Below, piece after piece: positions 1-64,000 of a DNA stretch of 64,000 nucleotides (its first letter is position 1; each line of letters opens with the position of its first letter). The stretch is from Nannochloropsis oceanica (Eukaryota > Sar > Eustigmatophyceae > Eustigmatales > Monodopsidaceae). The notes beneath the pieces were generated by a model that worked only from the letters and a program-made list of their open reading frames with translations, did not search any database and was not told the origin of the DNA. The DNA lies in assembly GCA_004519485.1 (NCBI GenBank), contig CP038130.1, positions 620,001 through 684,000 of the forward strand, read 5' to 3'. The translations under genes and the position numbers were made by a program.

Positions 1-3000
1 AAGCCAACAGGTGGGCACAAAAGACCGAGATTCAAAAGGGAGATGTGCTGCTAACAATTGAAGGCCAGTCAATCGCCGGAAAGAATTTTAAGAAGGTCAT
101 GGCCGCGCTAAAGGAACTTCTGGCGACCACCGGGGCCACGCTGCGTTTCCGGACTCACGAAGAGGATATGCGTCTGCTCCGTATGCGTGCTTTGGGCCAG
201 CTGGTGATGGACGCAAAACATAATCTGGAGACAGGCAATGGTGATAAGGTGCATAGTCGATCGGTGAGTGGTGGTAATTTTGGCCATTTATTTACATATG
301 CTCTTGACTGTGCTTATCTTCGCCAGTTGATATTCAAAATCAAAAATATTATTAGTTAAAGCCATGTTTCACGTAGGCAACTGAAGTACTGCACAACAGA
401 TGCAGGCGCTTCAATCGAAATATTGGTTAGGGTTAGCAATGCTTATAACGCTTTTAACATACATTTATGCACACAGGAGGGCCCCGAGTACATCGCAGTC
501 CAGCTGAAGCCGGTTGGTCCCAGTGTTTATATTATCGTGAACAGGCTAGATCCGAGCACAAATCCGCCGTATCGCATCGTAAACAGGACGAAAAACTTTA
601 TGGTCTACTTTCGGCAGCTGGGCTGTGAGTCTCATCCGTGGGTCTCATTAGGTCCGCATGAGTCCAGCATGTACGCCTGGGAGGAGCCTATGAAGCCCCA
701 TAAGCTGGATCTGCGAGTCGCCGCCAAGAGAAATATGCCAGGACGGCGTGCTCCACCTACCGGCGAAGCGGTTTCTGAAGTTGAGCGGCGGGGCTTCTTC
801 TGTCGCGATGTGCCGAATGAGTTCACGACCAAGAACTCCTCTGTTCGTGTCCGCTTAGATGAGATTGGTTTTACACATGCCATCCCGCTCCAAGAGCCCT
901 ACACAGATGATGGACATAGTCTGATTGCACGCGTAGGGACTGAAGGGACGACTCGAGTCTTATATGTGTCGAAGGATGGCTCAGCAGAGGAATCTATAAG
1001 CGTAGAGAAGCGACAAGAGGAGTTGGCCAAGCTCCGGCAGGTATACGTTGAGCATCACGACGTATACAGTCAGCTTACCGAGGAACTTGCACAGCATGCA
1101 CGCCAGCAGTATTTTTTGAGTCCCCTGAGCCAAATCAAGGATCTAAATCTGAGCGCGATCGAGGACGCAATTGGTAGCCTCCAAGCTGAGCTGTATAATG
1201 CCGATCCGCACATTCGAGAACGCCATCACTTATTGGTGGAGGTGAAAGAGGCCAAAGGATTGCGGGCAGGAGATGTTTCGGGCCTTTCTGATCCATTTGT
1301 GCAAGTGAGCCTAAAGATCCAGGACCGGCTTTTCAAACGTGATCCTACCTATCAACAGCAGTATACGACATATGTAGTAGACAAGTCTCTGAACCCAAAG
1401 TGGCAAAACCAGCTGTTTATCTTCAAGGTTCCTCCACAGGCCGTCGCGAATCCAAAGGCATATTCTATCCATGTAAAGGTGAAAGATTTTGACGGCCCCA
1501 TGAAAAAGAGCGACTTTTTGGGGCGGATTGATATGCAATTGGACGTGCTGGAAAATGAAATGGAGTTGGACGGCTGGTACTTCTTGACACCGAATCCTCA
1601 CCTTTTTCAGCAGTCAATGCAAATGGGCGCAAACCAGCCAGACTTAGGTGCCATACACCTGCGCATGCGGTGGATCCATTCGTTACAGGGCCTTGTCAGC
1701 AACCTGGAAGACTGGACCAAGAGCAAAATGCTTGAGTTAGAGATCCAACAACAACAAATGGAGAAGGAGAAGCTCCAACAGGAAGGTGCCGTGGATCACC
1801 ACTTGCAACTTGAGAACGACGGACCGATCAATCACCGGAAACTAGCGAATGTCAGGTAATGATAGAGATAGAATCGGCGAGTCATAAAATGAAGCGTATG
1901 CGCATTTAGCCTTAGTAATGTCTATGTTCATAATGGTCATCTCAGAAACTGAAAATCACGACAGGCGCAAAGACTTTTTAACGTTGTGACAAGTACATAT
2001 ATCACACATAAATATCGATCGCCATGCTTACTTGAATTTATGTGTCTTGTTCGTATACTTAATTACAAACAGGATCATGGAGATACGTCCGCGAGATAAT
2101 CCTAACGGACCGCCTGGCCGCGGAGGCCGCCTGGCACATTCTGTTCGAGGCATTTTTGGTCGCAACGCCGACGATCCTAGCAGCCCAAGTACCCTGCTTC
2201 TGCCAGAAGAGCATTCCGAAAGCCTCCCACCCGTGTGGGAGCGCAAAGACAGCCTCAAACGCGACGAATCCGGACTTGACATTTTTCCTCGCCCTGCCCC
2301 ACTGCGAGAGCAGGCGCCGTTGTCGTCCCCCGATGTTATGAGGGCGCGAGTTGCTTTGTCGCGTTGGCGTAAGCGGCAGATGTTTTCTCATATCTTGCAG
2401 CACTCAGAAGAGGATTCCAATTGTGAAGCTCTGCAGCGTAGCGGGTCCCATGACTCCACCTCTTCAACCTTTTCATATAGGCGTTCGAAAAGCGAGATTG
2501 GCTTTGCAGCCGAGCTTTTCCTGCGCAGTGTGGGGGTTCCCACCTTTACGCGGCCTAGGTCCTACATCACCCAGCACCAGGCAGCCTTGCACGGGTCCAG
2601 CTGCGCAAGCTTTCCAAAGCACTTCTTGTCACGGGGCCTGACGGCTCATTCAACGCGGCGCATTTTGGCAACTCAACATGGTATAGCCCGTCGAAGCTTC
2701 GAGCAGGAGGTCGCGCGATCCCACCGCTGTGTCAATAATCCTGGAGGAACTCTGAGCATTCGTCCGTTGCAGGCTCTGAATCTTGGGGAGAAAGCCAAGT
2801 CCACTTATGTTACCGTGCGCTATGGCCTTCATTTACAGCGTACAGGCAAGGCAAAACCAGGTGCTCACCCACGCTGGGAGGCTGAGAACGGGCGCAATGA
2901 TTTGGCGTTGCAGGTTGAGCACCTCAACACAACGGGAAGCATTCACATCACCATCTGGAGTGAGCATGAGTTGCAAGATGCGGAACTGGGTCATATTGAA

Positions 3001-6000
3001 GTGCCTTTAGGTTCAGTAATAGACTGCTGCGATGATCACGGGGACTATGTGCGGTGGTTCCCATTGCTGCTTTTCACGGACACCCAGTCAGTGGAGGGCA
3101 ACATGGGGCGGGCTTCGTGCCCTTGGACTTCAGAAAAGTCATCTTCTGATGACTTTGCACACAAGCCCTGCTTGAAGCTGGGCTTCCGCTGGGTCCCGCT
3201 TGACCATAGTCAGCACATTCTCAAAACCAGCAGCTATCTGCGAGCATACCTGGCAGAAATGTCAGTTTCAATCGTGGACTCCAATCAATGTACCGAGTTG
3301 TTATCTTTGACGATGCGCAGTGTTGAGGCCCGCTATGTGGATAATCCATTCCTGACACGGGCCAGCTTGGTGGTGTCTTGCGTGCAACTGGACAATCAAC
3401 TTCCTAAGACCGAGGCACCGATCGTGTTTGGTCCCACGCCGATGCAAATGTCACAGCCACTGTTGCAGTGCAACCTCTTTCGGCAAAAAGACAGGAACGA
3501 AGTGACGCGACCAGACCATTTGTACCGTCTGAAGTACGTCTTCATCTTGCTGCAAGAAGTAGATGTTAAGATTGAAGAAGACTTTCTCCACGCCCTGTGG
3601 CAGTCCTTTTCACGCGTAATAGTGGACCACTTGGTAACCACCTTCGCGCTGTATGACCAGAAGCAGAAGCAGCAGCAGCAGCAGATCGGACGGGAGCGAG
3701 GAAAGGGCGCTCGATCACTGGTCCCGAGTATAGCACAGCCGATTGAGTCAAGGTCCTCATCTGTGTCGTCCCCGATAGGCTCTGGAGCGTGCTCGCGTTC
3801 TGGAGAATTCCTGCAAGACACAGACGGTTCTCAATCCTCGTCGTCTCATTTGAGCTCTCAGCAGCAGACTAGGCAGGCTCCCAAAGGCGTCGATATGTCT
3901 CCTTATTCCCGGTCTGATTACAGCTTCGCCAAGGACAACACTTCTTGGCACTCAGAAGAAGCACGAAAGTACACCATCATCGCCCCTGATGTAGGCTTTG
4001 GAGTGGATGAGGCGGAGGGCAATGATTCGGACATTCATGAGGACGCCTATTCATACATGACACAGATGGTGTACATCGAGCAGCTAGAACTTTGCCCCAT
4101 TAAGGTCAACATAAGCTTCTTTAAAAATTCAGCGGATCGGAAACTCTGGAAAGCTGCAGCTGCCACTACTTCGAATTCGACCGCTGTCGCTGCCGCCACT
4201 GCAGGAGGGGGCGCACTGCTAGGTGGAATGGACACGTCCCATCTGATAGTAAATGGCCAGTTGACTTCTACGGCAGCGCACAGGAATCCTCGCGTGGCAT
4301 CTATCTATACTACGTTCCAGTTGATGACAGACGTAGTGCTGCCTCTCGTTCCCTCCATATCCAACGCGTCCATCAAGCTGAATGCCCTGAACATCGCGCA
4401 CGTTTTTCAGTCGCCGACAGAGATCTGTGCAACATTGCAAGCGCACTACACTTCCAATTTCCTGTTTCAATTATACAAAATTATTGGCAGTGTTGACATC
4501 ATTGGAAATCCCTTGAGCTTCGCAAACAGTTTGGGTACCGGTATGATTGATTTCTTCTATGAGCCGGCACAAGGACTGGTCAAAAGCCCTAAGGCGTTTG
4601 TGCGGGGGGTCGTCAAAGGCACGTCATCGTTGGTGACGAACACTACCTCTGGATTTCTGGGCGTTGCAGGCAAGATAAGTAAGAGCGTGGGGAGCGGCGT
4701 ACTATTTACCATCTCCAAGGACCAACGTTTCATGCAGTCGCGGGAACGGCTGGCCAAGGAACGGAATGAGGTTTACGTGCGACCTGTCAAGGACTTATTC
4801 CACGGCGTCTTTCATGGCGTGACAGGAATCATCGCAGATCCTTACTACGGGGCGCGCCGAGGTATGTTATCAAGGAGGCACGCATACAATCACCCGTTCA
4901 CATGAATTCAGCATACTTCCCGGTGATATCTCATAATAGCTCATCCAAAACCAACTCCATATGCACGTCCAATCAGATGGCTGTCGTGGGTTTCTTGTCG
5001 GCTGCGGGTATGGACTAGTGGGCGTCGTGGCTAAACCCATCGTCGGCGTGCTCGACGCTGTAGCACATACATCAGATGGCTTTCGTGACTTAGCCATGGT
5101 TATGTCGATGGACAAACGCTTGGAGCCTGTCCGACGCCACCGGCTTCAGCACACATTTGCCAACGACGGGCGCCTTTTACCATATAATACCAAGGTGCGT
5201 ATATGCTTCAAAATCGCATAGCAAGGTTGTACGAGTATCTGCCCAGGGCGCACGCATGTGACTACTGATCAACTTGTGTCTGGTTGAAAACTATGACTTC
5301 ATGTGTCCGAGCGAACATATGTAGAGATAATTTTGTTCAAGCTTGTTGAGTCTGATCTTGCGGTCGGTATATAAAAAAATGTAAAGTCATTCATTTACAT
5401 ATAAAGGTACAATTGCAAGACTAACCACCCCACAACCATTTATGCATTATTAAACGATAGCTGGCGCGAGGGATGTTGATCTTGCAGCAGTTTAGTCGAA
5501 AATCCTGGAAGGAAAAATTGGGTAGCAGCAGTGCTTTGTCGGGTATTGATGCTAACTATAGCAGATCGGGCGGTGGTGCCACGGCAGGGCTGAAAACAGA
5601 CAAGGGTAGGGCTATGGCTGCCGTCGATGCAGCCAGACGTAATGTGTTTTCCTCCACCAAAAGCGTTGTATCAGCAGTAGCGGGCACGCTTAAAATTGTC
5701 GACGCTCGCAAGGAAATGCTGGAAACTTGGGGTTTTGACACGAATGACTCTGTCATCTTGACGGAAATCATTACAAAGGAGCCGAAAGAGGAGAGGCTAA
5801 TCGTCATCAGCACTGAGCGCGTCATCTGTGCAGATTGCTTTTACAAAGGGGGCTCTGCGCCCGAGGTGCACCTTCTGTGGCAGGCCCCGCTCAAGGCCAT
5901 CCGAGATGTGGCCCTGAAGAGTATGCCATTAGTTTTGACGTTCCATATCGATCGGCAAGCAGTCAAGACTGCGGCTCTGAGTCCGGAACACTCTGGCGTA

Positions 6001-6858
6001 GATAACTTGGGCGCTGGCGATGGCGAGGTCAAATCGCACGCACAGCCCCAACCTACCCGACCCTCCCACTGCCAGATCGTGCAGAAACGCCTTCTGGGCG
6101 ATTGGCAGCACAATAATGTGGCTTTTATGCGCGTCTACAACATCGTGAAATGCCTCCTAGGCCGCTTGGATGAGGTGGACGTGAACGCGGGGTATGGGTT
6201 TGGCGTGCATTGCAACAATGGGGGCTTCCAGTTTGGAGTGTGGGAGTTTGCACCTTTGGAGCCGCTCCGACCGTTCCTTACTTCTCCTGTTCCTCACACG
6301 TACAGCTCAGAAATCAGAGCACCCGAGGGATTATCTGTGGGAGCGATGGGACCGGTGGAAACTGGCAACGACGCCAAAGATGAATGGCCCCTTTTTCACG
6401 TGCTTGAACAAACATCTTGGATCGGAGTCAACAGGCTGACGGAGGGGGCAATGCAGCAGGACATTTTCCTCTCTAAACCGAAACAAAAAATTGGGCATCC
6501 CGTACAGACCGACCCGACGCTGCTACCGTCACAACCAGTGGGTTCCACAACCACTGGCAGTAGCAGCAGTCGCAGCAGCAGCGGCACCAGCACGAGCAGT
6601 TGGAAGGGGGCCAGTGCGCCATTTCCCCGAAGTGTGCCGTCTATATTTATTCGTGATGGTGGCACCGATGCTGATGCCAGTAGCCGAACCGACACCGCCG
6701 CTGCCAGAAACTCGAGCACCGACAGTAGCAGGGTGGATGAGGGTGAATCTGCCTCTAATCAGCTCCTGGGGAAGATTGATATGTTGGAAGCCCGCCTTTT
6801 CGATCTGGAACACGACAGTGTGCTCTTTTCTCCAGGTGGCGCTTGGAGAACAAGATGA
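1..6858 (+). CDS. VPS13: VPS13-family lipid-transfer protein, C-terminal part (5' end outside window)
   Basis: VPS13 proteins are rod-like bridges that move lipids between organelles at contact sites. I join exons 3-263, 477-1855, 2073-4861, 4977-5194 and 5488-6858; phases match at each join and give 2,005 residues ending at the stop at 6856. The order seen is: a PDZ-like half domain (GDVLLTIEGQ, residues about 14-55); a VAB/SHR-BD adaptor-binding segment (IVNRTKNFMVYFRQLG, then WEEP, from residue 88); a C2 domain (about 335-470, LSDPFVQV and SLNPKW); a long Ser/Gln-rich middle; the VPS13 C-terminal region (GVVKGTSSLVTNTTSGFLG, VRPVKDLFHGVFHG, GYGLVGVVAKPIVGVLD); and a last PH-like ATG_C-type module (VDARKEMLETWGF, LIVISTERVICAD). 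The N-terminal chorein domain must lie upstream of the window. The Ser-rich tail after residue about 1,890 is low complexity. Family assignment is firm; exon edges are less so. Confidence 0.9.
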
Positions 6859-9067
6859 TCACGCGTAGATGGCAGGATTGATCTGAAATGTGTGGGAAAC
6901 GCAACAATGGTCACACATGCATATAATTTATGTGGCATCAATCAGTGTTTATATGTATATAACAAATAAATATATCTCGCAAACAATGTTTGCTATCTGG
7001 TTTCATGTCTGCTGCCAATTTGAATTTTCCTCTTTGAATGCGTGTCGGACCGCCTTATTTATCCACCAGGTTAATTATGAACTCAATCTTTGCGAGGTAC
7101 CGGAGGGTTGCGAACGGGCTAATTAATCTACACAGCAGCCGGGGACGGGCGTGCACCCTTTGGCAAGAGTGAGGAACGAACAGTTTGTCGACCCTATTAT
7201 TTCCATTTGAATCCCACCACCAACATGGCCAGTTTGACGAGACAAGTGCACATGACGACGACATCGGGCGCCTGCGACAGATTGCCCATCAGACAGGATG
7301 ACGAAGCAGCGTGGCCGATGCTGTGTTATCACGCTAAGAGACTAGGCGTGATAAACGAAGTGGCCATTTTAGTGAATGAGGATTTGGGTCACATGGGTAA
7401 TGAGGTGATAGCCTTGTATGGAAGAGGGGGTCGGATTGTGAATCAAATGGTTCAACAAGTAGTGAGTGGCCACTTCGTCCAAACCGCCTGGTGCCTTTAG
7501 TGTGACTGCCTAAAATCTGCCAATGTTGGTTCGCCTTTTAGAAAAGCGAGAGTGCGTCGTTGTAGAAGTAGACAATGGCACGAACATTATACGTCAAATC
7601 CACCGCAACCTGCCTGACGGGAATTTTTTGTACACAGGCGATCGTGGTAGTCCTCAAGCGAACTTGGCTCGTCAATCTCTCGCCATGGGAGGCCGGCCTT
7701 GTTGTTGGTGATATTCAAGTGAGAATAGTCTGGTCCCTTGTCTATCATTTCCTCATCTTTCCCAGAGAGTGTGAAAATCAGGCCCATCCAGTACATGTTA
7801 TAGGTTCAAAAGTCTCGGCACCTGTTTTACGAGCTGAAACTAGAAAAAAAAACATGATTTGCCCGGAGTAACAGTGTTCCTTTCTATCTGAAATACTTCT
7901 CAAGTTTGATCTGTCTTTTCTCCAAGAGGCAACCAACCCCCCTCCCTGATTGTCACTTGTGATTTCTTTTCCGTTCTTTTTCCTATCTTCTTATCGTAAT
8001 CGATCATCTTCCCAAAGAGATTCTCGCCAAAACCTTGTTATTTCCACACTCACACACTCACACTCACTGCTTCACTGCTTTAGCTTCACTAGCTTGAAAG
8101 AAAACAAGCGTGAACACAGTTCAGGGTGGCTTGTGACCCGACTTTAAACCCCAGAGCGTTTCGTAAAAGAGTCGAAATAGGCGATGAAGGAGGTAATTCT
8201 ACCACACCCACATATGGATAATTTAACAAACTTCCTACCGGACAGCGGACTTCCCGAGATTTGGCAGTGTGTACATCGAGATTTGGATCGAAGAAAATTG
8301 GGACGAAAAGTCAGTCTCGAACTGCGGCCCAAGGGAGTGTGAATCAAAATTTTGGACCCAAGAAAGTGATGTTGGGACACAAGTCTCGAATCCCCGCCCA
8401 AATGAAAGGGGGAGTGTGTGGCAATTCGGGCCGAAGGATATGGCTTCGGGCCACAAGTCTTAATTCGCGGCCTAAAAGATCCGTTGGAAAGAACCGTTAA
8501 GTAAGGAGGTTGGAGAGCCGTTGAAGAGGCTTGTAGCGGCCCCCGGAAAAAGTCCTCTCCTAAATAAAAGACATACTCAGCCCGAGGCTCTGGCTCAAAT
8601 TTTGGGCTGTGCCTTGCTCCTTTCCACGTACTGATTATATTCTCTCTCCTCATCATGCGGCTTGCACGCATGGGGGCGGTGTTGGCCCATTATTTTTGCA
8701 TGGGCCCATGCCTGGCAGGTGTAGCAGCAGCACACGATTCACTAGTCAGGGTTGGGCGTCATTAATCATTAATCTTGTCACTGCATGAAGTGATCTACGT
8801 GCCCAAAAACCCTTTGCCGTATTACCAGGCCTTTTGGTCCAAGGCTCACGCGCAAGGGATAGCCTTACCCATCCTATTTCATCAAAGGGCAATGCGTGCG
8901 ATGCACGGTTCTTATCTCTCATGTTTCCATGTCCCTGCATGAGACCAAGACTAGACTGGTCCACTAATTTTGAAAATGTTGCTCACATATATATTCACTC
9001 ACACAATATTACAGCTATTTTGCTCCTTCTGCTTTCCTGAGGCCACTGCCTTTTGTACCAGTCAGGT
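6859..9067. other. Gene-poor interval between VPS13 and the repeat-protein gene
   Basis: No gene here can be supported. Several open frames of 60-100 codons exist on both strands (for example 7207-7500 plus and 7587-7796 minus), but none shows a domain, a conserved motif or convincing splice sites. The interval holds the degenerate tandem repeat at 8240-8480. A perfect 14-bp palindrome, GCATGGGCCCATGC, lies at 8698-8711. An AT-rich stretch at 6900-6990 just after VPS13 probably contains its 3' untranslated region. Confidence 0.5.
8240..8480. repeat. Degenerate tandem repeat, ~70-bp period
   Basis: The element CAAGTCTCGAA followed by a CCGCCC/GCGGCC block returns at about 8312, 8380 and 8454, each time followed by GGGAGTGTG, a TTTGG or TTCGGG block and AAG. 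A more eroded unit precedes it from about 8250. Spacings are 68 and 74 bases, so units vary by small indels. What follows (8500-8640) is GGAGAGCC-type sequence with CTAAATAAAAG. This could be part of an old retroelement end, but no coding part is visible nearby, so I leave it as an unclassified repeat. Confidence 0.5.
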
Positions 9068-11208
9068 ATGATCCTGATCCGCCGCGTCACCTTCGGCTCT
9101 TTGACACTCCTATTCTGGACTATCGTCGCGCAAGGTAAGTTACGATCAGATTTATGAGGCTGTAAAGACTTAACTTGATTGGTGGGAAGGTCTTAGAGAC
9201 AGGAATGACTGGAGGAGGGGTGAAATACAACTTGCCTCAGACACTCCCTCATCTCCCTCACCTCCCCTTTCATTCACTGTAGATTCGCCGTACACTCCTC
9301 CCCCCTACGGCTCTCACCGATGGCTGGCTGAAGAAGGTAATAAACATGCTCCATATTCTAAGTCACTTACTGACCCTTCCCACCTCTATCTAACACTGTA
9401 TCCCTCCACTTCTACAAGGCTGGCCCTATACCTCTTCCACCTACGGATCGCACCGCTGGCTTGCAGAAAAGGACCCCACGAGCCCGTACACGCCTCCTCC
9501 TTATGGGTCCCACCGCTGGCTCGCGGAAGATGACACGGCAAGCCCTTACACTCCTCCCCCCTACGGATCGCACCGCTGGCTTGCAGAGAAGGACCCCGCG
9601 AGCCCGTACACGCCCCCTCCTTATGGGTCCCACCGCTGGCTCGCGGAAGATGACACGGCAAGCCCTTACACTCCTCCCCCCTACGGATCGCACCGCTGGC
9701 TTGCAGAGAAGGACCCCGCGAGCCCGTACACGCCTCCTCCTTATGGGTCCCACCGCTGGCTCGCGGAAGATGACACGGCAAGCCCTTACACTCCTCCCCC
9801 CTACGGATCGCACCGCTGGCTTGCAGAGAAGGACCCCGCGAGCCCGTACACGCCTCCTCCTTATGGGTCCCACCGCTGGCTCGCGGAAGATGACACGGCA
9901 AGCCCTTACACTCCTCCCCCCTACGGATCGCACCGCTGGCTTGCAGAGAAGGACCCCGCGAGCCCGTACACGCCTCCTCCTTATGGGTCCCACCGCTGGC
10001 TCGCGGAAGATGACACGGCAAGCCCTTACACTCCTCCCCCCTACGGATCGCACCGCTGGCTTGCAGAGAAGGACCCCGCGAGCCCGTACACGCCTCCTCC
10101 TTATGGGTCCCACCGCTGGCTCGCGGAAGATGACACGGCAAGCCCTTACACTCCTCCCCCCTACGGATCGCACCGCTGGCTTGCAGAGAAGGACCCCGCG
10201 AGCCCGTACACGCCTCCTCCTTATGGGTCCCACCGCTGGCTCGCGGAAGATGACACGGCAAGCCCTTACACTCCTCCCCCCTACGGATCGCACCGCTGGC
10301 TTGCAGAGAAGGACCCCGCGAGCCCGTACACGCCTCCTCCTTATGGGTCCCACCGCTGGCTCGCGGAAGATGACACGGCAAGCCCTTACACTCCTCCCCC
10401 CTACGGATCGCACCGCTGGCTTGCAGAGAAGGACCCCGCGAGCCCGTACACGCCTCCTCCTTATGGGTCCCACCGCTGGCTCGCGGAAGATGACACGGCA
10501 AGCCCTTACACTCCTCCCCCCTACGGATCGCACCGCTGGCTTGCAGAGAAGGACCCCGCGAGCCCGTACACGCCTCCTCCTTATGGGTCCCACCGCTGGC
10601 TCGCGGAAGATGACACGGCAAGCCCTTACACTCCTCCCCCCTACGGATCGCACCGCTGGCTTGCAGAGAAGGACCCCGCGAGCCCGTACACGCCTCCTCC
10701 TTATGGGTCCCACCGCTGGCTCGCGGAAGATGACACGGCAAGCCCTTACACTCCTCCCCCCTACGGATCGCACCGCTGGCTTGCAGAGAAGGACCCCGCG
10801 AGCCCGTACACGCCTCCTCCTTATGGGTCCCACCGCTGGCTCGCGGAAGATGACACGGCAAGCCCTTACACTCCTCCCCCCTACGGATCGCACCGCTGGC
10901 TTGCAGAGAAGGACCCCGCGAGCCCGTACACGCCTCCTCCTTATGGGTCCCACCGCTGGCTCGCGGAAGATGACACGGCAAGCCCTTACACTCCTCCCCC
11001 CTACGGATCGCGCCAGTGGTTGGCCAAAGACAATATCGCTACTGTGCCGTATGGAACGACCCAGCCCGTGATGACCGAGCGAGCGCACGAGAGCAAAATC
11101 GCGCTAGGCGAGCCCTTGTCAACCTACCATACCAAGACGCAAACCGTCGCGAGCCTGGAGATCCACGGCGTCAACAACACCGGCCGTCGGTATCTACGTC
11201 GGGGATAA
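9068..11208 (+). CDS. Secreted Pro/Tyr/Trp repeat protein (28 copies of a 20-residue unit)
   Basis: I do not recognise this family. Exons 9068-9134, 9283-9336 and 9419-11208 join in phase 1 each time and give 636 residues. The N-terminus (MILIRRVTFGSLTLLFWTIVAQ) looks like a signal peptide. The rest is 28 units of SPYTPPPYGSHRWLAE plus a four-residue linker that alternates DDTA and KDPA. Exon 2 encodes exactly one unit, and exon 3 holds 27. The first unit of exon 3 (WPYTSSTYGSHRW) and the last (SRQWLAKD) diverge. A unique tail of about 60 residues (ATVPYGTTQPV ... GRRYLRRG) ends at TAA 11206, and an AATAAA overlaps the stop. Composition (about 20-25% Pro, 10% Tyr, one Trp and one His-Arg pair per unit) suggests an extracellular structural or adhesive protein, perhaps hydroxyprolinated; that is inference. 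The frame is supported by the signal peptide, the splice phases and purely synonymous differences between unit types. Confidence 0.8.
9421..11035 (+). repeat. 60/120-bp coding tandem repeat array
   Basis: Units of 60 bases occur in two alternating types, A (starting AGCCCGTACACG) and B (starting AGCCCTTACACT), so the true period is 120 bases. From 9541 to 10980 the 120-bp dimers are essentially identical; I see only an isolated change (CCCCCTCC against CCTCCTCC near 9613). The period is a multiple of three, so several frames on both strands stay open for over 500 codons. These are by-products of the repeat, not genes. Confidence 0.97.
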
Positions 11209-12684
11209 ATAAAGAGAATATTGAGGTGGAAGAGAGAAACCGACTGAAAGCAGATGATGGAGGAAGAGAGAGAAAGAGACGACGTATTTGAAAGCCGTGA
11301 TAGCGAGTAAGTCGATCTTAGTAGATATTGAGTGGAGTGATTGACCTGGTCGAGAGCCCTACTTTCTGCTTGCTTTCGTCTGGGAGAGAAAAGGATGAGA
11401 GGTCCTGGGAGGCAGGGAATAAGTAAACTTTAAAAAAAGAGACATCATCCACTATCCAAGCCATCCCCAAAAAATATCATGAAAGATATCCGGGGGATAA
11501 AGGGAAGCATTACCTTCCTACATTCCTTTTGCGAAAGCAAGGGGCTTTTCTATCTATGGAGCACTGGAGGAGTGAAGGAGAGGGAAATTGCGACTGGTGG
11601 TCGCTCCTTTTTAACCGGTGGTGTGTAAATTGAAATGCGAATGAAAAAGAGAGAGCTAAAAACAGGAAAGTCGTCCATTTGAAATCCCATTTTCAGGGAA
11701 GCGATGTCTACTCTGCCTCTCGACCCAGGGAAGTGGCGTCTCGAGAGGGACAGGAAGATATAGCACAAACATAAGCACGTAGAACAAAACTTACTGAAGT
11801 ATGAATTACCTTTTCTGATTACACGACGGTGATACGAAGTAGCCTTGCTCCATACAATTTCTAGTGCTCAATGCTCAACTCCTGGTGCCTACAGTGTATT
11901 CAAAAACTTTCCACACTGCTGTACACCGCAGAGAATATTATCCCCCCAGAGACAAGATAATCATATCTCCTTCATTTGAGCATTCATCATGTCGGTTATG
12001 ACAGTGCATGCCTGTCATTAAAATCCAAAAATTGTTTCCTCTTGTCTTGTCTTGTTATTTCAAGTGTTCCTCCGAGGAGCTCTTTTAAATGGCGCATACA
12101 GAAGCATGCCGACACCGTACCGTGCAGAGCATCACACTCCCCGGGCGGGGTACTGAGAACAACCTCCTCCCTCTTGCCTTGTCTCTTGGTCCGACAAATA
12201 ATAAATGAGGGCAAGGTGCCCTTGGTACGTGTGGCATTGCGTGCATCGCGTATAATATCAGATTTGTTGTTCGATTTGTTTGCGACTTTTTTCTAGGTGA
12301 TTGCACGGTGGTGGGATCACATTCGTTGTGAAGGAGGCAAGCAAAAAGACTTGTACCAAAGCGGCAACGGCAAAATGGTGGGTTGGGTAACGTAAGGCCC
12401 ATGTACACTCTTTTTGTACTTAGCCACGGACAGCACCAGAACAGGAGCCAAAGCCACGACCTGCAACGCGATACATCTATACATTGAGTTTTTGAGTACT
12501 TCAGGCATATTTTGGATCATTTGTGGCTCCTCAGCAGAGAAGCTTAATCCCAATCTTTCAATTTTTTCAAATCATCCCGATGAGCCAGGGGCAAACCTCA
12601 CTCCGCTCTCACTCACACGCGCACGCATGGACAGGGTAGACAACAGAGCACCCTCTGCTACTTAAACTTAAGTACCCGTTGCAG
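11209..12684. other. Interval without a supportable gene
   Basis: This stretch holds the 3' flank of the repeat-protein gene, purine-rich sequence at 11215-11300 and the first copy of the dispersed repeat (core 12062-12141). A minus-strand open frame at 12317-12553 contains one hydrophobic segment (CIALQVVALAPVLVLSVAKY) but nothing else that supports it as a gene. Confidence 0.5.
12062..12141 (+). repeat. Dispersed repeat, copy 1
   Basis: The core contains GGCGCATACAGAAGCATGCC and then GTGCAGAGCATCACACTCC. It matches copies at 17188-17269 (inverted) and 28272-28356 at an estimated 70-85% by eye. Weaker similarity reaches about 20-30 bases upstream (a TGTCTTG-rich stretch) and perhaps to 12205 downstream. 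Read on the opposite strand, all three copies encode SACF-x-x-RH-x-K, so the element may derive from a coding fragment. Confidence 0.7.
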
Positions 12685-13187
12685 GCTGGGACGGATCCTG
12701 TGCCGCGCATATGACGACCCCCCACTGGCAATAGCGACACGGCTCCAAAGTTACACCCATTCCATGGAGGGACTGCTCGGACAGCTCATCGACTTTTCCT
12801 ATACCATTCGTGTCTTAAAATGTGACTATCAAAGAAGAGACCATCTTCTCTTATGCTGAAGCACACGCGGCTTGGGGTCCCATCTTTGCTCTGATTCTCC
12901 TTATCCTCTTCGGGATTATCATGACTCTTATATGGCTGTACATTATCCTATCCGCCATTTGCAGCTGCTGCTGTCATTTTGAGTGTGCTGTGTGTGTGGA
13001 CCCGCGAGGCGACGACCACCTGGGAAGAAATTACTTGGGAACGCCAAATGCACAACACGGAGGATAAAGACACACCAAGTCACGTAATAAAATATGTAGA
13101 CCCGATTCTTCTTTATCTTTTGTGCGACAGCTCAAGTGGCGGGGTGGTGCTTGGGAAAAACACAAAGGTGAAAACCGTGAATATTTT

Positions 13188-13221
13188 GGTACGTGCCCGT
13201 TCCCTGCGACGGGCACGTACC
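13188..13221. repeat. Perfect 13-bp inverted repeat with 8-base loop
   Basis: GGTACGTGCCCGT is followed by TCCCTGCG and then its exact reverse complement. There is no T-run after it, and the host is eukaryotic, so it is not a bacterial-type terminator. Confidence 0.9.
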
Positions 13222-13529
13222 TTGTGTTGGAAATGTACCAAAAGGTACACCAGGCAATGATTAACTGCCAGGTGATCATTTTTGCATGATAGCAACGATA
13301 CAGCTGGACGCTAAAGTAGGTATCTTGCTTTTCAGGCCGCACATTCTCATGATCCCTTGGGGAAAACGGAAAGGCCAGGCTCGAAGTTGTCGAATCTTTC
13401 GGTGATTCCAGCGCGTGCGTGCGTGCATCTGCTTTTCCGTTGGGTGGTATGTGCGCCCTCGGCAAGGCAGGCGAAACCCGAAAGTCCTAGAAAGGAAAGT
13501 CCCGTCGTTTTTTAAGTCAACAACCCACG

Positions 13530-13612
13530 TATACGGCCTTGGATGAAAGCCAAGCAGAAACAAAGCATATATATACGGCCGTGGATGAAAAGCCAAGCAG
13601 AAACAAAGCATG
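13530..13612 (+). repeat. Direct tandem duplication, ~42 bp x 2
   Basis: TATACGGCC-T/G-TGGATGAAA(A)GCC followed by AAGCAGAAACAAAGCAT occurs at 13530-13569 and again at 13572-13612. Only one substitution and one inserted A separate the copies, so the duplication is recent. Confidence 0.9.
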
Positions 13613-13929
13613 GTATGCAATCTGGTCTGTGCGTCAGATATTGTAAGCACATCCCGCCCCAAAACCGAACGAGTCGCTGAGCTCCCCCAAAGGGAAGTGC
13701 AATCGGTAAACTCCTCCTCTCTTCTTGTCCAAAAGGTATTTTGACAAGCTTTTTGGGACACACTGGGACGAGGCATGCGTACTAGGGCATTGGCTTCAGG
13801 CTTCTCCGGGCCAGTTGTTACATGTTGGACAACAGCTGCTACACTACCATGATGGTAGATTACCAGTTGCATGAGAATGCCTTCCCCTCCTCCCAAGAGC
13901 CGAGGTGAGGATGAGGAGGTGGAAGAGGA

Positions 13930-14000
13930 TCAGTAGCAGGAGGAGGAGGAGGAGGAGGAGAAGGAGGAGGCGGTGGAAGAAGAAGAAGAGGAGGAGGACG
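13930..14000. repeat. GAG/GGA triplet tract
   Basis: This is a run of imperfect GAG triplets. It yields Arg-rich, Glu-rich or Leu/Pro-rich open frames depending on strand and frame. In the prominin-like relic it would be a Glu tract, but the neighbouring in-frame TAG makes that uncertain. Confidence 0.8.
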
Positions 14001-16122
14001 AGGAGGTGGGGGGGGACGAAGAGGCCAAGGCAAGAAAGCTGGGGGAGGGACGGAAGTGGGAGGGAGGAGATATGCGGGAGCCAGTGCAAAATCAGCACCA
14101 GCACCAACACCGGTAGTGGGAGGATAGGGAGGAGGAGGGGGAGGAAGAAGAGGGAAAAGAACCCGGGCTGCGGAAGAAGCAGCAGCCGGTCGATGCCCAG
14201 AACGAATCCATCCTACTGGCCTCCGCGCTGTCAGAGGGTGAGCTGCCCTTCGTGACAGCAGAATAGCTAATGGTGGTGGAGGACGGGCGCACGGCTGTGG
14301 CGACTGCACGTAGCAATGCGGAGGAGTTTTACGGGACTATTTCCACCTTCATGGCAACGGAAGTCGCTCAAGCGGTGGCAGAATTTAACACGAGCACGCC
14401 CTCCGGCACCACCACGCAACAACTTTTGGAGCCTTTGCGCCAGATTTTGGACTCTATCTTGCAGGGACGAGACATAGCTCTATATTACCATGCCATTTGC
14501 GGAAGAGCAGGGTGAGAGGTCCATGGGCTACTTGACCCAGGAGGCGTGAGCAGTAACACTTATCTTCTCTCTCCCTTTCCTCCTTCAAATCACTCTAATT
14601 CCCCTGAACCGGAGCTATAGCAAGAACTCGGGCCTTTGGTGAATAACATGTGCTGCAATTACTTCTGCCTCCTCCTTTTCATAATTTTGGCAAAATCTTT
14701 TTCGATGCTCGCCGTCGCCTCAAGCACAATCTGCGATCACCACCTGGAGTTTGCGGCCGAGGTAAAATGTTAGTCAACGATGTACTTACAGCTTTGGAGT
14801 TCCGTTTCTTCAGCGCTTGCGTCTGATAGGTACAACCAATAAGACAGAGCCATTCTAATTACCGTCCCTCGATCAAGAAGAGACCAGGGTTATAGATTCT
14901 ATTCTGTAGACCTCTCACGCTATCTATATCATCCACTCTTCACCAGGTGCCAATGCAAACTTTGACACTCATTGACTTTCAAATCTCCATCACACCGCCG
15001 TTATCCAAGACATTATGCATTGTCCTGTTTCGCCAGTTATGCCCAATGGCGCCATTCCTGAAACTAATATCATCAATATCATGGGTGCAGAGAGCATTTG
15101 TAACATCAGCTCGCAAACCGACATGGTAACTTCACAGATTAAGGAGATCCGCTCTTCCTTCGGCCTGGAGACTCAGATTCAGCAAGCTATCAATGAGATA
15201 GCTAGTCTAGGAGCAAGCGTTGAATTGAATACGAGCGACAGCAACATTTTTTAATCATACCGCACCGAGGTGCTCGCCCTGGTAACGGATTTACCACCCG
15301 CTGCCATAGATCAATGAAATTCGACACAGCAAGCAAGGTAGAAGGCTAACCACTGTTTGACACGAAAATTATTTTCAGAAAGCCATACTCACTTTCTACG
15401 TCCGCCTTGGACAGCCTAGCGCGTCACTACATTTCACTCAAAGATTTCTCGTGGACAGACTACTAAAGCAGCCTTACAACGATCAATATACTTTCGGTAG
15501 GAGGTGCACCGATCCCTGCAGGATTTGGGCCTGTTTATTCCTTTCAAACGGCGTGGAACTTTACGGAAGCCACTGTCGCAAAGGAACCACTCTGGGAGGA
15601 CGTGATGTTTTCGCCACCTATCAACCTTGAGGACCTCATGGCTGTATTGTCGAAGGTAAACCCTTTTTCCGCAATTGTAAATTCAGCGGCGGAGAGCAAT
15701 GTAGAAGATCATTTCAACATCACAGTCGTCCTTCAGGCCTTGGATGACATTCAATTTAACAGTCTATTCATGCAACGCAAGTCAATTTGGCATCTCTGGA
15801 AACGCAGCTGAACAGCTCACTGTACAACCTTCTGGCCCACCTGCGAGAACTTCCGGCAGGACTTGTTGCGGAGGAGGAAAGCATAAGAAATTGGGCAAGC
15901 TTTGTATGCATGGCACCGGAATATAGAAAATGCGGGTTTGTAGGAGAATTCTACCGGGAAGGATTTCAAGAGACATTCTGTGGCAATCTGTACGAGTGCC
16001 TCTTCACTATATCGCCATTCATGCTGGCGGCTTCTGTGTGTCTATTCCTATCCTCTGTAACATTTAGCTGCTCTGAGTATAAGCCAAGGTGGTACAGCCA
16101 TCCGGATTACAATTTGTTGTAG

Positions 16123-16532
16123 GACCGAAACAACCTCATGCCTGAGCGTACTCCATGAGGAGCCGTTTTGATATTGGCCTGAGCAACATGGCAGAAAGAC
16201 GAGCTCAGAATGTCGGGTTGAAAGGTGGAGGAGGGTCTACTCATGATGTACATAAATAGTCACTCTTTTTTCTTAGTATAAAAGGACATGTTTGCCTCTT
16301 GATATGAAAGAATCATGGTGACTAAAGCTATTCCCTTTATTCGTGAAGGATACTCTTCAAGTCGCTGATAAGTTATGACGCTGTAGTGCTTCAGGCAGGA
16401 AAATAGGAAAATCTCGATTCAGGTTCCAAAGCTTCTTACTATTACTTTGATTTCCTTGGTCACAGAACACGCCTTGTTAATTTGATTTTATTCCTTTTAC
16501 GAATCGCATGCAGTCTCTGTCCGATTCTTCCT
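16123..16532. other. Convergent intergenic gap
   Basis: This lies between the tail-to-tail ends of the prominin-like relic and HMG-CoA lyase. I see nothing in it beyond AT-rich 3' flank sequence. Confidence 0.6.
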
Positions 16533-18734
16533 TCAGGTCAGTTTCCCCAAAACCACCCGCCCTGTTTTGGATTGAGTTTCCCTCCCACAAGCAGCGCTGA
16601 TGAACTGTCCTGCCTGAGCTAAAGCGTTCAAATCGATACCCGTATCAACTCCCATGCCATTAAGCATGTAAACCACGTCCTCGGTTGCCACGTTGCCCGA
16701 CGCCCCCATCGCGTAGGGACAACCACCCAGCCCGGCCACAGAGGCATCCACCACTGCAATGCCCTCTTGCAGGGCTGCATGAGTGGAGAGCAAAAAATGT
16801 CAGTGATGTTGATGGGAAGTTGTTCTGATTATAATTCCATCTTGTGGGGGGAAAGACTAGAAAAAGGCAAGATCTCCTATTAATCTTTCCTACCTGTCAA
16901 AATGTTGGCCAGAGCCTGCCCATAGGTATCGTGGAAGTGCACTGCCAGGTGTTTGGCCGGGATACATGCTTTTGTTGCTAGCAGCATGGCCCGCGTGGAC
17001 CCTGCCGAAGGGAAAAGCGAGATATACAAAAACACAAATGGTGAGAAGGTACAAGAGCGGTGGAGATTATCTCTTCTCCTTCAATTAAGACAGATCGGAA
17101 CGGATCGAGTTTCCCACAATTTATCATGGTTGAGGACGGGCATATAATAAGTCGCATACGCCTTGATGGTTCATATGCAAAATTGCCCATGGAGTGTGAT
17201 GCTCTGCATGGTGCAGCATCGGCTTGCTTCGGCATGCGCCATAAAAAGCCGTCCCCGAGGGTACTCTTAAAAAAAACCAAGACGAGGCAAGGTACCTTCT
17301 GTTTATCACGACCGCGGCCTCGTCTTCAATCGCAAGGTCTTTCTTTCCTTGACAACCCCCCTTTGTTGATATTATCCACGCACCTGGGGTTCCTGCACCA
17401 ATGGTGTCCCCCAAGGAAATCTCGTAGCAGCCCATGTCGTACAGTGCTTTAGCTACTTCTGCCACCTTTTCTGGCGCTATTGCTCCCTGATAAGGACACC
17501 CCAAGACACAGGAAACGTAACCCCGCATCTTTAGCCCGCGTGATTTGGCGGCCGCTGCCACGGGCCGGAAACGGTGCAGGCTCTCGGCGATGCTGTGACG
17601 GGAAGGAAAAGTACGGAGGAGGAGGAGAAGGAAGAGAAGGAGGAGGAAAAGGAGGAGGAGGAAGACTAAGAAAACTGAAAGAGTACATCTGATGAAACTC
17701 TTTATACGTCAAATCCTTCGACCCTTGTTGCCCAACCTCTGCCTCCCTCCGCTTGTGTGCGCATCGATTGTGTGCACGAATAGGTGAATGAATTGGAGGA
17801 GCACTTTGAAAAGCAAAGCGTACCTGCAATTTATGTTTTTTTGACTGAAGGCCTCAGATGCCGCACCAAAAACTGATACTTCCATCGCCCCCGCGGCCAC
17901 GGCGTCTTCAAAGCCCTGGATGATGGTGATGGGCAAGAGGGAAAAGTGGGTAAAAGTAAAGCGCCATCCGTACCTCGGGAAAGTAATAAACAAAATCTGG
18001 TCACACATACCTTGGCGTTAGGCGTGAGCACTGGATAAGCCACCCCAGGCCTCTTGATGATGCGTGTTAGCACCTCCTTGTTGTCGCCCATCTGGGGCAC
18101 CCACTTCTTGGAAACGAAAGCCGTGACCTCAATGGTTTGCAGGCCCGCTGCGGATAGTCTAATGAAGCAAATGAGCGGGCGGACAATCGGAAAGAGGGAG
18201 CCAGTGTGAGAGAGGTTATGTGACGGTAACGACATTCTGCTGGTGATAGATCGTGAGCTATATAGCTGTTCGTTCGATTCTTAGGGAATTGAGAATGCAG
18301 GTACTTGGCAGAAGAAGAATAGAAGTCAAGAAAGTGCGATAGGGAAGACAAAGTGGTACTGCACACACCTGTTGATCAGCTCCACCTTGACGTCTGTGGG
18401 GATGATAGCCTTCTCATTTTGAAGGCCATCCCGGGGGCCTACCTGCGACCACGTGTGGTCATTGCGACGAAAGGGTCAGTCATCGTTCCCATCACTTTTG
18501 TGTGAAACAAGCCTCATCACACAGTCTAGCGACGATACTTTGATTTACCTCGACGATTCGGACCGCACTGGGCACGTTAGGGAAGAGTAAAGGGGCCATT
18601 GAGGATGAGGACGACTGCCGACGTCGGAGGCCCTTCAATGAAGAATACAAGTGAAGGACATGTTTGCGCGTTTCAAAAAGCCTCTTGGTGGCGGGACCAA
18701 GCATAGCAGTGTTATGGCAGGTCTTGCGCCCCAT
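16533..18734 (-). CDS. HMGCL: Hydroxymethylglutaryl-CoA lyase
   Basis: It cleaves HMG-CoA to acetyl-CoA and acetoacetate, the last step of leucine breakdown and of ketone-body formation, usually in mitochondria. Exons on the minus strand, 5' to 3', are 18734-18549, 18442-18369, 18158-18011, 17915-17824, 17592-17384, 17001-16894 and 16774-16533. All phases fit and give 352 residues, close to the family's usual length. Family signatures in order are [11 protein letters not shown] (catalytic Arg-Asp), the [10 protein letters not shown] block, [49 protein letters not shown] (metal-binding His pair) and [20 protein letters not shown] (catalytic Cys loop). The first 45 residues are basic and hydroxylated, as in a mitochondrial presequence. 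The C-terminus (VVLGKLT) has no peroxisomal SKL-type signal. The intron 17002-17383 carries a dispersed-repeat copy. Confidence 0.95.
17188..17269 (-). repeat. Dispersed repeat, copy 2 (inside an HMG-CoA lyase intron)
   Basis: On the minus strand it reads GGCGCATGCCGAAGCAAGCC and then CATGCAGAGCATCACACTCC, matching copies 1 and 3. It lies wholly within the intron at 17002-17383. That intron is the longest of the gene at 382 bases, against 92-231 for the others. Confidence 0.7.
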
Positions 18735-19362
18735 GTGTGTTTGTGTGTTGTTTGCGGGAGGTAGTGTGTTCCATTGAGAGTAAAAGAGTAAGTGTCTGAA
18801 GGAAGTGAAACACCGCTGCTTGGAGTGTGTCTTGAGCTTATTAGCGCGTGTTGGAGTCTTCTCGGAAGGCGCCGCGATGGGATTTTACCTCGCGTACTGG
18901 GTTGCGCACGGTGGTCGAGGGTGTTTTTCTTACCCTTATCCCTCCCCCAAGGTTCAACCAGAGTCCTCTCCCTCCTCTTCCGGTCCCCAGACTTTCAACG
19001 ACCGCCACATGTGCAGGGCCCAAGCATGCTGGAAAGTGCCATCGAGCGATGTGAAAGGGCATAACCCTAAGGCACGCCCTCTGACCTCTCCGAGAGTCTC
19101 CCCAACTCCCTGAGCGATGAGCTTTTTGGCGATTTCCTCCCTCTTGCCCGTTCTCCACAAAAATGCGGCATCCCGTCCGACTCAGTGTGCCCACCAAAGA
19201 AAACACCAAAGCAGTAATCGAAAGAATAGCACCAGTAACAGTTTGATGTTCATTACATATCGACATTGATACTTTTGACGCGCAACATCTCGGCTTCTTT
19301 TTCTGCCTCTTCACTATGTACTCTTCTTTGCTGCTTCCACCCGGGGGGTCCCAAAAGCCCCT
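18735..19362. other. Upstream region of HMG-CoA lyase
   Basis: This is the gap between the SNARE stop and the HMG-CoA lyase start; both genes read leftward. It presumably holds the lyase promoter. A 68-codon minus-strand frame (18954-19160) has no recognisable feature. Confidence 0.5.
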
Positions 19363-20748
19363 TCAATCATTCTTCCGGTACCTTGCCAACACGCCATAGT
19401 TGAAGACGATGCCTATGAGGATGAACTGGAACACAATTATAAGGATGAGACAGGCTTTGTGCCGAATGGCCCGCAGGTGCATGTTGTTCATCACTTGTCT
19501 CGCCGAGCGCGTGAACCAATTTGTCTCTTGGACCTGGATTTGAGGCGAGAAGAGGGAAGATATACAATGGCATATGTAAATCTTTGAAAAAGGCCTACGA
19601 GAAAACCAATATTCCATTTTCAATGCATACCTTTTCGGAAGCCCGCACCAGTTGTTCCCTCTGCGACTCCATTTGATTTATGATGCCATCGCCTTTATGT
19701 GCGTGCGCGTATAACGGGTCGTGTGACAGTGAGGTTGACGCATCTAGCTTTTCTCATGTCCTAAACTCCCATTGTTTTCTTACCAACATCCTCTGTCTCG
19801 CCTACCATCCGTTTGGCATCGTTTAGCTGCTCCGTGGACCTATGTGAGGGCAGTAAAAGAGTGGGACAACGCGCAAGCGGCGTGCCGCACAAAAAATAGT
19901 TTTTTCTCGTGAACGGACACTGCCGAAGAACCTTATCCCTTCCTTTTCTCTTGGGATAAATGTTATCTCGAAGCATTTACGTACCGCATCAGACGCTCCG
20001 TGGCACCCTTCAGCTTGCCGCTGCCCGGTGCTTGCTGGATTAGGATGCGCTTCTCAGCAATGGCTTTGGCACTTCCGAAGCTCCGCCGGAGAGCGCACAA
20101 GTCGTTGCGAAACTGGGAAATCTAATCAACGAGAGAGTAACAGGTGGAGGAGTCAGGTGCTGTTCTTGTTGATCAGTCCTGAGGGTGGCAATGACCTCGG
20201 GGTACCAAAACGACACAATGAAACTCTTTGAAAGATCCTCCATAACCCCCGTTGACCCTCTTTGTTCGAACCCACCCCATACTCTTTTACCTTGTCTCGA
20301 TAAATCTTCTTGTCTACCGCATTCATGCACCGGAGCTCGACCTCCAAGGCTTTGACCTGTCGTGTGACATGGTGGTGGAGGGGGCATGACGGAGTGGATT
20401 TCCAGCCGCACCCTCCTCGTCTCTCTCCTCCAGGATGCACCTGCGGTGTTTGATGAAGATGGCCTTTCCGGCCATTAAGGCCACCTCCCTCTTTTTTGTT
20501 GCGCTGCAGGAGCGGATGTGGTACGACTTACTCCCCATGATCTCGATAAGAAAACTCACCTGTCCTTCGGCTTCGGCAAGATCCATGTCCATTTCTGCTA
20601 AGATGCGCGACAAGGTGGACGGCGCCATCGCTGGAGTGGGACTGCAAGTGACGCTGCTGTATTTGCTGCCTAGCTCGTCAATGCCCTTGTTGATCGCGCG
20701 ACTGAGGCGGTAGTACTCCTCCTCCATGTGCTTGTGAGCGTCCTCCAT
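19363..20748 (-). CDS. Qb-SNARE (Vti1/NPSN-like)
   Basis: Qb-SNAREs contribute one helix to the four-helix bundle that fuses transport vesicles. Minus-strand exons are 20748-20560, 20356-20291, 20121-19985, 19839-19784, 19692-19631 and 19533-19363. Phases match and give 226 residues. The N-terminal half is helical (HKHMEEEYYRLSRAINKG, then DMDLAEAEGQVKALEVEL), like the Vti1/NPSN N-terminal domain. The SNARE motif runs from TERLMRSTEQLNDAKRM through ETEDVGDGIINQMESQREQL, with the central-layer Gln expected in the SQREQL block. A C-terminal tail anchor (ACLILIIVFQFILIGIVFNY) and a short basic end follow. I chose ATG 20748 because residues from there match the helical start; an in-frame Met lies 19 codons upstream. 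Vti1 and the plant NPSN type cannot be told apart by eye. Confidence 0.85.
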
Positions 20749-21453
20749 GACAGCTGTGCTTGCAGCTACGCTGGCGTGCAGTATTATTATTTTTTGGGCT
20801 GCCACAGCTTTGTCGTCACGCTACTGCTATGCTACTGCTTGTGGTCCTGCCTGTTGCTACCCTATGCACAACGTGTGGGTGTGGGACTGCGCCCAGAGCT
20901 TGCAGTGATAAGGCATATATATGACGATTTGAATCATAATATGATGCTTGTGCCCCATACATCATTTCGTTCGCAGACTCCCTTTATGCTTGCACTTGCT
21001 ACAAAAGCTATGCGTTCCTCGAGCCAAGAGGGTGCAGGCAGGGCGGCAATGCCTGCAGGCGGTGCTTGAGGATGTGTGCCAGGGCGTGGCTCTCAGTATT
21101 GATCTTCGCTCTTGGCAATTTAACTCTGTCAACTCTGTAGGGTTAGCCTTATGATGTTCGTTTGCTCGTCGCTCGACGCCGACTTTCTTCCTTATGCATT
21201 TTTGCTCTGCTTTTTTTGGGTGATAACTGCCATCTTGCGCTTTGCCATCTTTGAGCTCCGCGCAGGCACTCGTGTGTACTCTCTTCCCATCCTCTCATTA
21301 TGAACTCTCTTCACCCCCGAACCCCAAATGACCCACACAGGCAAGCAAGACGACGCCCGGACCAAGCGAGGTGGCAGAAGCTGTTGCTCAACCACGGACA
21401 GTAGCAAGAGGACAAGGCAACTTAGCTGTCAGTCTATGTGGTGACGGGAGTGT
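20749..21453. other. Divergent intergenic region
   Basis: This lies between the divergently read SNARE and FHA-PP2C genes, so it probably holds both promoters. No gene or RNA is visible. A GAT-rich AT stretch at 20910-20945 and a short T-rich run near 21205 are the only compositional features. Confidence 0.5.
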
Positions 21454-24400
21454 ATGAAGAGCATTAAAAGTATCCCTACCCGAGCTGCCGGGGAGGACAG
21501 TAAGAAGACTGGCAGCATCAACGTTCCACGTCCCAACAGCCTTAAAGGCTTCGACTTGCGCAGCATCAGGTCCTCGATGAAGGGCGTCTTCTCTCGGCGG
21601 TCAGAAGCGGTCAGTAGCAATAATAGCAGCAGTAGTAACAGTGGCTGCGATCGACATGGGGGCGATGGCGGCTTCTTTAAAACCTCAAACGCAGACGAGC
21701 AGGAAAGGCTATCTGAGTCCTCGTTAACCACGACTGCAACTTCCACGACTTCGTGCGCTGGAACAACGCTCCTGTCTGTCTTCCGGGCTGAGAGCACAAC
21801 CGACGTAGGATTCAACAAGGCAAATGCCTCTTCGCCGGCGGGTGGAAGTGGGCTATCGTCGTCCGGTGGTCCAAGTGGGCAGGCGGAAGTGGCACTGTCC
21901 GAGAATGTAGGACAGGCAGCAGCACAGCACAAGAGCCAACCGCCACCGCAGCCGCCGCCGCCGCCGCCGCCACCGCCGCCCCCATCTGTTAAGGACATAG
22001 CACAATCAAAATACGGCGATGACGAAGGTGAACATCTGATGAGCCTGGTCGGTGCTGGTGGAGAGCAAGTCGTGCGGCGGTTGGAGAAAAGTGCTTCATT
22101 TCTTGCCGCAGCTGCAGGGGGCGCGGCGGCTTCTCTCACGTCCCTGATTGGCTCGTCGCCAAACCAGCGGCCCCGCCGTCGCAATTCCTCGTCAGAAAAT
22201 GACAAGAAGCCAGTTATGGCACCCACAAATGAGAGGGTGGCAACAATCATGGAGCTAGCCGAGAAGGAAGAAACAGCTGTGAGTCACGGCAATGTTGGCG
22301 GCCTTTCTCTTGACCCCGCTTCGATCTACGATGGCACAGAGACTCTCTCTCGGAACCACCCAGTTTTCCAAATGATCAGGCAACGTTCGCAAGTCGTGGG
22401 AAAAGCAAGTGGAGAGCCCTTCGGGCCACGGAAGGAGAGTGGGGGGACGGAAGTCAATAGCGGCACAGGCGGAGGCGGGGATGGAGCCAAGGTCGAGGAG
22501 CTTGCATACTCGGGATTGTCTTCGACTTCCCTACCCTCGGCCTCCTTATCTGGTGCTGAGCAACATGACAGCGCCTGCGGGGAATCTTATTCGAAGCCTG
22601 TCTGCACGGAGACTCGTAGCAATGTTTGCAACCACATGGACGCCGGCGGCAATACCATCACAGGCGATGATGGCGGAATGCTGGACGTCACAGCCGCGGC
22701 CCCGTTTCAGGAGAAGGCCTACACTCCTTTCTCGCCGCGGAAGAAGATGGGATACCACCATGGGTACGTGGAAAAGCTGGTGCTAAAGTTCACGACGTAC
22801 TCGCAGAACAACGAGGAGTCGGCCTTCGTGATCGGAAAAGCCGGGGGCACTATTGGCCGGGACTCAAACAATACGGTTTCCGTACCCTCGGATATGACGC
22901 TGCAAAAAGAGTGCCACGCCGTCATTGGGCATAAGGCCGGCAGCTTCTACCTCAAGAACCACGGCAGCACCCACTGCGCCGCCATCAGAATAGGCACCGA
23001 GCCCGGCCTTCGCGACTGGCCTTTGGGACTTGGCGCCACCTTCTCTGCCGGCAATTCGATCTTCGTCGTCAAGGAGCTGGAAGGCGGAGAGCTGATTGTT
23101 GAGGTCATCGACGGACCTCTCGAGGGTGAGCGGCGGAAGGTGGGCCAGAGGGGCGCCACGCTGGGCCGCTCTCCCGATAATACCCTGAGCATTGCGGACC
23201 CAGAGCTGTCTCGCCGCCACTCCCGCATTGAGTACGACGATAAGGACGGCAAGGTATCAAACGTTTCTTAAGGGGTAGCGCCTGTGGCGACGAAAGGAAG
23301 AGAGGAGAAGATGCATTCTCAATTTTTTCGCGTTCTACTCACCTCTTCTCCTTCCTCCCCTTTCTCCTCCCCCGACAGTATTACTTGTCAGACGTAGGTT
23401 CAACCAACGGCACCTACATGCAGCTCGCGGGGCCTTACGCGAAGGTCTTTTATCTCTCACTCGGGTATGGACTATGACACACAAGGCAGCACGGACCGGG
23501 GGCTAGGATGGCTTCTCAGACAAACCCTGCCCCCTCTGGTTCTATCTCCCTTCCTGTCATTTCCTTCCACTTGACAAGCACTGACCACTCCTGTCCGTTT
23601 CTCTTCCTACCTCCCTTTCCTTCTCCACAGAGATGAGATCATGGTAGGTCGCACGGGCTTCTCGATCAACCGTTACGACTACGGCATCAGCGAGGAGCGA
23701 GGCAGACGCAAGACGATGGAGGATCATACCGTCGTCGTCCAGGACTTGGGCGTGCGGGCTCTCAAGCGCTTCGGCCTGGCACCGCAGACTTTCGCAGCAG
23801 TCTTCGACGGGCACGGCGGAGAGGAGGCTTCGGCCTACCTGGCCAGGCATTTGCACGTGAATTTGACCGAGACGCTGGAGCAGCTCTTCGGGGCCATGCC
23901 GGGGAGAAAACTGCCGGGCACGGAGGAAGTGGACGAGATGGTGAAGGCGGCGGTGCTGGAGGCCTTCCACAAGACCGACAGCGACTTCCTAACCAATGGC
24001 AATGTGGATGCCGGCAGCACGGCCAACACCGTTTTAATAATGGGCCGGCGCGTCTATTCTTGCAATGTTGGCGACTCGCGCACCGTCATCAGCCGGGATC
24101 AGAAGCTGCTGCTGTGCTCCAACGACCACAAGCCCGCGCGAGAGGACGAGGCTCGGCGCATCCGGGAGGCAGGGGGATTCATTTTTCAGAACCGTGTGAT
24201 GGGTGAGTTGGCGGTGTCAAGGGCTTTCGGTGACCGTGAGCTGAAGAAGTGCATGCAGGAGATCATGGCGCCCGAGGAGCTGGAGCAGATGAGCCTGCGC
24301 GACGCCAAGAGCGACGGGGAGGACATCTTGGTCAAGGACTACTCGCAGCCTCTTGTTATCGCCCGACCGGAGTTTATTGTTTCTGAACTGATCGAGAAGG

Positions 24401-24600
24401 ACGACTTTGTATTGTTGGCATGCGACGGTTTGTTTGATGTCTTCCCCAACGCGGAGGTGGTGCAATTTGTCATCGAGGAGATGCGACAGCACCACGACGC
24501 ACAGCGTGCCTGTGAGAATCTGTCGTACACAGCAATCCATCAACGTATTGCCCACGATAATGTGAGCATTGTGTTGCTTGTCATTAGCAAATGGTGGTGA
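21454..24600 (+). CDS. Tandem-FHA PP2C-type protein phosphatase
   Basis: A metal-dependent Ser/Thr phosphatase with phosphothreonine-reading FHA domains, reminiscent of plant KAPP. Exons 21454-23253, 23379-23464 and 23631-24600 give 951 residues. Residues 1-440 are disordered, rich in Ser and Gly, with a polyproline run coded near 21945-21985. FHA 1 (about 445-540) has GRDSNNTVSVPSD. FHA 2 (about 545-640) has the full signature GRSPDNTLSI, LSRRHSRIEY and GSTNGTYM, split by both introns. The PP2C domain (about 640-951) keeps RRKTMEDH, FDGHGGEEAS, VYSCNVGDSRTV, GELAVSRAFGD, LLACDGLFDVF and HDNVSIVLL, which includes all expected metal-binding Asp residues. The second donor is placed at 23465 because it yields LSLGDEIMVGRTGF, a standard FHA end. 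FHA 1 lacks the RRH motif and may not bind phosphate. Confidence 0.92.
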
Positions 24601-25138
24601 GGAGAAGAAGAAACAGCGGTACTGGTGGGGCTTGGTCCTGAGTATTCCCCGCCCTTTTGTTGCATGTACGCATGCACACCGAATAGCTCACATCAGTCCG
24701 CTATCTCTTTGTCTAGAGCTCTAAGTCCATGTGATCCAGCCCCTTTCGATGAGGAATGTACTCCCATGTCACATGTGTCCCACATAGAAGTCGGCGTGGT
24801 ACTTTTGTGTCCTTCCCTTCCCTCCTCCCCACCCCAAGTGTGCGTGTCCCCTGTGCCTTCAGCCTATTCTTCGTAAAACACACATGCAAATTAAAACCAA
24901 CAAAAGAAAGAAAGAGAGGGGAATCATGAAAAATGTAATTAACATTCGAAAAAAAAAATGTCCCAATTTTTTGTGTTTTGTCGAGGAAGAGGAGATACTA
25001 CCTTTTTTAAAATATAAATACGTGCCCATCCGGCAAGATATTAATTTATCATTCCTCTTGCTGCCTTTCTGCGCCGGCGGGCACAGAATTCCGATCTCTT
25101 AAAACTTGCACCTTTTTCCATTTCCTACATCATACAGG
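24601..25138. other. Intergenic
   Basis: This is the 3' flank of the phosphatase and 5' flank of the zinc-finger gene. AT-rich sequence with A-runs lies at 24880-25020. The CATACAG just before the ATG at 25139 could be a splice acceptor, so a 5' untranslated exon may exist. Nothing else is seen. Confidence 0.5.
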
Positions 25139-25864
25139 ATGGAAGACGCAAGCGGCAGTGCCAAGAAGGAGGGCAGTGCACCAATATTACCTCCTGTCGC
25201 GGGAAGGAGGGTGGTCGAGAGAGAGGACGACGAAGGAATCGATACACCAACTCCGGTAGAGGGCGCTATAGCAGACCACATGGGCAAAGATCATGTAGCC
25301 CTGACGGCGTCAACGACTGCGGCTACAACATGGACTTGCACACACTGCAGCCTTGTAAATGATGAGCCGGACTTGTCGTTTGTGCAACAAGGAGGGGTCA
25401 TATCCTGCAGCGTCTGCCTGATGGTGCGCGGGCAAGAGGCCTGGCTTTGTCCTTCTTGCAACTATATGAACACGAGTCTCAAGGCTAAAGCATGCAAAAT
25501 GTGTGCTTCTACGGCCTATGGGGGCCGAGCGAGTGGCGGAGGCAGGGGAGACGACATTGCCCGTGACTACAAGCGGCGGAAGCGGGTGCTCAACAAGCCC
25601 AGGTCCTCATCTTCGGGTGGTGCCAGTGCGAGTGCGGGCGGTGGCGGTGGCGATCAAGGGCGGGAAGCGTGCAGTGTAAAAAGGGAGGCACCACCATCGC
25701 TCAAGGGGCCGGCGACAACGGACGTGGAGTTCATCCGCACGGAGCACAGCCATCTCTTTGGTAAGCAGCTCAAGACTATGCACCTCTTAGTCCGTGGGCT
25801 TCAGACTTTTCCGGCTTTCCGAGATGCGGTGACAAAGTTGGGAGTTGACTCGTCACATTTATGA
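25139..25864 (+). CDS. RanBP2-type double zinc-finger protein
   Basis: A 241-residue protein with two zinc-ribbon fingers of the RanBP2/NZF kind, which bind ubiquitin, Ran or single-stranded RNA in known relatives. Finger 1 (about 65-93) reads TWTCTHCSLVN, a 16-residue spacer and CSVC. Finger 2 (about 101-124) is canonical, AWLCPSCNYMN followed by CKMC. Flanks are disordered: an acidic N-terminus, then a Gly/Ser-rich stretch with RRKRVLNKPR, a possible nuclear signal. The C-terminal 40 residues (LFGKQLKTMHLLVRGLQTFP) look helical. The start is the first ATG in frame after an upstream non-ATG stretch. Partner and role cannot be deduced. It converges with the sphingosine kinase gene 203 bases downstream. 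Confidence 0.75.
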   Translation: MEDASGSAKKEGSAPILPPVAGRRVVEREDDEGIDTPTPVEGAIADHMGKDHVALTASTTAATTWTCTHCSLVNDEPDLSFVQQGGVISCSVCLMVRGQEAWLCPSCNYMNTSLKAKACKMCASTAYGGRASGGGRGDDIARDYKRRKRVLNKPRSSSSGGASASAGGGGGDQGREACSVKREAPPSLKGPATTDVEFIRTEHSHLFGKQLKTMHLLVRGLQTFPAFRDAVTKLGVDSSHL

Positions 25865-26067
25865 GAGGGTGTGGGCGGCAGAATGGTGGCAAGATGAATA
25901 GAAAAATGCGTGTATAGGTACGTAAGTGAAGTGAGGCAATGAAAGAAGAAAGCGAGGCTTGAGACCCGAATGGCAATGAACAGTAGCATGCGCCTTTATG
26001 TCAACTCTTTTACTTTTAAATTCCAATATGCACATCCATCCTCCACCGCTAAATCGTTTTCTTGATT

Positions 26068-28027
26068 CTACGAATCGCAGAGTACTTGCAGGGCGAGAGG
26101 AAGGATCTTGCCTTGCACGTGTCCAAAGGGGATGGTCTCTCCATCGAGCGAGTAGCGTCCCTGATCTGTCAAGGGCTCCAGCCGATATGCCCGGGCATGA
26201 TAAATTTCCACTTCCTTTAAAGGTACGTGGTCCCCGTGCTCCAGTGCCATGAAGAGAGAAATGAGCCGCATGCGAGAGAGAGAAGACTGCCGGCGTAATA
26301 CCATAAGCTGGAAAGTCCCGTCGCCCATCTTCTTCCCAGGTGCTGAATGCACCGCTTCTGCGATATGACTCACATGCGAGATCAATATCTATGTTTTTTG
26401 AAGGGGTGGGAATGAACAGACAGTTGTATGTGAGTGACGCACAGTAGGGGAATAACTGGCCCTCTTGTCAATGACACAGCTTATCACCCTCGATTAAATT
26501 ATTCCGTCCGCTCTCTATGCATATCGCACCCTTCGCACGTACCGTTAAAAAATCATCCTCTATGCTGATCCATTCGTTCTTCATTGGGAGCGGCGTGTGT
26601 AGCGGCGGTAGATGAATGGCGTCGGCGAAGGAGCTTTCTCCCTCCTCGCATGACCAAAAACTAAGCCGGGCGCGGTATGTCCTACTCCTAAAAATAGCGT
26701 AGAGAGAGAATAAGTCCATTCGTAACGCCCCTGCCCACCTAATTACTTCACTTTCCAAATCAACGTCGGCTATAAGCCCGAAAGAGAGGGACAGAAAGCT
26801 GATGTGCCGCTGGCCATCTGCCGTCTCGACGAGCGAGAGGTCCGCAGGCAATGTAGACTTTGCTTTTAGCAAAAGGAAAGTGGCAGAGATTGGATTGAAG
26901 GCCTCGTTTTGCCGGTGAAGAAGGGAAGAGAAGAATCCGTTTCCTGTACCACCGTTAACAATGGCCACCGGAAGCTCCAAAAGGGCGCGTTGGTTTTCAG
27001 GGTCACGAGAGAAAAGCCCATTAATAACATCGCTAAGGAGACCATCTCCTCCTATGGCGACGACGCCATCCCACGCTTCCACGTCCAGCGCGTATATCAT
27101 ATCCTTGGCGTGCTGCATGCGCATTGTCACGACCATCTCGTGCTCTATGTCTGCTTGAGCGAGCATAGGGGCGACCACGGCGGTGTAGATGGAATGTGCT
27201 TGCTGCTTTCCTGACTTCGGATTTACCAAAACGAGCTGTATATAGGATTTAGGAGTTTCGAAGCGATGCAAGTAGGAATTGATTCCACTTCAAATGAAAA
27301 GAGACTTCTGTTCTGCCGCCTCACATTCCACTCACCCGCTTGCTTTCTTACCAGTCGTCTCCGTCGCCGCTGCAGTTGGGTGTCTTCCTCACCACCCTGG
27401 TGTCCTCCCCGACACCATTTCTTGATCAACGCGTCCCAGTGCTTTGCAACACTGGATGCTGGTGCTGTTAACCTGAGGTGTTGGGCCTGCCGCTCCAAGG
27501 ACAGCCGTTTGTTGCCGCAAAGACAGTTCCGATCCGTCCTGCGGGGGTAGGCGAACACGAGGAGCTTGCAGCCTTGCGTTTGATCGAGAGTCTCGATTAC
27601 AGAAGACCCCACCACGTCCCTAAGCAAAGTGCGCACACTGCCCTCGATGTCGATATAAGGTTCAATGCCGTCCATAACCAAGCGGACAAGCTATCATATG
27701 TGTGTGGGTTGAAGGACAACGAGAGAAGTGATTTTGTTGATACTTCATGGCCAAGCGGTGAGGCAGGACTGGCAAAGATGAGCTGATTCAGATCGAAGGT
27801 TTCAACAGCACCATTTCGGATTGCCTGCTTATCTAGGAAACAGAAGATGCGGCGGGCTAGAACCCTTGTTATTGAAGGGTTCGGTGGACGGCTGCTGGTG
27901 TGCTGTTGGCCGAAAATTGCGGGCTGTATAGTCGGCTCTGTTGAAGCATCATGCAAGGATCATCCAGTCGCGATACTCTCCTTACCTTTTGCGTCCTGTA
28001 GTCAATGAAAGATGTGGTCGCAGTCAT
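26068..28027 (-). CDS. SPHK: Sphingosine kinase (lipid kinase of the DAGK/SphK fold)
   Basis: It phosphorylates sphingoid bases to sphingosine-1-phosphate-type signals. Minus-strand exons are 28027-27986, 27690-27352, 27235-26543 and 26388-26068, all phase 0, giving 464 residues. Conserved blocks in order are an N-terminal module (RDVVGSSVIETL, KLLVFAYPRR), C1 RLLVLVNPKSG, the nucleotide loop WDGVVAIGGDGLLSDVINGL, LPVAIVNGGTGNGF, the C4 substrate block SLSFGLIADVDLESEVIRW, and the C-terminal ARAYRLEPLT with SLDGETIPFGHVQG. The last two carry the hydrophobic and Asp-Gly-Glu features of sphingosine kinases rather than generic DAG kinases. The join at 27352/27235 is favoured because it gives the typical RRLLVLVNP. 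The first exon (MTATTSFIDYRTQK) and the acceptor at 27691 are the weakest parts. Confidence 0.88.
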
Positions 28028-28845
28028 GACGGGTGCCTGGCTCAGATGTTCCAGAATGTAAAATAGGTAGTGGGGAAAAAAGTTTGTGAGCACCTGGGGC
28101 GGGTCGCGGCCTCTGTTTCTTCAGCGTTGTCTGCTTGAGATGGCGTGCCTGTTGGCGAACCCCACCCACCCACGCCCCTTTTGTCTATATTTCTCCCATT
28201 GGTAGCTGAGAGTTAGTTTTTGTGATCCAGTCTGAGAGTGTTTTGTGTGGTTTGTTTGTTGTTGCTTTCCTTCAGAGTGCTCCATCGGGAAGGGCTTTCT
28301 ATGGCGCGTGCCGAAGCAAGCCGACACTGTTCCATCCAGAGCACCACGCCCCCATGGACAGGGCGCTTAGATCTTACGCACTAACACAATCTCGGGGTTT
28401 GTGCGGCTCTATGGCGCTGACACATGTACACCCGCCCTCGACCATAATGGTTTGTTCTACGTTCCATCACCCCCTCAATAATACAAATATGCCCCAAATC
28501 ATGATAATATCCATCTGCTTCTACCCTCTCTCATATTGATTTTGAATAATTTGTTGATTTGATACATTTTCCAATTGTAGCTATGCCCCCGTTTTCTCTC
28601 TAGTCGCGGATTTATACACATGGCCTGTGCCGTCGGCCGGAAATCTCATAACATAATAATTGCCCCAGCCGCTTCTTCCCCGACGTCCCTGTCGCTGCCA
28701 CCACAGCCCACCACCCTGCTGCGAGCCTCTCGTAGGCGTGATTGGTCTGAGATCAGTGTATCCACACCCACATTCCCCCCCCAACCTTACACCTACAAGC
28801 TTAAACAGCTTTAAAACAGCTTTCTGTACGTACTCCAAACCAGCC
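28028..28845. other. Divergent intergenic region with dispersed repeat
   Basis: This lies between the divergently read sphingosine kinase and C2H2 genes. It contains the third dispersed-repeat copy. The sequence just before 28846 is C-rich (28660-28800) and probably untranslated leader. In-frame extension of the C2H2 protein back to 28660 is possible but has no ATG. Confidence 0.5.
28272..28356 (+). repeat. Dispersed repeat, copy 3
   Basis: It reads GGCGCGTGCCGAAGCAAGCC and then CATCCAGAGCACCACGCC. It is the most diverged core. About 100 bases further on, CCCGCCCTCGACCATAATGG (28431-28450) resembles CCCGTCCTCAACCATGATAA downstream of copy 2, which suggests the element is nearer 200 bases long. 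Confidence 0.65.
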
Positions 28846-29529
28846 ATGGTCGTGCCAAAGATGCACCAGCAGCCTTACTACCACCGCGAGGACGATAGTG
28901 AGGACGATCACGAAGGCGTCGAAGAGGATGTCCGGGAAGGAAAGGATACAACGCTTGACATGATCCTGCAGCAACTAATACGCGATGTGGAGGAGCAAGG
29001 CAGCACCACTTCGAGCATGCGCTCAGGGTGTGGGCTGGGGAAGGATGAGAGGAAAATCGGGGCAAGTCGGGGCGTCCGGGGGCCCCGCCAGCCGCGTGAC
29101 AAGCAGAGCATCCAGGCCAGACGGCAATTCCACTGCCACGTCTCTAGCTGCGACAAGGCATTTACGGAGAGGCGAAACCTTTCCCAACACCTCAAGACGG
29201 GGCACAGCGACAGACGACCATTCTCATGCACCGTTCAAGGGTGCAACAAATCATTCAAGTACAAGTGCGTGCTCGATAAGCACCAGGAGTATTGCTGCAT
29301 GGGCCCCACGCACTCATTGGTGCACCTACCGCATAGCTTGGCGGACATTATCTCCCGTAAGCGCAAACAGCCCCCGCTAGAGGCCACGGTGCAACAGCAA
29401 TTGAATTTGCGTTACCGCAGGACAACCACCTTGTCCCAGCCCACGATTCGAGCACTGCATTCCTTGGATCGCTCGTCCGCTCTCTATCGCAATCTGCTAT
29501 TGGATGTCATTATTGGGATAGTAGGGTAG
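28846..29529 (+). CDS. Small C2H2 zinc-finger protein
   Basis: A 227-residue protein, probably nuclear and DNA-binding. An acidic N-terminal segment (about 10-50, EDDSEDDHEGVEEDV) precedes a basic stretch and two adjacent TFIIIA-type fingers at about residues 95-150. Finger 1 reads FHCHVSSCDKAFTERRNLSQ and then H-x3-H-type spacing; a linker (TGHSDRRPF) follows. Finger 2 reads CTVQGCNKSFKYKCVLDKHQ and ends H-x3-C, so the last ligand is Cys instead of His. The C-terminal third has the basic SRKRKQPP and a hydrophobic end. ATG 28846 is chosen as the first Met. It is single-exon. The target is unknown. Confidence 0.72.
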   Translation: MVVPKMHQQPYYHREDDSEDDHEGVEEDVREGKDTTLDMILQQLIRDVEEQGSTTSSMRSGCGLGKDERKIGASRGVRGPRQPRDKQSIQARRQFHCHVSSCDKAFTERRNLSQHLKTGHSDRRPFSCTVQGCNKSFKYKCVLDKHQEYCCMGPTHSLVHLPHSLADIISRKRKQPPLEATVQQQLNLRYRRTTTLSQPTIRALHSLDRSSALYRNLLLDVIIGIVG

Positions 29530-29861
29530 AAAAAAATGGGGGGAGAGGGGAGGACGAGGAAGAATGGAAAGATCCACAAACTGTACTCCAAACTGTTGTA
29601 AGGTGATGCGGGAGAGGAAAGAAATGAGACACACAAAAAAGATGATAGAAGATGTTGATAGATGCAAACCAAACGCTTTTGAGAGCGCAAAAATGGAATT
29701 GAAACGAAAATTTGTTGACTTCAGGACCACTTCCTCATGCAGCTCGACACCCTTGATGGCTTCTATAAATGGAGAGGAGGTTGACTTTCTTTAACTTTTA
29801 CATCCCCTGTATTTCCTTAAATCAGATCATCGACCCCCTACCGTAAATTTCTTCACAGCAT
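29530..29861. other. Convergent intergenic gap
   Basis: This is purine-rich and then AT-rich sequence between the C2H2 gene and the 3' end of the P4-ATPase relic. Nothing recognised. Confidence 0.5.
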
Positions 29862-32800
29862 TCATATTATTGATATTGATTTTAGTTTGCTGGGACGCTC
29901 AGTTGCCGATTTGTCTCGAATGATTTTTCTCCCCCTTCCTCCAGTTTCTCCGTAGTACCTGAAGCTGCTGTTAGTGCCTCGCTGGCCGGCAACACCTTTG
30001 CTACCACTCCGGCAGGTGAAGCTGCCACTGAAGGTATCAAGGAACGACTCTTCCACCGCGAGTTGCATGACAAAGGGGGCCAACTCGTCTGCGAGGAAAG
30101 TGTACAGGGTGACGATGAGAACGCAAATGATGGGGATGAGCAGCAACTGCAGCCACACGCTGGCCATGGTGAAGGTGAAGATTGGGACTCCAAAAAAAGC
30201 CGGCGCAAACGCCGACATATTGCCATAGACGAGAGAGACTGCGGAAAAAGACAGCACACTCCCCATCCACACCCACAAGGACCATCCGCACATTGAGCAG
30301 TTTGCGCGAGGCTGGCGTCGACCCTCTTTGGAGGCTGCCCTGGCGGTAGACATGGGCAACAAGCCAGGTCGCATGATGGTCTTAAGCTCGAACAAGAGGC
30401 GCCAGTTCATACTGAGGATGAGGACGCTGTGGAGAATGTTTCTTGCCCACCATTATGCTCTCCGCTGCCTGGGTGAAGCGAACGTGAATAGGACGGTTGT
30501 TGGGGATGATAGCTGGCGCCGCAGGCACGACAGGACCTAGGCTAATAGAGAAGGAAGCTTGTGACAAGCGCCGCCGGGATGGAGACAAATAAACGCCCGA
30601 TATGGACCTGTTATGATTGTGCAAGGCGGCTGCATTCAACAACGTGGGCAAGTTGGGATAGTGCTTAAGCATGACGTCCCACGCCGACGCCACATCCTTG
30701 GCGCGATGCCGGTGATTGGAACAGCTCTGAATGGCCGGCCGTCTGCTTGGCTTGGTCTTGGCTTCGTAGAACTCGGCGCTCATCCCCTTCTTGTCAGTCA
30801 CGGCCTTGTACAGACGTGCCAGGCCCGCCTCGATATCAACCGAGGCGCCCGAAGTAAGCTGCAGCAAAAGCTGATCTTCTCGGAGCACCTTGCAGGAGTA
30901 ATCAATGTTGATGGCGGTCTCCAGCTTGACACCTGTCAGTACACAGAACTTGATGCCGCCCGTGGCCAAATCGGCAATCGTGTCGGATACGCCGTCCTGG
31001 AGCTTGTCCTCTATGGCCGTTAGCCCCACAATGATCATGTCCCTCTCCAAGTTGTCTGCAACCTTGCTCATCATATCCGTGCGTTCCTTGACCGCCGCTG
31101 ACGCCTCGCGGTACGAAATAAGCTACTCTGCATACTGGTCCACAGTTAGATCCCGGTAACCCAGCACTAGGGTACGGAGTCCTTCTTGACCAAACGTCTT
31201 GAGGTGGTCTACCATCTTGGTCGCCTCCTCCACACTCCCGCAACTCCCTCGTGAGAGCATGGCCGTGTCGGCACCCTTGCAAAGCAGGCGCATGCTGCCC
31301 TCTCCGTCTCGCACCACTATGCTCATCCGTTTCCGGTCTGAGTCGAACTTGTTGACCGCCAGCACCGTCCAGGACTGCGCAGACCCATTGATCTCGATGG
31401 TAATTCGGGACGTGGTGCGACAGAGGAGCTCGTAGCCGGCCTCCCGGGCAAACTCGACCAGCGCCTTCTCGTCGGGGCTCTCAGCCTGGTAGATGACGGC
31501 AGCCCCACTGCCCTCGATATTACCTTCGCTGCTCATGACATCGCTCTCAATGACCACCGTGTGACATAGCGCCAACACCTTGAGGAAGTCGTCAGCTTGT
31601 GAGCCGGGCTGCGCGTCGGAGTTGAGGCCCTGAATGTTGGAAGTGTGGCGTTGGCTTCGGTCATGAGGACGGGCGCTCCATGTACTTTGCCCTGGATAGA
31701 GGCCCGCTTGAAACACATGACATTCTGTGTGAGGGTGCCTGTCTTGTCGCTAAAGATGTACTCGATCTGCCCCAGGTCCGTAACGATGCTGCTGCGGGCC
31801 TTGGCGGGCGTGTCGCTTTCAGCATGATGCATCTCTATGTCGTTGTTGATGAAGTACAGGTGCGCGTACGTACACACTTCCATCGTCACGTACATGCTGA
31901 TAGGGACTGTATGCACGGAAATTTAAGTAGAGCGATGATGAGCACTGATCGGGAAAATAAAAGGAAAGAACGACGACACATCAGAAAGAGTAGGCTATTT
32001 TGCAACCGAAGTTACGTACCAAAAATTGTTGAAGAGGACAATTAAGGTCAAGAACCCCTGAACAAAGGTGGATCGGGCCGCCATCCATTGCATGCCGTCC
32101 GGCCTGGCTGTCATTGCCCACTCAGGGGTCACGCCCGGGACGCAGTAGCCCAGATTGGTCAGGCCGGAGAAGTAGGCGTCTTCGAACTGGAGGATGAGGA
32201 TGAGGGCCGAAATTGTGACAAGCACCACGTCCGTCAGAAAGACCATGTAGATGGCCTTGTTCACTGCCGCATCGATTTTGCTAATTTTTGAGGGGGCATG
32301 GCGAGAGTTGCGCTAAGGGGGGGGGAGGAGGGGAGAAGCAGTGTGAGAGGATATATAAATTGGTACTCCAAAAAAAAGGAAAACAGAGCACGCTAACAAT
32401 GTTCACTCTTCATGTACCTGCAGCTTGATGTCCTTGCCAGTATAAACGACGACACGAACAGCCCAGGCAGTGTTCCGTAATACAGCGCCGCGCAAGAGCA
32501 CGTTCTCAAATTTAACGGGGATGACCTTGTCGAACTCGTCCGTTTGCAATGTGGCGGTATCGAAGGCCGTTTGGGCCTCATGCTGGGGAATGTTGAAAGC
32601 ACCGCTGAAGGATTCAACACGCCCATTTGGCAACTCACACTTCACTGTCGGTTGATCGGCTTCTAGGCGTGCGATAATCTCAGCAGGGTCGGCCATCGGG
32701 GGCGCGTCGGTTGGCAAGTAGCTAATGGCGCGGCGGAGCTTCAAATTCGTTTCTCCGTCAATTGAGCTAGTCTCGATGTAGCAGATGTTTTCTTCCTCGA

Positions 32801-33290
32801 TACTGGCCAAAATGACCATGTCAGCGGGCAACGGCTGCTTGTTGCTTATGTACAGAAAGTTTCCCACGCGGATGTCACGCCAGCACACCGTCTCGCTTGT
32901 CACAGCCACACCAGACTGCCAGGAGGTGACCTTGGCCAGGCGGTTGTTGGTCTCGTCGTCGCTACGGTGCCGCTTAATGTCTGTGGCGGCTTCCTGAATC
33001 ATGGAGATACCCAAAACGATTGTCAGGGGAAAGAGCGTTGAGAATGCTGTCAGGGGTGTCTGAAAGATAGTCGTGTATGTATGTCCCCAGCAACATCAAG
33101 AAGCCCATGGCAAGGAAGTACACATTTGCCAGGCGACGGAACTGCTGGAGATGGATTTGGGCAGGAAGGAAATCACTGTATACTTCGAGTTCTTGACACT
33201 GTTGTCGCAAAAGGGTACATCCTGCGACTGCCTTTGTACCTGCACTGCGCCCAGGCGGGCGACCTGCGCAAGCGAAAATAGAGGAAGGGA
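29862..33290 (-). pseudogene. Broken P4-type ATPase (phospholipid flippase) gene
   Basis: P4-ATPases flip aminophospholipids across membranes. The family's landmarks appear in order from 33290 leftward: the N-terminal block (DNSVKNSKYTVISFLPK, then QQFRRLANVYFLAMGFL); FSTLFPLTIVLGISMIQEA; the A-domain DGETNLKLR; FLTLIVLFNNF and PISMYVTMEV; the phosphorylation site FSDKTGTLTQN; the N-domain YQAESPDEKALVEFAREAGY and SDRKRMSIVVRDGEG with CKGADTAM; LTG-V-KLETAINIDYSCK; and the last membrane spans (29950-30300). Breaks include frame changes near 33150, 33060 and 31640, and a TAG at 31123-31125 where the family has Trp. Val replaces the essential Asp of TGDK (30928-30930). The segment with the GDGxND hinge and following spans is missing near 30380. 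Such loss of catalytic residues cannot be explained by introns or sequencing slips alone. Confidence 0.82.
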
Positions 33291-33791
33291 GGGGGGGAAG
33301 GGGATAGGTTTGCATAAAAATGAGGAGTTCTCATGGGGCGATGTTATCGTTGAAAGAGGTCGTACCGGAATCGTGCGTTCCTCCTCCAGCGTGCCTCCCA
33401 ATAATCGCCTGCAGTAGGCCCATGAAGTTTGAAAATGCCTACTGACGATTGCAGCGAGCTTATGTAGACTCCAAGGACATTGCAGAGGACCGGCCTTCGC
33501 ACTGGTACAATTATTACATCCTGATTTGATGACAAGCAATAATGGGAGTTCAAGAGGGGACACCTTGAAGGAAAGTGCAATACCAGGGGCGTGCCTTGCT
33601 TGAAGTCGTTGGACAAACGGCTGCCTCGGACCCCAAGCACTACTGTGCCCCCTAAGGGAGATTAATCCCACCTCTTCGCCCTCGCTCACTCATGCTGACA
33701 CCTTACTTATTGTACCTTCGTGTTTTTTTTTCATCTCCCTGAAGTCATGGCCGAGTAGCTACACCAGTGCAGTATAGTGACCGGCCCCACG

Positions 33792-36700
33792 ATGACGACG
33801 CCAAAGAAGAAAAGAGGACAGCCGCTAATCGCAACGTCGCGGCCAGACCGCACAACTGTCTTCGTAGTGGACAAGAGTGTTGCACCCCAAGTGATTCGCG
33901 AAGTCGCCTGTGGTGGAACTTGCGGTGGTAGCAGCAGCTGTAGCAGCTGGGCCGGCGAGGTGGTCTGTGGGGGTCCCGTGGCTCAAGTGGCAGTGAGCAC
34001 AACCAACGCAGGGCATAGCTTACTTGGAGCACTTTTAGAGTCGGGCGTTTTAGAAATCTGGGATATAGCGGCACCGGAGGGCGGGTTGTACACCCTGCGG
34101 GAAGTGGTGCACTTGCCCGCAGCGGCCAGCGGGGAAGTGAACAGCAGCGGCAGCAGTACCAGCAGCAGTGGCGAAGGTGACAAGAATGCCAGTAATAGCA
34201 ATTCGGACGCCCTATCGGACTGTCTCTTCGCGGGCTCGAGAGGTCTACCTTCAGGTTTGTTTTTTTTTGTGACGCGGGGGATTGGGGGCAAGTCCGGTGG
34301 CAGCAGCGAGCTTTCACGTCTGCATGTCGTCAGAATTCACCCCTCAACTGGTCCTCCGACCGTTGGCACACAACGGCTCACAGCTATGGATGCATCGCGG
34401 AAAAAGGTCGCTGTAGTTGCCTTAACGTGCCATGAGTCCCAACCTCTGCTCTGCGTGGGCTTCCAAGACGGGGTGCTGCACCTTTATGACGTTGGCGGAG
34501 TGGCCGCGGAGAAAGGCAGGGCCGGAGTCGAAGATAACGTAATTAGTGCTACCGCGCGAAGCTATGTCCCGGACGGCAGTAGCAAGCAGGAGAACAGAGA
34601 TTTTGGAGATGATAACAACGACAATGACGACGGCCAGGAGCAAGCGAGTGGCATAGCAACGACAGGGAAGGCAGCTATGTCAGTGCTCTTGGGCAGATCA
34701 GTCCGAAACCTGCTCCTGCCTGTGGCGGCTCTCAAATTTGGGATTCACATGCAAGGTGCTCTCTCGTGCATCTGTATGACCTCTGAATTCGGAATAATTT
34801 TGGCCGGTAGCACGCGCGGAGAGGTCGCGGTCTGGTCAACCAACACGCTCCTTCGAGAGACTGCGCAGGGAGAGAATGGTAGTGACGATGCGCTGAACTT
34901 GTCTGGTGCTGTGTTACCCCTACAGAGCTGCGAAGTCATGGCCATGCCTAGCCCTATCGAGCGCATAGAACTTCTCAAGTGTAGCAAGCCGTTAATTTTG
35001 GTCAGCGTGCGGGCAGCCAATGGTGACAGTGACGTGACACGCGTGGCGTTGCTGGCGTTCCTGCCTAAGTCTCTGGTCGTCGTGCACATGGGGCCGCCCG
35101 TGCGGACTCGGCATTTAGCTTTTCAAAGCCGCAACTCTTGTATCATCTTGTCGGGAGAGGGCAATAAAGTGAACAAGCTGCTCGTGAGCAAACTTGCTGA
35201 TGTGTTGGCTTGTCCTGCGTTTCCCTTGCCGTCACAGTTGGCTGCGATAGGGCCACCTCAGCTTGACTGTGGGGCGTTTTTAGCGGACTCGTGGGGATGT
35301 TCACAGCCGTCTTCTTCGCCATCATCGCCTACACATGCTCCTTTCATCTACTCAATACAGTCACGTATGCTTTTATCTCTCCACCAGGACGACACGAATA
35401 GCTTCTCAGCTAGTAGGAAAAGCGGGCTGTCCTCAGTTTGCGGGTCATTGACGCTCAAGGCCCTGGTGGTTGCTCGACCACTGCACCACCTCCAAAACAA
35501 ACGCTCAAGCGATCGAGACAAGGACATCCAAGCGGAAGCCGTGCTTCTACTTCCGACGTATGGGAAAGATTTTTCCGTTCTTTTGGACAGGCTGAGCTTG
35601 TCGCATTCAGTGCCGATTTTTTCCGGGCTGAACGAAGACAACGACCAGATATTACTGCTGCCCCATCGCCTCATCGTCAGCCCGGACGGATCACTGATTG
35701 TGGTTCTGCTCAGGATACTGAGACCCAAGGTGGCTGGAAGCGACAATGTAGTCGATGCTTGCGCCCCGCTGGCTTATGTGGTTGTGCGTCAAAGCAGTAC
35801 GGCGCAGGATGGGGGATCGGTAGAAACAAACAACGGCAATCAAGTGGCTCTAGTCAGCCTCGACTTTGTGCACGCAGGCGTGACAATAGATGCAGCCTTC
35901 TTGTCGCCACGGATCCTCGCACTTCTACAATCTTATACTGGCAAATGCGGTGCTGTTGTCAAGACGACCCTCCTTCAGGCGAATGGAGATCCCTCCGCAG
36001 CCACCACTGCATGGGTTATGTCACAAACTGTCGAAGATGGCGACGTGCAAACAGAGGATGGAGCACAAGAATACATTCCTACGCGGCTATTTAGAGCTGG
36101 TGGGAGCGGATTTCCATATGAAGGGGAAGGGTCACTTAGGGTCTTGTGTGTCAGGCAGCAGAGACAGGCGGGGGGGAATGGAAGTACCATCTTGACTTGC
36201 TCTCGGATAGGTGGAGGGTTTCCGCCAAGCTTCGTCGGGTCGGCTGTCCTCCGTGCGCAAGAGGTCATAATGGAAGCCATCAACCAGACGAGTAATGGGC
36301 AGGGCATAGAGGCTGGCTCTGTGATAGCTGTTTTGACGTCTCAACGTCTGTTACTCTTCTCTCCAGACTTGACTTTATTGGCCGGCGTGGAATTGACGAT
36401 GGCGCCGTGCGGATTGGCATGGTTGGGTCCGACCCCGCTGATTGTCTTTGCAGATGGTCGTGTCTTGTACCTATCTCTTGATTCTGGCGCCACCGAGCTG
36501 CGGCCGGTCTTATCGCTGGACCAAGAACAGGCTGGGGCAGACGTGATACTTGTTGCAGCTTTGCCTGATCGCTTGGTGTATGCGGCAAACAATGGCGCAT
36601 CTGGCTCTTTGCGCATCTTCACGCGGGCATTACTGCCTCTCGAACCCCTGCTGGTGGGATTCCTGGCTTGGCCTCGCCTTGTCAAATTACCTGTTATCTC

Positions 36701-39700
36701 CTTTGCACCATCCGCACTGTACTCTCCCTCCCCACCGCCACCATCGGCAGTAGAAGCAGTAACTTCCTCACCATTTCTCACGGTAGCTTTGAAAACACTT
36801 CTGGAGTTGTACGGCCCTCTGGCAAAGCAGCGTGGAGCACGGTATGCACTTGGAGAAGGGCCAAGTGTAGATGCAGGCGCCACCGCATGGGCGTGTGCGG
36901 CGTTGTCTCGCGCAGGCTTTGGTGGATGGGCGGCAGCACTTGCCGGTGTGGCAGGGACTGTTCAACTTGGGAAGGGACGAGAGTCCAAAACAGCGCTCCT
37001 TGCTGGGCAGTCGGAGGGTCCGAAGGCCTTCCAACCGCGGCCCTGGATTCCGCCAGAAGTCAAGGCTGGGTTGGCGGCGCAAAATTCGCAATGGCAGGAT
37101 GCAATGTGCGAGGCAATGGGGGACAACATCGTGAAGGGACAAGATGTCGCGCTTCACTCGGACATCACATTGCCCCCACGCTTCCGCCATCGCAGTCGGG
37201 TGTTGGCGCTGTTGGGGCAACGCGCATGGCAGGCGGGGCAGACAGAGGAGGCTTTCCGGCTTTTCGACTTGGCAGGCGAAGATGAAAACGCCATGAATCT
37301 ACTGATACTGCACCTCTTGGGTGGAGGCCCTGTGTCAGATGGCTGTGCACAGCTTCTTCGCGATCTCTGTAAAGCAGAGCCACATTTGCTGGCGTGTCTT
37401 CGGGAAGGGGAAGCGTTTATGACGAAGGAAGTTGGACCGGAAAAGAAAAGGAAGGCTGCGGTGGCTAGTTTAGTATGTGCAAGATTGAGCTTACAGACGT
37501 TTCCCTTTGACTATCAGCGGCGTCAATATTTGCTTCCTCGTCTATCAGGCGCTATTTTACAGCTCCCGCAATGGCCGCAAGCCGGCCTTGCGCCTTCTAC
37601 CACTGCTTTTGTCGCCTTCCCGGCAACGCCGTCTTCTTCCTCCTCCTCCGTCAGTCGAGGCGGTCCACCGCGTGCACCTCTAGTACAAGCCCTGCTGCTT
37701 GATCGTGTGGAAGAATGGCTGGGACGAGTGGCACCCGAGGGGTTGAGAGAAGAAATATCTAGGTTGGACGAACGTGAACGAGATGCAACTAAGAGGGAAG
37801 AGGAATGGGTCAAGGGCGTAGGGGAGGGACGGGAGGAGGACAATGTAGTCTTGTATTTGCGATTTAACGAGCCTACTTTTTTGGCAGATTCTTCTATGGC
37901 CGTAGAAGTTCCTCTCCGTATGGCTGGTGACTTGTCACAGTACGGTCATTCCTTGGACCTGGCCAATGGGCAATCCGAGTCGCTATCCTTCGTGAAGTCG
38001 ACTTGTCCGATTGACCAGGGGGACGATGTCAAAGTGCGCATGGGTATGGACGCCTTCTGGGGAACATCAAACATACCATATGGAAGCTTATCATCCTCTT
38101 TGTTACCCCGTGGCTTGAGAGCCGTCGTGGCCCGGGGTTCTGCCTTAGATGTGGGACCTTACCACGGACCACAGGAGCAACCCGGCAGGTGTCGCCTCAC
38201 GGTGGAACTTTGGATTCAGCGGTCGTCGTCCTCCTCCTCTTACTGTTCGTCGCAGCCCGAAGTCTTGATCACTCGCAAAACTATAGATGAGCAGTCCATG
38301 TATCTGTGGGGTCTAGGCATATCCGCAGAAGGTGCGTTGATCTTTTGGACCGAAGGGAAACAGGCGCCACTGAGCACGGTGCCGGGTACCGTAATGGAAG
38401 GAATTTGGACACACGTTGCCTTTACGCTCGAGATGAAAAGCTCAGGGGGCAAACAAGCAACAGTAGCCTTTTTCGTGGGGGGCAAGAAGGCTATCTCGAC
38501 TCAGTCGCTGATCAAATTTCCCTTTCTGAGCGAGAGCCAGCTTCGCCGCACGGTCCTTGAGGTGGGTCCCAACCTCCGTGGCCACCGGATGACCGAACTT
38601 AGGCTGTGGGCCTGCGCTCGCAGCGCGGACGATCTTTATGACTATCGGGAGAGCTACCTTCAACTAGCGGAGAAGAGGAAGAAGCTGGCCTTTAGGATCA
38701 AAAGTGATGGCGGTCGAAGCATCAGAAACGAGGGCAGCGACATACAAGAGGCAGCTCCGACATCACCACCACCATTACCGGTAAAAGCAGCACGGAAACG
38801 CGAAAATTTTGCCCCCTTACCCAATATGGCTGATGGCGTGATGTTTCCGGTGCGACGGAGAGGAGCTGGGCGTGAGGATACTTCCTCCATAACGCTTCTA
38901 GATGGACTACGTGGTCTTAGTGGAGAAGGGGCATGTAGCCTTATAGCCTCCCTTCCAGCCCCCACTGCCAACGATACGGCTGTTCGGCGATGGCAAAGCC
39001 GGGCGAATTCACTGGCTAGATCTGCGGATGGACTTGTCATACAGTCCTCACCTCCACCAACCCATCCCTCGGTGGATATCGACACAGGCTGGGCAGGTTT
39101 TAAGGAGGATCCGGTCTCTAGACCCACTTCCTTCGTAGTTACCACTACCGCACCTCTTGCTGCCGCCGAGCATGCGCCTCCAACCCTGGGGCTTCAAATG
39201 GTGTCAACCCCGCCTGAGCTGAAGCATCTCTTGCTGCTTCTACCTTCAGAGCTGGACGTCAATCCAGCCAACGTCCTTCGGGATGAGATTGCCGGCTATT
39301 TCTCCCAGTGCGGACAGTATTTGTGTTTGCGGGAAATGACGAGGTTTACGAATTTGGAAAGTGGGATCCCTAAAGTCGCTATTGTGGTGCTCGCAGTGAC
39401 CACGTCAGCGGATCAATTAGCTCGCCGCGACCGCTATCCTTTTCAGGCCAAGAGCGCTATCTTGGTGGGAGGCTTGTCGTCGTCCTCTTCCTCGTCGTCC
39501 CTGCCATTTTTGCTTTCCTCTCCTGTGATTGCTTGCTATACGGTCGCAAAGACAACTACAACGACGACTGGAGGGAGAATAAAGCAGCCACAGGCAGGTG
39601 TGCTACAAGTTTACGACTTGATGCAGCGGAGGGGCGTGGCTCGACAACCTGTGCAGACGCGGGTACTCTTCTGGCGCTGGATTTCCCGGGGTGTGATCGC

Positions 39701-40403
39701 TTTGGTGACGCCCCGAGCTGTCTTTCTTTGGACTGTGGGCGTAAAAAGTGGGCCCTCCGGTGTCCCGACCAAGACATTTGACAGGCGTGATCTCACCCTT
39801 CTGGGTCCCAACGCCAACGTTCGCGACTACCACCACGCGGCGGGCGGGGAGTGGGGTGTACTGACTACCGTGGATGGTGACGGAGCGCGATTGGCCGTTC
39901 AATTTCATGACATCAGGAGCGGCAAAGTCATCGTTGAGTCTGGCACAGAATTGATCAGTGCCAATGTGGGAAAGTGCGACGGGGGAGTCGATCAAGGGAA
40001 TAGAAGGAGCCAAACGTACTTTGTCATGCTCCGTCGCTGCCCGGAGCTCACCGTGGATTTATGCGTTGAGGAAGGAAAAGGAAACGAGCAGGGAATGTGT
40101 AATCCCCGCTTGGTCAGGCTGGCCCGTTTGCCACTGCCGTCGGCGCCCGCTTCCTTGTCTGACTCGTGGCGTGCCTGGGTGCTTTTTCCACCGGGCCGCA
40201 CTGACATCATCGTGCTTTTGTTCTCGGCGGGCGGACTCCTCTATACCTGCTGCTCTGCTACGCATCGAATAGAGGCTCGGGGCTCCGTCTTTCCTGAAGA
40301 GCAAGCAGGCGCGGTCCTGGATGTATCCTGGGACGTGGTGAGCGGAGACATGTTGGTGTTGGAGGCGGAACGGTTGGCTGTTTTTAGAGTTAGCAACTTG
40401 TGA
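33792..40403 (+). CDS. Giant WD40 / LamG-like jelly-roll protein, intronless
   Basis: A 2,203-residue single-exon protein; I do not recognise an orthologue. Residues about 20-420 look like a WD40-type propeller (LLGALLESGVLEIWDI; PLLCVGFQDGVLHLYDV; IILAGSTRGEVAVWS). A second propeller-like region follows to about 1,010 (LTLLAGVELTMAPCGLAWLG). An alpha-solenoid or TPR-like stretch lies near 1,130-1,230 (QRAWQAGQTEEAFRLFDLAG). Residues about 1,350-1,620 match the LamG/concanavalin jelly-roll pattern: VVLYLRFNEP, LTVELWIQ, WTHVAFTLE, VAFFVGGKKA and TELRLWACARSADDL. A final propeller-like region (about 1,870-2,203) ends LVLEAERLAVFRV. No signal peptide or membrane span is visible, so it is probably cytosolic, a scaffold or trafficking protein. 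The start is ATG 33792. It converges with TAF8, 105 bases apart. Confidence 0.75.
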   Translation: MTTPKKKRGQPLIATSRPDRTTVFVVDKSVAPQVIREVACGGTCGGSSSCSSWAGEVVCGGPVAQVAVSTTNAGHSLLGALLESGVLEIWDIAAPEGGLYTLREVVHLPAAASGEVNSSGSSTSSSGEGDKNASNSNSDALSDCLFAGSRGLPSGLFFFVTRGIGGKSGGSSELSRLHVVRIHPSTGPPTVGTQRLTAMDASRKKVAVVALTCHESQPLLCVGFQDGVLHLYDVGGVAAEKGRAGVEDNVISATARSYVPDGSSKQENRDFGDDNNDNDDGQEQASGIATTGKAAMSVLLGRSVRNLLLPVAALKFGIHMQGALSCICMTSEFGIILAGSTRGEVAVWSTNTLLRETAQGENGSDDALNLSGAVLPLQSCEVMAMPSPIERIELLKCSKPLILVSVRAANGDSDVTRVALLAFLPKSLVVVHMGPPVRTRHLAFQSRNSCIILSGEGNKVNKLLVSKLADVLACPAFPLPSQLAAIGPPQLDCGAFLADSWGCSQPSSSPSSPTHAPFIYSIQSRMLLSLHQDDTNSFSASRKSGLSSVCGSLTLKALVVARPLHHLQNKRSSDRDKDIQAEAVLLLPTYGKDFSVLLDRLSLSHSVPIFSGLNEDNDQILLLPHRLIVSPDGSLIVVLLRILRPKVAGSDNVVDACAPLAYVVVRQSSTAQDGGSVETNNGNQVALVSLDFVHAGVTIDAAFLSPRILALLQSYTGKCGAVVKTTLLQANGDPSAATTAWVMSQTVEDGDVQTEDGAQEYIPTRLFRAGGSGFPYEGEGSLRVLCVRQQRQAGGNGSTILTCSRIGGGFPPSFVGSAVLRAQEVIMEAINQTSNGQGIEAGSVIAVLTSQRLLLFSPDLTLLAGVELTMAPCGLAWLGPTPLIVFADGRVLYLSLDSGATELRPVLSLDQEQAGADVILVAALPDRLVYAANNGASGSLRIFTRALLPLEPLLVGFLAWPRLVKLPVISFAPSALYSPSPPPPSAVEAVTSSPFLTVALKTLLELYGPLAKQRGARYALGEGPSVDAGATAWACAALSRAGFGGWAAALAGVAGTVQLGKGRESKTALLAGQSEGPKAFQPRPWIPPEVKAGLAAQNSQWQDAMCEAMGDNIVKGQDVALHSDITLPPRFRHRSRVLALLGQRAWQAGQTEEAFRLFDLAGEDENAMNLLILHLLGGGPVSDGCAQLLRDLCKAEPHLLACLREGEAFMTKEVGPEKKRKAAVASLVCARLSLQTFPFDYQRRQYLLPRLSGAILQLPQWPQAGLAPSTTAFVAFPATPSSSSSSVSRGGPPRAPLVQALLLDRVEEWLGRVAPEGLREEISRLDERERDATKREEEWVKGVGEGREEDNVVLYLRFNEPTFLADSSMAVEVPLRMAGDLSQYGHSLDLANGQSESLSFVKSTCPIDQGDDVKVRMGMDAFWGTSNIPYGSLSSSLLPRGLRAVVARGSALDVGPYHGPQEQPGRCRLTVELWIQRSSSSSSYCSSQPEVLITRKTIDEQSMYLWGLGISAEGALIFWTEGKQAPLSTVPGTVMEGIWTHVAFTLEMKSSGGKQATVAFFVGGKKAISTQSLIKFPFLSESQLRRTVLEVGPNLRGHRMTELRLWACARSADDLYDYRESYLQLAEKRKKLAFRIKSDGGRSIRNEGSDIQEAAPTSPPPLPVKAARKRENFAPLPNMADGVMFPVRRRGAGREDTSSITLLDGLRGLSGEGACSLIASLPAPTANDTAVRRWQSRANSLARSADGLVIQSSPPPTHPSVDIDTGWAGFKEDPVSRPTSFVVTTTAPLAAAEHAPPTLGLQMVSTPPELKHLLLLLPSELDVNPANVLRDEIAGYFSQCGQYLCLREMTRFTNLESGIPKVAIVVLAVTTSADQLARRDRYPFQAKSAILVGGLSSSSSSSSLPFLLSSPVIACYTVAKTTTTTTGGRIKQPQAGVLQVYDLMQRRGVARQPVQTRVLFWRWISRGVIALVTPRAVFLWTVGVKSGPSGVPTKTFDRRDLTLLGPNANVRDYHHAAGGEWGVLTTVDGDGARLAVQFHDIRSGKVIVESGTELISANVGKCDGGVDQGNRRSQTYFVMLRRCPELTVDLCVEEGKGNEQGMCNPRLVRLARLPLPSAPASLSDSWRAWVLFPPGRTDIIVLLFSAGGLLYTCCSATHRIEARGSVFPEEQAGAVLDVSWDVVSGDMLVLEAERLAVFRVSNL

Positions 40404-40508
40404 AGTATTTATAGCATAACATAACGTAACATAGTGAAAACCGACTAAGAGTAAATTATGTACATTCAACCTGCTTTGGCCTTTGCAATTTCAACGGATG
40501 CTCTATCT

Positions 40509-41525
40509 TTACTTTGACTCAGCCGTAAAGACTTCCAAGGCAGTTGCCACAGGTCGACTATCCTGTGCGTCTGAAGAGAAAAGAAGGTCCTCATCGGCTT
40601 CCTCGTCCTTATTGGGTAGTGGACGGTCGCAAGTGGCACGTTTCGGTACCGCGTGTGATGAGGATACTGAGGACGACAATGAACCCAATACCTCTGTTTT
40701 CTTGGCTTCGTCTCGCTCCACTATTCCGCTACAAGTCGTACTCTTGCCCGACGTCGTTTTTTGCCGGGCTATGGCCTTGAGGATGAGCTGCTTAGTTGCA
40801 ATACGATGCCTCTGGATAGCGACTGGATCCTCCATTTTAGAGGATGCCTTAAGGGACGTCTTGCGGAACGTATGTTGCGGCGGGAAGGCCGGCAAAAAGC
40901 TTGGCACGTAAGGTGGCCACATTCTCCCTTCCTCCCCACTTGCTGCTGCTCCTGCTCCATTTTCTGCACCGCTGGAACACATCACCTCCCCACCCCCTTC
41001 GACGGGCAGCGCCCGCTCAAGGCCATCACTCGGAGCAATGCCCGATCCACTGCTGCCGCTGCAAACGGGAAATGGCGGAATGTGTGTATGGAATGGCTGA
41101 TACCATTGGAAGGCTTCGGGTTGGTCCAGTTGCGTTAAATCTCCCCGAAACGCAAAGCCCCGCAGGGCCCGCCAATCAAGTTCGTACCGGTCCCGCCCTG
41201 TCTCTTGCTGGGGCTCATCCAATGCCGCCAGCACGTCCAGTAACGTGACGCGCGTGCGGCCACCGGACTCGGCCTTCGTCTGCGCCTCCGTGCCCAACGC
41301 TATGATGAAGTCCCGGACCATGTCTGTAAGGGCATCTAGGACGGATGGGTAAGTGTGCTTGCACCCCACTGCCAGCGCTGCTTGTGCCACGGCTTGTCGC
41401 GTCACGGCGAGCGCAAACGTGTCGGCAGCCCCGCGTTGGCGTTGTCGTTGTGCTTGTGGCTGCAGTGGTAGGTGGGAGCATGAGGTGGAGGTGGCCGTTA
41501 CGGCGGATGGAATGGGAAGTGCCAT
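40509..41525 (-). CDS. TAF8: TFIID subunit TAF8
   Basis: TAF8 is a histone-fold subunit of the general transcription factor TFIID, pairing with TAF10. This 338-residue protein has a bromodomain-associated histone fold at about residues 35-120 (VTRQAVAQAALAVGCKHTYP, SVLDALTDMVRDFIIALG, VTLLDVLAALDE). It also has the diagnostic TAF8 C-terminal motif WPPYVPSFLPAFPPQHTFRK at about 203-222. A Gly/Ser-rich linker separates them, and a Lys/Ser-rich tail follows. ATG 41525 (MALPIPSAV) is chosen over upstream non-ATG frame; it gives a normal distance to the histone fold. It is single-exon and convergent with the giant WD40 gene. Confidence 0.88.
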   Translation of the reverse strand: MALPIPSAVTATSTSCSHLPLQPQAQRQRQRGAADTFALAVTRQAVAQAALAVGCKHTYPSVLDALTDMVRDFIIALGTEAQTKAESGGRTRVTLLDVLAALDEPQQETGRDRYELDWRALRGFAFRGDLTQLDQPEAFQWYQPFHTHIPPFPVCSGSSGSGIAPSDGLERALPVEGGGEVMCSSGAENGAGAAASGEEGRMWPPYVPSFLPAFPPQHTFRKTSLKASSKMEDPVAIQRHRIATKQLILKAIARQKTTSGKSTTCSGIVERDEAKKTEVLGSLSSSVSSSHAVPKRATCDRPLPNKDEEADEDLLFSSDAQDSRPVATALEVFTAESK

Positions 41526-43245
41526 GATGGTTGCACGGGAGGCAGCGTGTGTGTAGAAGCCAAGCGCACAGTCTGGGTGATGTGATTTTGTGAAGTGTAA
41601 CTGAAATAATGTTAGTCCAGCCAACTTTCTTTCGACGAAACGCAGTTACTACTTCTATCAAGCCACACCTGAAAAGGTGGTCCCAGGCCGGCGCTGTTAC
41701 AAGTGTCAAAACCGATGGCCTTTCTCGAGGGCACAGAGAGCAGTGTGCTGAGGATGAGAGAAGCCGGGGGGCCAGGGGTACCCTGTGTTGGTTTAATAGT
41801 GGGGCCAGGGAGCATGGAGCCTTCTTGACTTCAGCGAGTCCGTGTATGATGTTTCTCGTAATCACTCGTGATAAGACGACAAAATATGTTTTTGATTTTT
41901 AGTTTTGCCTTTTCCACAAAATCGATGCAATACCGTGACAAAAGCACGCACTCTCAAATCATGCACCAAGAAGAAGGGTGCATTTCAAGTGAGTCTGGAG
42001 TCTCTCTTCCCGTGACAGCAAACCACTGCAAGCGAGTCCCATAGCGTCTTTCACGAATATATAGATAAATCGAAGTATCGGACTGGGGCCAAATATTTGT
42101 TGGTGCATTAACGAACATTGACATATCTGGCGCATGAAACATCATGGATGGTAGAGGAGGAGATTGTCATGAAGCAGGTCAAGCAGACCAACCTCATTAC
42201 TCCCCTGAAACGATGGGAATATGTTTGATTGCTAGATAGCTCTCGAAAAGGTGGACGGGAGATGTACCCTGTAAATTGGATTGTTTTGAATGCTGTCGTC
42301 CGAGGAGGGTCGCCATGCGTAACGAATTTCACTCTGAAGGCTTGCAAGCAGGGCTTCTATCAGCGTCTTATGATGTTGAAGCGAGTCATGCTCTCCCAGA
42401 GCAGGAGAGCTAAGAGCTCCAGCGCATCTAAGCGGGCTGTTTCGGGAAGGCTAATGGTCGAAGGATCTTGTGGAAGATATCAACCTTGGGCCTCGGCGTT
42501 GATGAGGACAAGTAAAATGTGGAGCTCATCGGGCGACTATTACCCAGGGCGTGTGGTATAGCGAGTTACCTCATAAGTCAAAACCCGATTTCTCCCACTT
42601 TCACCTTCCATAACCAACGACAAGCAAGAGAAGAAGGATGGAGAAGTATGAAAGGAAGAGATAGGAGAAAAGAGTGTGGGAAAAAAAAGAGAGGGCGAGA
42701 AGAGAGAGAAAATATTCTCTAGTAACAAGGTCTCATGTGAGATCACCGCACAGACTCGCCAAGGCCGGTTCCTGTCTCTTGACAAATCAATGCAACGTCT
42801 ACTCCCTCCTTCCCACCATTCCTCCTTTTCAACTCTTGTTGTCAAGCATTATGGACCAAATGACCTATCGATCGCAACGTTGCACCTTCCCTTCCTACTC
42901 AGGGACGCAATGACCCGAATCATCGGCTCGGCACATTTGTTTTGATGTTACTTGTCCACGAGGCATAGAGCGAGAGATGAGGCAGGCGTCCGCGGAAGCA
43001 AGACCCTCACCCATCCGGATGCCACCTGTATGTTGCCTTGCCTTTACAAAAGACAGCCCTCGCTTCCAGACACCTAATCAGAAGCCGCTCTTCTACTCTC
43101 GCTCTCATCCTCCACAATATTTTCTTTCAGATTGACCCAGAAGCCAGGCCGCTACCGCGTTTGCCGTGTGCCGATCGAGACACGTGCAGCGAGTGTAAAA
43201 ATCTTCTGCGACAAGGGGCGTATTCCTCGCTTGATAGCGGGCATA
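41526..43245. other. Intergenic region with a possible gene relic
   Basis: Mostly non-coding. On the minus strand around 42100-42530, conserved-looking pieces appear in different frames: KVDIFHKILRPLAFPKQP; LDALELLALLLWESMTRFNI; and LIEALLASLQSEIRYAWRPS. They are separated by stops and shifts, so they may be remains of an unidentified gene. A purine-rich stretch lies at 42640-42720. The segment 43000-43245, with a TTTCTTTCAG acceptor at about 43121-43130, is probably untranslated leader of the chromatin-protein gene. Confidence 0.35.
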
Positions 43246-46200
43246 ATGGAGGAGGACATAGCCGCCGGGACCACAATCAGCACTGTCGGGAGCGGAGCTG
43301 CTACGACGGCGGCGACGACAACGATGACGGAAGAGGAAGAGGAGGAGGAGGAGGAGGAGGCAGAAGTTGAGATGGTGTTCGACTCGGCAAAGGAGACCGA
43401 AGATGAGGAGGTCATTGCTTCCCCAGCGGCGCCAATGCAACCCGCTTTGCCTCCCGTGAATAAGGATGAAGGCTGCAGCAGTAGCAGCAACACCACCACC
43501 ACCACGACCACCAACAACAACAATAACAAGAACACCAAGAACATGGAGATAGGCCGTGAGAGCGCAGCGGCAGGGGCAGCGGTACCGGCAGCGCCAGCTC
43601 CTGAGTCAGCTGATGTCGTGCCTGTCCCCGAGAAGAAGAAGTATGCCTACCGTCCTCCACGCATGGGAGATTCGTTTCAAGCCACCGTGCCCACTTTTGG
43701 TTCCGAGGTATGTGCTGGTCAAAAGGAGATCATGTCTATTGCCTTTGATTTGGTTTGCTGAGGGCGCATTACGGGCAGAGGCATGTCTTCCCTTCGACGT
43801 GCAGCTAGTCGGCATAACACCACGCGCACCTCAACTGCTGTAAGCAAGCTCACTCGATGTTTTGTTCTTGTTTCTTTTCCCTTACTAAAGACGACGCACG
43901 CCCATCGGACACGCACAACGACCAAAAAGACAGCGCCCGAGGCCAGCATGAACGACCTGCGACCGAACCAGACCTCGTTGCGGGACGGGTTGATTTGGGA
44001 ACCCTCGGCGCTTTCCGGGGAGGAGGTAGACAACTACCTGATCATGACGCGTGGCCTGGTCATACAAACATCGCACACTCGCGATCGACACGAACCCCGC
44101 TGGCGACGGCCAGGTGTCTCGTCCACTGGCGTCCTACTCACAGCGGATCAAGAAGCAGCGGCAACCGCAGTGGCAGCAGCAGGTGGGGGGACTGGTGACA
44201 TCATACCATTGGAGGCTGACGAGCAGGCGCTGTTTTACCTGTACCAACAGAATTACAAGCTGGACATGACTTTTTTGCGCCTGATCTCTGAGCTCGGGAT
44301 GCAGAAAGGTGCGCATTGCTATTGTTACACGCGTACCTGCTTCCAGTTGTCCTGTACATATCCTACTCTTGCACATTTGACCCAATATTTCTCACCTCAA
44401 CTCACCGCACTCTTTTTCTGGTCCACACTCCTTTCCACACCCAACAGAGCACAAGTTTCTGCACGCGCTTAACACGCTTTATCAGTCCGGTGCTTCGGCT
44501 TCCTCGCTAGACCGGCGCGATCGCTCAACGCTCATAGGGTCTTTCGCCTCTGGAGGCACGCCATATGTCGGCTATGCACGGGGGGGGCGTGCCGCGCAAT
44601 TTCCTTACAAGTATTCTTTCCCCATCAAGGTGGCGCCTCTGGTGGCAAGCAAGTTGGCCACGAACGATGAAGATGGCTGTGGTCCTGATGACCAGGAGGA
44701 GGGAGAAGAGGATGAGGCGCCGGGCGAAGGGTGAGTGTGTTTGTCTCCTACGTGTTTCTCTCCCTATTTCTATGACAAGTTCCTCTCTGTCCCCCAAATG
44801 ATATTTTATTCCTTTCACTCTCCCTCCTTTCCTCCTCACTTGATTTTCTAACAGCCGGGAGAAGAAGAAGCGTTCCGCCGACAAGACTGAAACGCGGAAG
44901 CAGTACGTGATATTGGCAGAGCGAGCAGGCAATCTTTGGCGTATTTTGGAAGCAGCTCGCAAGAAAGCTAGCAGTAGCGGCAGCAGCAACAGCACCAACA
45001 ACAATAATAACAGCAACAACAATAGCAACAACAACCTCAATGGCGAGTCCTCGGGGGGAACGTCAACAGCAGCTGGGCCCCCGGCGACGGATCGACCCAG
45101 CCAGGCACATATGATGACGCTCCTTCGAGAGATAGCCAGTTTGCCCAACCTTGAGCTCCCTCCCGGTGGTACGTGCGTGCAAGTGTTTGTGTTTCCATCC
45201 TCTTTCTTGCTATTTTATCCGTCACTCCTGCGCGTCACTTCTAATTCACGTCATCCGCAAACCTCCCTGTACCCCCCACACCAGATATCCCCGCCAAGGA
45301 GATGGAGAAGTCCTTGGGGGGTCTGAAGGAGGCTCTGGCGACGTCCAGGCAATATGTAGCCAAGGTTCATGACGCTCTCAACACCACAGCGGGTCAGCCT
45401 AGCACGATTGCTGACATCAAGGATCTTCTTGAGGAGCTCCAGCAGCAGCCCATTCAACTTCTGGTACGTGTGATAGGACGATGAACGAATGTAGTGTGAT
45501 TGTTGTTGTTGTGCTATACAATTGGTCATACTGATCACTACAATATCCCCGCCTGTACTCCTCCTTCCTACTATATCACCAGGAGGAAGCTCAACTATCC
45601 CGCATCGTCGCCGAGGCGACGGCATGGCAAACGGCGGCCGAGGAGCTAGCACAACACCTGGAGAGGGCCTCCCTCCCCGACGCTGAGGTCCTGATCGCAG
45701 CCGCGGATGCTCTGCCCCTACATTTCGAGCTCAAAACCTGGCTGCAGGACAAGGTCGAGGAATGCCGGGCGCTGGGGAAGGAGATTTGCGCAGCTGTGCC
45801 TTTTCGGGCAGCGCGGAGCATGGGAGAATGTCAAACAATAGAAGCGTTGCGGCGGCTGCTAGAACGGGCTCGCGAGGTGCGGCTGCAGTTTCCCGAAGTG
45901 GAGGTGCTGCAAGCAGTGATCGGGCGCACAGAGAAGTGGTTGGGCGAAGCAATGGTGGCTGTATCAGAGACGCCGGATTTACGGAAGTTACAAAATTTGT
46001 TGGAGGATGCGAATACCATCCCTGTAGACTTGAGCGAGACGTGCGATGTGATCAAGGGCAAAGTGGAGCAGGCCCATCAGTGGGTGGAGAAGGTCCGCAA
46101 GGCTCTCCCTCGCAAAAATAAGACCCGCAGTAACGCCAGCGACGCGGGCAAGGTAGATTACACGGCGGCTCGCACCCTCTTGAATGAAGGGGAGGGCATC

Positions 46201-49200
46201 CGTGTGGGCGTGAAGGAGCTGGATGACATTGCCGGGGTGCTGGATACGGCGGAGACCTGGCTTCAGCGTGTGCGGGGTGCATTGGAGGAGTCGACGGATG
46301 AGACGGGTTTACAATCTTTACAAGCGCTCCTGTGCGAGGCTGATGACATCCCCGTGGAGATGGACGAGCACAAGATTCTGGCTGCGGAGATTGAGGCTCG
46401 TCGGTGGGGGTTGCGGGTACAGCCTCGCCTTGCCGGGTCCAAGGTCACTGTCAAGGCGCTGGAGAAGCTAGTGGCGGAGGCCGCGGGGCTGCGAGCGCGT
46501 CTACCTCTTGCCGCACAGCAGCAGAAATCGTGGCGGCTACCGGAGGAGATTGAAGCCCGTAGTCGGTTGCAGAAGGCGTATGCCTGGCTGAAGGATCATC
46601 GAAGCTGCGTCAACCCCAATGGGTTGGGCTTCCGCAAAGGGGTGACGGTGCACAAGGTTCTACAGTTGCTTCAGCGTGCGCGGGCCGTACCTGTGGACTT
46701 GTCGGAGCCCATGAGACAACTGGAGGACGCGGTGGTCAAGGCGGAGAAGTGGCTTGAGGCCTCGGCGGGCATTTTGCAATCTTGTGGAATTCAGCAGCGG
46801 ACTGCGTTCACGCTGCCGGAGACCAAGGCAAAGGCTGCCGATGGGGCGGAAAGGGATTCTGGATCTGCGGATGGTAAGGGTGGGGAAGGGGAAAAGGAAA
46901 AGAATGCTATCGAAGATAAGGATGAGGAGGAGGTAGATGTCGATGATGACGATGCCGAGAGCTCGGGTGATGACGAGGAGATTTTGCCTACGGGCCTGAA
47001 GGTCGAGCAGGAGGCATTAGTGGAGTGTGTGGGAGAAGCTTCTGACATCGGATTGGAGCTATACGAGGCAGAAAAACTCAAGGCATTGCTGCAGCGCATG
47101 CAAGGATGGCTGGACCAGTTGGGGGTAGTGTGCCCAAAACGGATGAGTAAGCGGCGGGGGATGCGATTGAAGGTGACGGTACAGGAGGTGCACGACCTGG
47201 TGGAGCAGGGCAAGGCCTTGCCGATCAACCTCTCGGAGGAAGTGGAGGAGATCACTGAGCGCTTGCAAGCGACGCTCAAGTGGCAGACGGAGGTGCAGGC
47301 CGAGCTGCTGGACATTGCGCGGGACGGACTCCGTGAAAGCAAAGCCTACAAGCTTAAGGAGGTCAAAAAGGAGAGAGAAGAGGAAATGGACGAGGCTAAT
47401 AAGGAAGCGGGCGAAGGCGATGATGTCTTCAACGAAACGCATGAAAAGCGGCTGAAGCGCTTGGAAGCGCTGGTGGACCAGACGAGCGACGTTGGGATCG
47501 AGTCGGCGGAGGACGACATGATTATTCGGCACCTGAAGGCCCACAAGTGGGCCTCAAGCGCCATTGATCTCTTAGAATTTGTCGATCCTAAATCGACCAT
47601 CAACGAAGTGTGCATGGCCGAGATTGCGGACGTAGTGACCGATGGTGATGGAGTACTGCATAAGGAGGTGGTGGACGAGGACGCAGAGTGCGGAGCAATG
47701 AACCGACAACCTTCTTCTTTGGGGAGAAGGGAGTCTCCTTCAGTCAGTGTCAGTGAGAAGGAGGGCGGTAGCAGCGCGAACGCGGGCTCCTCCTCGGCGA
47801 TTTGCTCTCCAGCGTCCGCCACGGGACGGGGGGAGAGGAGGTGGTCGTCGTCGGCAATGGCAGCGGCTAGCGCTACTGGTGGAGAAACCATGGAGATGGA
47901 TGGCGCCGAGAATGACGAGGGTGTGGGGGAGGGCGAGGAGGAAGATGGGACTGGGTACGCGACCAAGAAGGATTTTGAAGTATACGTGACAGAGCAGGGA
48001 GAGGTGAAGAAGCGGCGCTTGAAACCGAAGATGAAAAAGGTGCTGGTGGAGAGTCATGGAGAGTGTGATGAAGTGCTGCAGGAGATGATGCTCTTTTGGT
48101 GGGATCAGATTGGCAGCCTGCGGAGGATTTGGGAGACGAGCCGGGAATGGTCCAAGCGCGCCACGCGGCTGCTGAGCCCAGGCGGGGAGAAGGTGAAGAT
48201 GGACGTGATGGAGTCCTTATTGGCCGAGACGGCGGAGTGGGGCTTTAACATGGACCTTGTCAATCGCGTGAGGGCCGAGGTAGAGCGGGGGAAGAGCATA
48301 TTGGCCCGGGCTACATCAGCGTTGGAGGGGGATGATTCAGCGAAGCTTGAGCTGCCGGTGCTTAAGTCTCTTATCACGGAGGGCGACAAGTGCAAGGTAC
48401 TGGTCGAGGAGATCAAATCCCTGCGCAAGCATGTCGCTAGTGGGCAGCGATGGATAGCGCGATACCAGAAGTCGCGGCCAGAGGAGCTGGACGAGATGAT
48501 GGCCCTGGCGGAGGAAGCGAAGGAGATTCGTATGGACCTAGGGGAGGACTTGCAGACGGTGCTACACAGTGTAACACGCTGTTGCTTTTGCCGACAGACG
48601 GTGGACGGTCCCTTGGTCCGCTGCACGGAATGCGGGGAGAAGTATCATCAACGGTGCCTGGCTGTGGGGGAGACGGATGCAGTGGATTGGGAGCGGCAGG
48701 GATGGTGCTGTCCGCGTTGCTTGGTGCGATGGCACATGCGGGACGCTCTTGCCAAGACGATGGTCATTGTCTCCAAGTGGATCGCGGTGCCCAACGCCTC
48801 GCCGCTGGGCCCCATCCCGTTGCTGGGTCAGTCGATGATGGCGCAAGGGCTGTACGGGGGAGGCAACCCCATACTAGAAGACCCTTATATAAGGGCGTTG
48901 GAGGTGACGACGGGGAAAGTCAAGGCCTGGATGAAGCGCTTGTTGCATGCAATTATAGTCTGCGCGGATCGGAATGCAGAGGAGGTCCGGACGCTAGGCA
49001 CGTCCAAGCTTGTCAAGAGCAGCGTGCTGGTGGAAGTCATTCGGCTGGCCAAGGGGGATTCGGATGTGGACAAATGCGCTGATGTTAAAGAGGTGATCTG
49101 GAACCTGAGCGTGGTCTTTTGGGGCGCCCGCCTAGTCTGCCAGCTCCGGCGTCGGCCGAGCTTGGTACCCCTGCAGGCGCTGACGGCTGAGATGCAGTCG

Positions 49201-50364
49201 GTGGGGATTCACAACGAGCCGCTGCAGGTGATGTTAAACAACCTCATCTCGCGGGCCATGGAGTGGATCTACAAGACCAAACCAATGTTGCGCGAAGGCT
49301 GGCTTAGTGGTGACCATGCGTTCATTGATGTGGAGCGGCTGCGGGAGCTGATGAAGGAGAAGCGCAACATACCCGTGCGCCTGCTGTTGGAGAGGCGGGT
49401 TGAGGCCATGCTCTCGGAGGAGCCGGGCAAGCGGTATTGTCACTGCCGCGGCTTTTACGATGGCTATTTCATGGTACAGTGCGTTGCCTGCAATGAGTGG
49501 TTCCACGGTAAATGCGTACAGATTCGGGCGGAGGACTTGGACAAGAAAACTGACTACCAGTGCGTGGCGTGCTCGGAGCAGAAGAAGCAACCTTATCCCT
49601 ATCTGCCCTACCGCGCGCCTGATCCAGACCTTGCCTTGGCCGAGGTAGACGAGGAGGAGGAAGAGGCCGTGGCGGAAGCCATTCTGGGCGGGGCTGCAGG
49701 TGGAATTGACACTGGAGGTGCCGGCTTGGCGGCAATTGCAGGCGGAGTTAATATGCTGGACCAGGATGAAGAGATGATCATGGCCGACAAGGTCAGCTTG
49801 GAGGGCATTTTTCCATGCAAGAAGAAGCTCATTTCGTTGGACGAGTCTTCGAATCACGTGGACGTCTACCTCTTGCCCTTACCCGCGTCGCTAAAGCGCA
49901 AGAAGATCGTGACAGGGGGAGGTGGCGAACGTCGAGCGCCGGGGCTTTCCTCTGCGATGGAGGGCGCGAGCAAGAAGAAACACAAACCTACCCATTCTGG
50001 AAATGCCGGTAGCGGAGGCTACGGTGGTGGAAGTGGCGGGGGTGGGTCCAAGGGAGGGGGGGGAGAAAGCGGTGGTGCGAATGGTGGGGATGGGGGAGGG
50101 AGCGGACGTAGTCACAGCAAATCGAAGAAGAAGAAGCCTGTATTTCCCTCTGCTCCCGATGGCGGAGCAGATAGTGGAGTAGTGGCGATGGCGGGCGTCG
50201 AGCCCCCTGTCGCGGTTCCTGTTGTGGGCGTGGCCAAGCCGGGTGACTTGGTTGCCGCCGCAAGCCAGCGTGGCCGTGTACGCAAGCCCCTCCGCAAGCC
50301 AGATGATTTCGTCTTTGGCAGCGGGGGTGGAGGAGGTGGAGGTGGTGGTGGATATCGAAAGTGA
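43246..50364 (+). CDS. ELM2 / PLU-1-like-repeat / double-PHD chromatin protein
   Basis: A 2,145-residue nuclear protein built from exons 43246-43707, 43891-44308, 44448-44730, 44855-45168, 45285-45463 and 45583-50364; all phases fit. An ELM2 domain (about 135-290: RPPRMGDSFQATVPTF, GLIWEPSALSGEEVDNYL, EQALFYLYQQNYKLDMTF) is the kind that recruits histone deacetylases. From about 405 to 1,550, and again to 1,835, helical modules of 50-60 residues repeat the pattern LL-x-EA-x2-IPV-x-L ... A-x2-W-x3-V. They resemble the PLU-1-like region of KDM5 demethylases. PHD 1 (about 1,551-1,600) has CCFCRQTVDGPLVRCTECG, HQRC and CCPRC. PHD 2 (about 1,838-1,885) has YCHCRGFYDGYFMVQCVACN, WFHGKC and CVAC. 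No JmjC, ARID or SANT domain is seen, so it is not a demethylase. The C-terminal 200 residues are Gly/Lys-rich. The start is ATG 43246; a longer 5' coding part is possible. Confidence 0.85.
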
Positions 50365-51119
50365 CACAAAGAAGCTGTAGGAGGGCGATTTGATGGGGTA
50401 AAGGGAGAGGGAAAGAGAGAGAGGGACGGGAGGATTTAGGAAGGAGGGTTAAGTACTGAGACATTTAGATATAGATATCAATCACAGATAAATACACCCA
50501 AAGGCGGGAACAAACAAACAATCTGCCAAGATTGATTGATTGATTGATTGATTGATTCGTTTTTTTTGTCAGATCGATATTGACCCTAATAAAACCTCTT
50601 TATGTATCGAAATGTTTAATGAACCATTTAACATGCCAGATGGGGAAAAAGACGTGCCAAGACAACTTTGTTTTTGACCTCCTGCCCATTTTTGAATCAG
50701 CCAACAAGTTGGTCAACGGCAGTCTCCCAGGGGTTAGGTTTGTGGGCCCTCGATGCCTATGTCACCGGCATGACAGCCGCTTGCAAACACAAAATAGACA
50801 TCTCTGTACATTAAGGTGGTCTTTGGGTCAATATATAGGCCTGGATAAGTGAGCAACATGGCAGCAAATCTGTGTGATCTCTCGCACTTATTCATTCGCC
50901 ATCATGCCCTGCAACGCACCCACGCCCTTTCATCGTCGCCCCACGTAACCCCGCATATTAGCACGTTGACGGAGTGCACGCGCATGTACAGGGCGCAAGA
51001 AAAGCATGAATGCCATCTGTTGTGGTAGTTCCGGAATGTTTCGGATGTCCTCCGCGTCGAGATGAACCAGCCGTCTCACTCACCCCTCGGTACTCTCGCA
51101 CTTACAGATTTTCGCAGCC
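50365..51119. other. Intergenic
   Basis: This is the 3' flank of the chromatin gene and 5' flank of the glycoprotein gene. It contains a short GATT microsatellite at 50531-50556. No gene or RNA recognised. Confidence 0.55.
50531..50556 (+). repeat. (GATT)n microsatellite
   Basis: Six consecutive GATT units are followed by a T-run. Confidence 0.9.
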
Positions 51120-53976
51120 ATGTCCCCGGCTGGGGCAGGGCATGGTGGTGGCGATGATGGCAGCAGAAAGGAGAGGGATGGTGGACTCCGCGTCAAGGAG
51201 TTGCGGAGCCAGCACTCGCTGCGACACAAGCTACAAAAATGGCGCGGCACGCAATGGATGTCGCGTGGAGCAGGGGAGATCAATCTGGACGAAAGTCAGT
51301 CCCTGAGCCTCTTGGATGTCAGGGGAAGGATCAGGGCATGTGGGGCTGGTCTCTGGCAGCGGCGTTCGCCCATGTGCATGGGGTTTTCGTTCATCTTTCT
51401 GGCTGTGACGATTATGATGTGCGTGCTCCTCGTGGACGTTTTGCGCCTCATACCCTGTATGAATCCCAACTCCCCGTGCTTTAATCTGGCTCTGGCCGAG
51501 TTTCAGAACATTTGCAGTTTTGAACGCATGCCGGTGCGCCTGACGACAACAGCCATGCTACCCCATATCTACTCTCGCCTTCATGTCAAATCGGCAGTCA
51601 TCGATGTGGCTCTGCGCGGTGACCATGGGCCAGGGCACGTGGCTACCTCTTCCTTTACGGAAAAGGATGCACTATCTTCAATGGTACTGAAGGGAGGGGA
51701 GCAGAATTTGACAGTCAATTCAATCATGGTGGTGACCAACACCACGGGGCTGGCCATCATGTTCGCCTACCTGTTGAACGAGATCGATTTCCAGGTGGCC
51801 ATCACGGCCAAGATCCAGGTTGTGGTGCAGACGCCTTTGCGAGTGCGCATAAAAGCCCCCATTAATTCAAATTTCTTCCTGACTTGCGGTCACCTTCCCT
51901 GCAAGGAGTCCGTCTGCAAGTACATTTGTCAATTTGGAAATTACCCTCTGAAAGACCCCGACCCCGGCAATCCTTACCCTTATGTGACCCGCGTGGAGAA
52001 GGTGCGCCTGGCTTACGACGAGGAAGGGGAATACATTATCTCCCCGCAAGTGGACGTGTGGCTGCGGGACTTCAAGGCTTCGGCTTCTTTCCCAAAATCT
52101 ATTTTGGACATGTACTTCTACAACAGCACCAAGCCAGGGAGCATATCGGGATTTCGGGAGCGACACGACTTGGACGAGGACCACAAGCTTTTCCGGGTGA
52201 CGTTGCATGAATTCTTGCTGCAGAGCCTCGAAAGCTCGGGTGGCAAGCCCTTTAGGATGAAAATGGACTTGCGGCTCTTAAACAACACGGCCGGTCAAGC
52301 TGCCACCGCACGGGACTTCACCACGCGCTTCCTGGGAAAGGAACCCATGTATATATACCTTGCGGCCACCCCTATTGATACCACCTGTCCTCAGCTCCGC
52401 AATCCACTGCTGATGGTTCCACCAGCTGGTTTGTCCCTGAACACAAATTTGAGCACCAAGGACTCATCAGACAGCAGCCTCAGCAACATGGGCGCCTTGA
52501 CTGACGTTTTTCGTGTAAATTCCGTGGATCTTTTCAGCTTGAACAATACAATCCTGCGATCATTTGCCAACATTACGCTTATGCTGCCCTTTGCGCTCGA
52601 AGGCGAATTGCCTGCTCTGGACATGGACGGATTTGCCGGTCCCGATTTGGTGGGCCATTTCAAGGCCTTTCCAGTCACTCTACCCCCAGTAGTGCCGCGA
52701 CAAGGATTTGAGCGGGACAGGGCGCCTGCTCACACGTTCGGCAAGGAGGCCATGTCGTTGTTTGCGCCCAAGGGGGAGGCGACAGTTGTATTATTTACTG
52801 AGGCTGAGCTTTCACAATGGGGTATAGAAAAGCTGGAGACGATTTTCCCGAATGTGTTGTCGCAGTTGGAGGAGCTAGACATAGACTTGGTGGGTTCTCG
52901 ACCCGCTGAGCCGGGGAATGTGATGCAGACTTTTTTGAATGGTGTGGTAATCAAACTAGCCAGCCTTGAGGACCGGCTGATCCAGCACGGGGAGGCAAAT
53001 GAGGACCGGATGTTCTTCACGCCGGCCGACAGCCCGATCAAGCCCCGCGTGCACATGGAGGTAAAATCCATCCCCTATGTGCACAGCAACGACACGGGCC
53101 TGCTGATATATTTAAATTTCACCTACCCTGACGCCTTTCAAGGCCGCTTTGACATTCGCGGGGGATCTATGCATTTCTTGCTCGCCGACTGGAATTCGAC
53201 GGCCCTGGCAACGGTCACTGTGCTGGACTCCTTACTCTCCCGGGAGCTCACGCACCTGGAGGCAGAGGTCTTCATCTCTGACAGGACACAGGCCGAGGCC
53301 GTGCATAACTTGATTGATGCCCTCTCAAAAAAAATGCCCTCGGGTCTGCGCATTTCAGAGGGTGTAGTGGACTCGGCTCCAGGGCTGAAACAGCGAGTGC
53401 CCATTTCATATACGGACGTCGAGTGGGGATGTGCCGAGGACATAGTCGTGCATTGTCCGAACCTACGCCCCTCGGAAACCCGAGCCTGTTTGAACCAAGC
53501 TTTGGACGGGCGAATCCTCTCCCACCAATGCCTCAAAGTGCTGCTGCCCCGCGGAGAGCTGGATTTGGAGATCCGTGACCTAGCCAAAGTGATGGATGTG
53601 GGCCGCGGCATCGCCAACGGATTGTTGGAGCAGGTCAAAACCACGGCCAGCAAAGTCGCAGTAAATTTGATTGAGGTCTTGAGTCTAAGCACGCCAGAAG
53701 AAGCGATTGACCTGCAGGTCATTTTAGAGGAGAATAAACTCGACATTGGCATGCCTGAAGGGACCCCTGTAGAGGTGCGGGTTCGCGCCAATCTCTCCAT
53801 TGGCATCTTTGATAGCATTGACCTTACCTTTGTGGTTCCTCCTTTGGCCGTTGAGATTTCGACGCCTTTGCCCAAAAACCTGGCTGAAAGACTAAAAGTG
53901 CCGGCCCCGGTTGGGGATAAGAAGGCTGTGAAAGCGACGAAAAGGGATCAATATGATGATGAAGAAGAGGAAAAGA

Positions 53977-54030
<54 letters not shown>

Positions 54031-57000
54031 GTGATGGTGATGATAAGGAGGGGGAGGAGGATGAGGTCAAGGAGGGAGAGAAGGAAGAGGATGGGGGAAC
54101 GGAGGAGGAGGAGGAGAAGGAAGAGGGAGAGGGAGAGGAGGAGACACCAGTTACGATGGATTACAATGCTGATGACAAGGAATATGCCGCGACAACGTCT
54201 CTCTTAACGCTAGTGCTTCCCGCGATGGATAAGGAGTACGTGCACAGTTCCCTTTTGCTGGTGGACTCAGCGGTTCGAATCAGTAATATTTACCATGCAA
54301 TGTGCTGGTTAGAAGACATCATGGCCGACTTGACAGACAAGTACGTGATTGTCCACCCTGCGAGCACTGGTGACGTGTGGTCCTACATAATGGCGCCTCT
54401 CCGACTTAAGATTGACATTTTAACGGCCATCAACTCCACTTCAGGGCAACCTCCGTCGGACACGGACGAGTCAGGTGCTCCGGCAACCTTTTTGCAGGAG
54501 AATATTAACGAGACTTGGAGCAAAATTTTGTTTCGCGCCGCCTCCTTCCCGGAGCTAATTGTGACAGAGTCCCAGCTGGCATTCTCTCAGGCTTGGAGCG
54601 AAGCTGTAGATGTACGTATCCCAGCGATGGGTATGTCTGTGTATACCTCTTTTGTGGAGGAGGGCGATCGGCATTTGGTCCCGCTCTTGACTGATGATAC
54701 GATTTGCTTGAAGGACGCGCATGCTTGTCTTCTGGGTGATTTCGGGGCGGGCACCTTCCAAACCACGCGCGGGGCTATGGTCATGGTGGACACCAATCTG
54801 AACATGACCGCGGAGGATGGTGGGCGCTTTTGGGGGCACATTCTGAGTGATTACATGGGCGGGGCTCGCGTCGGATTGTACCTGAAGACAAAAACTGGGG
54901 CGGCGGGCGATGATGGCAAGGCACTCTTTGACATGGATGCTTCCATCATCCTGCCCAAGATGCCACCGCTTAACATCCCCTTGAATGACATCGTGAGCCA
55001 GGTGGGGGAGATTACCCGACGTGCCTTACAGGAGAGCAGGCGGCAACTTTCTTTGGCGGAGATATGGTCGTCTTTGGATCCTATCATTCTCTCCATGACG
55101 CAGCCCGTAAGTATCAAAGTAGATACGGTCACGCTGGAGAATTTCGAGTCCAACACCATCGACCCCCTCGACCCGGCCTCTATTGCCCTTGGTGGTGATT
55201 TACTGGCCCGCAGCATCGTAACAATACCCGACATCCTTCAAGTCGACCTCCAAATCCCACCCTTGACCATGCAAATTCACAATGGCAACCTCAGCAAATT
55301 GCTCTTGCCGGCTGTCCCCGGCACCGAGGGCGACGGCGTGACTGGTGGGCATTCCCTTATGCACTTACCATGGGCCTCGGCTCAAGTTTCGGAGTTTGTC
55401 TACGACAGTCAACGCGACAACACGTCCACTGTGAAGCTCCATATTGACATTTTGCGTGTCAAACAGGCGCTTAAGCTGATGGAGGACGTGCTGATGGGCG
55501 GGAGGAATGTGACCATGACGGTAGTCGGGACTGAGGGGACCTCGAATTCGCTCTTCTCCCACATCTTCTCGCACATGAAGTTCCAGTTGGACATGTTCTC
55601 CAAGCCCGTGCCTTGTGTTACTGCTGACAAGCCTGATGCCAACGACGATGACAGAGTGGCAACACCACTCGGTGAGAATGCTTCCCACAAATCGGCTAGG
55701 ACCATCCCCACGGAGCGCATATCCATATCGGCCCACCTCTCCTCCATGGGCACAGCGCTATGGGGGGACGCGGAAATTTTCATCCCGCAGCAGACGAATC
55801 CGCTGGTTATGACCGTACTTGCGGGTGCCATGGAGCTGAGGATGGTATTAAAGGGTATTCCTGAGGCCACTGAGCCGCTTGCTTACATTTCCCTTACTCC
55901 AATGGTGCTAAGCCAAGAGCGAGACATGCATGTGGAGGCGAAGATGGTGATGGAGCCGGCGAATGTGGAGACGCTTCGCATCTTGGTGGCGCGCCTAAAG
56001 GCTCGGGAGGTGACGGAAGTGGTGCTGAAGGGCACCGTAGGCAATGCACCCATAGGACGCTTCAAGACGAGCCTGCTGCTGACGCCGGCATTGGTAGATA
56101 AGCTGGGCATATTCCCGGACGGCGGGGAGACATTTATCAAGGTTTCGCTCGACAAACTGCTTCGAAGTAATACTCCTTTCCGTTTTGACGATGTGGCTAT
56201 TGTGGGCGGGGAGGACGGTGTGGGCTCTTCTGTATCTTTGCCTTGTTTGCTCAAAGGGTGGTGCGATGGTGGGGTCGGACCCGGAGGCCCAAAAGGAAAT
56301 GCGGCAGGTATGACCACGAACTTACTGGCGTTGGTCTCGGCTACTGTTTCGGGTCTCTCAAACATTTTGGGCTTACCCGAGGATTTCCTGGGATTGAAAC
56401 TTGACCTACCGCGACTAGCCTTCAACGTGGCGGTGGACCCTACCTCTGAAGACCTGGGCACGGTCGTTTTGGAGCCGGTCCGGCTGACTCTTCGGGATGG
56501 GGCCAACATCTCGATGATGGCGCAGGCGAAGCTGACGGATGCTGATGGGCTGCAAGGCACTGTGTTTAGTATTTGGCAGCGCGCTTTTACTGTGTTCCTC
56601 GTTGGCGGCGCCGACGGGAGTGACAACGTCCTGAACTCAGTCATCCGCCTCTTACCAATTGCAATCGACGTGTCAGCCCCAGCAGTGGGAGCTAAGGAGT
56701 ATGTAGATAGCCTGCGGACGCTACCTACAGTTTGTGATGGGCGTTGGACCATGGAGGAGACCACGGCCTCAAGCTTCACTGCCCGCATCGACCTGCCGCA
56801 CCTGGTGAGTCCCATACCAGTGATGATGCAGCAATTCACTGCTACTGTCTATTATCACGACATGGCCATCCTGCGGGCCGACACCGCAGATGGCACATTC
56901 TTTATGGGACCTGAAGGGAGTACTGACCATTTGTCCGTTACCACACTCACGGCCTCGCCGGGCGCAAGAGCTGGGACATGTGACTACTTGTCGACGCCGG

Positions 57001-58073
57001 AGCTCTGCATCCTAGGGGAAGCCCTGGGCAAGCTTATGACGTTTGGAGATTCAGGCCCTTTTGAGGGGGAGATTTTGGTGACGTACCTTAATCCGGCAAA
57101 ACCTAGTTCGATACAGTCTTTGCGTATGCCCATTCAGCTCTACGGCTCCTCCGTGGATGGTGCAGATCAATACCCCCCGTATTGGGGCTGGCATGATTAC
57201 ACGCCTCAGCCGGCCAAGCCCAAACCCATCCCCGGGTCCAGCCTCTCCTGCACGGCGGCCCGCGAGCTGATCCAGGACATTTACATCAATTTCGAGGAGA
57301 CGGTAGGGGGTAGTCTGCGGTTCTGGGATACAGTGGAGGTAGCAATGAAAGTCTTTATGGTCAACATCTTCTCGTTCCCTCTGGAGGTCTCCCACCTCCG
57401 ACTCACAATGTTTTTCCGGGACCCAGACGGCGTGTTCGATTCCAGGCCCTCCCTCATGGCTTACCCGCCGTCCTACGATTATAGCTTGTTCTACAAAGTA
57501 GACCTGCCCACTCCAGGTTTCTTTATTGCGCCGGGAGAAGGGAAATGGACACCGATCCTACGGCCGCGCATGAATGAACGAAAACTGATGGAAAGCTTGG
57601 CGAGGCTCTTTGACGAGGTGGTTGTTCACAAGCGTTTGTGTGTCGACATTGTGGACTCGGTCATTGGGGTGACCATTCGAAGCAAGGATTATGTTCCGTC
57701 GGAAGAGCCGTTTGTTATAAATTTGCCAGTCTCTATCCGCTCCATTCCATTTTATAGCGCTGATGCTTGTGGGACGACGCCGGCCACAGCGGCTCCGGCG
57801 GCGAAATTGCAACAGTTACAGGAGCTGAAAGAGCAGAAGCACCAGCATTTACATAATATGAAGCAATTGAAGGAGAGCGAAGAAGGAGATGAACCGTGGA
57901 AGAATATTATAGGCGGACAGAGAGAGACTTTCGACGAAAGCGTGGCCACTGACATTGGCTCAGACGGCCGAATGCTGCGGGTGAACCCAGGCACGGCCAC
58001 AGTACTAGAAGCGGAGCGGGATGGTAGGATCATAAATAAACACACCCACTCGCGGACAAGGAATTACCAGTAG
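51120..58073 (+). CDS. Giant type II membrane glycoprotein (2,317 residues), unknown family
   Basis: An intronless gene, start ATG 51120 in good context. A basic cytosolic N-terminus of about 82 residues (LRHKLQKWRG) precedes one strong membrane span at about 85-112 (MGFSFIFLAVTIMMCVLLVD), so about 2,200 residues should lie in the lumen or outside the cell. That part is beta-strand-like throughout and has many N-x-S/T sites (NNT, NLS, NMT, NTS). It contains recurring modules with phrases such as LALIDVAL, LQIPPLTMQIHNG and LRVRIKAP. This recalls LEA2/WHy-like or DUF3712-like proteins, but I cannot assign it. At about 945-1,020 a run of about 20 Asp from (GAT)n and a Glu/Lys-rich stretch interrupt the fold. 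Paired Cys (CMNPNSPC, CGHLPCKESVCKYIC) fit an oxidising compartment. The C-terminus is Gln/Lys/His-rich. Confidence 0.7.
53974..54030 (+). repeat. (GAT)n coding microsatellite (poly-Asp)
   Basis: Nearly pure GAT triplets encode a poly-Asp run inside the giant glycoprotein gene and grade into GAG-rich codons up to about 54140. It is likely to be length-polymorphic. Confidence 0.95.
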
Positions 58074-58372
58074 ATGAAGGAATGACTGGTAAATGAAAAA
58101 AGTGCATGTGATATAGTAATTTTGTCAGAAAAAACAAATGATGAAATTGAGGGTGATGATGCAAGAAATTCTATTTGAAGGAACGTCTGGAAGAGCCTCA
58201 TTACTTGAAACCCCACCTACTCATTCATCTGGTGAAAACACCTCAAATGTATATAAATAGTGCGTACGTGTCTTTAAACCGCAACAAGAAAAGAGAACGA
58301 AAAAGAAACCCGAGCTTTACTTTTCTTTTTTGGTACATTTTATAAATCTAGATAGAATTTTATTTATTTCTT
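58074..58372. other. Convergent intergenic gap
   Basis: AT-rich 3' flanks of two genes read toward each other. Nothing else seen. Confidence 0.6.
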
Positions 58373-59899
58373 CTATGTGCCCATCAGCACAAATTTGACA
58401 AGGACAGCAACGTGGTCAGAGGCGAACACAGGCCCATTTCGTTCAAGCATGCCTCCACCCGGACTGTCCGAATCCTTGCTTTCCTCCGTAGGCCCCGCCC
58501 CATGTAAACGCGCACCAATGGGCCGAAGACTTTTGCTTCGGAACAAAATGTAGTCTATTCTCTTTACAGGGTCGCACGTAGGAAAGGTGAAGGAAGCTTT
58601 AGCTAGCCTTTCCTGCACCTTTTTCTCTCTTCCTCTCACACTCCTTACGCAGGCATCTTTTTCTGTAGCGCCTGCGAGGCCCTCTCTCCTCTTGTAAGTC
58701 TCACCTTCCTTTATTCCCTCTTCCTCCTTTAGCTCATTTTGGTTATCTACCTCGCACACCTCGGCCGGCGTCGGTACGAAAGGATGCATCTCATCCCACG
58801 CGTCATGGAACCCTCCTTCATGAAGAACCCGCAAACTCTCCTCCTCAGGCTCAGCATTAAGGTCCCCCATCAACACCACATGCTCATGCCCCTGCTCTGC
58901 AGCCCACGCGACTATACTTCCAGCAGCCGCATCGCGCGCGGGAGAACTCAAGGAAAAGTGCGTGACGTACACGTCCACAAATGGACCCCCTGGCAGAGGC
59001 TCCACTTGCGCATGCAACACTATGCGTTGATGCCCGTCTTGGGGGTCAGAAAAATCCCGCCGCAGCAAAAGATAATCTGTCCGACGTACTGGAAACCGAC
59101 TCAGGATGGCAACCCCTTCCTCCTCCCGTAACACATGGCCTTGGTGCCCTGCAAAAGACATGGCCGGCTGATACACATATTGGTAAGGCGCCGACTGCCC
59201 CTGACTCCCGCCTTCTTTTCCCTTATTTTCCTCACCAACAGCTAGGGCCCCCAGCAAGTCCAGCAAGTGACTCAATCCCGAATGATATCCCGCAGGACCG
59301 AACGTCTGATCATATCTAACTTCCTGCAGCCCAACTACGTCCGCACCGCTCGCCCAAATGATCGAGGCAAGGTACGCTAGCCTCTCCCAGTACTTGGACC
59401 AGCGCGTTGAGGCGTCAGGATACACCCATGCTGCTGGTTGGTTATGCCACATATTATAGGAGAGGCACGATATGGAGGGGAACTCCTTCTTTGTGCTTGA
59501 TGCGGATAGGTCGGAGGGATCAAAATGTGTATGCTGCAAGATGGAAAGGTGCTGATGGCTATCGCGCGAAACTGTGACGTGATGCCGCCGGGAGGGCTTA
59601 TCCTGCTGCAACTCGACATGATAGATGCTACCTGTAGAGGGACGATACCATAATTTTTGTGGTTCTACGTCAGGGCCGTACACCACTGCCTCCATCACCA
59701 GCTGCTCGCACATTGGCCCATCGATCGCAATCTCACAGTCCAACCGCCGTGCGCCCAACAAGATCACAGGTGGTGGTGATGCTGCTGCTGCTGCTGCTGC
59801 CGCCCCTTGCTCACTTTCTTCAGAGTAACTGTCGAAGGTACATTCCTCCAATGCAGGTGGAACTGCGAAGAGACCTTGTTGCTGTGCAAACGCCACCAT
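58373..59899 (-). CDS. Endonuclease/exonuclease/phosphatase-fold hydrolase
   Basis: A 508-residue, single-exon protein of the metal-dependent EEP superfamily (DNase I, inositol phosphatases, sphingomyelinases, CCR4). Catalytic landmarks are all present: LSYNMW (Asn near 149), LQEVR (Glu near 193), VTHFSLSS, GDLNAEPEE (about 345), KRIDYILF and SDHVAVLVKF near the end. Residues 1-135 form a separate N-terminal part (VILLGARRLDCEIAIDGPMC, LWYRPSTGSIYHVEL) that I do not recognise. A Lys/Glu-rich insert lies before the last catalytic block. No signal peptide or anchor is seen. The substrate cannot be told from sequence: nucleic acid, phosphoinositide and sphingolipid are all possible. The short HNQPAAWVYPDAS following the Asn resembles uncharacterised EEP proteins of protists. 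Confidence 0.85.
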   Translation of the reverse strand: MVAFAQQQGLFAVPPALEECTFDSYSEESEQGAAAAAAAASPPPVILLGARRLDCEIAIDGPMCEQLVMEAVVYGPDVEPQKLWYRPSTGSIYHVELQQDKPSRRHHVTVSRDSHQHLSILQHTHFDPSDLSASSTKKEFPSISCLSYNMWHNQPAAWVYPDASTRWSKYWERLAYLASIIWASGADVVGLQEVRYDQTFGPAGYHSGLSHLLDLLGALAVGEENKGKEGGSQGQSAPYQYVYQPAMSFAGHQGHVLREEEGVAILSRFPVRRTDYLLLRRDFSDPQDGHQRIVLHAQVEPLPGGPFVDVYVTHFSLSSPARDAAAGSIVAWAAEQGHEHVVLMGDLNAEPEEESLRVLHEGGFHDAWDEMHPFVPTPAEVCEVDNQNELKEEEGIKEGETYKRREGLAGATEKDACVRSVRGREKKVQERLAKASFTFPTCDPVKRIDYILFRSKSLRPIGARLHGAGPTEESKDSDSPGGGMLERNGPVFASDHVAVLVKFVLMGT

Positions 59900-62800
59900 C
59901 TCCTCTACTTCCCCGGACCGAAACTCTTCTTGACCATGAAAGCTGGCCGAGGTGCCGCCATAGGCCAGGGGCGAGGAGCTGTTATAGAAAGGGAATAGGG
60001 AAACGACGTGTGCTCGAGTGTGCCATGTATAGTCCTGTGTTCGTCGGATGATGTAAGAGATAATGTATTGTTGTGTTGCTACAGCGACAAGGGGTTAGAA
60101 AGATGTGTCGTGCGTGCAGGTCATCACTTGAATAAAAGACTCTATATTTTGAGTCGGGGGGGGGGGAAAGAAATCACGGCCCTCTCAATTCTGATTGCTG
60201 AAAAAGCTTGAACTATGAACATACATTACTGGCCCCACTAGATGCGCGCACGTACCGTCATGTTGGCCGGCACCTTTGCCTTTCGCCCCGTGAAACGGAT
60301 CCCACGCTTAGCCGCAGCGAGAGTAGGGGTGGCTATAAACTGGAGAAGAGCGAGCAAGGCTACGACCGTAGTGGGTAATGATGGGGCAGACAGGCCCTCG
60401 AAAGCTCCGCGGGGCCTCCTATTCTCCACCATGAGAAGAAAGGCGATGGGCCTGGGAGGCCTGTCTACCTTGCTGAGAGGGGGGAGCGAAGGCGGCCCTG
60501 GCACCAGACTGTCGTGGTGGCGCGTCCTAATCGTTGTACATGCGGTGGGGATGTGTCTGTATGACCGTATGATGATTGTGTTAAAAGAGGAGGTGTCAGG
60601 TCATCTTACCGCTTTCCGCGATGGGTTGATAACACCGAGCGGTGTACCGCTCTCTTCCATATACATATATACATTTACATATTTACATATACATATATAA
60701 TGTATGTATTCCCCCGATACTATCACTGACGGTGAGGACAAGGAGACTGGCTATGGTACAGCCCTTGTACACAGTCGTCGCGCTGTGTGCATTGGGAAGT
60801 GCAGGACGGTGTCCCATCCTCGCATCAAACCTCGCGCTCATAGATTAAAAAGGTCTTGTGCAATCACACTACCGCACAGGCATCCATCTACGACCTCGAG
60901 CATGGAGGGCGTATCGGCATTCATCAAGAAGCACATCTACTGGTACCGGCTATGGACAGGTATGTTTTTGTTGTGCATGCCGTGCACACGTTGGACCAGT
61001 AGCACTTGTTCATGTGTCTTCCGTCTAGTCCTGTGATCAAGCGCGAAGTGCATTCACTACTCTGTCAGGGCGTAGATTTAAATGAATGCACGAAGTTCGG
61101 TCTGCACTTCGACTGGGTGTGAATGCATTGGACGGAGTGAGGGATTACAACAGATCTGGACGAACTACACGGATAGAAAAATAAATTCGTGTCTAGCTGT
61201 TAGTTTTTGCCCAAGATAATTTCCATCTTCAGGGATTGCACTCGTGCAATTCTCGCTGAGCACAAATTTGTTTGAGGGACTTATCGGACTGGAAGTACTC
61301 CACGAGCCATGTTGTGGGAATCCGTGTGAAAAAATTCCATAGACTGAGTGTGTGTGTGTATATGCATGAAATCCTGCAAGTTTGACAGGTTGATGATATT
61401 ATTTTGCGGCATTGTATAGTGACACTTGAAATGTGTCTCGTCCCTGCCTCCCTCCTCGTTTCCTGTTCCCCAGGCAGTCTGTCATGGTGGAGATGGGCTC
61501 CGGAATCCCAATCTCGCTTTTTTCAAACGTGAAGACGCTGAAGCTAACGTGTTTACAAAATTGCGACGGTCTGCTCGTCTCACGGCATAACTGGCTGTCA
61601 AAACAATTTAGATCCTTGGAAAACATGTTCAGTACACTCGCAATGGGGCGTCACCCAGGTAATCGCATTAGTATTCCCAGATGGTCTTACCGCCAGAAAA
61701 TTCGTCCAACATGTGACCCACACATGATATCTTTGGATATGGACGAGTTACACGATTTGCTGAGACCTCTTGTCCGGGGCCTTATTTGCAGCCGTTTCTC
61801 CCGAGGTGATGCTCTGTAGTTTTTTTTACACTAGCTCACCCTAGATAGTAATAGAAAGTGGACACCTACTTTTTTAAAAGGTCCCACAATCTGTGTATGA
61901 GTTCACTTCATCCTTTGACCTTGTCTACATACGTTCCCTGACCGCATGAACACGTGCTGTCGACGGCGCTTGCATAAAAAAGATTTTGGGGGGTATTGCA
62001 AAGCCCTCCCTCCTACCCACCCCAAGGGGTGTATGTCGGCATGTCTGCCATGGCCATAAGGTCGTCCACAATGCAATCATTTGTCTGATTTATTTATGAC
62101 ATCGTTCTTCAGTGTGTATTCTTTCAGTATGAGGTGTTTAGCTTGATTTGAGGCTTAGACATTGCACGGCAGGTAGGCCTGCAAGGGGACAGGTCGGCAC
62201 TTGCACCAGCGCTTCGGTCACCTCCCAGCCACCTCGGTGGACCCATCCATCAACCAAATTCATTCATTTCTTTGCAGTCTCTGATTTTTAAATTCATGAG
62301 GAACCCCAGCTTGAGTGCGGTCTCATAAAACCGTTCACTTCCTGACTTATTCACAAATATGTCAATAGTCCCTCCCGCCCGGAGGATGCCCATATTTGGC
62401 ATTCCCCACTTCCGGCAGGATACATTTACCTTTTCTCACCACACGCGCACGCATCTCACACAGGCACCTATATGCTGGCATGGTGGGAGCAGATACTTTT
62501 CAGTAAGTGGTACGCGCGTTATGCTTGTCTTTGTTCGCAACCTTCGGGCTCAGGCCAGTGCCTTTTTTCGCTCTCTATATTTCCTGACCCCTTCTTTCTA
62601 CCGCCCCAAGTTTGTTGTTGTGTTCCTATATTTCACAGTGCTCTTTTTCCATCCGCCTTTACCCATTGCCGCTTACAGACGTGCTTTTTATGGCTATCAC
62701 GGCCCCGTTTTTCTACTACACCGTCAAGACAGCCCGGCCACTCTTCCAATTTGTTAAGTATCAGTTGATGTGTGGGTAAGCTAAGGAACTGCTGATGCTT

Positions 62801-63194
62801 GTCAGATTTTATTCTCTTTAAGTCTCAAGGTTCATACGAGCATGAAAATGGTGGTGTTATGTACAGGATTCAAAATTTAGTGCGCTCGGGGGAACAGGCA
62901 AGAAGCACGCATTGGGAAAAGAAGGAAAATTTCACTTAATAAAGGGAAAATCGGTATCGGTAATCGTAACTAGTAATAAGTGGTAAAAAATTGATGAAGA
63001 ACCCACAGTAGTTACAGATGTACTTTGCTTGATGCAATGGAAAAGAACAACCAATTTATCCCAATACTTGTAGCATTATTGAGTCTTTTGTACGCAATTC
63101 TCAATAGATATGTATTGTAAGTAAATCTGTAGCTAGTCCCCTTGAAAAGATTTAAAACTTACTACAACGATAGGTACGGCGGAAGGTTTATCGC
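59900..63194. other. Long gene-poor interval
   Basis: I cannot support a gene here. Candidates weighed were a 60-bp piece with a start and donor-like end at 60902-60959 (MEGVSAFIKKHIYWYRLWT), a frame at 61484-61819 after an acceptor-like CCTGTTCCCCAG, and a hydrophobic peptide at 62640-62759 (PLTDVLFMAITAPFFYYTV) after a CACAG acceptor. They might be exons of small proteins, but none joins the others in phase convincingly. Overlapping frames on both strands at 60240-60500 are also unresolved. A TATA-like AT repeat lies at 60660-60700. The rest shows nothing. Confidence 0.4.
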
Positions 63195-64000
63195 GCACCA
63201 ATCAAGTGTTCTTATCCCCCGAAAGACGGCCTGCTTCCCTAGCAAGCATGTACTCCCTCCACCCTTCCCTGCTAACCTCAAAATCGTTCCCAATAATGGG
63301 CATTAGCTGGCCGTGGTGGTGGGTCGTCATACAGGATGTCCGGCGTGCGGTTAAAGGCACTGCCGCCATGATGTAGACCCATCAACTTATTGGTGTGCAT
63401 GCAGGTAATAATTGCAGAATTGCTTCACGGGCAAACCATACATCGCCTCTACGGGGCTCTTGCATTATATTCCGAAGCTCACCCTTGGCGGTAAAATTGC
63501 GATGTCGGTTCTCCTTCACATACCATAGGTCTTTCGAGCGAAATGACGGCGGCACTGGCAAATAAGGACTCGTCCGCTATAGAGGTGTGCCTCATGCTAT
63601 ACAGTAATCCTTTTACCTCTGGCGTGCTGACCAACTTCTCCAGCATCGAGCGGTGAAAGACGTGCCACAGGGAGCAGCCCACCATTCGTGCCATCTTCAT
63701 CCGCGCCCGGTATTACCGTTCGTCTCATTTTGGCGCAGATTAAATGCGATGACGAATTTATGCGCTCCCTTCTCGGGCAGTACATAGGTTTGGCGGAACT
63801 CAATTGGCACTGTCGTGGCGGAACTCACTGATATTATAGTGGCTGCGGATCCAGCTCATGCTAACGGTGCCACACGCCGCAGGGACCTCCGCTGTCGCAA
63901 GGTAGGGTTTAAAATACTCGGTGACAGCGTCGACGACGGGAATGTCACTGCCTGAAAGATTGAAAAATAGCCCCACTTCCGACGTGCCGACTGGTGGTTG
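63195..64000 (-). CDS. Possible GT14-type (core-2/I-branching-like) glycosyltransferase, partial
   Basis: Reading leftward from the window edge, the frame opens with GLFFNLSGSDIPVVDAVTEY, which carries the NLSGSD-x-P motif typical of GT14 enzymes that add sugars to glycoproteins in the Golgi. Further on, WHVFHRSMLEKLVSTPEV and YSMRHTSIADESLFAS match the region before the family's conserved acidic DE. A last piece (MQEPRRGDVWFAREAI) resembles the end of the domain. The pieces lie in different frames, so either introns separate them (one donor-like GTGAGT near 63830) or the gene is decaying. The N-terminal part is outside the window. Confidence 0.4.

Follow-up and report, generated by a model that had tools for sequence, protein, structure and literature searches.

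A spliced gene lying in the 64,000-nucleotide stretch of DNA analysed as a whole (the window) encodes a probably secreted repeat protein in which, to judge from the codon differences between its repeats, the exact 16-residue unit SPYTPPPYGSHRWLAE is under purifying selection in the proposed reading frame and is more tightly constrained than the linkers separating its copies. The most likely fates of the resulting chain are processing into numerous copies of a single small peptide and use in its intact form as surface or wall material. We prefer the former by a narrow margin, i.e. a secreted multicopy peptide precursor that would be cut at R-W-L sites, because the constraint centers on the unit and is weaker on the linker, and because the single unit without such a site is the last. 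Three features go beyond what an earlier, sequence-only reading of this DNA had described, i.e. the stronger selection on the 16-mer than on the linker, a two-unit higher-order repeat, and R-x-L-x-E at the ends of 27 of the 28 units.

Gene Model and Signal-peptide-like Start

Once both GT-AG introns are removed, a single open frame of 636 residues is obtained, with its stop codon ending at 11208 (Table 1). Retention of intron 1 closes the frame after 29 residues, and retention of intron 2 shifts it and leads to a stop; when exon 2 is skipped, the frame stays open over the extent tested. An in-frame stop codon is located upstream of exon 1 at 9038, and the interval up to the start codon is free of in-frame ATGs. 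Since methionine occurs in the spliced frame only at residues 1 and 592, translation of the array requires an upstream ATG, e.g. that of exon 1.

The first 22 residues, MILIRRVTFGSLTLLFWTIVAQ, contain a hydrophobic core (best 12-residue hydropathy 1.85) and two arginines among the first eight positions, and so have the hydropathy and charge expected from the earlier description of exon 1 as signal-peptide-like. The call was made by a simple hydropathy-and-charge rule alone, which is passed by 20 of the 1,247 open ATG starts of the window, that of exon 1 among them; exon 1 is thus a good, though unproven, candidate for a signal peptide.

Table 1. Coordinates of the gene and its repeat units in the window
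Feature	Position	Strand	Description
exon 1	9068..9134	+	start codon and signal-peptide-like MILIRRVTFGSLTLLFWTIVAQ
intron 1	9135..9282	+	GT-AG, 148 nt, from sequence only
exon 2	9283..9336	+	54 nt, symmetrical phase 1-1, carries only unit 1
unit 1	9285-9332	+	alone in exon 2
intron 2	9337..9418	+	GT-AG, 82 nt, from sequence only
exon 3	9419..11208	+	units 2-28, tail, stop codon
unit 2	9421..9468	+	first half degenerate, WPYTSSTYGSHRWLAE
units 3-27	9481..10980	+	each exact; main part of the 120-bp dimer array, DDTA and KDPA alternating
unit 28	10981..11028	+	last part degenerate, SPYTPPPYGSRQWLAK; sole unit without R-x-L-x-E
tail	11029..11205	+	59 residues, ending ...NNTGRRYLRRG; one R-x-L, one N-glycosylation sequon

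Repeat Units, Linkers, and the DNA Array

The 28 copies claimed earlier hold as a count of units, but just 26 are exact; the other two, units 2 and 28 near the ends of the array, are degenerate variants that differ from half B of the dimer at 4 and 3 residues, respectively. Unit 2 has lost PPP and kept YGSHRWLAE. The linkers run in the order EG (after unit 1), KDPT (after unit 2), 13 DDTA alternating with 12 KDPA, and DNIA. With a net charge of 0 for KDPA and -2 for DDTA, the alternation of acidic and mixed-charge linkers that had been proposed is borne out, as is the high density of proline and tyrosine. In composition the chain is 20% Pro, 9.6% Tyr, and 4.7% Trp, with a pI of 5.6 and a mass of ∼69 kDa when intact; past residue 22 there are 49 Lys plus Arg residues versus 73 Asp plus Glu, and neither Cys nor Phe.

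At the DNA level the gene contains a higher-order array of near-identical two-unit (120-bp) dimers, for which TRF gives a 120 bp period, 13.1 copies, and a 99% match. Starting at 9481, 13 successive 120-bp dimers can be set against dimer 2 as the reference; dimers 1 and 3-12 then each show one difference, always at the same position, so that the odd base belongs to dimer 2. The 16 differences of dimer 13, the odd dimer-2 base included, arise because unit 28 and the sequence downstream have diverged. The near-identity of the dimers may reflect recent expansion or continuing homogenization of the array. A degenerate DNA motif for PYGSHRW, allowing up to 2 mismatches, has 28 matches in the window, all within the gene and 26 of them exact, against an expectation of 0.03 in shuffled sequence; a search for paralogues in the window by local tblastn with the unit, the tail, and the N terminus, the gene being masked, gave chance-level matches only (best E 0.084).

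Selection on the 16-Residue Unit

As the dimers are copies of each other, the informative comparisons are those between the dimer halves A and B, together with unit 1 in its own exon, and the synonymous test therefore concerns three independent versions rather than 28. Halves A and B differ in 10 of the 16 unit codons, every change being synonymous (10 nucleotide changes for 11.7 synonymous sites and 0 for 36.3 nonsynonymous ones), whereas 3 of the 4 codons in the linker differ and 2 of its 4 residues are changed. Unit 1 differs from A in 10 codons and from B in 8, again all synonymously, and so encodes an identical 16-mer; the EG linker that follows it is different from the others and shorter. 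When 10 random changes were introduced into half A in simulation, none of 200,000 trials was all-synonymous.

The same comparison bears on the choice of frame. Over the full 20-residue halves, 13 codons differ in the proposed frame and 2 of these differences alter the residue; the other five frames incur 13, 13, 12, 14, and 4 residue changes, and stops interrupt two of them, the offset +2 frame (13 changes) in one half and the frame with 4 changes in both. The synonymous-only divergence of A, B, and unit 1, together with the small number of residue changes, shows that the frame is real and that the exact 16-mer is kept by selection; the amino acid unit, unchanged while its DNA drifted, is therefore functional.

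Searches for Relatives and Structure Prediction

No relative was found among phages, plasmids, the PDB, IMG/VR, GTDB, or NCBIfam, and since none of these is a eukaryotic protein database the absence says little. In detail, a tblastn search of phage records with a 58-residue stretch brought up 18 of them (best E 2), none with a meaningful match, and the PDB sequences gave one weak match (E 0.65). The unit patterns had no match in IMG/VR; there the pattern for unit 28 plus tail had 16 matches and in GTDB genomes there were 31 pattern matches, none being a relative. At E 1 the plasmid search was empty and no NCBIfam family was matched. A literature search with six unit fragments found no paper in the collection searched, and literature searches on the protein gave nothing either.

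In Pfam, unit 28 plus tail matches nothing at E 10, and the whole exon-3 ORF matches only the SIC repeat (PF03482) at E 0.001. Membership of that family was rejected: the whole-ORF score of 40.9 bits (cut-off 25) is read as a sum over exact Pro-rich copies, no single stretch passes, the best covering 13 of 30 positions, and pieces of one to four units fall below the cut-off (14.2 bits for 40 residues, 23.2 for 80, and 16.2 for the N-terminal 81).

AlphaFold models of eight units, made from one sequence without an alignment, have a strand at HRWLA in all units (best pLDDT 55.8, pTM 0.39). A wrong-frame control likewise gave regular strands (best pLDDT 56.7, pTM 0.39), and so a β-solenoid with Lys/Asp charge ladders between its rungs, which had been considered, was dropped. 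Over five models the real frame is the more even (55.8, 51.7, 50.7, 48.6, and 45.4, compared with 56.7, 52.3, 35.7, 35.6, and 35.2 for the control), yet all values are low. A Foldseek search of the PDB returned three matches (best E 4.7), none meaningful, and the models are not used as evidence for any structure.

The R-x-L-x-E Motif and a Proposed Multicopy Precursor

Units 1-27 all close with R-W-L-A-E, and the looser R-x-L-x-[EDQ] is likewise present in 27 of 28; this motif could be a processing site. As a guide to how readily it arises, which is all that frequencies can give for a motif chosen post hoc, among permuted versions of the unit 5% contain R-x-L and 0.6-0.8% contain R-x-L-x-[EDQ]; the corresponding counts in nine further ORFs from the window, 9,439 residues in all, are 63 and 8, or 0.13 and 0.017 per 20 residues. 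Nor are the 27 copies independent of one another, the distinct versions that keep the motif being units 1, 2, A, and B.

In the proposed mechanism the chain would enter the secretory pathway, where a protease would recognize R-W-L and either cut there or trim the motif. With a signal peptide of 22 residues, cutting after R-W-L is predicted to yield 25 20-mers (12 of AEDDTASPYTPPPYGSHRWL, 12 of AEKDPASPYTPPPYGSHRWL, and one with KDPT), along with a pair of shorter fragments from the N terminus and a single long one comprising unit 28 and the tail. Once freed, the Pro/Tyr/Trp peptides might serve at the cell surface, whether as part of the wall or matrix, by the logic of silaffins and silacidins, or as a signal.

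The variation of the linkers in both sequence and length while the 16-mer is fixed counts for such a precursor, as does the lack of Cys and Phe beyond residue 22. Counting against it are the frequency of R-x-L by itself, in permutations and in the other ORFs alike, and the absence of any dibasic (Kex2-type) site from the array, RR occurring at residues 5, 630, and 634 only; moreover, packing or crosslinking of a polymer in register would conserve every residue too. We consider it unlikely, if worth stating, that the whole of a more specific scheme holds, in which a precursor with 27 sites and R-x-L-x-E inside every repeat gives one small surface or signaling peptide, in two alternating forms (KDPA and DDTA) fixed at 1:1 by the two-unit repeat, and in which the R-x-L code extends beyond the silica proteins and export motifs known to use it.

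The closest parallel is with wall protein precursors of diatoms, in which, as described in PMC4557024, R-x-L lies on the C-terminal side of single repeats and is proposed to be a general endopeptidase site; the endopeptidase itself is called unknown in the diatom literature, as represented by PMC5525289. Like the silaffin and silacidin precursors in the account of PMC4557024, the present chain has a signal-peptide-like start, short tandem repeats, and an R-x-L near the unit end, here on the C-terminal side in 27 of 28 units. By contrast with the lysine-bearing silaffins and the Asp/Glu/Ser-rich silacidins, the unit here is rich in Pro, Tyr, and Trp, and its R-W-L is followed by A-E. The diatom parallel may be misplaced.

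RWLAE also matches the loose R-x-L-x-E of the PEXEL/TEXEL sites of plasmepsin V and ASP5, e.g. RRLAE in GRA16 and RTLAQ in KAHRP, but those sites, as presented in PMC4764566, do not occur one per tandem repeat. Toxoplasma ASP5 is described in the same source as strict for RRL, with RKL at ∼35-40%, so by that rule RWL would not be an ASP5 substrate.

In yeast α-factor and similar Kex2-processed precursors, a signal peptide is followed by exact core copies that alternate with short, acidic spacers containing Ala. The present chain is similar to α-factor in both its exact copies and its spacers, but the dibasic sites between units that characterize Kex2-type precursors are absent.

A Possible Uncut Structural Polymer

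That the chain acts uncut, as a secreted wall, sheath, or adhesive protein, comes a close second in probability. Tyr crosslinks (with or without Trp), or contacts between Tyr, Trp, and Arg, would then hold together chains extended by Pro and patterned in charge by KDPA and DDTA. The Pro, Tyr, and Trp contents, the lack of Cys, the exact tandem units, and the signal-peptide-like start are all consistent with such a polymer, and PMC3149072 recognizes a broad kind of secreted Pro-rich protein with tandem repeats, distinguishing in its plant and green algal data 31 classes, 81% of them with very limited distributions. As such proteins of plants are mostly lineage-restricted, the absence of relatives is not odd and favors neither reading. 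Of the features taken to define the broad kind, a signal peptide and Pro-rich tandem repeats over at least 100 residues, the repeat length and the 20% Pro are as found, and the signal peptide is a candidate by the hydropathy rule only.

Like the Pro-rich repeat proteins and extensins covered in PMC3149072, the chain has a signal-peptide-like start, exact Pro-rich repeats over most of its length, and Tyr. It differs from extensins in that the unit, linker included, is of 20 residues, contains Trp, His, and Arg, and combines a conserved 16-mer with a variable linker. The Ser-Pro4 repeats given for extensins in PMC3149072 are lacking (SPPP 0), the extensin crosslink motifs YxY and VYK number 0 each, and the chain is acidic rather than highly basic. 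The wall or adhesive role offered by the sequence-only reading stands as a rival to the precursor; the absence of these extensin features goes against it, as does the finding that selection on the 16-mer exceeds that on the linker.

Mussel foot protein 1 is a secreted protein of exact Pro/Tyr-rich decapeptide repeats. The resemblance extends to exact Pro/Tyr-rich tandem units; unlike the mussel protein, the chain here has one Lys per 40 residues and instead has Trp, His, Arg, and acidic linkers.

If the preferred precursor is correct and R-W-L is cut, the gene would give rise to one exact 20-residue peptide in many copies and would offer a natural substrate with which to seek the R-x-L endopeptidase of the diatom literature (discussed in PMC5525289). 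If left uncut, the chain would be a material protein of great regularity, built on Pro/Tyr/Trp and alternating in charge. On either reading, the synonymous-only divergence of the units shows that the precise 16-mer is of consequence for the organism, and this constraint sets the protein above the usual orphan low-complexity proteins.

Less Probable Readings

It is very unlikely that the gene encodes the precursor of a cyclized ribosomal peptide like the plant lyciumins, with Trp8 joined to Gly4 in PPYGSHRW before release. The resemblance is in the repeated cores and in the P2-Y3-G4...W8 layout of the eight-residue cores, as in the lyciumin cores QPYGVYTW and QPYGVFAW, in which Trp is joined to Gly at position 4; lyciumin precursors can also be multicopy, with twelve cores in LbaLycA (both from the account in PMC11253845). 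The P-x-G-x-x-x-W pattern appears in 1.2-1.5% of unit permutations, which also counts for this reading. It was, however, noticed post hoc, and core position 1 is Pro rather than the Gln needed for pyroglutamate. All characterized lyciumins, as reviewed in PMC11253845, arise through a fused BURP-domain pathway, but the BURP domain (PF03181) was found neither in unit 28 plus tail, at the E 10 level used for Pfam, nor among 23 other ORFs of the window (8 + 5 + 10 scanned).

Were exon 1 not to encode a signal peptide, the chain could be a cytosolic multivalent ligand for WW domains, which we regard as equally improbable. PPxY motifs are WW domain ligands, PPPY fits PPxY, and there are 27 copies. 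Against this, exon 1 is a signal peptide candidate by hydropathy, and unit 2 has kept YGSHRWLAE and lost PPPY, the reverse of what a WW ligand predicts.

Least probable is a non-coding minisatellite or an array translated in another frame, for although three further frames are open across the array, 120 being divisible by 3, and each dimer has ATGs in the frame beginning at 9374, the other frames incur far more residue changes between halves or, in two cases, contain stops, and unit 1, in a separate exon, encodes the same 16-mer with different codons.

Surroundings of the Gene

Introns, together with matches such as those to the PLU-1 and TAF8 C-terminal domains, mark the window as eukaryotic. 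It has a GC3 of 61%, a GC content of 48-58% per 2-kb step, long ORFs, and few introns, which would be in keeping with a stramenopile alga, e.g. a eustigmatophyte. Upstream of the gene, at 8400-8460, a purine-rich stretch followed by TGTGTGG resembles, by eye, the edge of an LTR element. Downstream, a dispersed repeat of ∼63-71 nt (12084-12146, 17185-17261, and 28282-28352) has arms that are 81-82% complementary and a middle copy that is inverted, and is possibly a small mobile element. A direct duplication of 43 bp (95% match) lies at 13530-13611.

An HMG-CoA lyase-like fragment (HMGL-like, E 2.7e-10) is present on the minus strand at 17127-17708. The 1,609-residue ORF at 45535-50361 has PLU-1 and PHD matches and no JmjC match in Pfam, an absence that is unusual for a KDM5-like protein. 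The single 2,335-residue ORF at 51066-58070 has no Pfam match at E 0.001; by eye it has a hydrophobic stretch near its start and an Asp-rich run in mid-chain. At 21445-24600 one ORF closes with an FHA match (profile positions 2-30 of 67) and the ORF after it matches a PP2C phosphatase, so that this is probably a single FHA-PP2C gene with an intron between the ORFs; compared with solved structures, the PP2C ORF best matches PPM1B/PPM1A, with several other PP2C chains also matched.
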